Part shown: positions 1 through 46,235 of the stretch, one piece after another
Layout of the letters: every line of letters starts with the position of its first letter
How positions within the stretch are numbered: the first letter of the stretch is position 1
Assembly (NCBI GenBank): GCA_946405625.1
Contig: CAMJHQ010000027.1
Span: 1-46,235, forward strand
DNA length: 46,235 nucleotides
Source of the DNA: an uncultured Lachnospiraceae bacterium
Lineage (GTDB): Bacteria > Bacillota > Clostridia > Lachnospirales > Lachnospiraceae
Reading direction: 5' to 3'
Notes under the pieces: generated by a model
Seen by the model: the letters and a program-made list of their open reading frames with translations, nothing else
Databases searched by the model: none
Told to the model about the DNA's origin: nothing
Program-made: the position numbers and the translations under genes

Positions 1-83
1 TCATTCGATGGTTTCAACCTTGTTGATCTCATTCGATGGTTTCAACCTTGTTGATTTCATTCGATGGTTTCAACCTTGATAAG
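1..83 (-). repeat. 28-bp tandem repeat over the pyk stop codon
   Basis: Three consecutive 28-bp units (about 1-28, 29-56 and 57-83) each repeat the last codons and the TGA stop of pyruvate kinase. The two units beyond the real stop are nearly identical to the coding copy. Because 28 is not a multiple of three, the extra copies do not extend the protein. The window begins inside this tract, so more units may lie to the left. Confidence 0.9.
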
Positions 84-1475
84 ATTGGTATTACCTGATG
101 TTCCGTTAAGAACACCACCTGTAAGAACTACATTGTCCCCCGACTGCAGTCCAAAATTAACCTTAGCTTCTCTTATGGAATTAAGGAACATTTCCTCCAT
201 TGTGTCATAAGTTCCGCAAAGCACAGGAGTAACACCCCAGCTGAGATTCTGCTTTCTCCAGACTCTTGTTGATGTTGTCATTCCTATGATATCAACCGGA
301 CATCTGAAACGGCTTACCATTCTGGATGTACGTCCACTAAGTGAATTAACTACAATTGCTTTTGCCTCAACATCTATCGCCATCTGGCAGATCGAATGCG
401 ACACTGCATCGAGTACGCTTCTTACTTCGAAATCTGCATTACGGAATCTCTTCTTATAATTTATCTGCTGTTCCGTAAACATAACCGTATTGACCATTGT
501 TTCAACAGCTTCAACCGGATATTTACCACTCGCAGATTCGCCTGAAAGCATTACCGCAGAAGTACCGTCATAAACCGCATTTGCCACATCCGATATTTCT
601 GCTCTGGTAGGACGCGGATTCTGCATCATTGATTCAAGCATTTCCGTTGCAGTGATAACTCTTGAGCCGAGCATACGACATTTACTGATAAGGAACTTCT
701 GAATCGACGGAACCTCAATGTTCGGAATCTCTACTCCGAGATCTCCTCTCGCGATCATGATTCCATCTGAGAGTTCACATATTTCTTCAATATTATCAAC
801 TCCCGATCTGTTTTCAATCTTAGCAATGATCTCAACGTCTTCTCCGCCGTTTTCATCAAGGAAATCCCTGATTGCCTGAACGTCATCCTTGTTGGAAACG
901 AAGGAAGCCGCTACGAAATCTATGCCATGCTTAAGTCCGAAGAGTATATCTTCCTTATCCTGATCACTAAGGAACGGATGATCCAGCACCTTATTAGGGA
1001 AATTCATACTCTTCCTGTCAGACAAGGTTCCACCTGCAAGACATGTACATACAGCATCACTTCCCTTTACTTCCTTTACCTCAAAAATAACAAGTCCGTT
1101 ATTGACAAGTATCTTGTCTCCCGGCTGAAGATTATCAGTAAGATGTTCAAAATTCACAGAAACTCTTTCATTGTTTCCTACAACATCCTCTGTCGTAAAA
1201 GTAAAGGTATCCCCTTCTTCAAGCTTAATCTTTCCGTTTTCAAAAGTCTTTATTCTATATTCAGGTCCCTTTGTATCAAGCATTATCGCTATAGGAAGAT
1301 GAAGATCTGCCCTTACCTTCTTAATGGCATCAAACTTTTTTCTCTGTTCTGCATGAGTACCATGTGAGAAATTCAGTCTGGCAACATCCATACCTGCAAG
1401 CATCAGCTTTCTCAGCATCTCCTCACTCTCACTTGCCGGACCGATGGTACATATAACCTTGGTTTTTCTCTTCAT
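57..1475 (-). CDS. pyk: Pyruvate kinase
   Basis: The 472-residue protein is the glycolytic enzyme that converts phosphoenolpyruvate and ADP to pyruvate and ATP in the cytoplasm. Visible family motifs are CTIGPAS and ARLNFSHG near the N-terminus, DTKGPEYR (usually DTKGPEIR), the catalytic-lysine segment IIAKIENRSGVDNIEEI, the magnesium-binding ARGDLGVEIP, and the NPRPTRAE/SGESASGKYP region. The length matches ordinary bacterial enzymes, and the extra C-terminal PEP-utiliser domain of Bacillus-type enzymes is absent. The start is supported by an AGGAGTG-type Shine-Dalgarno site around 1484-1490. The gene appears monocistronic, and its stop lies inside a 28-bp tandem duplication. Confidence 0.97.
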   Translation of the reverse strand: MKRKTKVICTIGPASESEEMLRKLMLAGMDVARLNFSHGTHAEQRKKFDAIKKVRADLHLPIAIMLDTKGPEYRIKTFENGKIKLEEGDTFTFTTEDVVGNNERVSVNFEHLTDNLQPGDKILVNNGLVIFEVKEVKGSDAVCTCLAGGTLSDRKSMNFPNKVLDHPFLSDQDKEDILFGLKHGIDFVAASFVSNKDDVQAIRDFLDENGGEDVEIIAKIENRSGVDNIEEICELSDGIMIARGDLGVEIPNIEVPSIQKFLISKCRMLGSRVITATEMLESMMQNPRPTRAEISDVANAVYDGTSAVMLSGESASGKYPVEAVETMVNTVMFTEQQINYKKRFRNADFEVRSVLDAVSHSICQMAIDVEAKAIVVNSLSGRTSRMVSRFRCPVDIIGMTTSTRVWRKQNLSWGVTPVLCGTYDTMEEMFLNSIREAKVNFGLQSGDNVVLTGGVLNGTSGNTNLIKVETIE

Positions 1476-1533
1476 ATCAATTCACTCCTATGATTCACTT
1501 CGGTTAATTACTGTTTTTTCTTATCCCAATATT

Positions 1534-1630
1534 TATACTATCTGATTAATTCTATACCATCTGTATAAATTCACACTGTCTAAATAGATTTATATTATCT
1601 GAATAAATTTATACTTTCTGAATGATTCCC
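1534..1630. repeat. Degenerate ~20-bp repeats upstream of pyk
   Basis: About five imperfect units of 19-20 bp, built around TATAcTaTCTGaaTaaaTT, follow one another in the 219-bp gap between pyk and the next gene. The tract is very AT-rich and occupies the expected pyk promoter region. Whether it binds a regulator or is only simple sequence cannot be decided. Confidence 0.45.
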
Positions 1631-1694
1631 CCGGCCGATCATCCATATTTATATTATATGCCCAAAGCACAAACATATGAATTATACACCATTC

Positions 1695-2138
1695 TTACGG
1701 AATTTTAAACGAATTAAAAAAATCCGATAACGGCTGGACTGTATCCGCAAAATCATTAATAGCTTGATTAAGCTTCACAAAGTCAACCGAATTAAGCTTC
1801 TCTGCAGCCTGACTCAGATTATCTGTATTTGAAACAACCAGATCATCAACATTTTTAACCATTCCGTCAATATCCTTAATTGTTGAATCAAGCATATCAA
1901 CCTTTGATTCAACGGTAGTTATCACATCCCCAACTTTAGCCGTGGCTTTCTTCACATCATCAAGAGCTCCCGTAACTTTCGGAACAATCAAAATCAGTGC
2001 AACCACTACCGAGCAGCATATCAGTCCCATAAATACCATGGTTATCCTTCTGGCTCTTGTTTCCCCTCTTTGCTCTTTAAGAAGCTCAACAAGGATATCC
2101 TTCTCACTCATACTTTCCAAATCTTTTTTTGAACTCAT
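1695..2138 (-). CDS. Single-pass membrane protein with coiled coil
   Basis: The 147-residue protein has a charged N-terminus (about 1-32), one transmembrane helix (about 33-55), and then a long amphipathic helical stretch rich in Asp, Val and Ser with regularly spaced hydrophobic residues, typical of a coiled coil. The layout resembles small DUF948-like or chemoreceptor-stalk-like membrane proteins, but I see no diagnostic motif. A strong GGGGAGGG Shine-Dalgarno site precedes the start. It stands alone, with pyk downstream and the 74-bp repeat array upstream. Function unknown. Confidence 0.75.
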   Translation of the reverse strand: MSSKKDLESMSEKDILVELLKEQRGETRARRITMVFMGLICCSVVVALILIVPKVTGALDDVKKATAKVGDVITTVESKVDMLDSTIKDIDGMVKNVDDLVVSNTDNLSQAAEKLNSVDFVKLNQAINDFADTVQPLSDFFNSFKIP

Positions 2139-2350
2139 ATGAATACCCTCCCCATAAAAAGATAGTAAAATTATACCACCGTTAATTGTCGGAATCTATT
2201 CAATTATAATGATGTTCAGCAATTATAATCACATCTTTCCAAACACTCTCAAGTAATTCTTCTTACAAACCATTTCAGCTACGCGGACCAAATATTTCAC
2301 TACTTTATTAGCTTATTTAGCAGCTTCAACCTTAGTTATTTCTGTTCCCA

Positions 2351-2905
2351 GCTAACCACATGCTCGTTTTTTATATTCCGGTTAGCCTTTTTGACTCTTC
2401 CAGCACTTATTTTTTCTGTCCCCGGCTAACCACATGCTCGTTTTTTATATTCCGGTTAGCTTTTTTAACTCTTCCAGCACTTGTTATTTCTGTTCTCGGC
2501 TAACCACATGCTCGTTTTTTTATATTCCGGTTAGCCTTTTTAACTATTCCTGCACTAGCTATTTCCGTTCCCGGCTAACCACATGCTCGCTTTTTATATT
2601 CCGGTTAGCTTTTTTGACTATTCCAGCACTTGTTATTTCTGTTCCCGGCTAACCACATGCTCGTTTTTTATTTTCCGGTTAGCCTTTTTAACTCTTCCAG
2701 CACTTGTTATTTCTGTTCTCGGCTAACCACATGCTCGTTTTTTATTTTCTGGTTAGCCTTTTTAACTCTTCTAGCACTTGTTATTTCTGTTCCCGGCTAA
2801 CCACATGCTCGTTTTTTATATTCCGGTTAGCTTTTATAAAGCTCCCAGCCGTATTTATTGCCTTTCATGGCTAACCGATTCCACAGTAGTCCTATAATGG
2901 TTAGC
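2351..2905. repeat. Array A: eight 74-bp units with inverted GCTAACC/GGTTAGC arms
   Basis: GCTAACC occurs at 2351, 2425, 2499, 2574, 2648, 2722, 2796 and 2870, a period of 74 (once 75) bp. In each unit a GGTTAGC arm follows after a 22-nt spacer (23 in unit 3). Units 1-7 are nearly identical throughout. Unit 8 has a different spacer sequence but keeps both arms and the exact 22-nt distance. A T-run usually follows the right arm on the plus strand, giving a terminator-like shape with an oversized loop. The array fills most of the 829-bp gap between the coiled-coil protein and the nuclease gene. No credible gene was seen in it. Confidence 0.93.
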
Positions 2906-2967
2906 TTTCACTCTTTAACACCAATAATAAAATTCCTCCAGCACTATTTGTCTTAATTTTCGAAGTC

Positions 2968-3786
2968 TCAATATCCAAGTTTTTCTCTCAACATAGAAAT
3001 CATTTTTCTTACTGACTTCGTATTCAACGGATTTCTCCCCGACTCGAATGAATAAATAATAGAATCATATTGAAAAATGCCTTCTAATTCATATTTTCTT
3101 ATTTTTAATAGTGCGTTATTTCTATATTCAATATCATCCATAATTCCGAAATGTTCCCAATATATTTCTTTTCGCTCCTTCATATTTAATAATGTAAAAT
3201 CCGGATGAACAATGTCATCACCTAACTTTAATGGCTTTTCATATAAAAATGGAATATTAAACTCATCCAAAATATCAGCAATTATTACTTCAGATTTTGA
3301 TCTGACTCTTAACCCTCGTCTTGTAAAATATTCAGGGTAGTCTTCCTTAAACTGTAACCCTTCATACTCTTGATTCACCCAAGCAAAAACATAACTATCA
3401 TCACTTATATAAGGAACAGTAACCAATACTCGTTTACTTATAGTCATTTTATCTGCTGCATTTTGAAAGGGATTATTTTCTATAAGAGTTTTTATATTTT
3501 CAAGCATGTCAACCAACTCTTTTAGAGTATTTTGCAAATACAAATCATATTCTATTTGAGCCAGTTTTCTTGCAAACTCTATATTATCTTTCTTTATATA
3601 TGTACCATTATTAGTCCTATTCCCTTTAATTCTTAGGAAATACTGGTACCCTCTACCATGTCTTGTTGCACGCAGAGCCGCCTCATTCGGAACTTGTTTC
3701 TTAAGTAGATTAATCTCAGATTCTATTTTATTCAAATACTTCTTATAGAATTGTATTTCGCATATTATATCTTTCTCTTGTATCAT
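2968..3786 (-). CDS. Predicted PD-(D/E)XK-fold nuclease-like protein
   Basis: This is a 272-residue soluble protein. The first ~120 residues look helical and Lys/Glu-rich. The C-terminal half carries the pattern RSKSEVIIADIL, then YEKPL, VHPDFTLL and YWEHFG. This pattern is known from small PD-(D/E)XK nuclease-like domains (motif I Glu, motif II Asp, motif III Glu). Histidine stands where the usual motif III lysine would be, so catalysis is uncertain. An AAGGAGGT Shine-Dalgarno site lies 3 nt before the ATG. The gene is visibly more AT-rich than its neighbours, suggesting a different history. Array A lies downstream and a solo repeat arm lies in its putative promoter. The biological target is unknown. 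Confidence 0.7.
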   Translation of the reverse strand: MIQEKDIICEIQFYKKYLNKIESEINLLKKQVPNEAALRATRHGRGYQYFLRIKGNRTNNGTYIKKDNIEFARKLAQIEYDLYLQNTLKELVDMLENIKTLIENNPFQNAADKMTISKRVLVTVPYISDDSYVFAWVNQEYEGLQFKEDYPEYFTRRGLRVRSKSEVIIADILDEFNIPFLYEKPLKLGDDIVHPDFTLLNMKERKEIYWEHFGIMDDIEYRNNALLKIRKYELEGIFQYDSIIYSFESGRNPLNTKSVRKMISMLREKLGY

Positions 3787-3824
3787 ACTACCTCCTTATT
3801 CTTTACCATTACCTATGTTCCTTT

Positions 3825-3850
3825 TTTATACTAACTTCCCGGCTAACCAC
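3825..3850 (-). promoter_or_regulatory. Solo repeat arms in the putative nuclease promoter
   Basis: Plus-strand 3836-3850 matches array A units over 15 bp (TTCCCGGCTAACCAC). Immediately beside it, 3829-3835 is TACTAAC, the arm of array B, and on the minus strand this overlaps a TATAAA candidate -10 box (3825-3830) about 40 bp before the nuclease start. The -35 match is poor. The placement suggests an operator, but that is inference. Confidence 0.45.
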
Positions 3851-3895
3851 TCACTCTGTAAAGATATTTATCCTTTCCCAACTTCTCATCTCCTT

Positions 3896-6800
3896 TTATC
3901 GCAAATCTATTATCACTGCTCCACTCTTGTCAGTTCGAATTATCCTACAGCCGACCTCATCCATCCTTTCAAGTGTTTCGGGTGCCGGGTGTCCATATAG
4001 ATTATTCTTGCCACATGAAATAATCACAGTCTTGCAAGATACTTTTTCCAGAAATGTACTCGAAGATGAATATCTCGAACCATGATGAGGGGCTATAAGC
4101 ACATCTGCGGAAATATCTTTACCACGGATTATGCTGTCTTCAACTATCCTCTTCTCAACCTCAGAACCAATGTCCCCCGGAAATAGAATCTTAATTTCTC
4201 GTCCGTTAAAAATATCGTCCATCATAACGACCAAGGAATAATCATTACCACTATTTTCCGTTTCATCCCGCTCGTTCGATATCTTGGTTACCATCTCCTC
4301 CATGGTTGAATCTCTCGACTGCCTATATTCTCCCATCTCATTTCTTGCCGATGCGTCTGTTAATTGATTTTCTGGTCCATCGCATGGATAAATATCTGAT
4401 CCTTCATATGGATAAATATCTGATTCTTCATATGGATAAATAATCTTAAAACATCCATCAACCACATCCCCCTCGGAAACTCCCGATATTTTCACTCCTG
4501 CCAAATCTTCCAGCTCCAGATAATTCTCATCCTGCTTTGTTCCCTCAGCCATATATAGAGCCCTTATCCTCAGCCTATAAGGGCTTTTTAAACAGGCCAG
4601 CTCTATCAGCCCGTTTATATGGTCTTCATCTGTATGCGATACAAAAATCCCTGTAATGTCCGACATACCATAATACTTTAGTGCCGGAATTATCACATAC
4701 TCACCCACAGCTTCCTTCGATGTTGAACCTCCATCTAAAATGTAATTTCTCCCATCACTAAAATGTACAATTGCAGAACTCCCCTGACCTACATCCAATA
4801 TCACAACCCTGTCACTGTATCTGTTTATAGCGCCGACAGCAAAAATGAATAATGCACAAAGTAAATATGCCATTCCCAAATAATGGCGAAGTATTCTGAT
4901 ACCCTTTCTTTTCAGCCGCAGCAATGAATCCGGTTCTTCACGTATAGATTTTGAGGTTGATAAAATCAAACCATCCACACGTTTAAAAGGTAAAACGATG
5001 TATTGAATAAAAAAAGAATAAATCGCATGCTCTGGTTTGTTATCTATTCTGTTATCTGTTCTGCTATCTGTTTTGTTATCTGTTCTGTTATCCGGTTTAT
5101 TATCCGGTTTGTTATCTGCTTTGTTATCTGCTTCGTTATCTACTTTATTCTTTCTTACCGCTCCCCGCCTCGGATTCCTTAAAATTGAACTGACTAATAC
5201 AATAATAAAAATGTAATAGATCACACACATCCATACACTTGTATGCCCTGTATTGATTCCCGATAGCGGAAGCCTAAAGCCCATGTCACAAACCTTCTCA
5301 TATAAATTCAGTATCAAGTCTACGAACATAGCCGATGCCCGTGCAAAAAAATCTATTATTCTCCAAATGAATCCTGCAAACGTTCCAATACTAATACCTG
5401 ACGAGATCAACATACACAGCATTCCCAGAATAGCGGTAATAAATCCACCTGCTATCACATAAGAAACAGTAATGAGAATAATAATTCCCAGGATCATGCT
5501 GTAAGGATAAATCTCGTAATAATAGTAGATTAAAAGCGGTGTAAGTATTATATTCATTGCCAGCGTTGATATGATTATCCTTCCTATCCCCTCCTTTATT
5601 CTTTTGATAAATGTATTCTTATCCATCAAAGATTTCTTCTTAAAACCAGCAAAACTCTTTTGAATATTCTTAACTGTCTTGTTATTTGAGATATTGGAAA
5701 TCTTCCTGTCAAATACACGACCTGTGTTTTTTCGACTAATAAAATAGTTTTTTCTTCCGAACTCCTTAATATGCATGATCAGTTTTTCTTTAAATGAATG
5801 ATGTCTTGCACATAAACTTTTCCCTAATAGTTTGCATTTGTTATCATTCGTTTTTACATGTGTTCTCCTATGTTTTTTATCTTGATCCGAAACATAAGCT
5901 TTCTCGAACAACTCACCAGGTTCTTTCATTTCTGTGAATGGTTCATCTGATAAATGTTCGGATTTCACATCTGCTAATCCTCCATATTTCTCATACAGAA
6001 AGATGCGGCTTCTCCATCCAATATAATTTATATAGATTCTGTCACTGATATACATTGCTGCCGCAGCAGCAAAGCTAAGCTGAAGTCCAGCAGTGAATAC
6101 AGACTGCGGATTCAGAATAGCCATAATAAGAATTGCGAGCATCATATCTGTCGGAACATCAAAACTCCTTCTCACAAGAAATGCAGTATATCGCAGAACA
6201 AGCATGACTATTGCTCTTACAACCGGTGGTGCAAAACCGGTCATGAGTCCGTATAGAATAATGAGTATCATTGCAAATGTACAGCGAAGTTTTCTTCTGA
6301 CGCCGAGCATTTCAAGAAGCTTCTCAAATGCAAGTGCAATTATTGAAACATGCATTCCCGAAATTGCAAGTATATGAGCAAATCCATTCTTCTGATACAT
6401 AAGCTTCTGTTTTCTGTCCAAGCCGGATTTATCTCCGAGCAGCATTGCAGAAAGAAACGATGCCCTGTCATCACTAAAGTAATTATGTAAAGATTCTTCC
6501 AGACTATCCCTTAAATACCCCAGAGCATACATGATATGATCCTTTTTTCTCTGTACATCAACATGATCTACATACATCACTCCAAGTATCCCCTTGCCTG
6601 AATAGTATTCTGCAATATCAAAAGCTCCCGGATTCGTACTTCCTTCCGGCATCTCCAAGAAACCTTCCGCGACTATATACATACCCACTCGAATATCTTC
6701 TCTCTCCACATCATCCTTATTCTTCGCCACATTAATTTCTTTTCTCGCCACATCATCCTTATTCTTCGCCACATTAATTTCTTTTCTCGCCACATCATCC

Positions 6801-7369
6801 TTATTCTTCGCCACATTAATTTCTTCTCTCGCCACATCACCCTTATTCTTCGCCACATTAATTTCTTTTCTCTCCACATCAGTTGAATTATTCACCACAT
6901 AAACTCCACTATTTGCCGCATCTGCTTCATTCTTCGCCACATCAATGTCTTCTCTCTCCACATCATCTTCATTATTCTGGTTCGTTGCAACGGTTCCGTT
7001 CTTCACGTAAACCACTACGTTGCTGCTGCCTGCTTTCACTGTTATGCGAAGACTCTTCTCACCTTCATGTACATCGGTCACTTTTCCTTCAATCCTCACG
7101 TTTTTATCGATCAGCTTTTTCGCTTCACGGTCTTCCAGGTCTGATACAATTCCTATCGAGATTCCTGCAGTAAAGCAACAAAAAAGCAACAGATACGAGC
7201 TTTTCTTTTTGCCCGTACTGTTGCCTGATTTAATTTCTTTCGCAAATATTATCATCGCGGCCATAAATATTATGGCCGATATTATTAAGTTTTTCCAAAC
7301 CGCAAGGTATGCTGTCTCTCCCAAGAGTATCAGCATACCTCCGGTCATTAGTGGTCTCTTTATATTCAT
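3896..7369 (-). CDS. comEC: ComEC/Rec2-type DNA uptake channel with large low-complexity inserts
   Basis: The 1157-residue membrane protein belongs to the ComEC/Rec2 family, which moves single-stranded DNA across the membrane during transformation. Order: N-terminal membrane helices, OB-like region (about 90-270), competence core with LLGDKSGL and AISGMH near 311-340 followed by many helices, then a metallo-beta-lactamase-like domain (ILDVGQGSS, HTDEDH, APHHGSRYSS). It is longer than usual because of inserts: a 14-residue repeat (EINVAKNKDDVARK-like, about 165-225), a Lys-rich stretch (about 465-600), DNK-type tetrapeptide repeats (encoded near 5030-5150), and YPYEGSDI-like repeats before the C-terminus. 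The start codon lies in a tandem copy of the preceding gene's 3' end, with only a weak TTGGGG ribosome site. Confidence 0.92.
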   Translation of the reverse strand: MNIKRPLMTGGMLILLGETAYLAVWKNLIISAIIFMAAMIIFAKEIKSGNSTGKKKSSYLLLFCCFTAGISIGIVSDLEDREAKKLIDKNVRIEGKVTDVHEGEKSLRITVKAGSSNVVVYVKNGTVATNQNNEDDVEREDIDVAKNEADAANSGVYVVNNSTDVERKEINVAKNKGDVAREEINVAKNKDDVARKEINVAKNKDDVARKEINVAKNKDDVEREDIRVGMYIVAEGFLEMPEGSTNPGAFDIAEYYSGKGILGVMYVDHVDVQRKKDHIMYALGYLRDSLEESLHNYFSDDRASFLSAMLLGDKSGLDRKQKLMYQKNGFAHILAISGMHVSIIALAFEKLLEMLGVRRKLRCTFAMILIILYGLMTGFAPPVVRAIVMLVLRYTAFLVRRSFDVPTDMMLAILIMAILNPQSVFTAGLQLSFAAAAAMYISDRIYINYIGWRSRIFLYEKYGGLADVKSEHLSDEPFTEMKEPGELFEKAYVSDQDKKHRRTHVKTNDNKCKLLGKSLCARHHSFKEKLIMHIKEFGRKNYFISRKNTGRVFDRKISNISNNKTVKNIQKSFAGFKKKSLMDKNTFIKRIKEGIGRIIISTLAMNIILTPLLIYYYYEIYPYSMILGIIILITVSYVIAGGFITAILGMLCMLISSGISIGTFAGFIWRIIDFFARASAMFVDLILNLYEKVCDMGFRLPLSGINTGHTSVWMCVIYYIFIIVLVSSILRNPRRGAVRKNKVDNEADNKADNKPDNKPDNRTDNKTDSRTDNRIDNKPEHAIYSFFIQYIVLPFKRVDGLILSTSKSIREEPDSLLRLKRKGIRILRHYLGMAYLLCALFIFAVGAINRYSDRVVILDVGQGSSAIVHFSDGRNYILDGGSTSKEAVGEYVIIPALKYYGMSDITGIFVSHTDEDHINGLIELACLKSPYRLRIRALYMAEGTKQDENYLELEDLAGVKISGVSEGDVVDGCFKIIYPYEESDIYPYEGSDIYPCDGPENQLTDASARNEMGEYRQSRDSTMEEMVTKISNERDETENSGNDYSLVVMMDDIFNGREIKILFPGDIGSEVEKRIVEDSIIRGKDISADVLIAPHHGSRYSSSSTFLEKVSCKTVIISCGKNNLYGHPAPETLERMDEVGCRIIRTDKSGAVIIDLR
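6697..6877 (-). repeat. 42-bp in-frame tandem repeats inside comEC
   Basis: A 42-bp unit encoding about 14 residues (EINVAKNKDDVARK and variants) is repeated four to five times in frame inside the OB-like N-terminal region. Because the unit length is a multiple of three, copy-number change would keep the reading frame. Flanking residues 130-165 are degenerate versions of the same motif. Confidence 0.85.
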
Positions 7370-7560
7370 TCAAAACCCCAACGCATACTCATTTCTACTA
7401 CTTCATGAAGACTTTAAATGCTCGTTCTATTCATCCAAAAACTCCAACGGCATACTTTTATCTTCTGCTTCATAAAGCCTTTCAATGCCCGTTTTATTCA
7501 TCCGAAAACTCCAACGGTATACTTAAATCAACTACTTCATGAAAACTCTCAATGTTCTTT
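7365..7560 (-). repeat. 65-67-bp triplication of the kinase 3' end running into the comEC start
   Basis: Three copies start at 7365, 7430 and 7497. The 7497 copy is the coding end of the histidine kinase-GerMN gene. The other two are diverged echoes that fill the intergenic gap, and the first covers the comEC start codon. In the coding copy GATGAATAA is Asp-Glu-stop; in the outermost copy the equivalent bases read as the comEC ATG. Spacing is 65 and 67 bp. Confidence 0.85.
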
Positions 7561-9917
7561 CCTTCCACCAGGAACAGGACACCTCTTACATTCGGAAGTG
7601 ACGTAAGAGAATTAACTATTGAATAAATAACTATTCTGTCACCTGCTGTAACATCTCCTGTCAGAAATTCATCCGAAAGATCAAGAGTCGCAGTTCCGTT
7701 CATAACTGTGATGCTTCTCACCTCAGTACCCGCAGGTAATACATTATATGCGATCAGCTGCTTCATTACTGCCTCGGACGCTGATTCATCAGATGAAATG
7801 GTTACATATGCCATAACCTTTCTGAGTCTATTACCATGATCGTTCGGAAGATACAGGATAACCTCGCCCTTGTTTACAGCAGAGTCTTCTGCATCATCAT
7901 AATAGAAAAATGCGTTATCTCTGTAAGTTGTAGAATCAATAGTTTCGCCTGCAGCATTTACCACGGTAATAACTGTATCGCCTGTTTTTCCAAGGCCGCT
8001 TACACTCTTAACTATTGCAGCCTTACTGAGGAGCAGCTGTTCCTCGGTTAGTCCTTCCTCCATAAGAACAAGAACTATATTTCCGTCTTTATCAATATTG
8101 TAACCCGTAAATGTAAGCCCATTCAGCAGCTGAAGCTGATTCATTATTTCCTCCACAGAATCAGAAATAGAATCCGGCTGCTTGAGCTGATATCTTTCAT
8201 CATCAGGAACAACACTGATATCATCAACATGATACAACTGAACTGTTCCTGCCGTATCCGATATACTTTCCTGAGTTGACTCTTCGGTTGAAGGCGCACC
8301 GGCAGTACATGCAGTAAAAATCTGCGAAGTCAGCATAAACCCGGCAAGAAGAAAGATCATAAGAGTTTCTTTTGCTTTTTTCTTCGCTTTGGCCTCTTTC
8401 ACCTTTATTTCCTTCGCTGTCATTTCATTCAGCTGCTCGGTATCAAAGGCCACATCAAACATTTCCTTATCAACAGCAGCATCTGTCAAGCTGTCAAGTG
8501 CTATCTTCTGAGTAAGCGGAATTCTTACCGAAAATGTAGTTCCCTTGCCTGACTCACTGTAAAGTCTTACAACACCCTGATGCGCATTTATAATATTTCT
8601 TGTAATTGAAAGTCCGAGTCCGGTTCCTCCCGTATCACGACTTCTTGCCTTATCAACTCTGTAAAATCTCTCAAATACTTTATCCTTCGAATCATCCGGA
8701 ATTCCCACTCCGGAATCAGCTACCTTGATGTAGAAAAATCTCTGATCCGAATTAAGAGAAACTCTGATCCAACCATTATCAACGTTATACTTGACTGCAT
8801 TTTCCACAAGGTTGGAAATGGCAAGTGAAAGCTTAACACTGTCAACCTCAGCCTTAACATCACGATAACTTTCGTAATTAATCTCAATTCCTCTCTGCTT
8901 TGCAAGAGGCGAAACCGTTTTAATTATTCCGTCAAGCAATTCGTTAATGCTTGCATCCTCAAAGTTCATCGCATTACTGTTGCGATCTGTTCTGACAAGA
9001 GTAAGGAGATCGTTGATGATCTGTGTCTCTCTATCCACTTCATCAACTATATCAGCCATAAATTCTCTGTAATCATCGGCCGTCGCACTCTCATTCTGAA
9101 GCAGTGATTCAGCAAGAACCTTCATCGATGTTACAGGCGTCTTAAGCTCGTGACTCACATTTGACACGAATTCCTGACGCGCCGAATCGACTGTTGCAAG
9201 CTTCTCGAGCACGGCATTATAGTTACGTGCAAGAGCCTTCGTCTCCTTAAATCCCTTCTCTTCGATTTTGTCATGCAGATTACCTTGAGATGTATGATAT
9301 ATCTGCCTGTTAATAGAATCCAGACGTCTGACTGCAATCTTTACAATAAATGTAAGAAGACAGATATTTATTGCAAGTATCAATGCCATCAGAAGAATAC
9401 TCTGACGTGATATCATTGAAATATTATTCTTAAGTCCCGACAAAGAAGCAGTGGATACGATAACTCCGAGAGTTGTATCATCTCTCTCAATCGGAAGAAT
9501 TACCTCGGCATAATTTCCTCTGATTCTTTTGATGCTTTCAACTTCACCGGTCATTACACTCATTACATCGCCGCTTACAATATAGTCGCTCTGCTTAAGG
9601 ACATAGGTATCCTTGATTATCTGATAATTCCTCGAAATGACCATAATTCGTCCGTCGGCGAAATATGCTGATTCGTTAATATCCGTATCAAGCGAAGTAT
9701 CCTCTGTCTTCATATCCAGCTTGTATAGAGCCAGATCATTTGCAAGTCTGACAGCTCTTCTCTCGGTATCATCAAGAAGATTATTGATCTCATTCCTGTT
9801 CATCAGATCTATAATCCCTTTAAATGTAACCAGCGAAGATATCAGCATAATGATACTGACAGTTACAATAATAAAGGACTTTATACTTATGTAATGTTTC
9901 TTTCTGTTTTTATTCAT
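7494..9917 (-). CDS. Sensor histidine kinase fused to a C-terminal GerMN region
   Basis: The 807-residue protein begins as a WalK/PhoR-like sensor kinase: transmembrane helix about 13-33, extracellular sensor about 34-170, second helix about 172-195, HAMP-like segment, HisKA with VSHELKTP (His256), and HATPase_c with SNLVENAVKY, DSGVGIP and GGTGLGLS. After a Lys-rich linker a third hydrophobic segment (about 518-536) is followed by Cys537 and a ~270-residue extracytoplasmic region resembling two GerMN domains. Topology works: three membrane passes leave GerMN outside. The C-terminal part looks like a former lipoprotein joined in frame. An internal start (ATG near 8423) is possible but lacks a strong ribosome site. 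The ATG overlaps the ppk stop by 4 bp. No cognate response regulator is adjacent. Confidence 0.88.
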   Translation of the reverse strand: MNKNRKKHYISIKSFIIVTVSIIMLISSLVTFKGIIDLMNRNEINNLLDDTERRAVRLANDLALYKLDMKTEDTSLDTDINESAYFADGRIMVISRNYQIIKDTYVLKQSDYIVSGDVMSVMTGEVESIKRIRGNYAEVILPIERDDTTLGVIVSTASLSGLKNNISMISRQSILLMALILAINICLLTFIVKIAVRRLDSINRQIYHTSQGNLHDKIEEKGFKETKALARNYNAVLEKLATVDSARQEFVSNVSHELKTPVTSMKVLAESLLQNESATADDYREFMADIVDEVDRETQIINDLLTLVRTDRNSNAMNFEDASINELLDGIIKTVSPLAKQRGIEINYESYRDVKAEVDSVKLSLAISNLVENAVKYNVDNGWIRVSLNSDQRFFYIKVADSGVGIPDDSKDKVFERFYRVDKARSRDTGGTGLGLSITRNIINAHQGVVRLYSESGKGTTFSVRIPLTQKIALDSLTDAAVDKEMFDVAFDTEQLNEMTAKEIKVKEAKAKKKAKETLMIFLLAGFMLTSQIFTACTAGAPSTEESTQESISDTAGTVQLYHVDDISVVPDDERYQLKQPDSISDSVEEIMNQLQLLNGLTFTGYNIDKDGNIVLVLMEEGLTEEQLLLSKAAIVKSVSGLGKTGDTVITVVNAAGETIDSTTYRDNAFFYYDDAEDSAVNKGEVILYLPNDHGNRLRKVMAYVTISSDESASEAVMKQLIAYNVLPAGTEVRSITVMNGTATLDLSDEFLTGDVTAGDRIVIYSIVNSLTSLPNVRGVLFLVEGKNIESFHEVVDLSIPLEFSDE

Positions 9918-12013
9918 GATTCCTCTGGAAGCGGATTGTTTACTGCCTTATATGCGTCCTCGAAGAAGATTTCCTGTGCATTTACGGCAGGTTCTGTATG
10001 CTCCACATATTTATAATCACCGTTGCTGTCTGAATATCTGGCTTTAACATTATCCTTCAGCTCAATATCAAATAAATATCTGAGCTTATCCTTCAATTCA
10101 GTATCATATATCGGTGTTGCAACCTCAACACGTCTAACCGTATTTCTGGTCATGAAATCAGCTGAGGCGATGTACATTTCTTCCCTCTCGCCTTTGCCGA
10201 AAATGTATATTCTTGAATGTTCGAGATATCTTCCCACGATACTGATTATACGAATATTATCAGTTTCACCCGGTACTCCCGGATGAAGACAGGATATGCC
10301 TCTTATGACCATATCTATCTTTACTCCGGCCTTAGATGCCTCGATCAGCTTATCTATAATCTTCTTATCGGTAAGTGAATTAATCTTTATTCCGACATAA
10401 GCATCACCGCCGTCTCTGGCAATCTGAATCTCTCTGTCGATCTTATCGATAACCTTATTCTGCAGACATTTAGGTGCGACCAGAAGACACTCTGTCGACT
10501 CCATTACCTCGCCAAGAGAAAGCGCCTGGAATACTCTTGCTGCTTCGGCACCTATCTTTTCATTTGCAGTCATGAGACAAAGATCTGTATAAAGACGTGC
10601 TGTCTTCTCATTATAATTTCCCGTACCGATCTGAGTTACATACTTAACTCCGCCTTCCTTCTTCATAGTGATAAGGCAGAGCTTTGAATGAACCTTGAGT
10701 CCGTCAAGTCCATATATAACATGACATCCGGCCTGCTCAAGCTGTCGTGACCACTCAATATTGTTCTCTTCATCGAATCTTGCCTTCAGCTCAACCAGAA
10801 CATCAACCTGTTTTCCGTTCTCGGCAGCTTCAACAAGAGCCTCTACGACCTTACTGTGCTTGGCAAGTCTGTAAAGAGTCATCTTGATCGATACAACGTC
10901 GGGATCGTTTGCAGCCTCACTCAGCATATTAAGAAATGGTCTGATACTCTCATACGGATAATGCAGAAGCTTATCTTTCTCTATAATCTGCGGAAGCAGC
11001 GGAAGCTTCTCATCAAAATCAGGAGACCTCTGCGGAATCCTCTTGTTGAAGAACAGTTCCTCGTTATGTCTCAGATTATCCTGAATCTCAAAAAGGAATG
11101 ACAGGTCAAGCGGACTTGAAACCTTGAAGATCATTTCCATATCAATATGAAGATATGAAACAACTGTTGCAAGCGTCTTCTTATCGATATCTCTTGTATA
11201 CTCTATTCTGACAGGCTGCAGACGACGTCTCTGCTTGATCACCTCAGCCATATGGTCGCGGTAATTCAGTTCCTCATCATAAACCTTATCCGCATCTATA
11301 TCTGCATTTCTCGTTACTCTGATAAGAGATTTTCCGAGAATACTATATCCATGAAAAACAATAGGAAGGAAATGTAATATAAGCTCCTCAGCAAGCATAT
11401 AATGTCCTTTTCTTCCCGGAATCTCAATAAGTCTCTTAAACATTCCCGTATTGCATGGAACGATACCTATACTTGTCTTTGTTGTCTTGGAACCCTTTCC
11501 GGTCTTGCTGTTCTTGCTCTTTCCGGATTCAAGTAATGCCATTGCACAAATGTCATTATTCTTTATAAATGGAAACGGCTGCTTCTTTGTAACAATGTTC
11601 GGTGACAGAAGCGGCATGATTTCTCTCTCGAAGTACTGCTTAAGATAATCACCTTCCTTTGCATCAAGCTTTGCAAAGTTTATAAGCGTTATCTCGTGCT
11701 TCTCGAGTTCAGCCATAAGCTTGTCATATGAAGCATCCTTTCTCTTTGACAGGATCTTTACCCTTTCTCTGATAGCCTCCAGCTGTTCAGAGTCCGTCAT
11801 ATGAGTTTTGTTTTCCTTATGATTTTCTTCCAGAAGCATCTGGTCATGTATCGAACCGACACGCACCATAAAAAACTCATCCAGATTTGACTGAAAGATT
11901 GATAAGAAACTGAGCCTCTCACATAAAGGAGATCTCTCATCTTCCGATTCCTCTAAAACCCTCTCGTTAAATCTGAGCCATGACAGCTCACGATTCTCAT
12001 ATAATGTGCTCAC
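9914..12013 (-). CDS. ppk1: Polyphosphate kinase 1
   Basis: The ~699-residue enzyme polymerises ATP gamma-phosphate into polyphosphate. The N-terminal motif ENRELSWLRFNERVLEE, the HSKLCLI catalytic-histidine motif, and the later HPGVPGETDNI and LEHSRIYIF segments place it in the PPK1 family, and its length fits. The reading frame extends upstream to a TTG at 12052, but I choose GTG at 12011-12013, which has a GGAGGGG ribosome site 4-5 nt before it. The TTG has none. The stop overlaps the downstream kinase start (ATGA), so the two are translationally coupled. A pairing of polyphosphate synthesis with an envelope kinase is suggestive but unproven. Confidence 0.95.
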   Translation of the reverse strand: MSTLYENRELSWLRFNERVLEESEDERSPLCERLSFLSIFQSNLDEFFMVRVGSIHDQMLLEENHKENKTHMTDSEQLEAIRERVKILSKRKDASYDKLMAELEKHEITLINFAKLDAKEGDYLKQYFEREIMPLLSPNIVTKKQPFPFIKNNDICAMALLESGKSKNSKTGKGSKTTKTSIGIVPCNTGMFKRLIEIPGRKGHYMLAEELILHFLPIVFHGYSILGKSLIRVTRNADIDADKVYDEELNYRDHMAEVIKQRRRLQPVRIEYTRDIDKKTLATVVSYLHIDMEMIFKVSSPLDLSFLFEIQDNLRHNEELFFNKRIPQRSPDFDEKLPLLPQIIEKDKLLHYPYESIRPFLNMLSEAANDPDVVSIKMTLYRLAKHSKVVEALVEAAENGKQVDVLVELKARFDEENNIEWSRQLEQAGCHVIYGLDGLKVHSKLCLITMKKEGGVKYVTQIGTGNYNEKTARLYTDLCLMTANEKIGAEAARVFQALSLGEVMESTECLLVAPKCLQNKVIDKIDREIQIARDGGDAYVGIKINSLTDKKIIDKLIEASKAGVKIDMVIRGISCLHPGVPGETDNIRIISIVGRYLEHSRIYIFGKGEREEMYIASADFMTRNTVRRVEVATPIYDTELKDKLRYLFDIELKDNVKARYSDSNGDYKYVEHTEPAVNAQEIFFEDAYKAVNNPLPEES

Positions 12014-12070
12014 TGTACCCCTCCGATCGTTAATAACTTCACCCTTTACCAATACGAATTACAACATATT

Positions 12071-12079
12071 ATTTTACCA
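12071..12079 (-). promoter_or_regulatory. Candidate extended -10 promoter for ppk1
   Basis: On the minus strand TGG-TAAAAT forms an extended -10 element about 58 bp before the chosen ppk1 start. No convincing -35 hexamer is present. The preceding terminator at 12125-12174 means the ppk1 transcript needs its own promoter in this gap. Confidence 0.4.
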
Positions 12080-12124
12080 CATAATTTACTCATCTTCCAG
12101 TTAACTTCTTTATATGAATTCTTT

Positions 12125-12174
12125 TTAAAAACGTGAAAGAGGAACCGATAACCTTAGGTTAATCGATTCCTCTC
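12125..12174 (-). terminator. Terminator after the heptad-repeat lipoprotein gene
   Basis: Arms at 12138-12153 and 12158-12174 form a ~16-bp hairpin with a 3-4-nt loop, directly after the stop at 12180. On the minus strand a short spacer precedes a run of T (GTTTTT). Confidence 0.75.
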
Positions 12175-12179
12175 TCTGA

Positions 12180-14777
12180 TCATCTATCTGAATTTACACC
12201 GTCTGTCTTTATGATAAATGTAACGCTTCCCTTCATCTTATCAGACTTACCGCCAAACGACTGATAATCGTAGCCTGACTGTCTGAGTTCGTTGATCCTC
12301 TTGGTAAGGGTATTTACATCCATTTCCTTTTCTTTCAGTTTATCCATTATCTCATTCGTAGCATCATCCAGCTTTTTGCTTCCGTCAACAAGCTCCGGAG
12401 ATGCGGCACTGAGTTTATCCGATCCCTCTTTAAGCTGTGTAGTACCGGCATAGAGCTTTGCTGAACCTTCACTCAAAGCATCCGCTCCGCTGCTGAGTGT
12501 TCCGAGTCCCTGATGAAGAGTATCAGCACCTTCGGACAGCTGTCCGAGACCGTTCGTAACCTGAGACGAACCGTCCTTTAGAGCACCGGCTCCTTCCTTA
12601 ACAGCCTTTGCGCCGGTCTTCAGCTTTGCATTATTTCCTGTAAGTGTATCAAGCCCGTTATTAAGAGTATTTATGCCGCCCTTAACCTGGCCTGCTCCTG
12701 TCTTAAGCTGTCCTATTCCTTCATTCATCTTTCCCGCACCGTCTTTAAGCGCCTTTGAATTGTTATCAAGTGTTCCGAGTCCCGAGCTCAGATCATTTGC
12801 ACCCTCTGCGAGCTGTCCGACTCCGGAATACAACTGTTTTGCTCCCGCACTCAGGTTCTCTGCTCCCGACTTCAACTGAGATACTCCACCGTTAACAGCT
12901 TCCTCATAACCGAGAACTGTTCCCAGAGCACTGTCTGCTCCATAAGCCTTGCTGTATTCCGCAAGTTGAGCGCTGTAAGTATTTACTGCCTGTGATGCGC
13001 CGATCACATTTTCATTTCCAGCTGCCGCCTCTGCTGCTGCAGCTGCTGCGGATGCTGTAGCATCTGTAGGTGATGCTCCCGAATCTATAGCCGCCTGATA
13101 TGCCTCCGGAAATACTGAAGCATATACCTGACTGTATGCACTTGAATAAGAATCAGATGCCGATTTAACCGCATATTTCAGGTTTTCTATATTCTCCTCT
13201 GTTGGTGTTCCGCCTGCACTTGCCTCGATTTCATTCTTCTTTTCATGCAACGCGCTGAACATTCCCGACATCTGAGACTGCATTTCACCGAGTCCCGAAT
13301 CAAGACTGCTTATGCCCTGAACAAGTCCCGGATTCTCAGCACTTTCATTATAAAGTCCCGGCATTATCTGTCCATTGATTGCCGAAGATATCTTGTCTGC
13401 GCCCTTATAAGCACTGTTAACACCTTCAGTATAGTTTTTTATTCCGTTTTCAAGACTGTTTGCTCCACCTTGAAGCTGAGAAGCTCCGGCTTCAAGAGAC
13501 TCGGCGCCTTTGCCAAGCTGCTTTGCACCGCTTGCAGCACTTGATACACCGTTTGTATAATCAGTGATACCCGTCTCAAGCTGAGCTGATCCCTTCTCCA
13601 AGCTGTCTGCTCCGGATGTGATCTTATCCGATCCGTTCTTCGCTGTCTTGATTCCTTCGGACAGCTGTCCCGCTCCCACATCGAGCTGTGCCGCGCCTTT
13701 ACTGAGTTCGCCTGCACCCGAATCAAGCTGTCCCGCACCTGTATCGAGCTGTGCTATTCCATTTCCAAGCTGTACTACTCCGTTTGAATATTCTTCAATT
13801 CCGTCTGTCAGCTTATCCATTCCGCTGCTATACTGAGATGCCATATCATCCAGCGTATCCTCGAGTTCTGATACATTTATCTTATCCTCAGATCCGAACA
13901 TATCTGTTGTTGCAACAGTCATAGCCATATCAAAGTTGAAGCTCTCTGTATCGGCAGTCATTTCGAAATATTCAGGTATCAGCTCCTCATCCTCATCTAT
14001 TCCAAGGCTCTCGGAAAGTCCCGGCATTCCGAGACCGATAACTATATATCTGTCACCGTCCGAAACAACTTTACCGTTCACTGCCTTAACATTGCTGAAA
14101 TTATCGCTGTCGAGTACGAGTCCGGTAGCCATTGAGAAAGGAGTGTAGATATCTCCTTCTTTTGAATTGTTGATATAATCAAATCTTACCGTAACCCTGC
14201 CGCTCTTTCCTGCCAGCTCCTCAGCACTGATGTCCTTTCCGTCAAGCTTATAGCTTACCTTAACCTCTACAGGAAGCTTATCCTCACTTCTTCCCTGATA
14301 AACTATATCCGCACCATCAGCCTGCCAGGTCACCTTATTGCCATTAACCTCACAGGTTTCATAACCGTTCACGTTTTCTATATCCTTGAGTGACGAGTTG
14401 TCATCCAGTACGTCCTTTCCATCCGGATTCTTCAGCCATTCGTTTACTATGACATCAGAAACATTTCCTTCAGCATCTCCGAAGACATATACTGTTTCAT
14501 CCTTCAGGGTCTCAGTCTCTGTCGAACCCTGCTTCTTCAGATTCTTTTCGGAAAATGTACCATCACTATCCATGGATTCACTTAAAATATTTACAAGTTC
14601 CTGTTCATCAGCTTCGAGAGCATCTGCCTCAATCTCACCTGATCCGATTGCTCCGGGCTCGGCTACCGCAGTCTTTACTTCTGCAGTTCCGCAGCCTGAA
14701 ACCGAAATGAGCATTGATACCGCGATCGCATTTGCGAGCATTCTTTTATATAAATTCTTCTTAAACATTTTCATCAT
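12180..14777 (-). CDS. Putative lipoprotein with LxxG heptad repeats, exporter partner
   Basis: The 865-residue protein starts with a lipoprotein signal peptide (hydrophobic stretch, lipobox SVSGC, Cys29). An N-terminal extracytoplasmic domain follows, then a long region dominated by seven-residue repeats of the type GAxQLxxG / GAxxLxxG, interrupted by an Ala/Ser-rich segment. This matches the xxxLxxG repeat proteins (YhgE/Pip-like) often found beside MmpL exporters. The first ATG overlaps the exporter stop. An AGAGAGG ribosome site abuts that ATG, so ATG at 14768 (better spacing) may be the real start. Likely co-transcribed with the exporter gene. Role inferred: long helical extracellular partner of the exporter. 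Confidence 0.87.
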   Translation of the reverse strand: MMKMFKKNLYKRMLANAIAVSMLISVSGCGTAEVKTAVAEPGAIGSGEIEADALEADEQELVNILSESMDSDGTFSEKNLKKQGSTETETLKDETVYVFGDAEGNVSDVIVNEWLKNPDGKDVLDDNSSLKDIENVNGYETCEVNGNKVTWQADGADIVYQGRSEDKLPVEVKVSYKLDGKDISAEELAGKSGRVTVRFDYINNSKEGDIYTPFSMATGLVLDSDNFSNVKAVNGKVVSDGDRYIVIGLGMPGLSESLGIDEDEELIPEYFEMTADTESFNFDMAMTVATTDMFGSEDKINVSELEDTLDDMASQYSSGMDKLTDGIEEYSNGVVQLGNGIAQLDTGAGQLDSGAGELSKGAAQLDVGAGQLSEGIKTAKNGSDKITSGADSLEKGSAQLETGITDYTNGVSSAASGAKQLGKGAESLEAGASQLQGGANSLENGIKNYTEGVNSAYKGADKISSAINGQIMPGLYNESAENPGLVQGISSLDSGLGEMQSQMSGMFSALHEKKNEIEASAGGTPTEENIENLKYAVKSASDSYSSAYSQVYASVFPEAYQAAIDSGASPTDATASAAAAAAEAAAGNENVIGASQAVNTYSAQLAEYSKAYGADSALGTVLGYEEAVNGGVSQLKSGAENLSAGAKQLYSGVGQLAEGANDLSSGLGTLDNNSKALKDGAGKMNEGIGQLKTGAGQVKGGINTLNNGLDTLTGNNAKLKTGAKAVKEGAGALKDGSSQVTNGLGQLSEGADTLHQGLGTLSSGADALSEGSAKLYAGTTQLKEGSDKLSAASPELVDGSKKLDDATNEIMDKLKEKEMDVNTLTKRINELRQSGYDYQSFGGKSDKMKGSVTFIIKTDGVNSDR

Positions 14778-16876
14778 CCTCTCTGTATTTGATTTGGTAC
14801 AAACGATACTTCTTTACGCTTACCGAAGCCCATCGACGTATGAACTATCAATCCGTCAAACAGTCTCAGTACGGCAGGAAGAAGAAGTATAACCGTAAAC
14901 ATGCTTATCACTGCTCCTCTTGCCATAAGTACGCATAAAGAACTGATCATATCTATCTTTGAATACATTCCTACACCAAAGGTTGCTGCAAAGAAGCTGA
15001 GTGCGCTGACTATTATAGAATTTATCGAGCCCTTAAGTGCCTCTGTTGCTGCAGCCGCCTTTTCCAGTCCTGCAATTCTTGCATTCTTATATTTGTTGGT
15101 CATGAGAATCGCATAATCTACCGTAGAACCAAGCTGAATGGTTCCTATTACTATGGATGCTATAAACGGAAGTGTTGTTCCCATATAGTACGGTATTCCC
15201 ATATTTACAAAGATAGCCACCTCTATAACACCTACAAGGATTACAGGCAGTGACAGAGATCTGAATACGAAAAGTATTATGAGTCCTACCAGCAGTATCG
15301 ATACTGTATTTACTGTACTGAAATCGTGATCTGTTATAGTTATCAGATCCTGAGTACATGGAGCTTCTCCTATCAGCATTCCCTTTGAATCATATTTATC
15401 AAGGATCTTGTTTATCTCTGCACATTGTCTGTTTACTTCATCTGTAGCCACCTTATATTCCGACAGAATGAACATAAGCTTATATTCACCGTCATCAAAG
15501 GTTTCCTTCAGCTTATCCGGTATCATTTCATCCGGAACCGCAGAACCCACCAGGCTGTCCAGACTGATAACCTGCTTAACGCCGTCCAGCTCAGACACTT
15601 CATCTGCGAAGCTCTTAACTGCCTTTCTTTCAAGGCCACTGTCCAGCATTACTATATGTGTCGAGTTCATTTCAAAGTTTTCCAGGAGTTTTGAGTTTGC
15701 GACTATACTCGGCAGATTCTCAGGAAGCGATGTATCAAGGTTGTAATAAACCTTGTTGTGTGCCTGTCCGTGATATGCCGGATAGATAACAGCCGCAGCA
15801 AGTATAAGGAAAATGTAGAAGTGCTTCACTACCCATCCGCTGACTCCCGAAAGATCCGGAAGCAAAGGTCTATGGCTTGTCTTTCTTATTGCACCCTCAA
15901 AGCAGAGGATCATTGAAGGAAGTATTGTTACACAGCAGATAACACCGATCACTACACCCTTTGCCATAACGATTCCGAGATCAAGTCCGAGAGTAAAGCT
16001 CATGAACATCAGTGCCACAAAACCAGCAACAGTTGTAATAGAACTTCCTACAACCGAGATCAGAGTTTCATTTATCGCCTCAGCCATTGCTTCATTCTTG
16101 TTATCATTTTCTTTCTTCTTATCCGAATAGCTGTGCCATAGGAAGATTGAATAATCCATCGTTACCGCCAGCTGGAGAACAGCTGCCAGCGCCTTTGTTA
16201 CATAAGATATCTCACCGCCGACCACATTCGATCCGAGATTATATATGACCGCGAATCCTATCGATACCATGAAAAATACCGGTATCAGGAAGCTATCCAT
16301 TGTAAATGTGAGGACCAACATGCAAAGTACAACTGCGATAAGTACATATACCGGAACCTCCTTATCACTGAGATTCTTCGTATCTACAACTATTGCCGAC
16401 ATACCGCTGAGAAAACATTTTTCATTCATAACTCCTCTCAGCTCTTCAATCGCTTTCATTGTCTCGTCGGCCGAAAGCGTCGTATCGTAAATGACCATGA
16501 GCAGCTTCGCGTCACCGTTTGACAGCTGACTGCGATACTTCTCCGGAATAAGCTGTTCAGGCATTCCCGTTCCCAGTGCCCCCTCCCAGAGGATACGTGT
16601 AACGTGAGGAACCTCCTTCATCTTATCCACCATTTCGGTAATTTCCTTATCCTTCATTCCTTCCACTACTACCATTGAGAAGGCTCCGGTCCCGAAATCC
16701 TTTGCCAGGATATCCTGTCCCTTCATTGTTTCTATGTCCTTCGGCAGATAGGTAAGGATATCATAGTTAGTCCTCGTATTGATGTACCCTATCACCGACG
16801 GGATAAGAAGCAGTAAGGCTATTATCAGGATCGGGATTTTCTGTCTCACTACCGTTTTTCCGAATTTTTCCATAAT
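14774..16876 (-). CDS. MmpL/RND-family membrane exporter
   Basis: The ~700-residue protein shows the duplicated RND layout: one N-terminal helix, an extracytoplasmic loop, five to six helices, then the same pattern again (second loop about 390-520, helices about 530-690). It belongs to the YdfJ/MmpL group of lipid or hydrophobe exporters; the substrate is unknown. An upstream ATG at 16885 contains the GGAGG ribosome site, so the ATG at 16874-16876 is the better start. It overlaps the heptad-repeat lipoprotein gene. A strong hairpin terminator sits only ~30 bp before the start. The nearby divergent TetR gene is a plausible regulator by position. Confidence 0.9.
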   Translation of the reverse strand: MMEKFGKTVVRQKIPILIIALLLLIPSVIGYINTRTNYDILTYLPKDIETMKGQDILAKDFGTGAFSMVVVEGMKDKEITEMVDKMKEVPHVTRILWEGALGTGMPEQLIPEKYRSQLSNGDAKLLMVIYDTTLSADETMKAIEELRGVMNEKCFLSGMSAIVVDTKNLSDKEVPVYVLIAVVLCMLVLTFTMDSFLIPVFFMVSIGFAVIYNLGSNVVGGEISYVTKALAAVLQLAVTMDYSIFLWHSYSDKKKENDNKNEAMAEAINETLISVVGSSITTVAGFVALMFMSFTLGLDLGIVMAKGVVIGVICCVTILPSMILCFEGAIRKTSHRPLLPDLSGVSGWVVKHFYIFLILAAAVIYPAYHGQAHNKVYYNLDTSLPENLPSIVANSKLLENFEMNSTHIVMLDSGLERKAVKSFADEVSELDGVKQVISLDSLVGSAVPDEMIPDKLKETFDDGEYKLMFILSEYKVATDEVNRQCAEINKILDKYDSKGMLIGEAPCTQDLITITDHDFSTVNTVSILLVGLIILFVFRSLSLPVILVGVIEVAIFVNMGIPYYMGTTLPFIASIVIGTIQLGSTVDYAILMTNKYKNARIAGLEKAAAATEALKGSINSIIVSALSFFAATFGVGMYSKIDMISSLCVLMARGAVISMFTVILLLPAVLRLFDGLIVHTSMGFGKRKEVSFVPNQIQRG

Positions 16877-16906
16877 TGCCTCCATTAAGATGATCAGATT
16901 TTCCGC

Positions 16907-16958
16907 ATAAAAAAACGGATGAAGAATACATTTAATACGCTTAAATGTTCTTCATCCG
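16907..16958 (-). terminator. Strong hairpin between lemA-like gene and exporter start
   Basis: Arms CGGATGAAGAA...CATTTA (16916-16934) and TAAATGTTCTTCATCCG (16942-16958) pair over 17 bp with a 2-nt bulge and a 7-nt loop. On the minus strand this is followed by seven T. Only about 30 bp separate the T-run from the exporter start, too little for a promoter, so it may act as an attenuator in the exporter leader. Confidence 0.88.
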
Positions 16959-17003
16959 ATAAAATATCACCGTAATCCGATTCTGTAATTAGACACAACA
17001 CGG

Positions 17004-17039
17004 CAAATGTTTATTTTTTAGACAAATGTGGTCAAATGT
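17004..17039 (-). promoter_or_regulatory. Candidate exporter promoter with three CAAATGT repeats
   Basis: On the minus strand TTGACC (17030-17035) and TAAACA (17008-17013) are spaced 16 bp. CAAATGT occurs on the plus strand at 17004, 17023 and 17033, spaced 19 and 10 bp, close to whole helical turns, and overlaps the promoter boxes. This could be an operator, possibly for the adjacent TetR protein. The same motif is not evident at the tetR promoter. Confidence 0.45.
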
Positions 17040-17044
17040 ATAAA

Positions 17045-17572
17045 TTATTCATTCTTCTGTCCCGGCTGATATACAAATATCATCTTCGGTCCCTTTGATT
17101 TATGGGAAGCAATTAAGCTTGCCGGAAAATGGGATATCGTAGAATTAAACTGCGATACCATCTTGTTATACTTGAGTCCTGCGCCAACCAATTCATTTTT
17201 CGCATTATCATACTTTGTAAGAGCCTTGGAAACAGCCTCTTCCCCGGTAATTCCCGCCTCTTCGGCAGCAGGTCTTACGATCTGCATTCTCTCCTCTGCG
17301 TTCTTTACAACAAGCTGCTGAGAAGCGCTTGTCATTCCGATAGTCAGCAGCACCGACTGATCCTCAGGCATTTCAGGCTCTATACCCTTTTCCTTCAACG
17401 CCTTAACTATAATTCCGAGATTATGAGTCATATCCCACAGACAGGTATCAATATCGCTTCCCGCATCACGCGCCGCGAGATCCGCTTTATTTACCTTATT
17501 TACCGCTCTGATATATACATATCCCATACCGATTATCAGTATTACCGCAACTATATAAAAAATCGTAAGCAT
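17045..17572 (-). CDS. LemA-family protein
   Basis: The 175-residue protein has an N-terminal transmembrane helix (about 2-22) and a helical extracellular or cytoplasmic body ending in the LemA signature: YNKMVSQFNSTI then FPASLIA near 135-155. LemA proteins are helical membrane-anchored proteins of unclear function. It is followed by a strong terminator and then the exporter genes, and lies divergent from tetR across a 128-bp gap. The start has a GGGGGA ribosome site. Confidence 0.88.
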   Translation of the reverse strand: MLTIFYIVAVILIIGMGYVYIRAVNKVNKADLAARDAGSDIDTCLWDMTHNLGIIVKALKEKGIEPEMPEDQSVLLTIGMTSASQQLVVKNAEERMQIVRPAAEEAGITGEEAVSKALTKYDNAKNELVGAGLKYNKMVSQFNSTISHFPASLIASHKSKGPKMIFVYQPGQKNE

Positions 17573-17605
17573 GTTCAGTCCCCCGTAATCCTATAAATAT
17601 CTGAT

Positions 17606-17634
17606 TTGACACTCTATATACAATCCTTTAAAAT
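17606..17634 (+). promoter_or_regulatory. Housekeeping-type promoter of the TetR gene
   Basis: TTGACA (17606-17611), a 17-bp spacer and TAAAAT (17629-17634) give a near-consensus sigma-A promoter with expected start near 17641, about 60 nt before the TetR start codon. Confidence 0.8.
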
Positions 17635-17660
17635 ATATCACAAAGATTCTGATTTAACAA

Positions 17661-17706
17661 GAAAATGAGGGATCGATATGGCTGAAAATGAGGGATCGAT
17701 ATGGCT
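17661..17706 (+). repeat. 23-bp tandem duplication of the tetR ribosome site and start
   Basis: Two perfect copies of a 23-bp unit (17661-17683, 17684-17706) each contain the GAGGGA Shine-Dalgarno site, the ATG and the second codon GCT. The first ATG (17679) is out of frame with the second and opens a ~22-codon frame overlapping the TetR start. Confidence 0.95.
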
Positions 17707-18279
17707 GAATCGACTATTACAAAAAGAGCGATCGCCGATAGTCTGAAGGAACTGACTCGTGCCAAATCCTTTGATAAGATCGGCGTCGTAGATATAACTG
17801 AAAAATGCGGTATAAACCGCCAGACCTTCTACTATCACTTCAGTGATAAGTATGAGCTTCTGAAATGGATCTACTATAATGATTATATACTTCCGAGCCT
17901 CGGAGATCTGAGCTTCGGAAACTGGGCAGAGAAGCTGACGGAATCGCTCAATGCTATGAAAAACGATTATGATTTCTGTATTAATACTATAAATCATACA
18001 AATGATTATCTGAAAAACTATCTGGTAGACATTGCGGAAAGCATTTTTACCGATGCTATTGGTGTTATGGATCATAACAATGAACTGGACGAGGAGCCTC
18101 TAAAATACTTCTCGCGCTTTTTCGCATACGGGCTCAGCGGTATAGTTATCGAATGGATGACAAAAAACGATATGGAGACCTCCCCCGAGAAGATTTCTGA
18201 TATTCTGATCCAATTGCTCAAAGCATGCGAGACTGCAGCTCACGATGAAAATGTTACAAAATTGTTGCATAATTATTAA
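17701..18279 (+). CDS. TetR/AcrR-family transcriptional regulator
   Basis: The 192-residue protein has an N-terminal helix-turn-helix with ITKRAIADSLKEL, CGINRQTFYYHF and DKYELLKWIY (about 5-60), and a helical ligand-binding C-terminal domain. The NRQTFYYHFxDKYELL form is typical of the DhaS-like TetR branch. Such proteins are usually ligand-released repressors. Its placement divergent from LemA and the exporter suggests those genes and itself as targets. A strong promoter precedes it. Its ribosome site and start are duplicated, adding an upstream out-of-frame start that may reduce translation. Confidence 0.92.
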   Translation: MAESTITKRAIADSLKELTRAKSFDKIGVVDITEKCGINRQTFYYHFSDKYELLKWIYYNDYILPSLGDLSFGNWAEKLTESLNAMKNDYDFCINTINHTNDYLKNYLVDIAESIFTDAIGVMDHNNELDEEPLKYFSRFFAYGLSGIVIEWMTKNDMETSPEKISDILIQLLKACETAAHDENVTKLLHNY

Positions 18280-18348
18280 TTGTGATGTAAAATATATGAC
18301 TGTAGAGATGAAAAGCCTATGTTTCGAAGTCAATTAAGCATTTTTTTG

Positions 18349-18407
18349 TTGACGTTATGTCTACTAAATGTTATGGTATGAGATGAGTGTCAATGGCTTT
18401 TATTGAC
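18349..18407 (+). promoter_or_regulatory. Promoter and dyad upstream of the M23 peptidase gene
   Basis: TTGACG (18349-18354), a 17-bp spacer and TATGGT (18372-18377) form a plausible promoter about 85 nt before the gene. Just downstream, GTCAAT (18389-18394) and ATTGAC (18402-18407) form a perfect 6-bp dyad with a 7-bp gap. The second arm could also serve as a second -35 box. Confidence 0.55.
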
Positions 18408-18450
18408 GTTTCTATGAATTTTTACACTGTTATGTAACCTAAAAAAGAGG

Positions 18451-18476
18451 TGAAATTAAAGAATGAAATTAAAGAA
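18451..18476 (+). repeat. 13-bp tandem duplication at the M23 gene start
   Basis: TGAAATTAAAGAA occurs twice in direct tandem (18451-18463, 18464-18476). The junction creates the start ATG at 18463. This leaves a longer-than-usual gap of about 10 nt between the AGAGGTG ribosome site and the ATG. Confidence 0.85.
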
Positions 18477-19722
18477 AATGACTAAATTCAAAAAAGAAAT
18501 TAAGCAACGATTTGTTGCCGGAGCTCTTACTCTTGCACTCGCAGTTGCTGTAGTACCTGTTTTTCAGGATGGAGTTCCTGTTCTTGCCGATGAATCAATA
18601 GATGATATCGAAAAGGAAAAGGAAGAAATCGAGGAAAAGAAACAGGAAGCTCAGGCAGAACTGGACGACCTCAACGTTCTCAAAGACGATATTTCGGAAG
18701 TTATCGCAGGTCTTGATAACAGCATTGCCGATTATCAGCAGAAAATTGATAAGCTTGTATCTGAAAGAAATTCTATTCAGGCCAGCGTGTCAATTACAGA
18801 GAGCAAACTTCAGAATGCATACATTGCTGAGTCAAAGCAGTATAACGATATGAAAGAGCGTATCCGCTTCGCATATGAAACAGGTGATACAGCATATATT
18901 GATGCTCTCATGACAGTAAAGAATTATGATGATATCATAAATCAGCCTGAGTATGTTTCACAGGTTTCAAATTATGATAAGAAGGAACTTCAGAAGCTTG
19001 CTGAAATCGAAGCAGAAGTTGCTGCTTATGAAGAAGAGCTGAACGGAAAACTCGAGGAAGTTAACAAGCTTAAATCAGAAGCTGAAGAAGAGCAGGCTGC
19101 TCTCGTAGTAGTTCAGGACGAGAAGAAAGAAAAGCTTGCCGAATATAATGTTAAGATTAACGAAACAGAAGAGTCTATTGCAGAATATGAAGCTGAACAG
19201 GCTGCTCTTGATGCACAGATTGCTGCTATTCAGGAAGAAATGGAAAGACAGCGTCAGGCCGCTATAGAAGCTGCAAGACAGGCTGAAGCTCAGCAGATGA
19301 CAGTAGATGACAGTATTCTTGCATATGCAAATGCTCCTACATATTCAGGCGGCGGATTAATTTGGCCGATGCCTGCAGGATATGGCGTAAGTTCAGGATT
19401 CGGTGCAAGATGGGGAGACTTCCACAGAGGTATTGATATTCCTTGCGATGAAGGATCATCCGTAGTCGCAGCATGTGGCGGTATCGTATCATTTGTAGGT
19501 GTATATCACTGGTCAACCGGTAATTCAGTACTTATCGACTGTGGTAACGGAATGACAAATATGTACTATCATCTTTCAGGTTTCAATGTAAGTCCGGGAC
19601 AGGTTGTTAACGCAGGTGACGTTATAGCATTCTCAGGAAACACAGGAAACTCAACAGGTCCTCACCTTCACTTCGGTGTTATGATAAATGGTGAGTACTA
19701 CGATCCTATGGGATTTTTCTAA
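18463..19722 (+). CDS. Secreted coiled-coil murein hydrolase, M23 (LytM) peptidase
   Basis: The 419-residue protein has a cleavable signal peptide (Lys-rich start, hydrophobic 18-36, cleavage near VLADES), then an EnvC-like coiled coil (about 45-275, Glu/Lys/Gln-rich), a short linker and a C-terminal M23 endopeptidase domain. Zinc ligands are visible in HRGID, YHLSG and GPHLHFG. The family cuts peptidoglycan cross-links or activates amidases during division and cell-wall turnover. All metal ligands appear intact, so it is likely an active enzyme. It is monocistronic, with its own promoter and a strong terminator directly after the stop. Confidence 0.95.
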   Translation: MKLKKMTKFKKEIKQRFVAGALTLALAVAVVPVFQDGVPVLADESIDDIEKEKEEIEEKKQEAQAELDDLNVLKDDISEVIAGLDNSIADYQQKIDKLVSERNSIQASVSITESKLQNAYIAESKQYNDMKERIRFAYETGDTAYIDALMTVKNYDDIINQPEYVSQVSNYDKKELQKLAEIEAEVAAYEEELNGKLEEVNKLKSEAEEEQAALVVVQDEKKEKLAEYNVKINETEESIAEYEAEQAALDAQIAAIQEEMERQRQAAIEAARQAEAQQMTVDDSILAYANAPTYSGGGLIWPMPAGYGVSSGFGARWGDFHRGIDIPCDEGSSVVAACGGIVSFVGVYHWSTGNSVLIDCGNGMTNMYYHLSGFNVSPGQVVNAGDVIAFSGNTGNSTGPHLHFGVMINGEYYDPMGFF

Positions 19723-19734
19723 AAGATATGAATC

Positions 19735-19773
19735 TAAAAAACGTTCGATCAGATTTGATCGAACGTTTTTTTA
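19735..19773. terminator. Bidirectional terminator after the M23 gene
   Basis: Arms ACGTTCGATCA (19741-19751) and TGATCGAACGT (19756-19766) form a perfect 11-bp hairpin with a 4-nt loop, with A-rich DNA before and seven T after. It ends the M23 transcript and can also stop the converging acyltransferase transcript. Confidence 0.92.
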
Positions 19774-19799
19774 GGATATCCAAAGTTTTTTCGACTTAT

Positions 19800-19909
19800 A
19801 CCCTAAAGTTTGACCCTAAAAAAGTTTGGCAAACCCTAAAAAACTTTGGAAACCCTTTTTTTATTGCAATTAATATATCGCAGTTTTTTATTTCAATTAA
19901 TTTATCGCA
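19800..19909. repeat. Short tandem repeats between converging genes
   Basis: ACCCTAAA occurs at 19800, 19813 and 19833, each followed by an A-run and TTTgg. Next, two 22-bp near-identical blocks start at 19861 and 19888 (27-bp period, core CAATTAATwTATCGCA). They lie just beyond the acyltransferase stop. No gene is visible here. Confidence 0.7.
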
Positions 19910-19927
19910 TTGTATTTGTCGCGTTTT

Positions 19928-21205
19928 TCATGCAAGCCCCGGCGGATACTCTTTTCCATGGGCTCTTCTATAAGCAAAATATAATTCTTCTGTTGCAAGC
20001 GCCATCTTAGTAACAGAAAAGCTGCATTTATCCGGCTCCGGATAAATGTACCAGGTATCCTCCAGAGTATTCAGATCCACACAATCACCGAACTTTCCAA
20101 GATACTCATATTCTATATGACAGGAATAAAGCGATGGAACAGTCTTTATCATTTCAAACGGATCCCCGTCAACATCTGTTCCTCTTACGGTAAAACCGTT
20201 CATATCATGCACCATGGTTCCTGTTCCTAGACGGATAAACTTCTTTGCATTCGGAAGTGTGTCGACATGCACCGGAAGCTCTCCTGACGAATAAGTTCCT
20301 TCTTCAACTTCACGCCGTACATTTTCTCTCTCCCACTCATACCAGTCAGGAATATGTGAAAATACGGTCTCTCCCGATACTGCCTCAAGTTCTCCCAACT
20401 CTGTCATATTCCATTCTGCTCTGCAGGCATTGCATCTGAGTATCGTTCCTGAAGAAGACATCCTGTATTCCGTATTACATTTCGGGCATTGATAAAGAAC
20501 CTTATGCAGCCCTTCGGCTCTGCCCTTATAGGTTATATGAATTCCTCTCTGCTTCTGCCATGCAAAATCATCATATTGGAACATTTCAACAATCTTACGA
20601 TTTATCTCTTCCACAGGAGTTGTCCTTATGGTTTCTGCATCAAATATCTGTGTAAATTCCGCTTCCGTTGGTTTTACGCCTCTGTCATGAAGATTCCAGA
20701 ACGGCGAATTAACATGATGTCCGTGACATATCAAAGTCACAACCGGAACCTTAAGAAGACGGCAGAGCTTTCCGAGCGATTCCGGAAGTACCGCAGTAGT
20801 ACCACATAGAGAATATCTGGCTTCCGGATAAATAATAGCCACATCACCGTTCTTCACCGTCTGCATAAGCTGCTTTACGAGCATCGTATCATTCGTGAAT
20901 TTGCGCTTACATATGCATCCCACGTCACGAAGGAGTTTCTCCCTTCCGATATATCCGTCAATTGCAACAACGTAGTTTGCTCTCCACGGAAAAATGGCCT
21001 TTGTTGCAACTTTGAAATCCATAAATGCATTATGATTACAAAGAAGAACAAACGGAGGCTTAAGTCCTTCCGTGTTTATCTTCTTCAGAATATTCTTATG
21101 CTTCTTCACGTCCGGTGCACTGAGGATATATGTAAGCGGTCTTAAATACCACTTGGTCCTGACCGGCGGAGCTTTCATATCAAATCTTTTAAAATCCTGC
21201 TTCAT
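19928..21205 (-). CDS. PlsC-like acyltransferase with C-terminal zinc ribbon
   Basis: The 425-residue protein has an N-terminal glycerol-phosphate acyltransferase (LPLAT/PlsC) domain with the HX4D motif NHNAFMD (His58, Asp63) and YPEARYS (126-132) in place of the usual EGTRS block. Residues 240-261 form a CPxC...CxxC zinc ribbon (Cys240, 243, 258, 261). A ~160-residue C-terminal region of unknown fold follows. PlsC-type enzymes transfer acyl chains to lysophosphatidic acid or other lipid acceptors at the membrane. The zinc ribbon is not part of the standard enzyme, and the acceptor is unknown. The gene stands alone, converging on M23. Confidence 0.82.
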   Translation of the reverse strand: MKQDFKRFDMKAPPVRTKWYLRPLTYILSAPDVKKHKNILKKINTEGLKPPFVLLCNHNAFMDFKVATKAIFPWRANYVVAIDGYIGREKLLRDVGCICKRKFTNDTMLVKQLMQTVKNGDVAIIYPEARYSLCGTTAVLPESLGKLCRLLKVPVVTLICHGHHVNSPFWNLHDRGVKPTEAEFTQIFDAETIRTTPVEEINRKIVEMFQYDDFAWQKQRGIHITYKGRAEGLHKVLYQCPKCNTEYRMSSSGTILRCNACRAEWNMTELGELEAVSGETVFSHIPDWYEWERENVRREVEEGTYSSGELPVHVDTLPNAKKFIRLGTGTMVHDMNGFTVRGTDVDGDPFEMIKTVPSLYSCHIEYEYLGKFGDCVDLNTLEDTWYIYPEPDKCSFSVTKMALATEELYFAYRRAHGKEYPPGLA

Positions 21206-21284
21206 ACCTTTATTCTGTATTTATGAAATGAGTGAACTACTCGACAATTATATTACCGAAATTTTTCGCTTAGCCATTCTAAAA

Positions 21285-22358
21285 TCAGTCTAAATCCAGG
21301 TCTCTGCACGCCTTACTAAAATCCTGATAATATGTTACGCTTAAAACACGTTCATTTTTTCCGCTTGATTTAATGATCAGGCAGTCATTTTCCTTTTTGT
21401 TATAGTATATCTGCATATTCTGATCATTTTCATACATTCCTTCAACGAGGTTTTCCATAGATTCATATTTATAAGTCAGCTTCTTTGAAGCAGTGGCTAT
21501 AGCCTGATCCGTCGAAACCCCAAAAAGCTTATAACGTCTGGTAAATATATTTACTCCGATCTTATATCCGTCCAGATAAATAATGTTCATATTACCATTA
21601 CTCTTGACTTCAACACTGCCCTTGGTAAATATCGGAATATCTTTGATTGCTTCATTATTCTCCACAAATGTGGTTCCTGTTTCCGCAGCGATAGTAAAAT
21701 CCGGAAGCGCTGCCATTGAGGAAATTTCCGCTCCGCTTGAATACATTATTTTATCAACTACTCTGTATCCGAAAAATACGAGCAGTATGGCAACCATAAG
21801 TGCTATAGCATTTCCGCAGAATTTCATGAGGAAATCAAGGAACTTACCTGAAGTTGAATACTTATCAATATTAGGCAGCTGAACCTCTTTCTGGTTGAGC
21901 ACTGTTACATCCTCGCCCTTTGCGAGTGCTACCAGCTTACGAACAAGTTTCTGAATATGTCTTCCTAAGAACTTCTGGAGCATCAGAAGGATGACAACTC
22001 CGAATGATATTACGATAAGCCCCAGTGATTCTACTTCGATCAGTTTCAACTGTCTGATAAGAACACATACAACTATACCGTCGATAAGCAGCCTTAGAAG
22101 AATAAGTATGAAAGAGCCCAAAAAGGATTTTCCGACATTCTTGTTATATTTTCCTCTGTGTCCCTGCTTAACCTGATCTGTAAGCTTCTCCTTCGTCTTA
22201 TCAGTATACTTCTTTACATATTCCGATATTACAAAATATATTACAATTGCAAGGATAAATTTTCCAAAATATGCACCGATCGAGCTGTGGTGTGCAAGTA
22301 TCCATTTACTGATATCTTCCCACATAAATATTACACTGTCTTTGAAAGAATCGAACAT
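21285..22358 (-). CDS. Four-helix membrane protein of unknown function
   Basis: This 357-residue protein is not recognised. Hydrophobic helices appear at about 31-47, 80-103, 110-130 and 185-205, with Lys/Arg-rich loops between. The last ~150 residues are soluble and mixed alpha/beta in appearance, presumably a domain outside the membrane or facing the cytosol. The first half faintly resembles mechanosensitive-channel-like helical hairpins, but no signature is present. A TGAGGT ribosome site supports the start. It follows the LytTR regulator gene by 49 bp on the same strand and is probably co-transcribed, so it may be a sensor or a target of that regulator. Confidence 0.7.
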   Translation of the reverse strand: MFDSFKDSVIFMWEDISKWILAHHSSIGAYFGKFILAIVIYFVISEYVKKYTDKTKEKLTDQVKQGHRGKYNKNVGKSFLGSFILILLRLLIDGIVVCVLIRQLKLIEVESLGLIVISFGVVILLMLQKFLGRHIQKLVRKLVALAKGEDVTVLNQKEVQLPNIDKYSTSGKFLDFLMKFCGNAIALMVAILLVFFGYRVVDKIMYSSGAEISSMAALPDFTIAAETGTTFVENNEAIKDIPIFTKGSVEVKSNGNMNIIYLDGYKIGVNIFTRRYKLFGVSTDQAIATASKKLTYKYESMENLVEGMYENDQNMQIYYNKKENDCLIIKSSGKNERVLSVTYYQDFSKACRDLDLD

Positions 22359-22407
22359 TTCATTACCTCATTATTGCAAATTTAATTATTTCTCTAATAT
22401 CACGAAA

Positions 22408-23109
22408 TCAGATTGCACTGTTCTCAACATATGCATAGAGAGCGTCCTTAAGCTTCGGCATCATGCTTCTGCTCACCGGTACAACAGCATTTCCCTCCAT
22501 GATGACCTCATTCTTTCCAAGTTTTTTCACCTTACCAAGTGAAATCATATAACCTCTGTGAGTTCTGAAGAACCCGTCACTCTTAAGTTCATTTTCATAA
22601 TCGCCCAGATTATATCTTACAAGATACTCCGCATTAACCGTATAGACCATAATATACTGGTTTTGTGCCTCAAAATACAGGATATCACTTACATCCAGCA
22701 AATGTTCTTCACCGTCAACCTTTATAAGTATCTGCCTTTTCGAAGTCAGCTTATCCGAGACAAACCTGAGAACTTCCTTCAGCTTATCATCCTGGATAGG
22801 CTTCGTAAGATATCTGAGTGCATTCACTTCATATCCTTCAAGTGCATATTCCACATGTCCTGTAAGGAATACGATATATATCTTATCATTCATGTCACGT
22901 AGCTTCTTCGCCAGTGTTATCCCGTCCATTTCCGGCATTTCAATATCCAGAAATACCAGATCATAAGGTCGTGCTTCAAATGAAGCTATAAGCTCCTTTC
23001 CACCGGAAAAGCAGTCAACTACAACATCTAGACTATTATAGATTTTATCAATATGCTTTTTAATATCCAGTCGGAATCTCTCTTCATCATCACAAACAGC
23101 TATTCTCAT
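22408..23109 (-). CDS. LytTR-family response regulator
   Basis: The 233-residue protein has a receiver domain (1-120) with acidic pocket CDDEE, phospho-acceptor Asp55 in LVFLDIEMPEMDG and Lys103 in LTKP, and a C-terminal LytTR DNA-binding domain (about 130-230) with YFEAQNQY and FFRTHRGYM. Such AgrA/LytR-like regulators bind paired 9-bp direct repeats and control surface or quorum functions. No histidine kinase is adjacent. The downstream membrane protein may be its partner. A candidate promoter and a leader hairpin precede it. Confidence 0.93.
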   Translation of the reverse strand: MRIAVCDDEERFRLDIKKHIDKIYNSLDVVVDCFSGGKELIASFEARPYDLVFLDIEMPEMDGITLAKKLRDMNDKIYIVFLTGHVEYALEGYEVNALRYLTKPIQDDKLKEVLRFVSDKLTSKRQILIKVDGEEHLLDVSDILYFEAQNQYIMVYTVNAEYLVRYNLGDYENELKSDGFFRTHRGYMISLGKVKKLGKNEVIMEGNAVVPVSRSMMPKLKDALYAYVENSAI

Positions 23110-23152
23110 AATAAATGCCTCTTTTTACCCCACACATCATTTAACTTTTCAT

Positions 23153-23232
23153 TCTGCCCTGATTCAAAATACAACTGAATTCCGGGCAGACTTTCGATAA
23201 TTATTATATCATTCCGCATAATCCGGATGCAA
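23153..23232 (-). promoter_or_regulatory. Candidate promoter and leader dyad of the LytTR operon
   Basis: On the minus strand TTGCAT (23227-23232) and TATAAT (23203-23208) are spaced 18 bp. Downstream, TCTGCCC (23153-23159) and GGGCAGA (23184-23190) form a 7-bp inverted repeat separated by 24 nt, inside the predicted leader. Confidence 0.5.
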
Positions 23233-23315
23233 CCTTACAGAATTCATTGTTAAACATTACATATTACAGATTTTAATAGCTGTTTACTATTTATTGTTTT
23301 ACTCTATACTTTTCA

Positions 23316-23364
23316 CAAAAAACACCTTTCGACCGACTTAACCAGCCATCGAAAGGTGCTTTTT
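23316..23364 (-). terminator. Terminator of the trp operon
   Basis: Arms CACCTTTCGA (about 23323-23332) and TCGAAAGGTG (23349-23358) form a 10-12-bp hairpin with a ~16-nt loop. On the minus strand six T follow. It lies about 50 bp after the trpA stop. Confidence 0.88.
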
Positions 23365-23417
23365 GTAGTAATCTTTTTTTTGCAAAATCTTATTATATAC
23401 AACTAATTTTATATGAA

Positions 23418-24191
23418 TCATTTGCCGCAGGCTGCCTTCATGCTGCGTACATACTCTGCAAGCTTCTCCGGTGCTTCGCTGCCATACTGTGCAACTATCT
23501 TCACCATAGCAGATCCAACGATAACTCCGTCAGCGATCTTCGACATTTTCTCAGCCTGATTCGGAGTGCTGATTCCGAAACCGATTGCCGCAGGAGTATC
23601 TGTTACTTCCTTGATATGTCCGATGATTGCACCGAGATCTGTGGTAATCTCGCTTCTCACACCTGTTACTCCAAGTGAAGATACAACATAGATAAAGCCC
23701 TTTGCCTGCTCTGCTATAGTCTTTATTCTATCCTCGCTTGTAGGTGCGATCATTGATATGAAATCAATTCCGTACTTTGCTGCAGTCTCGTCAAACTCAT
23801 GACGTTCCTCGAAAGGACAATCCGGAATGATTATTCCGTCTGCACCCGCAGCGCTTGCCTTCTCAAAGAATTTATCAGCACCATAGTGATATACAGGATT
23901 TGCGTATGTCATAAAAACTATAGGTGTATCAACTGTTTTTCTCAGTTCTGTCACAAGCTCGAATACCTTATCGGTTGTCATACCGGCTGAAAGTGCTCTG
24001 ATGTCCGCCTCCTGAATAACAGGACCCTCTGCGATAGGATCCGAAAACGGAATTCCCACCTCGATAAGGTCAGCACCTGCTTCGGCAACTGCCTTAAAAT
24101 TCTTCAGAGATGTTTCATAATCCGGATCTCCAGCCGTAAGAAATGCTATAAAAGCTTTCTTGTTTTCAAATGCATTTTTAATTCTGCTCAT
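23418..24191 (-). CDS. trpA: Tryptophan synthase alpha chain
   Basis: The 257-residue TIM-barrel protein cleaves indole-3-glycerol phosphate to indole and glyceraldehyde 3-phosphate and channels indole to TrpB. The family signature is LIEVGIPFSDPIAEGP near 41-56; the first Glu is the catalytic E49 equivalent. The position equal to catalytic Asp60 is Glu (IAEGP rather than LADGP), which I recall as occurring in other clostridial sequences. The start overlaps the trpF2 stop by 4 bp, giving coupled translation. It is the last gene of the operon and a terminator follows. Confidence 0.96.
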   Translation of the reverse strand: MSRIKNAFENKKAFIAFLTAGDPDYETSLKNFKAVAEAGADLIEVGIPFSDPIAEGPVIQEADIRALSAGMTTDKVFELVTELRKTVDTPIVFMTYANPVYHYGADKFFEKASAAGADGIIIPDCPFEERHEFDETAAKYGIDFISMIAPTSEDRIKTIAEQAKGFIYVVSSLGVTGVRSEITTDLGAIIGHIKEVTDTPAAIGFGISTPNQAEKMSKIADGVIVGSAMVKIVAQYGSEAPEKLAEYVRSMKAACGK

Positions 24192-24901
24192 TTTCCACCT
24201 CTCATTTTTACCAAGTTGATTATCTGTTCTATCTTGTCATGGGATTTGACTCCGAATGACTCTTCAACCCCGGTCATTATATCGACCATATCGGGATTAA
24301 TATCTTGAATTACCTTTTCTATATTATCCGGCGTTATTCCTCCCGCCGCCATAACCGGTATACTGACCGCATCTCTGACCTCTTTATAAAGCTCAGCATC
24401 AAGAAATGAACTGCGGCTCGCGGCGTTTTCCGGACCTCTGGCATCAACCAGAAGTATATCCGCTCCTGCTTCTTCAAATGTACGCCCGCACGCTCCGAAA
24501 CCTTCTTCACCCGACTGCCGCTTTATCTCATCTGCACTGTTCGGAATAGTCTTGATCAATTTCGTTCCGACATCAGCGACCGCTTTCTTTACCGTGCTTA
24601 TATCATCCGCAGTTTCCTTATAGTGCATCTGCAGATAATCGGGTTCCAGGAAATGTACCAGCTCCGTTAAACTTTCGCTGCTTCCGCCCGAAACGATCGA
24701 TACTTCGGAATCAGAACCGTTCTCAGCCGCACATTTACGGAAGAAATCGATCAGCTCCTTTGCCCTTTCTCTGTCCAGATTCCAGGGAACCGTAACAGGA
24801 TAATCGACAACAAATCCTATTATATCGACCCTATTCCGGATACAGAATTCAACATCCTCTTCCCTCATCAGTCCACATATTTTAATCTTAACATCTCTCA
24901 T
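24188..24901 (-). CDS. trpF2: Second phosphoribosylanthranilate isomerase-like protein
   Basis: The 237-residue protein is TrpF-like: KICGLMREEDVEFCI at the start, LLVDARG in the middle, AAGGITPDN and GVEESFGVKSHDKI at the end. TrpF isomerises phosphoribosylanthranilate to CdRP. The usual SPRxV segment is replaced by VVDYPVTVPWNLDRE, a variant I associate with a separate, partly archaeal branch. The cysteine and aspartate acid-base residues (KICG, VDARG) are retained. It overlaps trpC2 and trpA by 4 bp each. The window holds another trpF at 28000-29172, so this is the second copy in one operon. Confidence 0.85.
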   Translation of the reverse strand: MRDVKIKICGLMREEDVEFCIRNRVDIIGFVVDYPVTVPWNLDRERAKELIDFFRKCAAENGSDSEVSIVSGGSSESLTELVHFLEPDYLQMHYKETADDISTVKKAVADVGTKLIKTIPNSADEIKRQSGEEGFGACGRTFEEAGADILLVDARGPENAASRSSFLDAELYKEVRDAVSIPVMAAGGITPDNIEKVIQDINPDMVDIMTGVEESFGVKSHDKIEQIINLVKMRGGK

Positions 24902-25617
24902 CCTATCACCTGATCCAAGGAAACTGAAGCAAGCTTCTTATAATACTCTATAGGGTCTTCAGCCTTCCAGATAGCTGTTCCGATAAGAACCGCATCGGCA
25001 CCGGCACCAATCGCCGCCCTCACATCATCAACTGTCAGGATTCCGCTTTCGCTGATAAGCACTCTGTCCGGATTCTTCAGCTGTCCCGTGCTCATCATGT
25101 TGAGCGTCGTACTTACGGTTCCTCCGTCCTTCTCAAGCTTCAGGATATCCCTGTTGTTGATTCCCATCAGCGTTGCACCGAGTTCCTCGGCAAACAGCAT
25201 TTCCTCTGCAGTATGAGTCTCAACCAGCGGTTCGATCCCTCTTTTGAGAGCGTAGCTGTAGCAGTCCTTCATTTCTTCTCTCGACATTACGCTGCACATG
25301 AGAAGCACTGCGGAAGCACCGTGCTCGATTGAAATATCGATTTCTTCCCTGGTCCTGATAAAGTCTTTTCTGAGAACCGGGATTGATACTCTCTCAACTA
25401 TATCCGAAAGTAATTTCAGAGAACCGCCGAAATCTACAGGCTCGGTAACTACCGATATTGCAGCTGCCCCGGCCGCCTCTATCTCCGCCGCTCTTCGAAC
25501 AGCTTCTTCCTGTGTAAGGAGTCTTCCCTCACCAGGAGATATACATTTAAAATCCGTAATGACCGGTGTTCCCGACTCCATCTTTTTTCTGATTATGCTT
25601 TCACGAAAACTTTTCAT
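24898..25617 (-). CDS. trpC2: Second indole-3-glycerol-phosphate synthase-like protein
   Basis: The 239-residue TIM-barrel protein keeps [15 protein letters not shown] and ISESGI, which mark indole-3-glycerol-phosphate synthases. The usual EVKRASPSKG loop is ITDFKCISPGEG, so the first catalytic lysine is kept but the SPSKG lysine is changed to a Gly-Glu-Gly form. The next stretch AAISVVTEPVDFGGS matches the variant branch seen in archaea, as far as I recall. It is ~27 residues shorter at the N-terminus than trpC at 29295-30095. It follows trpD2 by 72 bp and overlaps trpF2 by 4 bp. Whether it makes the same product is uncertain. Confidence 0.83.
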   Translation of the reverse strand: MKSFRESIIRKKMESGTPVITDFKCISPGEGRLLTQEEAVRRAAEIEAAGAAAISVVTEPVDFGGSLKLLSDIVERVSIPVLRKDFIRTREEIDISIEHGASAVLLMCSVMSREEMKDCYSYALKRGIEPLVETHTAEEMLFAEELGATLMGINNRDILKLEKDGGTVSTTLNMMSTGQLKNPDRVLISESGILTVDDVRAAIGAGADAVLIGTAIWKAEDPIEYYKKLASVSLDQVIG

Positions 25618-25689
25618 ACTACTATCTATCCGAACTTACATCATATTTTTCATGCTGCAGTCCATCTATCTTGCTGCATACATTTCATA

Positions 25690-26715
25690 TTACTGCGCAT
25701 ACTTGTTGGATTCTTCAACGAGCTCAGCAAGCTTCTTCTCTGCTGCTCCGCTGTCGATTATCTCTCTTGCAAGCTTGATTCCTTCTTCGAAATTCTCAGC
25801 CTTTCCGCCTACAACAAGTGCACCTGCGGCATTGAGGACTATAGCATCCTTTCTAGGTCCCTCTATCTCGCCTGAGAAAACTCCCTTGATCGTAGCTGCA
25901 TTTTCTTCAGGAGTACCTGTCTTGATATCCTCGAGCTTGCAGCTCTTAAGTCCAAAATCTTCAGGGCAGATAGTATACTTCAGTATCTCGCCGTCCTTAA
26001 GCTCATATATCTTTGTCTTTCCGAGAAGTGAGATCTCATCGAGTCCGTCTTCTCCGTAAACGAACATTGCCTTTGTATAACCGATACGTCTTGCAACCTC
26101 TGAAACAGTCTCAAGCAGCTCAGGCTTGTAAACTCCGAGAAGATGTCTCGGTGCGAAAGCAGGGTTGATCAGCGGTCCGATGATCGTATAGAAAATCGTT
26201 TTGATACCGAGCTCACTTTCAGGAGGAAGAACCTTTCCCATAACAGGATGGAAAAGCGGTGCATAGATAAATGCGATCCCGATCTTCTCGATAAGTGCAG
26301 CTGCCTGCTCGTTGTTAAGATTGATATTTACGCCAAGCGCTTCAAGTACATCGGCACTTCCCGAAAGTGATGAAATAGATCTGCTTCCGTGCTTAGCGAT
26401 CGGAATTCCTGCTGCTGCAGCAACAAGAGCAGTTGCCGTTGATATATTAAATGTACTCAGTCCGCCACCTGTTCCACAGGTATCCATCATCTCTGCTTCA
26501 ACATTTGCCTTGATAGGAACACAGTTAGCTCTCATCGCATTTGCGAATGCTGCAAGCTCCTCAACATTTGTTCCCTTCATCAGAAGTCCAACCTGAAATC
26601 CTGCGATCTGAACCGGTGTAACCTCATCAGCCGCTACAGCTCCGATAAATTCGGAAATGTCCTCTGCTGTAAGCTCTACATTATTAGTTACCTTTGCTAA
26701 AATATCCTTATACAT
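25690..26715 (-). CDS. trpD2: Second anthranilate phosphoribosyltransferase-like protein
   Basis: The 341-residue protein has the TrpD fold: an N-terminal helical domain, then DTCGTGG, TFNISTATA, KHGSRSISSLSGSADVL and DGLDEISLLG. Compared with the first copy in this operon (30092-31111) several functional positions differ: GTGGD is GTGGG, KHGN is KHGS, and the region R-x-x-LGxRTxFNxLGPLTNP reads ESELGIKTIFYTIIGPLINP. The anthranilate-contacting arginine is therefore missing. It may be a divergent but working enzyme or one with a changed substrate. It follows trpB by 76 bp with a GAGG ribosome site. Confidence 0.82.
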   Translation of the reverse strand: MYKDILAKVTNNVELTAEDISEFIGAVAADEVTPVQIAGFQVGLLMKGTNVEELAAFANAMRANCVPIKANVEAEMMDTCGTGGGLSTFNISTATALVAAAAGIPIAKHGSRSISSLSGSADVLEALGVNINLNNEQAAALIEKIGIAFIYAPLFHPVMGKVLPPESELGIKTIFYTIIGPLINPAFAPRHLLGVYKPELLETVSEVARRIGYTKAMFVYGEDGLDEISLLGKTKIYELKDGEILKYTICPEDFGLKSCKLEDIKTGTPEENAATIKGVFSGEIEGPRKDAIVLNAAGALVVGGKAENFEEGIKLAREIIDSGAAEKKLAELVEESNKYAQ

Positions 26716-26791
26716 TGCTTTAAAACCTCATTTCTCAAAAAACCGGATTTACCGGAAAGCTCATCCGGTAAATATAACCCTTAAAAAAATA

Positions 26792-28003
26792 TTACTCATA
26801 AATCTCCACGCCGCGGTAACGTGCGATTGCAGCAACGTCCTTGTCGCCTCGGCCGGATATAGTGCAGACAATGATCGAATCCTTCGGCATTGTTGGTGCT
26901 ATCTTCATTACATGTGCAACTGCATGTGAGCTCTCGATTGCCGGAATGATTCCTTCTTCTCTTGAGAGGAACTCAAATGCTTTTACAGCTTCCTCATCAG
27001 TTATCGGAACATACTCAGCTCTTCCGATTGAAGCGAGATATGCATGCTCCGGTCCGATTCCCGGATAGTCAAGTCCTGCTGAAATAGAGTATACCGGAGC
27101 GATCTGTCCGTACTCATCCTGGCAAAAGAGTGACTTCATTCCGTGGAAGATTCCCATAGAACCGTTAGCCATTGTAGCTGCATTCTTCGGATTATCAACT
27201 CCGAGACCGGCAGCCTCACATCCGATAAGTTTTACGCCTTCATCCTTGATATATTCGTAGAAAGAACCGATTGCATTGCTTCCGCCGCCGACGCAGGCTA
27301 TAACAACATCCGGAAGCTTTCCCTCTGCCTCAAGTATCTGAGCACGGCTTTCCTTACTGATAACCGACTGGAAATCTCTTACTATAGTTGGAAATGGATG
27401 CGGTCCCATTACAGAACCGAGTACATAGAGTGTATCGTCAACTCTGTTGGTCCATTCGCGCATAGCCTCATTTACGGCATCCTTCAGAACCCTTGTTCCT
27501 GTTTTAACTGCATGCACCTTGGCACCGAGAAGTTCCATACGAAAAACATTCAGAGCCTGTCTCTCAGTATCCTCTTCTCCCATGAAGATCTCACATTCCA
27601 TATCCATAAGTGCCGCAGCTGTTGCTGTTGCAACTCCGTGCTGTCCCGCACCTGTCTCGGCTATAACTCTGGTCTTGCCCATCTTCTTTGCGAGAAGAAC
27701 CTGACCGAGTACGTTGTTGATCTTGTGTGAACCTGTATGATTCAGATCCTCTCTCTTCAGATAAATCTTTGCACCGCCGAGATCTCTCGACATTTTTTCC
27801 GCATAATAAAGAAGTGACGGACGTCCGGCATATTCGCGGTTCAGCTTATCCAGCTCCGCAACAAATTCAGGATCATTCTTATAATGCTCATATGCCGCCT
27901 CAAGTTTATGGATTTCGTTCATCAGAGTTTCTGGAATATACTGTCCTCCGAATTCTCCGAAACGTCCTACTACTTTGTCTGAATAATTAGTATTTTCGCT
28001 CAT
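26792..28003 (-). CDS. trpB: Tryptophan synthase beta chain
   Basis: The 403-residue PLP enzyme joins indole and serine to make tryptophan. The PLP lysine is in HTGSHKINN (Lys94), with ETGAGQHG and the phosphate loop GGGSNAIG downstream; length and sequence are typical of the TrpB1 class that pairs with TrpA. The start overlaps the trpF-GNAT stop by 4 bp (ATGA). Unusually, its TrpA partner is not next to it: a second trpD-trpC-trpF set of about 2.5 kb separates them. Confidence 0.97.
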
Positions 28004-29172
28004 ATCTTCTTACCTTTCTTTTCCATATATACAAACTCCAGCTCATCACTGATAACTTTGCTGTCATATATTTCATATCCGCATTTTTTATACAGGGAAA
28101 TGTTATCAATACTCCTCGTACTTGTAAAGAGTTCATATCTTTTTCCCGGATAATATTTTTCTATTTCCGAGAGAAGCGTCTTCCCGTATCCCCTTTTCTG
28201 TCTGTCAGGATGAACCATCAGCTTTCCTATATACAGGGTACCGTTTTCTTCGTATGCACGTACCGAACCGATTATCCTGTTTCCCTCAACCAGCTTCAGA
28301 ACAGTTCCCCTTTCAAACTCTTCTTCAAGTTCTTCAAGTGTTTCTCTGAGCGGAGGGATGTCTCTGTTCTTAAAGAGATCGGCCTCACTCTGATATGCGA
28401 GATACTGAAGTTTCAATATCTGCCCGAGGTCCTCTCTCTCTGCCTTGGAAATGCAGCACATTTCTTCATCCGTCTCTCTTACGATACCGACAAACCTCTT
28501 CATCTTCTCGATGTCTTTAAGCTTATCTGTTTCCACTCCGGAGCTTACATCCAATCCATAGGGATGTATATTTTCAATTGCCGACTTAGCATTATCCGGT
28601 CCCAATCCGCCTGCCAAAATGTATGGCCTGCGTATCTCCTTCAGCTTGTTCCAGTCAAAAGTTTCACCCGAACCTGTTCCGGAATCGACCAGTACAAGAT
28701 CTGCCACCGAAGCATCTATTTCCGAAATATCATGGATCTTATTTATATTGAATGCCTTGATGATTCTGATCTTATCTCCTGAAGTTTTATCTGATTCTGA
28801 CTTGTCCGCTCCCGGCTTGTATGCTTCATAATTTTCATCTGAACTTTTATCATACGAAGCATCCTCATTGCCGCATATCAGCTGTCTCAATTCTTCTATA
28901 TAAATGTTATCTTCATCACCGTGAAGCTGTGCTATATCGATGATTCCTTCATTAAGAAGCTCTGCCACAAAGGAAACATTTTCATTAACAAAGACACCAA
29001 CTGCTTTGATCTCCCGACTGAGCTTTTCTTTCAGCTTTGCTGCCGTTTCCTTATTCACATACCGATGACTGAAATCCGCAAATACAAATCCTATATAATC
29101 GGGACGAAGTGCATTTGCAGCTTCAATATCTTCTATTCTTTTTAAACCGCAAATTTTAATCTTCGTCATCAA
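28000..29172 (-). CDS. trpF: Phosphoribosylanthranilate isomerase fused to a GNAT acetyltransferase
   Basis: The 390-residue protein has TrpF at residues 1-235: [48 protein letters not shown] and GLDVSSGVE. It is intact apart from a hydrophilic Asp/Ser/Lys-rich insert (about 102-132). Residues ~240-390 form a GNAT N-acetyltransferase domain with the acetyl-CoA loop [11 protein letters not shown] and the [10 protein letters not shown] end motif. The two domains are in one frame with no internal ribosome site noticed. TrpF isomerises phosphoribosylanthranilate; the GNAT substrate is unknown. It lies 122 bp after trpC and overlaps trpB by 4 bp. Confidence 0.9.
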
Positions 29173-29191
29173 ACATCAATCCTCAAACTTC

Positions 29192-29290
29192 AAACTTCAA
29201 TCACCAGGTATCAAACTTCATGTTTCGATCATCAAGCCTCAAACTTCAATCACCAGGTACCAAACTTCATGTTTCGATCATCAAGCCTCC
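29192..29290. repeat. 49-bp tandem repeat between trpC and trpF
   Basis: Two nearly identical 49-bp units (CACCAGGTA at 29202 and CACCAGGTA at 29251) fill the gap just beyond the trpC stop, and a third partial unit runs into the last codons of trpC. The tract is made mostly of CAAACTTCA-like words. Confidence 0.88.
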
Positions 29291-29294
29291 AGCT

Positions 29295-30095
29295 TCAATC
29301 CGAATTCTTCAGTTCACGGATGAGTCCTGTCTTATCCGGGCTTCTCATCAGCATTTCTCCGATAAGCACCGCATCGGTTCCGTTATCATAGAGTGCTTTT
29401 ACATCGGCAGGTGTCATTATACCACTTTCCGATACAAAGATTATATCTTTCGGAACTCTATCGCGAAGTCTTATGCTGTTTGTTATATCAACTGTAAAAT
29501 CCTTCAGATTCCTGTTATTTACACCGACTATCCTGGCACCTGCGGCAAGACATCTTTCAACCTCTTCCCCATCATGCGCCTCGAAAAGACAGGAAAGACC
29601 GAGCGAATCCGCTGTCTCGAAATATTCCTTCAGCTCACTATCGCTGAGTATCGCTGCTATAAGAAGTACTGCAGATGCTCCAAAAAGCTTTGCCTGATAT
29701 ATCATATAAGGATCGACTGTGAAATCCTTTCTGAGAACCGGGATACTCACTTCTCTCGTTATAGCCTTCAGATATTCGTCAGAGCCTTTAAATCTCTCCG
29801 GCTCCGTGAGACATGATATTGCATCGGCGCCGGCCGCTTCATATTCCTTAGCTATCTCAAGGAAAGGAAACTCCTCTGCGATAACTCCCTTGGACGGGGA
29901 CGCCTTCTTAACTTCGGAAATGATTGAAAGTCCCGGTGCTTTGAGCGCCGCTTCAAAAGGATAAGCAAATCCTCTTAAATGTTTTTCTGCTAAAGCTATA
30001 CTCTCTGCCTGCAGGCGCGCCTTCTCAGGAGAAAAATCTTTCATCTCGGCTTCTATTCTTGACCTTGTACTGTTTGCCAAATCTTCCAGGATCAT
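29295..30095 (-). CDS. trpC: Indole-3-glycerol-phosphate synthase
   Basis: The 266-residue TIM-barrel enzyme closes the indole ring from CdRP. Canonical motifs are present: [11 protein letters not shown] near 58-68, [21 protein letters not shown] and VSESGIMTP. Length and residues are those of an ordinary bacterial TrpC, unlike the altered copy at 24898-25617. It overlaps trpD by 4 bp. Its stop region is echoed downstream in a 49-bp tandem repeat. Confidence 0.96.
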
Positions 30096-31111
30096 CTGTT
30101 GCTAACCTCAATAATCTTCTCAAGTGTTTCCGTTGCTTTTCCGCTGTCGATAAGCTCTGCGGCAAGCTTGATTCCTTCTGCCATGGAATCTGCCTTTCCG
30201 CCTATATAAAGTGCCGCACCCGCATTAAGAAGTGTAGCATCTCTTTTCGGTCCCTTCTCTTCACCACTGAGAATGGCTCTCGTAATGGCTGCATTTTCCT
30301 CAGGGATTCCGCCTACCAGATCATCCTTCGAGCATGTAGTAAATCCGAAATCCTCAGGCTTTACAACTGTAGTTCTGTACCATCCGTCCTTAATCTCGCA
30401 GATCCTTGTAGGCGAACTGAGTGATATCTCATCCAGCTTATCTGTTCCATATACAACCATTCCTCTCTTTACTCCGAGGCTTACAAGAACCTGTGCCAGT
30501 GGCTCAACCAGATATTCATCATATACTCCGAGGAGCTGCATGGTCGGTTTTCCCGGATTTGTAAGAGGTCCGAGAATGTTGAATACTGTTCTGAATCCAA
30601 GTTCCTTACGGATAGGACCTACATACTTCATTGATGTATGATACTTCTGAGCAAAGAAGAAGCACATTCCAGCTTCCTTCAGAAGCTCTATACACTTCTC
30701 AGGCTCCTGCTGAATGTTTACACCAAGAGCTTCCAGGCAGTCAGCGGTTCCGCACTTTGAAGAAGCTGCTCTGTTTCCGTGCTTTGCGACCTTCATTCCG
30801 CCTGCTGCGGCAATGATTGCAGATGTAGTTGAGATATTGAAGCTGTGTGCGTTATCTCCGCCTGTTCCAACGATCTCGAAAACATCCATTCCTGTCTCAA
30901 CCTGAATAGCATGATCTCTCATAGCTGCCGCACAGCCTGCGATCTCATCTCTTGTTTCAGCCTTTGCACTCTTTGTTGAGAGAGCTGAAAGAAATGCTGC
31001 ATTCTGAGTAGGAGTAGTCTCACCACTCATAATCTCGTTCATTACTGTGTAGGCCTCATCATATGTAAGGTCCTGCTTGTTTACGATCTTCTCAATAGCT
31101 TCTTTAATCAT
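30092..31111 (-). CDS. trpD: Anthranilate phosphoribosyltransferase
   Basis: The ~339-residue enzyme transfers phosphoribose from PRPP to anthranilate. Canonical motifs are visible: [43 protein letters not shown] with LGPLTNP, and KLDEISL. The frame extends to an ATG at 31192 but that stretch is encoded by a repeat element. I choose ATG 31109-31111, which has an AGGAGGT site 6 nt upstream. It is the first structural gene after the T-box leader. No trpE or trpG is present, so anthranilate must come from genes elsewhere or from outside. Confidence 0.96.
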
Positions 31112-31145
31112 CTTAACACCTCCTGATGATTGAATTATTACATTT

Positions 31146-31378
31146 GCATTCCGCTTCGCTGCATGCTCATGATGCGGATTCGCCAAAGTCACATATCTGT
31201 CATATTCATATCACGCACATTCGCATTTCGCTTCGCTGCATGCTCATGATGCGGATTCGCCAAAGTCACATATCTGCCTTCGGCAGATATATATGAGTTA
31301 ATGCATAATGTTCATGCATGCAAGCATGCGAACATATGCATTAACTCATACATATGCTCCGCATATGTGACTTTGGCT
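31146..31378. repeat. Direct repeat and nested palindrome in the trp leader
   Basis: A 54-bp block at 31146-31199 recurs at 31223-31276 with one mismatch (77-bp period). The second copy opens a nested palindrome: GCCAAAGTCACATAT (31259-31273) pairs with its complement near 31363-31377, and inside are CTGCC-ttc-GGCAG and a long ATGAGTTAATGCATA inverted pair. The element sits between the T-box terminator and trpD and adds about 250 nt to the mRNA leader. It resembles an interspersed palindromic element. Confidence 0.85.
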
Positions 31379-31390
31379 CATTTAACGCAC

Positions 31391-31719
31391 AAAGAACGCC
31401 CTTAGCCTAAGAACTCTTAGACTAAGGGCGAAATATCTAATTCCGTGTTGCCACCTTAATTCAGAAACTCCACTTATTTTGTGAAATCATCTGCACTCTG
31501 CAAGATACTCATCTTATCAAATATACTTTTGATACGAATCCATATCTCAGCCGTCTTACGCGCGGCTTACGTAGCAGGCTACTAAACTACTTGTTCGCTG
31601 CTCCCTCAGTGGCCCATCTGTAAGGACGACGCTGCAGGGTTCTCATCATCCCCTACTCTCTGTAATGCACATTTCCAAACATATCTCCACGTCACAGGTT
31701 TAATACGTTATTCAAATAT
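31391..31719 (-). ncRNA. Tryptophan T-box leader riboswitch
   Basis: On the minus strand the leader contains AGAGAG and a Stem I region, a candidate Trp specifier UGG at 31614-31616 followed by a pattern matching the 3' side of the specifier loop, the T-box consensus segment AAGGTGGCAACACGG (near 31442-31456), and an intrinsic terminator with arms CGCCCTTAG / CTAAGGGCG (31397-31430). T-boxes bind uncharged tRNA and let transcription continue when tryptophan is scarce. The specifier assignment rests on position and on the downstream trp genes. Class is certain; the exact fold was not computed. Confidence 0.93.
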
Positions 31720-31725
31720 AGTCAG

Positions 31726-31754
31726 ATTTTAATTCGATAAATTATAATTGTCAA
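31726..31754 (-). promoter_or_regulatory. Promoter of the trp operon
   Basis: On the minus strand TTGACA (31749-31754), a 17-bp spacer and TAAAAT (31726-31731) form a near-consensus sigma-A promoter, with start expected near 31719 at the 5' end of the T-box leader. Confidence 0.88.
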
Positions 31755-31825
31755 CAATTTTTTGTATATATGATGCACACAAATAAAATATATAAACATC
31801 TTTGTGCTTTTAAAAAATGTTTCCT

Positions 31826-32899
31826 TTATTCAAATGTAAACATTTTATAATTCGCATTGCTCTCATCATCATGAGCACCGATCATAAACTCAGCATACGA
31901 AATAACGACTGTATCGAAATCATTTTCAAGAATATACTTTTTTAAATCAAAATCCTCTTCACAATCTCTTAGTACAATCGGTTCCACACGATGAACACCT
32001 AATGCCAAAAACGGAGCAACCACATTATCATAAGAGTCACAAAGCAGAAGTATATTTCCACTTTCGATTTTGTTATTTACAGTACCGTATCTTCGATATG
32101 AATAATGCCAGCTTGGGCCTCTCCCGGTTGATTGATAAACATCTTCGTTAATAAAATAATCAAATGTATCAGTCTTACTTTTTTTGGTATCAGGCTCAAA
32201 AATAAAGCTTGTATCATAATTAGGCTTCAATTCCGTGTAATCATCCAGTCCCACATAAGATTCGGATAGCAGTGCTCCCTGTTCACCCAGCCAGCAATTT
32301 TCCCATTCATTCACACTAAAATTCTCAATATCCAGTAGTGAAGTATCGATACTGTATCCATAATCAGCATTTAATTTATCTGCTATTTTATTTGAAGCCC
32401 ACAAACCTGCTTTGACCGTCCAATGATGATCGGTTCTGTAAAACAGGTCTTCGCATGAAATGTTTTCCAGACGCATATTATCTCTAAGATCAATATAATC
32501 AATACCTGCATCATTGATTCTTTTTAAAAATTTATCTGCATTTCTGTTACAATATGAATCATATCCAAAGTTATCATAAAAAAATGTATCATCATTATAC
32601 TTCGTGGGCTTATTGACATATAACAATCCCACATTGTTTTCTTTCAAAAACTCATTGAATGATATTAATTCATTATATTCATAATCTGTTGAAGTCTCAT
32701 TAGCCGGACTTACTATATACTTATCATCTGTTATAAAGACTCCTCTATCACCATAATAACTATTTACCTGAAGTATACTCAGAAATCCTCCGTTAACATC
32801 TAAAAATACATGTCCATAATGGCCAATAACAAGTTTGCCTGTTATAAAAAACAATAACAGCAACGCCGCAAAAGTCAATTTTATTTTATTATTCTTCAT
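31826..32899 (-). CDS. DHHW/SGNH-like membrane-anchored protein
   Basis: The ~357-residue protein has one N-terminal transmembrane helix (about 7-25) and an extracytoplasmic domain with the DHHW motif YRTDHHWTVKAG (157-160) and a GDS-like serine motif LLLCDSYDN. DHHW proteins are related to the AlgJ/AlgX group that works with MBOAT proteins in O-acetylation of exported polysaccharides. The frame extends upstream, but ATG 32897-32899 has a TAGGTG ribosome site and starts 8 bp after the MBOAT stop. It is the last gene of the cluster. AT-rich relative to the kinase genes upstream. Confidence 0.87.
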   Translation of the reverse strand: MKNNKIKLTFAALLLLFFITGKLVIGHYGHVFLDVNGGFLSILQVNSYYGDRGVFITDDKYIVSPANETSTDYEYNELISFNEFLKENNVGLLYVNKPTKYNDDTFFYDNFGYDSYCNRNADKFLKRINDAGIDYIDLRDNMRLENISCEDLFYRTDHHWTVKAGLWASNKIADKLNADYGYSIDTSLLDIENFSVNEWENCWLGEQGALLSESYVGLDDYTELKPNYDTSFIFEPDTKKSKTDTFDYFINEDVYQSTGRGPSWHYSYRRYGTVNNKIESGNILLLCDSYDNVVAPFLALGVHRVEPIVLRDCEEDFDLKKYILENDFDTVVISYAEFMIGAHDDESNANYKMFTFE

Positions 32900-32907
32900 A
32901 TTCACAC

Positions 32908-34296
32908 CTAAAAGTTCCCATATAAAAATGGATTGTTCTGTCCTGATACTATAAATGAAATTGCTAATACAAACCCAGCTACTGCAACCAAGCAATAGAT
33001 TAAATCATATATTGTTTTTAATGCCTTTCTGTTCTCAAGCTTATTTTCAATATACGGAACAACAGGGAAACAAAAAATAATAGCAGCTATAATAAACACA
33101 CAATAATCACTTAATAACAAGAATGCTCTTTTATCTGCAATATGATTTGATGTGCCATTTAACATCTTAATTATGTAAGAAATACCGTACGAAGCATCCT
33201 TTGCTCTGAACATAACCCATTCAAAAATGATAAATACCAGGACCAAAATTCTATATACGCTTTTTCCAAATATAGTTTTAATCCTATCAGAAATTTTTAC
33301 TATTCTTTCAAATGAAATCAGGATAAAATAACCCATTCCCCAAATTATAAAATTCCAGGCCAGTCCATGCCACATACCCGTAAGAAACCACACAACAAAC
33401 AGATTAAAGAATGTCTTATACTTCCCTTTTCTCGAGCCACCGAGCGGAATATAAACATAATCCCTAAACCATTCACTTAACGATATATGCCATCTTTTCC
33501 AGAATCCAGAAACCGTTTTCGTCATATATGGATAATTAAAATTTTCTTTGGATTTAAAACCTAAAAACTCCGTAATGCCATTCGCCATATCAGAGTATCC
33601 GGAAAAATCATAAAAAAGCTGAAGTGAAAAACAAATCGCTCCAAGCCATGCGTAAATTGTTGACAGATTGTCCACAGATGTACTAAATATTTCTTTAACA
33701 ATTTTAGCCAAAACATCAGCTATAACAATCTTTTTACAGAATCCGACAGAGAATTTAAATATTCCCGAAACTCTATATTTCCATATATCTTCTTTATCTT
33801 TTATCTTTTCAAAATCGCTGTATCTAGCTATCGGTCCTGATTGAAGCTGCGTAAAAATTGATAGATACTGCACATCATGTAACGGATTATCATCCAATGT
33901 TATTTTTTCATAATATACATCAATAAGATAAGAAATTGATTTAAATGTTAAAAAAGATAAACCAAGCGGCAATAAAACAGATTCTTTAAACGTCCCTAAA
34001 AATTTAAATCCTGTCAACATGCCAACATTAAATATAATACCCAAGAAAAATAATAATCGTCTGTTCTTATTATCCTTATTTGCTATTTTTCTTCCAATCA
34101 AAACATTTAAAAATATGCAGATGGCAAAAAAGAAAAGATGATTTATATCACATACAAAATAAAAAAGATAACTAGCTATCAGTAATACAACATCTTTAGC
34201 AATTCCTTTAAAAATCAAGGATGCTATTAACACAACCGGTAAAAACATAAAAATAAAATCCAGATCAGTAAAACCGGAAAAATGCATAAAATTCAT
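32908..34296 (-). CDS. MBOAT-family O-acyltransferase (AlgI/DltB-like)
   Basis: The 462-residue polytopic membrane protein has about ten helices and AlgI-type signatures: FYDFSGYSDMA (229-239), FWKRWHISLSEWFRDY (265-280), and the catalytic histidine in WHGLAWN (His310). AlgI-like proteins pass acetyl groups across the membrane for attachment to polysaccharides outside the cell. It lies 5 bp after the kinase-DegV gene and 8 bp before the DHHW gene, so all three are likely co-transcribed. The substrate is unknown; teichoic acid D-alanylation is unlikely since no dlt partners are present. Confidence 0.93.
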   Translation of the reverse strand: MNFMHFSGFTDLDFIFMFLPVVLIASLIFKGIAKDVVLLIASYLFYFVCDINHLFFFAICIFLNVLIGRKIANKDNKNRRLLFFLGIIFNVGMLTGFKFLGTFKESVLLPLGLSFLTFKSISYLIDVYYEKITLDDNPLHDVQYLSIFTQLQSGPIARYSDFEKIKDKEDIWKYRVSGIFKFSVGFCKKIVIADVLAKIVKEIFSTSVDNLSTIYAWLGAICFSLQLFYDFSGYSDMANGITEFLGFKSKENFNYPYMTKTVSGFWKRWHISLSEWFRDYVYIPLGGSRKGKYKTFFNLFVVWFLTGMWHGLAWNFIIWGMGYFILISFERIVKISDRIKTIFGKSVYRILVLVFIIFEWVMFRAKDASYGISYIIKMLNGTSNHIADKRAFLLLSDYCVFIIAAIIFCFPVVPYIENKLENRKALKTIYDLIYCLVAVAGFVLAISFIVSGQNNPFLYGNF

Positions 34297-34301
34297 ATTG
34301 T

Positions 34302-36992
34302 TTAAAATTCCTTTCCTCTTTCAACTTCTCTGAACAGAAGTCCAAAGGTTCCCGGACCGCAGTTTGCCGCAATGGCAGGTGATGCCTGAAGGAAGAAGAT
34401 TTCATCGAATTCTACCTTTTTCTCAATCTGCTCTCTGATCCAGTCCATCTCACGTTTTGTTATACCCACATAGGTTACGAAGAGCATCCTCTTATCAATC
34501 CGTGATGGTGTCCTGAGAGCTTCATTAATGTATTTCTTCCAAGCATCCTCTCTGGATCCGACATGTATCCTTCCGACCTTCATATTTCCTTTCTTCAGGA
34601 CTACAACAGGTCGAAGCATAAATGACTTTGTAATATTTGCAATCCGCTGACTTACCTGTTTTGTTCTTGCAAGGAAATCCAGATTGTCAACGATAAAGCT
34701 TGTATGTATAAGTTTTTTCTCACGTTCAAGTCCTTCAAGAATTTCCTGAACGCTCTTTCCTTCTTCTGCCATCCTGCACGCAGCTATCGCCATAAGTCCC
34801 TGTCCGCTCGAAAGATGCTGCGAATCCACTACCGATACATTTTCGAAAGCAGCTGCCGCTTCCTTGGTTACAGGATATCCGCTATGCTGAATAACACTTG
34901 AAATTGAGATATGTACGATATTATTAGCATAAGCCATTTTATCAGCAAAGAAGCTTTCAACTTCTTCTATTTCAGGTGCCTGCGGCTGAACTATGTTATC
35001 CGGCTTCTGCATATACTTCAGAACGCCTCTGGTATCAATATCAACTCCGTCCTTGAATACACCTTCCTTAGTAACAACCTTATGTGGAATAACAGAAATA
35101 TCATATTTCTTCCTTATCTCGTCCGGGAGATCGGCAACACTTTCAGTTGTTATAACAACCTGCTTTTTGCTCTGACTCTTATTCATCCAGGATATAGTCT
35201 CTTCCAAGATTTCTCCGTTATCGCCTGTAACGAAAACCAGATTCGACGGAAGTGCTTTCATAAGCTCCGATTCAAGCTCCGCACCGGTTACAGGTTTTGT
35301 CAGATAACCGTCAAAGCCTTCCTTCTGATATAACTGTCTGCTTTCCTCATCCGCATTTGCCGTAAGTATTATAACCTTTGCTTCCTTACTGACACCGCCG
35401 ACCTGATTTCTGATTCTCTTGAAGCACTCTATTCCGTCCATTCCCGGCATCAGATGATCCATAAAAATCACATCATACTTCGAATTAATAGTCTTCTTAA
35501 GTGCAGCTTCGCCGCTTGATACAGTATCTATCTGAACCTTAGTATCTCTGAGAAGCTTTGATACCACCAGAAGATTCGATGCATTATCATCAACAACCAG
35601 AACCTTCGCTTCCGGAGCCTCAAACTTCTGCTTATAACCTATGAGCCTGTTGATCGAATGTTTCTTCTCCAGATCAACCTCACCTATAAGCTTTTCGCCT
35701 GATATTCCCTGCGGAATCTCTATACTGAAGGTCGATCCCTCCATATAAACGCTGTTTACCTTTACCGTTCCGCCCATAAGGTCTACAAGGCTCTTTACTA
35801 TCGCAAGTCCGAGTCCCGTACCCTCTATATGCTGGTTATCTCCTTCATCAACTCTCTTAAATGCAGTAAAGAGATAAGGAATGTCCTCTTTCTTTATTCC
35901 TCGGCCGGTATCAGTTACCGTATAAACTATAGTCTGCTTATCTTCCACTCTGTGTCCGCACTGAACAGAAAGAGTTACAGAGCCTTCCTTCGTATATTTA
36001 ATAGCATTATTGATCACATTTATGAGTATCTGCTTGATCCTGACCTCATCTCCGATAAGTTCCGCCGGAACATCGGGTGCGACATTCACATGAAATTCCA
36101 GCTTCTTATCCTTCGCTCTGAGCCAAAGCATTCCGACAAGCTCTGACAGCATATCCCCCGGATTATATGGTGCGATATTCAGCTGCATACTTCCGGATTC
36201 AAATTTAGACATATCGAGAATATCATTGATCAGACTGAGCAGCATCTTACTTGCCGAACGTATATTGGCAGCATCCTCTGCTACCTCATCGGAAATGTTT
36301 TCTCTGAGGATCATTTCATTAAGACCGATAATCGTATTTATCGGAGTTCTGATCTCATGACTCATACTTGAAAAGAAACGCCCCTGCGAAGCGTTGAGCG
36401 CTTCAGCTTCAGCCTTATGCTTCTCGGTTCGTATGCTTTCCCTGATATAAAGCTTTATCTCAAGTCCGACCATCAGGCTTACCGCAGTGCCCGTAAGAAG
36501 CAGTGCGATAAGTGAATAGAAATGTGCCATCATATCCGTATTTTGAAGTATCCACTCAGGATGTGTAAACCCAAGATAATAACATACCACCGCTAAAATC
36601 GCTTCAGCTATAAGGAAGAAAACCTTCGTCTTTCCGGCGAGAATCATGCTCATAAACAGCACTGAAAAAAGGAACCATACCGGTGCATCACCGTATACAC
36701 CTCCTCCCCAAAAGAAGGTCATCGGTACATAAACAAACCCCATCAGTATCGATTCAATAATAGATGCAAGCCTTATCTTATTATACTTAACAGATAGAAC
36801 CGCCAAAAAAATGGTAAATATAAATCCGACCACAAGAAGTATGGTATTAAGATAAGATGTATCCGTAAAAACCACTTCAAGAATAGTGATAAACATCGCA
36901 ACGAGCGTAATAAAAACAGTCAGGACATACAGCCTCTTCCTGATATGTGTATTTTCATCATACAGTTTATCCCTCAGTTTATCTAAATTCAT
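34302..36992 (-). CDS. Hybrid histidine kinase with C-terminal DegV domain
   Basis: The 896-residue protein has six or so N-terminal transmembrane helices (about 22-180), HisKA with SHEIRTPINTIIGL (His212), HATPase_c with NVINNAIKYT, DTGRGI and GTGLGL, a receiver domain (about 462-580, phospho-acceptor Asp512 in FMDHLMPGMDG) and a complete DegV-like domain (about 610-896). DegV/FakB proteins bind a fatty acid for phosphorylation by FakA. Here N-terminal DST is TES, and the HxGPG motif near the end is NCGPG, so binding may differ. A kinase joined to DegV suggests lipid sensing or delivery linked to the phosphorelay; this is inference. It is 60 bp after the HPt hybrid kinase and 5 bp before the MBOAT gene. 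Confidence 0.9.
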   Translation of the reverse strand: MNLDKLRDKLYDENTHIRKRLYVLTVFITLVAMFITILEVVFTDTSYLNTILLVVGFIFTIFLAVLSVKYNKIRLASIIESILMGFVYVPMTFFWGGGVYGDAPVWFLFSVLFMSMILAGKTKVFFLIAEAILAVVCYYLGFTHPEWILQNTDMMAHFYSLIALLLTGTAVSLMVGLEIKLYIRESIRTEKHKAEAEALNASQGRFFSSMSHEIRTPINTIIGLNEMILRENISDEVAEDAANIRSASKMLLSLINDILDMSKFESGSMQLNIAPYNPGDMLSELVGMLWLRAKDKKLEFHVNVAPDVPAELIGDEVRIKQILINVINNAIKYTKEGSVTLSVQCGHRVEDKQTIVYTVTDTGRGIKKEDIPYLFTAFKRVDEGDNQHIEGTGLGLAIVKSLVDLMGGTVKVNSVYMEGSTFSIEIPQGISGEKLIGEVDLEKKHSINRLIGYKQKFEAPEAKVLVVDDNASNLLVVSKLLRDTKVQIDTVSSGEAALKKTINSKYDVIFMDHLMPGMDGIECFKRIRNQVGGVSKEAKVIILTANADEESRQLYQKEGFDGYLTKPVTGAELESELMKALPSNLVFVTGDNGEILEETISWMNKSQSKKQVVITTESVADLPDEIRKKYDISVIPHKVVTKEGVFKDGVDIDTRGVLKYMQKPDNIVQPQAPEIEEVESFFADKMAYANNIVHISISSVIQHSGYPVTKEAAAAFENVSVVDSQHLSSGQGLMAIAACRMAEEGKSVQEILEGLEREKKLIHTSFIVDNLDFLARTKQVSQRIANITKSFMLRPVVVLKKGNMKVGRIHVGSREDAWKKYINEALRTPSRIDKRMLFVTYVGITKREMDWIREQIEKKVEFDEIFFLQASPAIAANCGPGTFGLLFREVERGKEF

Positions 36993-37052
36993 ACGTAAAC
37001 TGCCCTCCCAGATATCACGGACATATATATAAACTTAAACCAATAATCATGA

Positions 37053-39710
37053 TCATTCTTCCGGTAAGAATTCAAGAATTTCATCATCTTCATCAGAAGT
37101 ATTCTCTCCGATTTCCGAACCATATACGGAGTCTTCTCCTTCAGCCTCCGTTACCGCATCTGCTTCCACACCGCTGCCTTCTGCAGCATCACCGAAACCC
37201 GTGCCTCGAACCGCAGTTCCGACAACACCCAGTATTCTCACCAGTTCTTTCATAACATCCTCATGATGTTTTTCTATATAATCTCCTCTATTCTCCTTAG
37301 CAGCCATTTCAAGTTCGCGTGCTCCGTCAGAAAGTTCAAGGAAACCGTTCATTTTGGAAGTACTCTTAAGTGAATGCACAAGAATCGCATAATTAGCATA
37401 ATCCTTTTCATCACGGTATTTATTCATCTCATCGAGTCTTTCCCTCATATCGGTTAAAAACTGTTCGAGAAGAGTCTTATAGAAATCCTTGTCATTCTGA
37501 CAATAATGAAGCCCGGAAACCGTATCAACTCCGGCAGCCTCAAGAATCGAAATAAAATCCGAACTATCAGTCCCGTCATCTCCTCCGGCACTTTTAACCG
37601 TACTCTCAGAATCCATTGAAGCTGATACATCCTCACCGTACTCTATCTCAACTTCGTCATTTTCATAAGTGATCAAATGTTTCGGCAGTGCTTTCTTTAT
37701 CGCTCTCTCAAGCTCTTCTATTTCAATCGGTTTGCTGACAAAACCGTCAAAGCCCTCATCAAGAAACATTTTCTTTGCAGTACTCATTGCATTTGCCGTA
37801 AGTGCAATAACCGGTATTTCTTTATTGACTCTTGCGGCATCCGCCTTGATGCGCTTCATTGCCTCGATACCATCCATACCGCGCATCATATGATCCATAA
37901 ATACCACATCGAAATCCATATTCTTACACAGCTCGATCGATTCAGGTCCGGAAGCCGCCGTTGTTACAAGCATTCCGTATCTCTTGAATATACTTCTGGC
38001 AACGGTAAGATTCATAGGCTCATCATCAACAACCAGAGTTTTTACGCCCTTAAGCATCATACGTTCCCGAACGATAACATCTTCGTTATCCATATTGAGA
38101 ATCGTGGTAACAGGGAAACAGTAGAAAGGTTTCTCAAGAATCCTTGCATGCGAATTCTCCGGCAGCTTAAATGGACTGTCCGCAACCACGGCAACGATCA
38201 TGGTCTTTGCAAGCTCTTCAAGAAGTTCCTTGCAATCCATATACTCTTCTTCCGCGACAAAAAGATGCGTAAGATTTACCGAATCGGAAAGTTTCTTCAG
38301 ATTCTCCGGATTATCCACCCTATGCATCTGTATACCAAGGCCGCTCACTATATTGAGAACCATTGAATTATAATACTCTCTTACGTTTGGATGAGGATAT
38401 TTATCGAAATGTAAGAATGCTCCTACGCACAACCTATCTCTTTTCTTAAGTGACATACAGCTTGAAGGATCTATCACCTTCTGCGGAATACTGACATGAA
38501 CAGTAGTTCCCACATCGGGCTTACTTGAAAGCGTCATGAATCCCCCAAGCTCGGAAACAAATCCCGATACTATCGACATACCGAGTCCGAGTCCTCCGCC
38601 CGAACGGGTTCTTCCGGAATCAACCTGATAGAAGCTTTCGAATATTCGTTCTGTTTCCTCTACTGTCATTCCTATACCCGTATCTGTTACCTCGATCCGA
38701 AGATTTACTCCGTAATCCTGAGGTTCGGAGGTGATACGCACATATACACCGCCTGCCTGAGTAAACTTAAGACCGTTTGAGATAAGAGCCTTAAGTATCT
38801 TCTTCAGTTTATTTACATCCGTATTCATAACTGACGGAATAGCCGGATCTACATCTATGATAAGTTCAAGCTCCGGAGTTTTATAAGCTCTTATTTCGGT
38901 TACCAGATCATTAAGAACCGAAGACAGCATATAATCTTCTGAATTAAGTGCAAGATCATCCCTGTCTATCTCAGAATAGTCGAGAATATCCCCTATCTGC
39001 TCCGATACTCTGTGGCCGGCATCTCTGACTTCTTCCATATCTCTGCGGATGTCCGGATTTGTTTCCTTGTCTATGCATATTCCGGTCAGTCCTATTATGG
39101 CATTTACCGGAGTTCTCAGCTCATGCGAAACATTTGCAAGGAAATCATTCAGTCTCTTAGTTGAATCAGTAAGGCTTTCGACCTCTTCCTTGGATTTATT
39201 GAGAAGTCCGCTCCATCTGTCGATTATCGCCCTTGAGAAATGGCATATCATGAATATCATGGCAAGATGAAGAAGTATCCTTGTTATCATCAGAACATCA
39301 AATTTGACGCCATTCAGAAACATCTGAACGATCTCATATGTCATCGTTGCATAATAAGTAAACTGACATAGAGATATAAGCCCTTTGATACCTGACAAGG
39401 TATAAAAGACAAGGAGTACGGCCATTACAATAGCCAGATCAAATGTACTGCTTTCGTGGATTCCGTAAAAGAAAAATGCAGTCATAAGAAGAATCGAATA
39501 TGTCCATATTTTTGCATAATGAGACATATTATTTCTGACATGTATGCCCCAGCATGAGAGCACGCCAATAGCAAGCAGAAAAAGCGCCCATCTTTCCCAG
39601 TGAAGAAGAACAGCTTCAATTCCGAGCACAATTGCAAAAGCAGTAAATGTTATGAGGATGATCAAAGTTGAATTCTGAGCTAATTCTGTATTATCATCTC
39701 TGCCGTTCAT
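37053..39710 (-). CDS. Hybrid histidine kinase with receiver and HPt domains
   Basis: The 885-residue protein has about six transmembrane helices (10-160), HisKA with VSHELRTPVNAIIG (His196), HATPase_c with DTGIGM and GGGLGLGMSI, a degenerate receiver-like region without phospho-acceptor (about 425-540), a true receiver (about 555-675, Asp606 in FMDHMMRGMDG) and a C-terminal HPt domain (about 715-830, His779 in LVHSLKSTS). The acidic tail 835-885 is low complexity. The full His-Asp-His chain suggests a phosphorelay output to a separate regulator, perhaps the REC-GGDEF protein encoded 17 bp upstream. An AAAGGAT ribosome site supports the start. Confidence 0.92.
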   Translation of the reverse strand: MNGRDDNTELAQNSTLIILITFTAFAIVLGIEAVLLHWERWALFLLAIGVLSCWGIHVRNNMSHYAKIWTYSILLMTAFFFYGIHESSTFDLAIVMAVLLVFYTLSGIKGLISLCQFTYYATMTYEIVQMFLNGVKFDVLMITRILLHLAMIFMICHFSRAIIDRWSGLLNKSKEEVESLTDSTKRLNDFLANVSHELRTPVNAIIGLTGICIDKETNPDIRRDMEEVRDAGHRVSEQIGDILDYSEIDRDDLALNSEDYMLSSVLNDLVTEIRAYKTPELELIIDVDPAIPSVMNTDVNKLKKILKALISNGLKFTQAGGVYVRITSEPQDYGVNLRIEVTDTGIGMTVEETERIFESFYQVDSGRTRSGGGLGLGMSIVSGFVSELGGFMTLSSKPDVGTTVHVSIPQKVIDPSSCMSLKKRDRLCVGAFLHFDKYPHPNVREYYNSMVLNIVSGLGIQMHRVDNPENLKKLSDSVNLTHLFVAEEEYMDCKELLEELAKTMIVAVVADSPFKLPENSHARILEKPFYCFPVTTILNMDNEDVIVRERMMLKGVKTLVVDDEPMNLTVARSIFKRYGMLVTTAASGPESIELCKNMDFDVVFMDHMMRGMDGIEAMKRIKADAARVNKEIPVIALTANAMSTAKKMFLDEGFDGFVSKPIEIEELERAIKKALPKHLITYENDEVEIEYGEDVSASMDSESTVKSAGGDDGTDSSDFISILEAAGVDTVSGLHYCQNDKDFYKTLLEQFLTDMRERLDEMNKYRDEKDYANYAILVHSLKSTSKMNGFLELSDGARELEMAAKENRGDYIEKHHEDVMKELVRILGVVGTAVRGTGFGDAAEGSGVEADAVTEAEGEDSVYGSEIGENTSDEDDEILEFLPEE

Positions 39711-39727
39711 ATAAAAATCCTTTCAAA

Positions 39728-41080
39728 CTATCTGCTAACAGGTCTCTCTCCCATAGAAACAAGGCTTGCTTCATAAGTGATCTTAAGCTTATTTCCTTTT
39801 TCTTCATACCATTTATTTATAAGATTATCCGCAACCATATTATATGAATCTTCCCTGACCTCTGTCAGAAAAACAAAATATTGATTGTTGCGGCCCCTCA
39901 TAAAAATGTCCGATTTACGAAGAGAATCTTTGATGTGATTACCGAACTCATCACACATTTCATTATAATATGCATCATCAATCTCAGGATTCTCATTTAT
40001 AGTAAAGAGAATCTTGCAGGCAGTCCTGCTGTTTCGGAGATTATATCTCATAACATATCTGTATACATAAGCAAATACATCCTTGTCGAGCTGAAGCGCA
40101 ACATTCGGGATTGAACGTTCCCCGAGTATCTCGGAAATGGTATCTATATCCATCATACCACTTATATCATCATCTGCATTTGCCGCATCGCTATAAAGAA
40201 GGTAACCGTGTTTGCCGTTCTTCTTTACGTTATAGAGTGCCTTGTCCGCCAAAGCCAGCAGCATTTCATAATCAGTTCCGTACTTAGGAACCAGGACTCC
40301 GCCCACAGAAACGCCGAGAGGAATATCCATATCCTCGCCCATAAGCCTCTTTGCTTCAGCAAGCATCTGTTCATTAAGCCTTTCTGTAAAATCCCTAAGC
40401 TGATCTTCCGTCTCATATCCGTATACAAATGCCGTAAATTCATCTCCTCCAACACGGCCGGCCCGGCTTCCTTCAGTGATATTTGCATTTATTATATTTG
40501 CAAATGCAATAAGAACCTTATCGCCCATATCATGTCCGTAGATGTCATTTACCAGCTTAAATGAATCCAGATCTATCATCATAAGCATTCCTGAGTTTGT
40601 ACTGCAATACTTCGAAAAAACAACTCCCGTTGCGCCCTTGTTAAGAAGGCCCGTGAGCTGATCGATGGATGCTTCACTCTTGAGATTCAGCATCTCATCT
40701 CTTTTGGATACAATACTCTTTATTCTCATAAGCAGAACATCCGGGTTAAACGGCTTTCTGATATAATCTGAAACTCCCATCTCAAATCCTCTGCTTTCAG
40801 AGCCGACCGCCTCATCGGCTGTAAGGAAAATGACCGGAATTTCTTCTATATCCAGTTCCTTCTCCTTCTCTCTCAGACGGGTAAGTGTCTCAAAACCGTC
40901 CATTTCAGGCATCATAATATCAAGCAGAATAAGATCGGGCCTATTTCCTTCACCGATATAATTGATCAGTGCTTTTCCCGACTTAAGACAGGTAACTCTC
41001 ATCTGATTTTTACTGAGAATATGACCTGCAATCTTGAGATTAGACATATCATCATCTACAACAATAATCCACTTAGCCAT
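39728..41080 (-). CDS. Response regulator diguanylate cyclase with degenerate second GGDEF domain
   Basis: The ~450-residue protein has a receiver domain (1-122; Asp54 in LILLDIMMPEMDG, Lys109 in RKPF) and a GGDEF domain (about 138-300) with intact RVGGDEF at 211-215, which makes cyclic di-GMP from GTP. The RxxD inhibitory site five residues before GGDEF is absent. Residues ~315-440 look like a second, inactive GGDEF-like domain, with GRNNQYFVFL in the signature position. ATG at 41078-41080 has a GGAGGG site; the upstream ATG at 41095 overlaps that site. A terminator lies just upstream. Confidence 0.92.
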   Translation of the reverse strand: MAKWIIVVDDDMSNLKIAGHILSKNQMRVTCLKSGKALINYIGEGNRPDLILLDIMMPEMDGFETLTRLREKEKELDIEEIPVIFLTADEAVGSESRGFEMGVSDYIRKPFNPDVLLMRIKSIVSKRDEMLNLKSEASIDQLTGLLNKGATGVVFSKYCSTNSGMLMMIDLDSFKLVNDIYGHDMGDKVLIAFANIINANITEGSRAGRVGGDEFTAFVYGYETEDQLRDFTERLNEQMLAEAKRLMGEDMDIPLGVSVGGVLVPKYGTDYEMLLALADKALYNVKKNGKHGYLLYSDAANADDDISGMMDIDTISEILGERSIPNVALQLDKDVFAYVYRYVMRYNLRNSRTACKILFTINENPEIDDAYYNEMCDEFGNHIKDSLRKSDIFMRGRNNQYFVFLTEVREDSYNMVADNLINKWYEEKGNKLKITYEASLVSMGERPVSR

Positions 41081-41100
41081 AAATACCCTCCGCATGACTT

Positions 41101-41140
41101 CGTATAAAAAACGAAAAGCACCTCTCTCGGGGTGCTTTTC
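41101..41140 (-). terminator. Terminator between HD-GYP and GGDEF genes
   Basis: Arms GAAAAGCACC (41113-41122) and GGTGCTTTTC (41131-41140) pair perfectly over 10 bp with an 8-nt loop; six T follow on the minus strand. It lies 20-25 bp before the GGDEF gene start, so the next gene has no separate promoter after it. Confidence 0.9.
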
Positions 41141-41169
41141 TCAGCCGGCATACAGGCCGGACAATTACC

Positions 41170-42408
41170 TTAATCCATATCAACAACTGCCGCGTAATAT
41201 CTTGCACCTTCTTTACTGGTCTCAGATTCTCTCTTCTGATATATATCATCATAATTTGCGATCATAAGATCGACGATATATTTGGAAAGTGCCGATGATT
41301 CAACATACTCACGCAGCGCATATATAACCTGTTCTTTGGACATACCGTCACGGTAGGAACGTATTTCGGCAACCGCCGAGAAAATGTCCGCTACTGCAAT
41401 GATACGTGCTCCCATTGGGATATCATCCGCCTTAAGTCCGAATGGATATCCATAGCCGTTAAGCTTCTCATGATGGAGTGCAGCCCATCTTCCTATCTGC
41501 TCAAATCCGGTTATGTCCTTCAGCAGAAGTTCAGTATAATATGCATATTCCTTAACTATATTAAATTCTTCATCAGTAAGCGCATCCTTCTTCTCAAGTA
41601 TCTTCTTCGGAACCTTGAGCTTACCGATATCATGTATATATCCGGCAACCATCATCATCTTGCATTCATCTTCGGACATACCGAGAATTTCGGCAAGTCT
41701 TACAGCTGTAGCTGCAACACCTGACGAATGCATTGCCGTATATTGGCTTCTGAAGTCGATTATTCTCGACATAAACTTGGCTATCTCGATCAGCTGATCA
41801 AGCGTAACCACATTTGCATTTGATATTGCATTAAGACATATCTCAGGCTGATGAAGCAGCTCGAGCCACACAAATTCCTTGCTTGATGTTCTGAGAAATG
41901 CTTCCACAACTTCAGAATGTATCTCTTCATCCGCATAATCCGAAATCGTATCACATATATCCTCTGACTGATTAAGTGCAGCCGCATCAGGATCTATAAG
42001 CATAGATATCTTATCTGCAAGATATATGATCTCTGCAAAAATCGCTTCCTTTGAAAGCTCTGCAAATGCCGGTCTTTCCGCAAAAGGAACCTGATATGCT
42101 GACAAAATATCCTTGACAAACTTCATGTTTGCAATGTCACCTATAAGGCTTATTCCCGCCTGACTCATTTCACTGAGTGTATATTCACCCACCTCGCGTT
42201 CAGGCATGATGACCGAACCCATATCGTGCATCAAAGCACCATAAATGATTTCCCTTCTGTCATCAAGGCTATACCCCATTTCATCAGCTATTCTCCATGC
42301 TACATAAGCAACCTGCTGATGATGATTTTCAATCTTCGGGCTAACAAGATTCATGGCTCTTCCGAAGCATCTTGCGAGATCCCGCATATTAGTAATTGCT
42401 TTCTCCAT
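41170..42408 (-). CDS. Tandem HD protein with C-terminal HD-GYP phosphodiesterase domain
   Basis: The 412-residue protein has an N-terminal HD-like domain (His29, HD at 61-62, then ADK near 131) and a C-terminal HD-GYP domain with YIHDIGKLKVP (259-263) and HHEKLNGYGYP (to 322), followed by AVADIF. HD-GYP proteins hydrolyse cyclic di-GMP. The metal and GYP residues appear complete. No receiver or membrane domain is present, so its input is unclear. A GGGGAGGA ribosome site and a candidate promoter precede it. It sits next to a cyclic di-GMP-making protein with a terminator between them. Confidence 0.92.
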   Translation of the reverse strand: MEKAITNMRDLARCFGRAMNLVSPKIENHHQQVAYVAWRIADEMGYSLDDRREIIYGALMHDMGSVIMPEREVGEYTLSEMSQAGISLIGDIANMKFVKDILSAYQVPFAERPAFAELSKEAIFAEIIYLADKISMLIDPDAAALNQSEDICDTISDYADEEIHSEVVEAFLRTSSKEFVWLELLHQPEICLNAISNANVVTLDQLIEIAKFMSRIIDFRSQYTAMHSSGVAATAVRLAEILGMSEDECKMMMVAGYIHDIGKLKVPKKILEKKDALTDEEFNIVKEYAYYTELLLKDITGFEQIGRWAALHHEKLNGYGYPFGLKADDIPMGARIIAVADIFSAVAEIRSYRDGMSKEQVIYALREYVESSALSKYIVDLMIANYDDIYQKRESETSKEGARYYAAVVDMD

Positions 42409-42454
42409 ATGGCTTCCTCCCCAAAGTACCCCTTTTTAAAAAACCTTTGACGTT

Positions 42455-42463
42455 ATTATACCA
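42455..42463 (-). promoter_or_regulatory. Extended -10 promoter of the HD-GYP gene
   Basis: On the minus strand TGG-TATAAT (TATAAT at 42455-42460) lies ~47 bp before the HD-GYP start, just after the stop of the preceding gene. No clear -35 is present. Confidence 0.5.
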
Positions 42464-42495
42464 TATAGGATTCTCAAATACTATTTTCTTTTATC

Positions 42496-43908
42496 TTACT
42501 TTTCCGTTTTTAACTGGCCTGAAAGCACCTTTCCGGCCTTCTTCAACCAGCTGTATTTTTCTATGACGATGCAGTCTTCACTCGATACTCTCTGACTCGG
42601 CTGTGCCGTTATATCACCCAGCGCAGTATAATCCGCTGTACTGACAAGCCAGTCTCCAAACTGTTGACAGAACATTGCACCCTCTTCCTGCTCGTTACTG
42701 TATTCCTTGAAATCAAAAGGAATTATATATTCTCTATCCTGATAGCCTATTGCCAGAAAGAGTGTATGCTTCTTGGAATCTATATTCTCGAGCGGTATCA
42801 TAGCCGTAAAGCTGTAATCCTTAAAGGACACTGATCCGAAATACTCTTTCATCCTGCCCTTATCGTTAAATGTGATCTCTACACGCTTGTCATCAAGCAT
42901 CATATAGTAATCAAAGACATCCTTGTCAAATGCATCCGTAAATGAACATTCGAGACGGAGATATCCTTCCTCAAACTCTATAGTATGAACTGTTGCAACG
43001 AGCATATTTGATGAATATACCGGAACATCGTTCATCATAAGTCCCAGACCGGAAAGTCTGAGATTTCTTCTGTCGAGAGGATACATTTCACTAAAGGATC
43101 CGATAAGTGCAGTATTTTTGGCATTGATCGGTTCGATACTTCTCATCTTTGTTCTCTGAGGTCTGACCTCAACAAGAGGAAGGCTGTGTCCGTACTTCAT
43201 GAAGAGCATCATCCTTCTGAACTGATATTCTTCCGTATAGGTCGGGAACTCGAAGCATTCCATGATGACTTCGTCATCAACAAAACTGAGTATCTCTCTT
43301 GCCTTATCAAGTATCTCCTGCGTTGCGTTCTCTGAGAACTTCCTGTCTGCTTCTCCGCCGATATTGGCATCCATTCTGCATTTCAGATAATACATCACGT
43401 AAAACTGATACAGAACCGGAAGCTTTCCGTCATTTACAGTGCTGATATCATGAATGAGCTTCATAAGAAACTTATCCATATCCTCCAGATACCAGTCTAT
43501 ATTCCTGTCAGGAAGTGTCTTTCTGAGATCCCTGTCCTCCGATTCAGCCTGTATAAAACCAAGCTCCGGCATAAGAAGGAAATTCTTCCCCGAGATCATT
43601 CGAAGTAAGAAGTCAGCTTCATAATTAAACTTTAACTCCTTATTCATCCTGAACTTCTCAGCCGCAGAACGTCTCATTATCACTCCCTCAATTCTTTCAG
43701 GGAACTGATACAGCTTCTTCGGAACAACAAGTACCGCATCCTGATTATTAAGAAGAGCAGCTATCGCCTTTTCCTGAACTGTGTCATCCATCTTGTTGCC
43801 TTCACACAAAACGACGATATATTCAGCTTCACTGTTTGAAACAGTGTTGTTGAATTCTTCAATAAAGCTGTCTCTGTCTTTTTTGATAATAATATCCAAA
43901 TTATCCAT
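42496..43908 (-). CDS. Unknown protein, possibly related to glycosyltransferases
   Basis: Not firmly recognised (about 470 residues). The N-terminal part (EYIVVLCEGNKMDD, QDAVLVVPKKLYQFP) recalls degenerate family 2 glycosyltransferase or polymer-modifying proteins of Firmicutes, without a DxD motif. The middle is helical. The last ~200 residues alternate beta strands (VATVHTIEFEEGYLRLEC) and resemble a beta-sandwich accessory domain. No signal peptide or membrane helix is seen. The frame opens with a TTG at 43929; ATG 43906-43908 is more likely, though its ribosome site is weak. It lies 87 bp before the HD-GYP gene. Confidence 0.7.
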   Translation of the reverse strand: MDNLDIIIKKDRDSFIEEFNNTVSNSEAEYIVVLCEGNKMDDTVQEKAIAALLNNQDAVLVVPKKLYQFPERIEGVIMRRSAAEKFRMNKELKFNYEADFLLRMISGKNFLLMPELGFIQAESEDRDLRKTLPDRNIDWYLEDMDKFLMKLIHDISTVNDGKLPVLYQFYVMYYLKCRMDANIGGEADRKFSENATQEILDKAREILSFVDDEVIMECFEFPTYTEEYQFRRMMLFMKYGHSLPLVEVRPQRTKMRSIEPINAKNTALIGSFSEMYPLDRRNLRLSGLGLMMNDVPVYSSNMLVATVHTIEFEEGYLRLECSFTDAFDKDVFDYYMMLDDKRVEITFNDKGRMKEYFGSVSFKDYSFTAMIPLENIDSKKHTLFLAIGYQDREYIIPFDFKEYSNEQEEGAMFCQQFGDWLVSTADYTALGDITAQPSQRVSSEDCIVIEKYSWLKKAGKVLSGQLKTEK

Positions 43909-44035
43909 AACCGCTTCATTATAACCCAAATTACAGGATTTGCAACTAAATATTCGATTTTAAACGGCTCAAAACACGACATATAGTTAATTTTCGTATA
44001 AAGTGCCGAATTTACATAGCATTATTCGCAATTTA

Positions 44036-44044
44036 TGATATAAT
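44036..44044 (+). promoter_or_regulatory. Extended -10 element upstream of the cyclophilin gene
   Basis: TGA-TATAAT on the plus strand, with TATAAT at 44039-44044. Transcription from here would give a leader of about 455 nt before the cyclophilin gene, containing the 21-bp repeats. No good -35 is visible. Confidence 0.4.
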
Positions 44045-44118
44045 GTTCCAGTGTTACAATTCACAGTTTTATGGAAAAGCAATTAGTAAGATTGCTTACA
44101 CCACATCATGGCATGATG

Positions 44119-44229
44119 CAGCTTCTTCGCGACTTGATGGAGCTTCTTCGCGACTTGACGCAGCTACTTCGCGACTTGATGCAGCTACTTCGCGACTTGA
44201 TGCAGCTTCTTCGCGACTTGACGCAGCTT
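44119..44229. repeat. 21-bp tandem repeats upstream of the cyclophilin gene
   Basis: Five full units and part of a sixth, starting at 44119, 44140, 44161, 44182, 44203 and 44224, each CAGCTTCTTCGCGACTTGAT with small changes. The unit contains TCGCGA and is a multiple of three, so two plus-strand frames stay open. One frame (44071-44370) would give a 99-residue peptide with the heptad LLRDLMQ, but there is no ribosome site. The rest of the 43909-44507 gap holds only the possible promoter. Confidence 0.9.
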
Positions 44230-44507
44230 TCATGCAAATATCAATTAGCGAATTGGCTACATTCTAGTCTGTTGGTCGACTGCAGTTTAGCGGATTATAA
44301 TCCGGTGGATCAGCTATCTTTTTTGCTGGCTAGTGTTGCTTTGTGGATTAAAATCAGGTTGATTGGATAACTGTTTTGCTGATCGACTTCTATAGTTTCC
44401 TTGAACATATTGGTCAGCATAGCAATCCAAGGATATGTGAGCTCATCAAAAATCAAAAAACACGAATTTGTAACAACATTATAAATATGAAAATGAGGTA
44501 AATAATT

Positions 44508-45032
44508 ATGGCAAATCCAGTAGTTACCATTACAATGGAGGACGGTTCAGTTATCAAAGCTGAGCTTTATCCTGAAATCGCACCTAATACCGTAAACAAT
44601 TTCATCTCTCTTATTAAGAAGAATTTCTATGACGGAGTTATTTTCCACAGAGTAATTCCGGGATTCATGATTCAGGGCGGTGATCCTGAAGGACGCGGTA
44701 CAGGCGGACCTGGATATTCAATAAAGGGAGAATTCTCTTCTAACGGTTTCAAAAACGATCTGAAGCACGAGACAGGTGTACTCTCTATGGCACGTTCAAT
44801 GCGCCCGGACAGTGCAGGCTCACAGTTCTTCATCATGCATGAGACATCTCCACACCTTGACGGAGAATATGCCGCATTCGGAAAAGTTATCGAAGGCCAG
44901 GATGTCGTAGACAGAATCGCACTTACAAAGACCGCTTGGGCAGATAAGCCTATCGAGCCACAGGTTATGAAGACTGTTACAGTAGAAACCTTCGGCGTTG
45001 ACTATCCGGAACCGGATATCATAAGTGAGTAA
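44508..45032 (+). CDS. Cyclophilin-type peptidyl-prolyl isomerase
   Basis: The 174-residue cytoplasmic protein (no signal peptide) catalyses proline cis-trans isomerisation during folding. Family motifs are FHRVIPGFMIQGGDPEG, GTGGPGYSI, SMARSMRPDSAGSQFFI and HLDGEYAAFGKVIEG. The active-site arginine (HRVIP) and the QFFI core are present; the length is typical of small bacterial enzymes. A TGAGGT ribosome site precedes the ATG. Its stop codon falls in the first of five 23-bp tandem repeats, and a strong terminator follows. Confidence 0.96.
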   Translation: MANPVVTITMEDGSVIKAELYPEIAPNTVNNFISLIKKNFYDGVIFHRVIPGFMIQGGDPEGRGTGGPGYSIKGEFSSNGFKNDLKHETGVLSMARSMRPDSAGSQFFIMHETSPHLDGEYAAFGKVIEGQDVVDRIALTKTAWADKPIEPQVMKTVTVETFGVDYPEPDIISE

Positions 45033-45137
45033 AGACTAGCCACTTAAGTGAGTAAAAACAAGCTATTTAAGTGAGTAAAAACAAGCTATTTAAGTGAGTA
45101 AAAACAAGCCACTTAAGTGAGTAAAAACAAGCTATTT
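45023..45137 (+). repeat. 23-bp tandem repeats on the cyclophilin stop codon
   Basis: Five units starting at 45023, 45046, 45069, 45092 and 45115, each AAGTGAGTAAAAACAAGC plus five bases. The first unit contains the real stop TAA. Because 23 is not divisible by three and each unit holds TGA and TAA in two frames, all reading frames end inside the tract. Confidence 0.93.
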
Positions 45138-45166
45138 AGCGAATATTGATTTCAACAGAAGCCAAT

Positions 45167-45222
45167 AACGGCTGCCACATTCCCCGATTTTCGGACTATG
45201 TGGCAGCCGTTTTCTCTTTTTT
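45167..45222 (+). terminator. Terminator of the cyclophilin gene
   Basis: Arms AACGGCTGCCACAT (45167-45180) and ATGTGGCAGCCGTT (45198-45211) form a perfect ~14-bp hairpin with an inner CCGA-TTTT-CGG loop stem; a T-rich run follows. The loop text resembles the array B units that begin 40 bp later. Confidence 0.94.
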
Positions 45223-45259
45223 TCTTTTTTTACTTTTTTCTTGCGCTTTCCGGTTGATT

Positions 45260-46026
45260 TACTAACAATTTCTCCGATTCCTCGATTCTGTTAGTACAGG
45301 GCTTCTCTCAGCACCTGGATTATCCATTATTTTACTAACAATTCCCCCGATTTCTCGATTTTATTAGTAGTGAGCTTTTCTCGGCTCCTGGATTTCCCTT
45401 TTATTTACTAACAATTTCTCCGATTCTTCGATTCTGTTAGTAGCGGGCTTCTCTCAGCGCCTGGATTTTCCATTATTTTACTAACAATTCCCCCGATTTC
45501 TCGATTTTATTAGTAGTGAGCTTTTCTCGGCTCCTGGATTTCCCTTTGATTTACTAACAATTTCTCCGATTCTTCGATTCTGTTAGTAGAGGGCTTCTCT
45601 CAGTGCCTGGATTTTCCATTATTTTACTAACAATTCCCCCGATTTCTCGATTTTATAAGTAGTGAGCTTTTCTCGACTCCTGGATTTCCGGTTGATTTAC
45701 TAACAATTTCTCCGATTCTTCGATTCTGTTAGTACAGGGCTTCTCTCAGTGCCTGGATTTTCCATTATTTTACTAACAATTCCCCCGATTTCTCGATTTT
45801 ATTAGTAGTGAGCTTTTCTCGGCTCCTGGATTTCCCTTTGATTTACTAACAATTTCTCCGATTCTTCAATTCTGTTAGTACAGGGCTTCTCTCAGTGCCT
45901 GGATTTTCCATTATTTTACTAACAATTCCCCCGATTTCTCGATTTTATTAGTAGTGAGCTTTTCTCGGCTCCTGGATTTCCCTTTGATTTACTAACAATT
46001 TCTCCGATTCTTCGATTCTGTTAGTA
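45260..46026. repeat. Array B: eleven 73-bp units with inverted TACTAACA/TGTTAGTA arms
   Basis: TACTAACA occurs at 45260, 45333, 45406, 45479, 45552, 45625, 45698, 45771, 45844, 45917 and 45990, exactly 73 bp apart. In each unit a right arm TGTTAGTA or TATTAGTA follows after 21 nt. Two sequence subtypes alternate strictly (six of one, five of the other), so the higher-order unit is 146 bp. One right arm (near 45655) has a base change. No gene is present. Confidence 0.95.
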
Positions 46027-46042
46027 CAGGGGGCTTCTCTAA

Positions 46043-46235
46043 GCTAACCACCTGCCTGTTTTCACTTGCCTGGTTAGCTCTTCTCTTCAATCACCACGCC
46101 CTTTTTACTTCAAAAAGCTAACCACTTGCCTGTTTTCACTTGCTTGGTTAGCCTTTTCCTTCAATTCCCTCACTCTTTTCACTTCAAAAAGCTAACCACT
46201 TGCCTGTTTTCACTTGCTTGGTTAGCCTTTTCCTT
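46043..46235. repeat. Array C: 74-bp units with GCTAACC/GGTTAGC arms, cut by the window end
   Basis: GCTAACC occurs at 46043, 46117 and 46191 (74-bp period); each is followed after 22 nt by GGTTAGC. Arms, spacing and period equal array A, but the loop and linker sequences are different. The array continues past the window end. Confidence 0.93.

Follow-up and report, generated by a model that had tools for sequence, protein, structure and literature searches.

DegV proteins, hybrid histidine kinases, and phosphorelays are each well known. To our knowledge, only a few direct receptors for lipids have been described in bacterial signalling, and most hybrid kinases of gut bacteria have no known signal. 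DhaQ of Lactococcus has a regulatory role. The FakB/DegV fatty-acid-binding proteins include FakB1 of Staphylococcus aureus, DegV of Bacillus subtilis (structure 3fys), and a Thermus thermophilus protein (2dt8). Passages of PMC8892158 and PMC9136124 place His270 of FakB in the fatty-acid carboxylate network and describe Arg173 as needed for the FakA reaction and Arg205 as serving in docking to FakA and to the membrane; part of PMC10146087 is a further source on FakB. Fatty acids and histidine kinases also meet in the SaeRS system of S. aureus with FakA/FakB, a membrane histidine kinase system that is restrained by cellular fatty acids, as described in part of PMC5539427.

In this study, we analysed a stretch of 46,235 nucleotides, referred to throughout as the window, from an uncultured Lachnospiraceae bacterium. 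It contains a hybrid histidine kinase fused to a DegV domain, together with a second hybrid kinase. This combination appears to be undescribed in the open-licence literature: among the papers found by searches of an open-licence library, most of them judged by title and abstract, none appears to describe a paired-kinase DegV system, and the portions of PMC12688256, PMC3146951, PMC9912610, and PMC3533761 that name DegV mention no fusion.

Architecture and recurrence of the fusion gene

The fusion gene and the domains that it encodes are as follows.

34302..36992, minus strand: HK-REC-DegV fusion gene, 896 aa, no internal stop
36444..36944, minus strand: N-terminal membrane segment, residues 17-183, about six hydrophobic stretches (Kyte-Doolittle scan)
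36192..36386, minus strand: HisKA domain, residues 203-267, Pfam 63.4 bits, with the putative phospho-acceptor H212 in SHEIRTP
35709..36053, minus strand: HATPase_c domain, residues 314-428, Pfam 96.2 bits, with N, G1, and G2 boxes
35268..35603, minus strand: Response_reg (receiver) domain, residues 464-575, Pfam 87.2 bits, with D512 and K566
34332..35159, minus strand: DegV domain, residues 612-887, Pfam PF02645, 145.6 bits

All four Pfam domains score well above their respective cut-offs. The DegV match spans profile positions 2-277 of 280 (cut-off 27 bits), and the same domain reaches 160.6 bits against TIGR00762, whose cut-off is 99.7, which makes it a member of the DegV family. Therefore, the original prediction of a kinase, a receiver, and a complete DegV domain on one membrane chain is confirmed by Pfam and the Kyte-Doolittle scan, and the motif changes that it pointed out are indeed present (TES at 616-618 and NCGPG from N877). 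The chain is a hybrid histidine kinase, carrying the HisKA histidine, the HATPase N and G boxes, and the receiver aspartate and lysine together; its best NCBIfam matches, BarA and TorS, both lie far below their cut-offs. H212, D512, and K566 are invariant across 24 aligned proteins (alignment A2), and the N, G1, and G2 boxes are invariant or nearly so. A pattern search of 66 of the 70 distinct fusions, those of at least 850 aa, gave the same picture for the HisKA histidine (66/66), the N box (66/66), G1 (61/66), G2 (65/66), and the receiver aspartate (65/66) and lysine (66/66).

The fused arrangement is widespread. Within the genus, DegV matches of at least 241 bits lie inside frames of at least 741 aa in 34 of 61 genomes, the window's own included; a strong match lies in a shorter frame in three further genomes (G027, G012, and G036), and a fragment at the edge of a contig in a fourth (G043). 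In the family, 348 genomes were sampled, and at least 55 of them together hold at least 78 places with open frames of at least 480 aa, figures that are lower bounds, as part of the candidates were scored. Frame length by itself is not proof of fusion, because the 27 long-frame places that were fetched comprised 25 HK-REC-DegV proteins, one DegV-Hpt protein (L080), and one stand-alone DegV (L079). Outside the family, the class sample yielded three fused-length frames, all in family f45 and in three genomes (L070 and L071 among the loci), and a single 580-aa frame in family f38 (G440), while in the phylum sample (E 1e-38) three of 398 genomes had long frames, each belonging to the window's family and one being the window's own; since these searches likewise scored part of the candidates for the window's DegV query, other fusions may have been missed. 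Those relatives that have a name bear titles such as Lachnospiraceae, Clostridiales, Oscillospiraceae/Ruminococcaceae, and Saccharofermentans, and come mostly from rumen or gut. A frameshift joining two genes, one of the two outcomes that the original prediction named as refuting it, is ruled out, as is an assembly join, by the recurrence of the fused frame in dozens of genomes of the genus and the family.

A partner kinase and the single Hpt domain

Upstream of the fusion gene the window carries a second hybrid kinase.

37053..39710, minus strand: partner membrane hybrid kinase, HK-(middle region)-REC-Hpt, 885 aa (Pfam)
37281..37472, minus strand: Hpt domain of the partner, PF01627, 35.8 bits

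Its occurrence was followed through 74 fused loci, 70 of them distinct at 97% DegV-domain identity, with flanking genes scored by BLAST against the window's domains. Of the distinct fused loci, 67 offer at least 800 nt of upstream sequence, and each of these has a second hybrid kinase, whole or cut, immediately before the fusion gene on the same strand. The partner is a frame of at least 650 aa in 63 of these, the pieces (L048, L053, L068, and L121) being associated with contig ends or broken frames; in L112 the whole partner is present upstream. For comparison, a hybrid kinase precedes the DegV gene in two of 33 stand-alone loci and a plain kinase adjoins it in five, in a control set that is non-random (ten close relatives or similar picks, twenty from the genus, and three with other loci). 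Kinase linkage as such is therefore not special to the fusion, as five of the 33 stand-alone DegVs adjoin a plain kinase.

It is noteworthy that the pair holds a single Hpt domain whose position changes. One Hpt per pair was found in 65 of the 67 loci, carried by the partner in 58 and by the DegV chain in seven, and no locus has one on both chains, with L048 and L072 excluded from the count. In the seven long-type loci (1093-1162 aa), the Hpt lies behind the DegV domain and the partner stops after its receiver; Pfam gave the same result for the five long-type pairs submitted to it (L062, L065, L066, L069, and L078), namely an Hpt on the DegV chain and none on the partner. As for the two excluded loci, L048 has a broken-off fusion piece upstream and a REC-Hpt piece beyond it, and the L072 partner (10707-13226, minus strand) has no Hpt by BLAST or Pfam. 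The tail of the L072 partner resembles an Hpt without the histidine, and a separate REC-Hpt protein lies nearby, possibly reflecting a move of the Hpt to a third chain. Other combinations of the same parts also occur: L080 and L081 are DegV-Hpt proteins without a kinase (the Hpt of L080 being under the Pfam cut-off), and in L087 and L091 a free DegV adjoins an HK-REC-Hpt protein. In L055, L063, and L066, the pair is preceded by one more hybrid kinase, which has an Hpt of its own; this suggests larger signalling arrays.

An Hpt is thus available to the fusion's receiver, on the partner in the window and once per pair in 65 of the loci. Because there is a single Hpt and the chain that carries it varies, the simplest reading is that the two chains constitute one phosphorelay, the parts of which are split differently over two proteins. 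The sequences indicate that both kinases retain most or all of their catalytic motifs. In the partners, the HisKA histidine was recognised by pattern in 58 of 60, and a strict G2 pattern missed 38 of 60, nearly all of these 38 having GLGL/GIGL-type variants (no variant is listed for L065, L122, L124, L125, and L126). We considered that one kinase of the pair might be dead, and degeneracy is not claimed, as the strict-G2 misses are mostly such variants.

These observations also bear on whether the DegV domain could be a chance fusion that drifts without function. The divergence inside the group of hybrid-kinase-linked DegV domains is large and some motifs vary, as such drift would allow; against it stand 36 columns that are invariant in an alignment of 27 sequences, the spread over at least 55 of the 348 family genomes (by frame length), and the retention of the partner in 67 of 67 loci with the one-Hpt rule in 65. 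We regard a functionless passenger as highly improbable.

The DegV domain and its relatives

The predicted model of the isolated DegV domain has a mean pLDDT of 90.5 and the EDD-type two-domain DegV fold, complete over 276 aligned residues. In a structure search, it came closest to fatty-acid-binding DegV/FakB structures, with 2dt8 and FakB1 among its matches, and its best 29 VIA structure rows are DegV/FakB-type entries; the DhaQ structures 2iu4 and 2iu6 were matched as well. Residues that FakB needs for its work as a carrier have been replaced. By alignment, the FakB1 positions His270, Arg173, Arg205, and Thr62 correspond to N877, Q779, V811, and P670 of the fusion. His270 is kept in none of 75 hybrid-kinase-linked DegVs versus 23 of 27 unlinked ones, Arg205 in one versus 26, and Arg173 in 14 versus 25, counts that lack independence because most of the changes represent few events within one clade. 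The replacement of His270 is non-random, with asparagine in 67 of the 75 linked domains (and in one of the 27 unlinked); at the Arg173 position, 46 of 52 core members have glutamine, as does the window (Q779). With all three residues replaced, a role as a FakA carrier is unlikely, and we rejected it on this ground; their loss in the kinase-linked clade supports the earlier suggestion of a sensor rather than a FakA carrier.

Two further positions gave no clear rule as diagnostic sites. Thr62 is represented by threonine or serine in 25 of 64 fusions of about 900 aa and in seven of seven of about 1140 aa, and the assignment of Ser95 is uncertain because of a one-residue insertion in the alignment. 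At the position of FakB1 Ala121 in the tunnel, again mapped by alignment alone, the window has leucine, as do 43 of 52 core members and nine of 27 stand-alones; this residue may narrow the pocket or tunnel. The core members also share two polar residues that are absent in unlinked DegVs, H637 (conserved in 48 of 52) and H726 (45 of 52).

What the domain does in place of carrying fatty acids for FakA may be explained in two ways. The main rival to a sensing role, which we consider rather unlikely, is that DegV is a ligand-free docking or dimerisation module that keeps the DegV-side receiver near the Hpt, and that signal input occurs at the membrane segments of both kinases. The loss of FakB's ligand residues is what this would lead one to expect, and the DegV domain does adjoin the Hpt, covalently so in the proteins of about 1140 aa and in the DegV-Hpt proteins. 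However, a domain without a ligand accounts poorly for the non-random replacement of His270 or for the completeness of the fold, and H637 and H726 are polar residues of the kind expected of a binding site, even if a docking surface could also explain them. For these reasons (the complete fold, the non-random change of His270 to asparagine, and the conserved H637 and H726), we favour a ligand receptor, and a regulatory, probably ligand-sensing module fits the comparative data best. It is the membership of the DegV family that points to a lipid; the ligand is probably a lipid or another amphiphile, which would be held without the His270 and Arg173 of FakB.

In the tree of DegV domains, all 75 hybrid-kinase-linked DegVs form one clade (support 100/99), with nine stand-alone DegVs as its sister group. 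Two free, kinase-adjacent DegVs branch first within the linked clade; as the split between them and the rest has a support of 89/69, the order from free to fused is only suggested. The tree was midpoint-rooted for drawing only. Nineteen rows, including the f45 genomes and many of the named relatives listed above, form a branch with support 100/96 that is nested within the radiation of the window's own family. Such nesting suggests transfer between rumen bacteria, and horizontal transfer of the fusion among them is likely on this topology. Most of L026-L043, together with L047, L070, and L071, represent a tight fusion branch of rumen Saccharofermentans-type bacteria, with a few rows titled Lachnospiraceae.

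Neighbouring genes, proposed function, and comparison with known systems

The genes on either side of the kinase pair are the following.

41170..42408, minus strand: HD-GYP-type protein, putative c-di-GMP phosphodiesterase (HD_5, 124.3 bits)
41113..41140, minus strand: intrinsic-terminator-like site, 10-pair stem and T tail, between the HD-GYP and REC-GGDEF genes
39728..41095, minus strand: REC-GGDEF protein, putative diguanylate cyclase response regulator (Pfam), first gene of the likely transcription unit
32908..34296, minus strand: MBOAT acyltransferase (Pfam), 5 nt downstream of the fusion gene
31826..32995, minus strand: AlgX-like SGNH protein (Pfam)

The partner kinase, the chain-changing Hpt, and the c-di-GMP genes are all points absent from the original prediction. 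A gap of 17 nt separates the REC-GGDEF gene from the partner gene downstream of it, and the HD-GYP gene probably belongs to a separate transcription unit; the terminator-like site between the HD-GYP and REC-GGDEF genes is a consensus match only, eight such sites having been found in the scanned region versus 6.4 in shuffles. Upstream sequence of at least 4.2 kb is available for 56 distinct fused loci; a GGDEF or HD-GYP gene is nearby in 36 of these and absent in the other 20, and is thus a common, not a universal, neighbour; the corresponding figure for stand-alone DegV loci is three of 33, with flanks mostly shorter than those of the fused loci. Beyond the HD-GYP gene, a 477-aa protein is encoded at 42496-43929 (minus strand), with no Pfam match at E 0.001, and a short frame of LLRDL-type repeats at 44071-44370 (plus strand) is probably a tandem DNA repeat and not a gene.

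On the downstream side, the original prediction had offered, as one of two options, that signalling governs the supply of lipid to the neighbouring genes for O-acylation. Neither MBOAT nor AlgX has a match at E 1e-5 in 108 other loci (L024-L131, 74 of them fused, with varying flank lengths); downstream of the fused gene, the nearest relative (L024) has trp genes. As judged from this comparison, the O-acylation neighbours are local to the window, and we rejected a functional link as unsupported. The trp cluster of the window itself includes a TrpF (PRAI) protein with a C-terminal GNAT acetyltransferase domain (28000-29172, minus strand; Pfam).

The same evidence weakens the second option of the original prediction, in which the DegV domain still binds a fatty acid and passes it on, the kinase thereby controlling lipid use, e.g., for O-acylation. 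The idea draws on a fold that is that of fatty-acid-binding proteins, on the start of the MBOAT gene 5 nt after the fusion gene, and on a Dak2-domain gene (FakA- or DhaL-type) in the window's genome. However, that genome also encodes a separate stand-alone DegV with canonical motifs, MBOAT and AlgX are unmatched elsewhere, and Q779 and V811 take the places of Arg173 and Arg205, the latter gone in 74 of the 75 linked domains (roles as given in the cited parts of PMC9136124 and PMC8892158). We therefore think such a hand-on very unlikely.

The reading that we prefer, and to which we give somewhat better than an even chance, is that the fusion makes up the regulatory half of a membrane phosphorelay split over two chains, in which DegV serves as a receptor module, not a carrier, and c-di-GMP is the output. 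The HK-REC-DegV and HK-REC-Hpt proteins, their motifs intact, would act as a pair sharing the single Hpt and would pass phosphate to receivers such as that of the adjacent REC-GGDEF protein; were phosphate to reach it, the output at this locus would be the level of c-di-GMP. The DegV domain, no longer a fatty-acid carrier for FakA, would be a cytoplasmic receptor whose ligand alters the transfer from REC to Hpt or the balance between kinase and phosphatase. A wider proposal, which we advance tentatively as possible rather than probable, is that the kinase-linked DegV clade represents a new class of intracellular lipid receptor: former carriers that sense the state of the membrane lipids and set c-di-GMP through a two-kinase phosphorelay, widespread in Lachnospiraceae and passed to rumen Saccharofermentans-type bacteria. 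From a practical point of view, a single soluble DegV domain is an expressible unit in which ligands can be tested. The constant single copy of an Hpt that changes chains is, moreover, strong genetic evidence for treating the two adjacent hybrid kinases as a single relay.

Compared with the FakB/DegV carriers, the DegV of the window differs in being fused to a histidine kinase and a receiver and in the replacement of His270, Arg173, and Arg205; the linked clade is separate from the stand-alone DegVs compared, save for the two kinase-adjacent free ones. BarA/TorS-type hybrid kinases share with the fusion the HisKA-HATPase-REC core and an Hpt in the system, whereas the window has a kinase pair with one Hpt for both chains and a DegV domain behind the receiver. 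SaeRS offers a precedent for a kinase system restrained by fatty acids; there, FakB is a separate carrier, in contrast to the DegV domain within the kinase chain of the window, and we know of no DegV domain in the SaeRS kinase.

Closer in gene content are the REC-HK-DegV triplets of five genus genomes (L094, L095, L096, L098, and L099), in which a stand-alone DegV lies directly downstream of a response regulator and histidine kinase pair, an arrangement that we take to resemble the degSU-degV gene order of B. subtilis. As in the fusion, DegV is genetically coupled to a histidine kinase and His270 is lost (0/5). However, the triplets consist of separate proteins with a plain kinase, and their DegVs belong to another clade and keep Arg173 (5/5); at the Arg205 position they have lysine. 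Finally, DhaQ of Lactococcus offers a precedent for a kinase-substrate-binding fold turned regulator, and the same path is proposed here for the DegV domain of the window.
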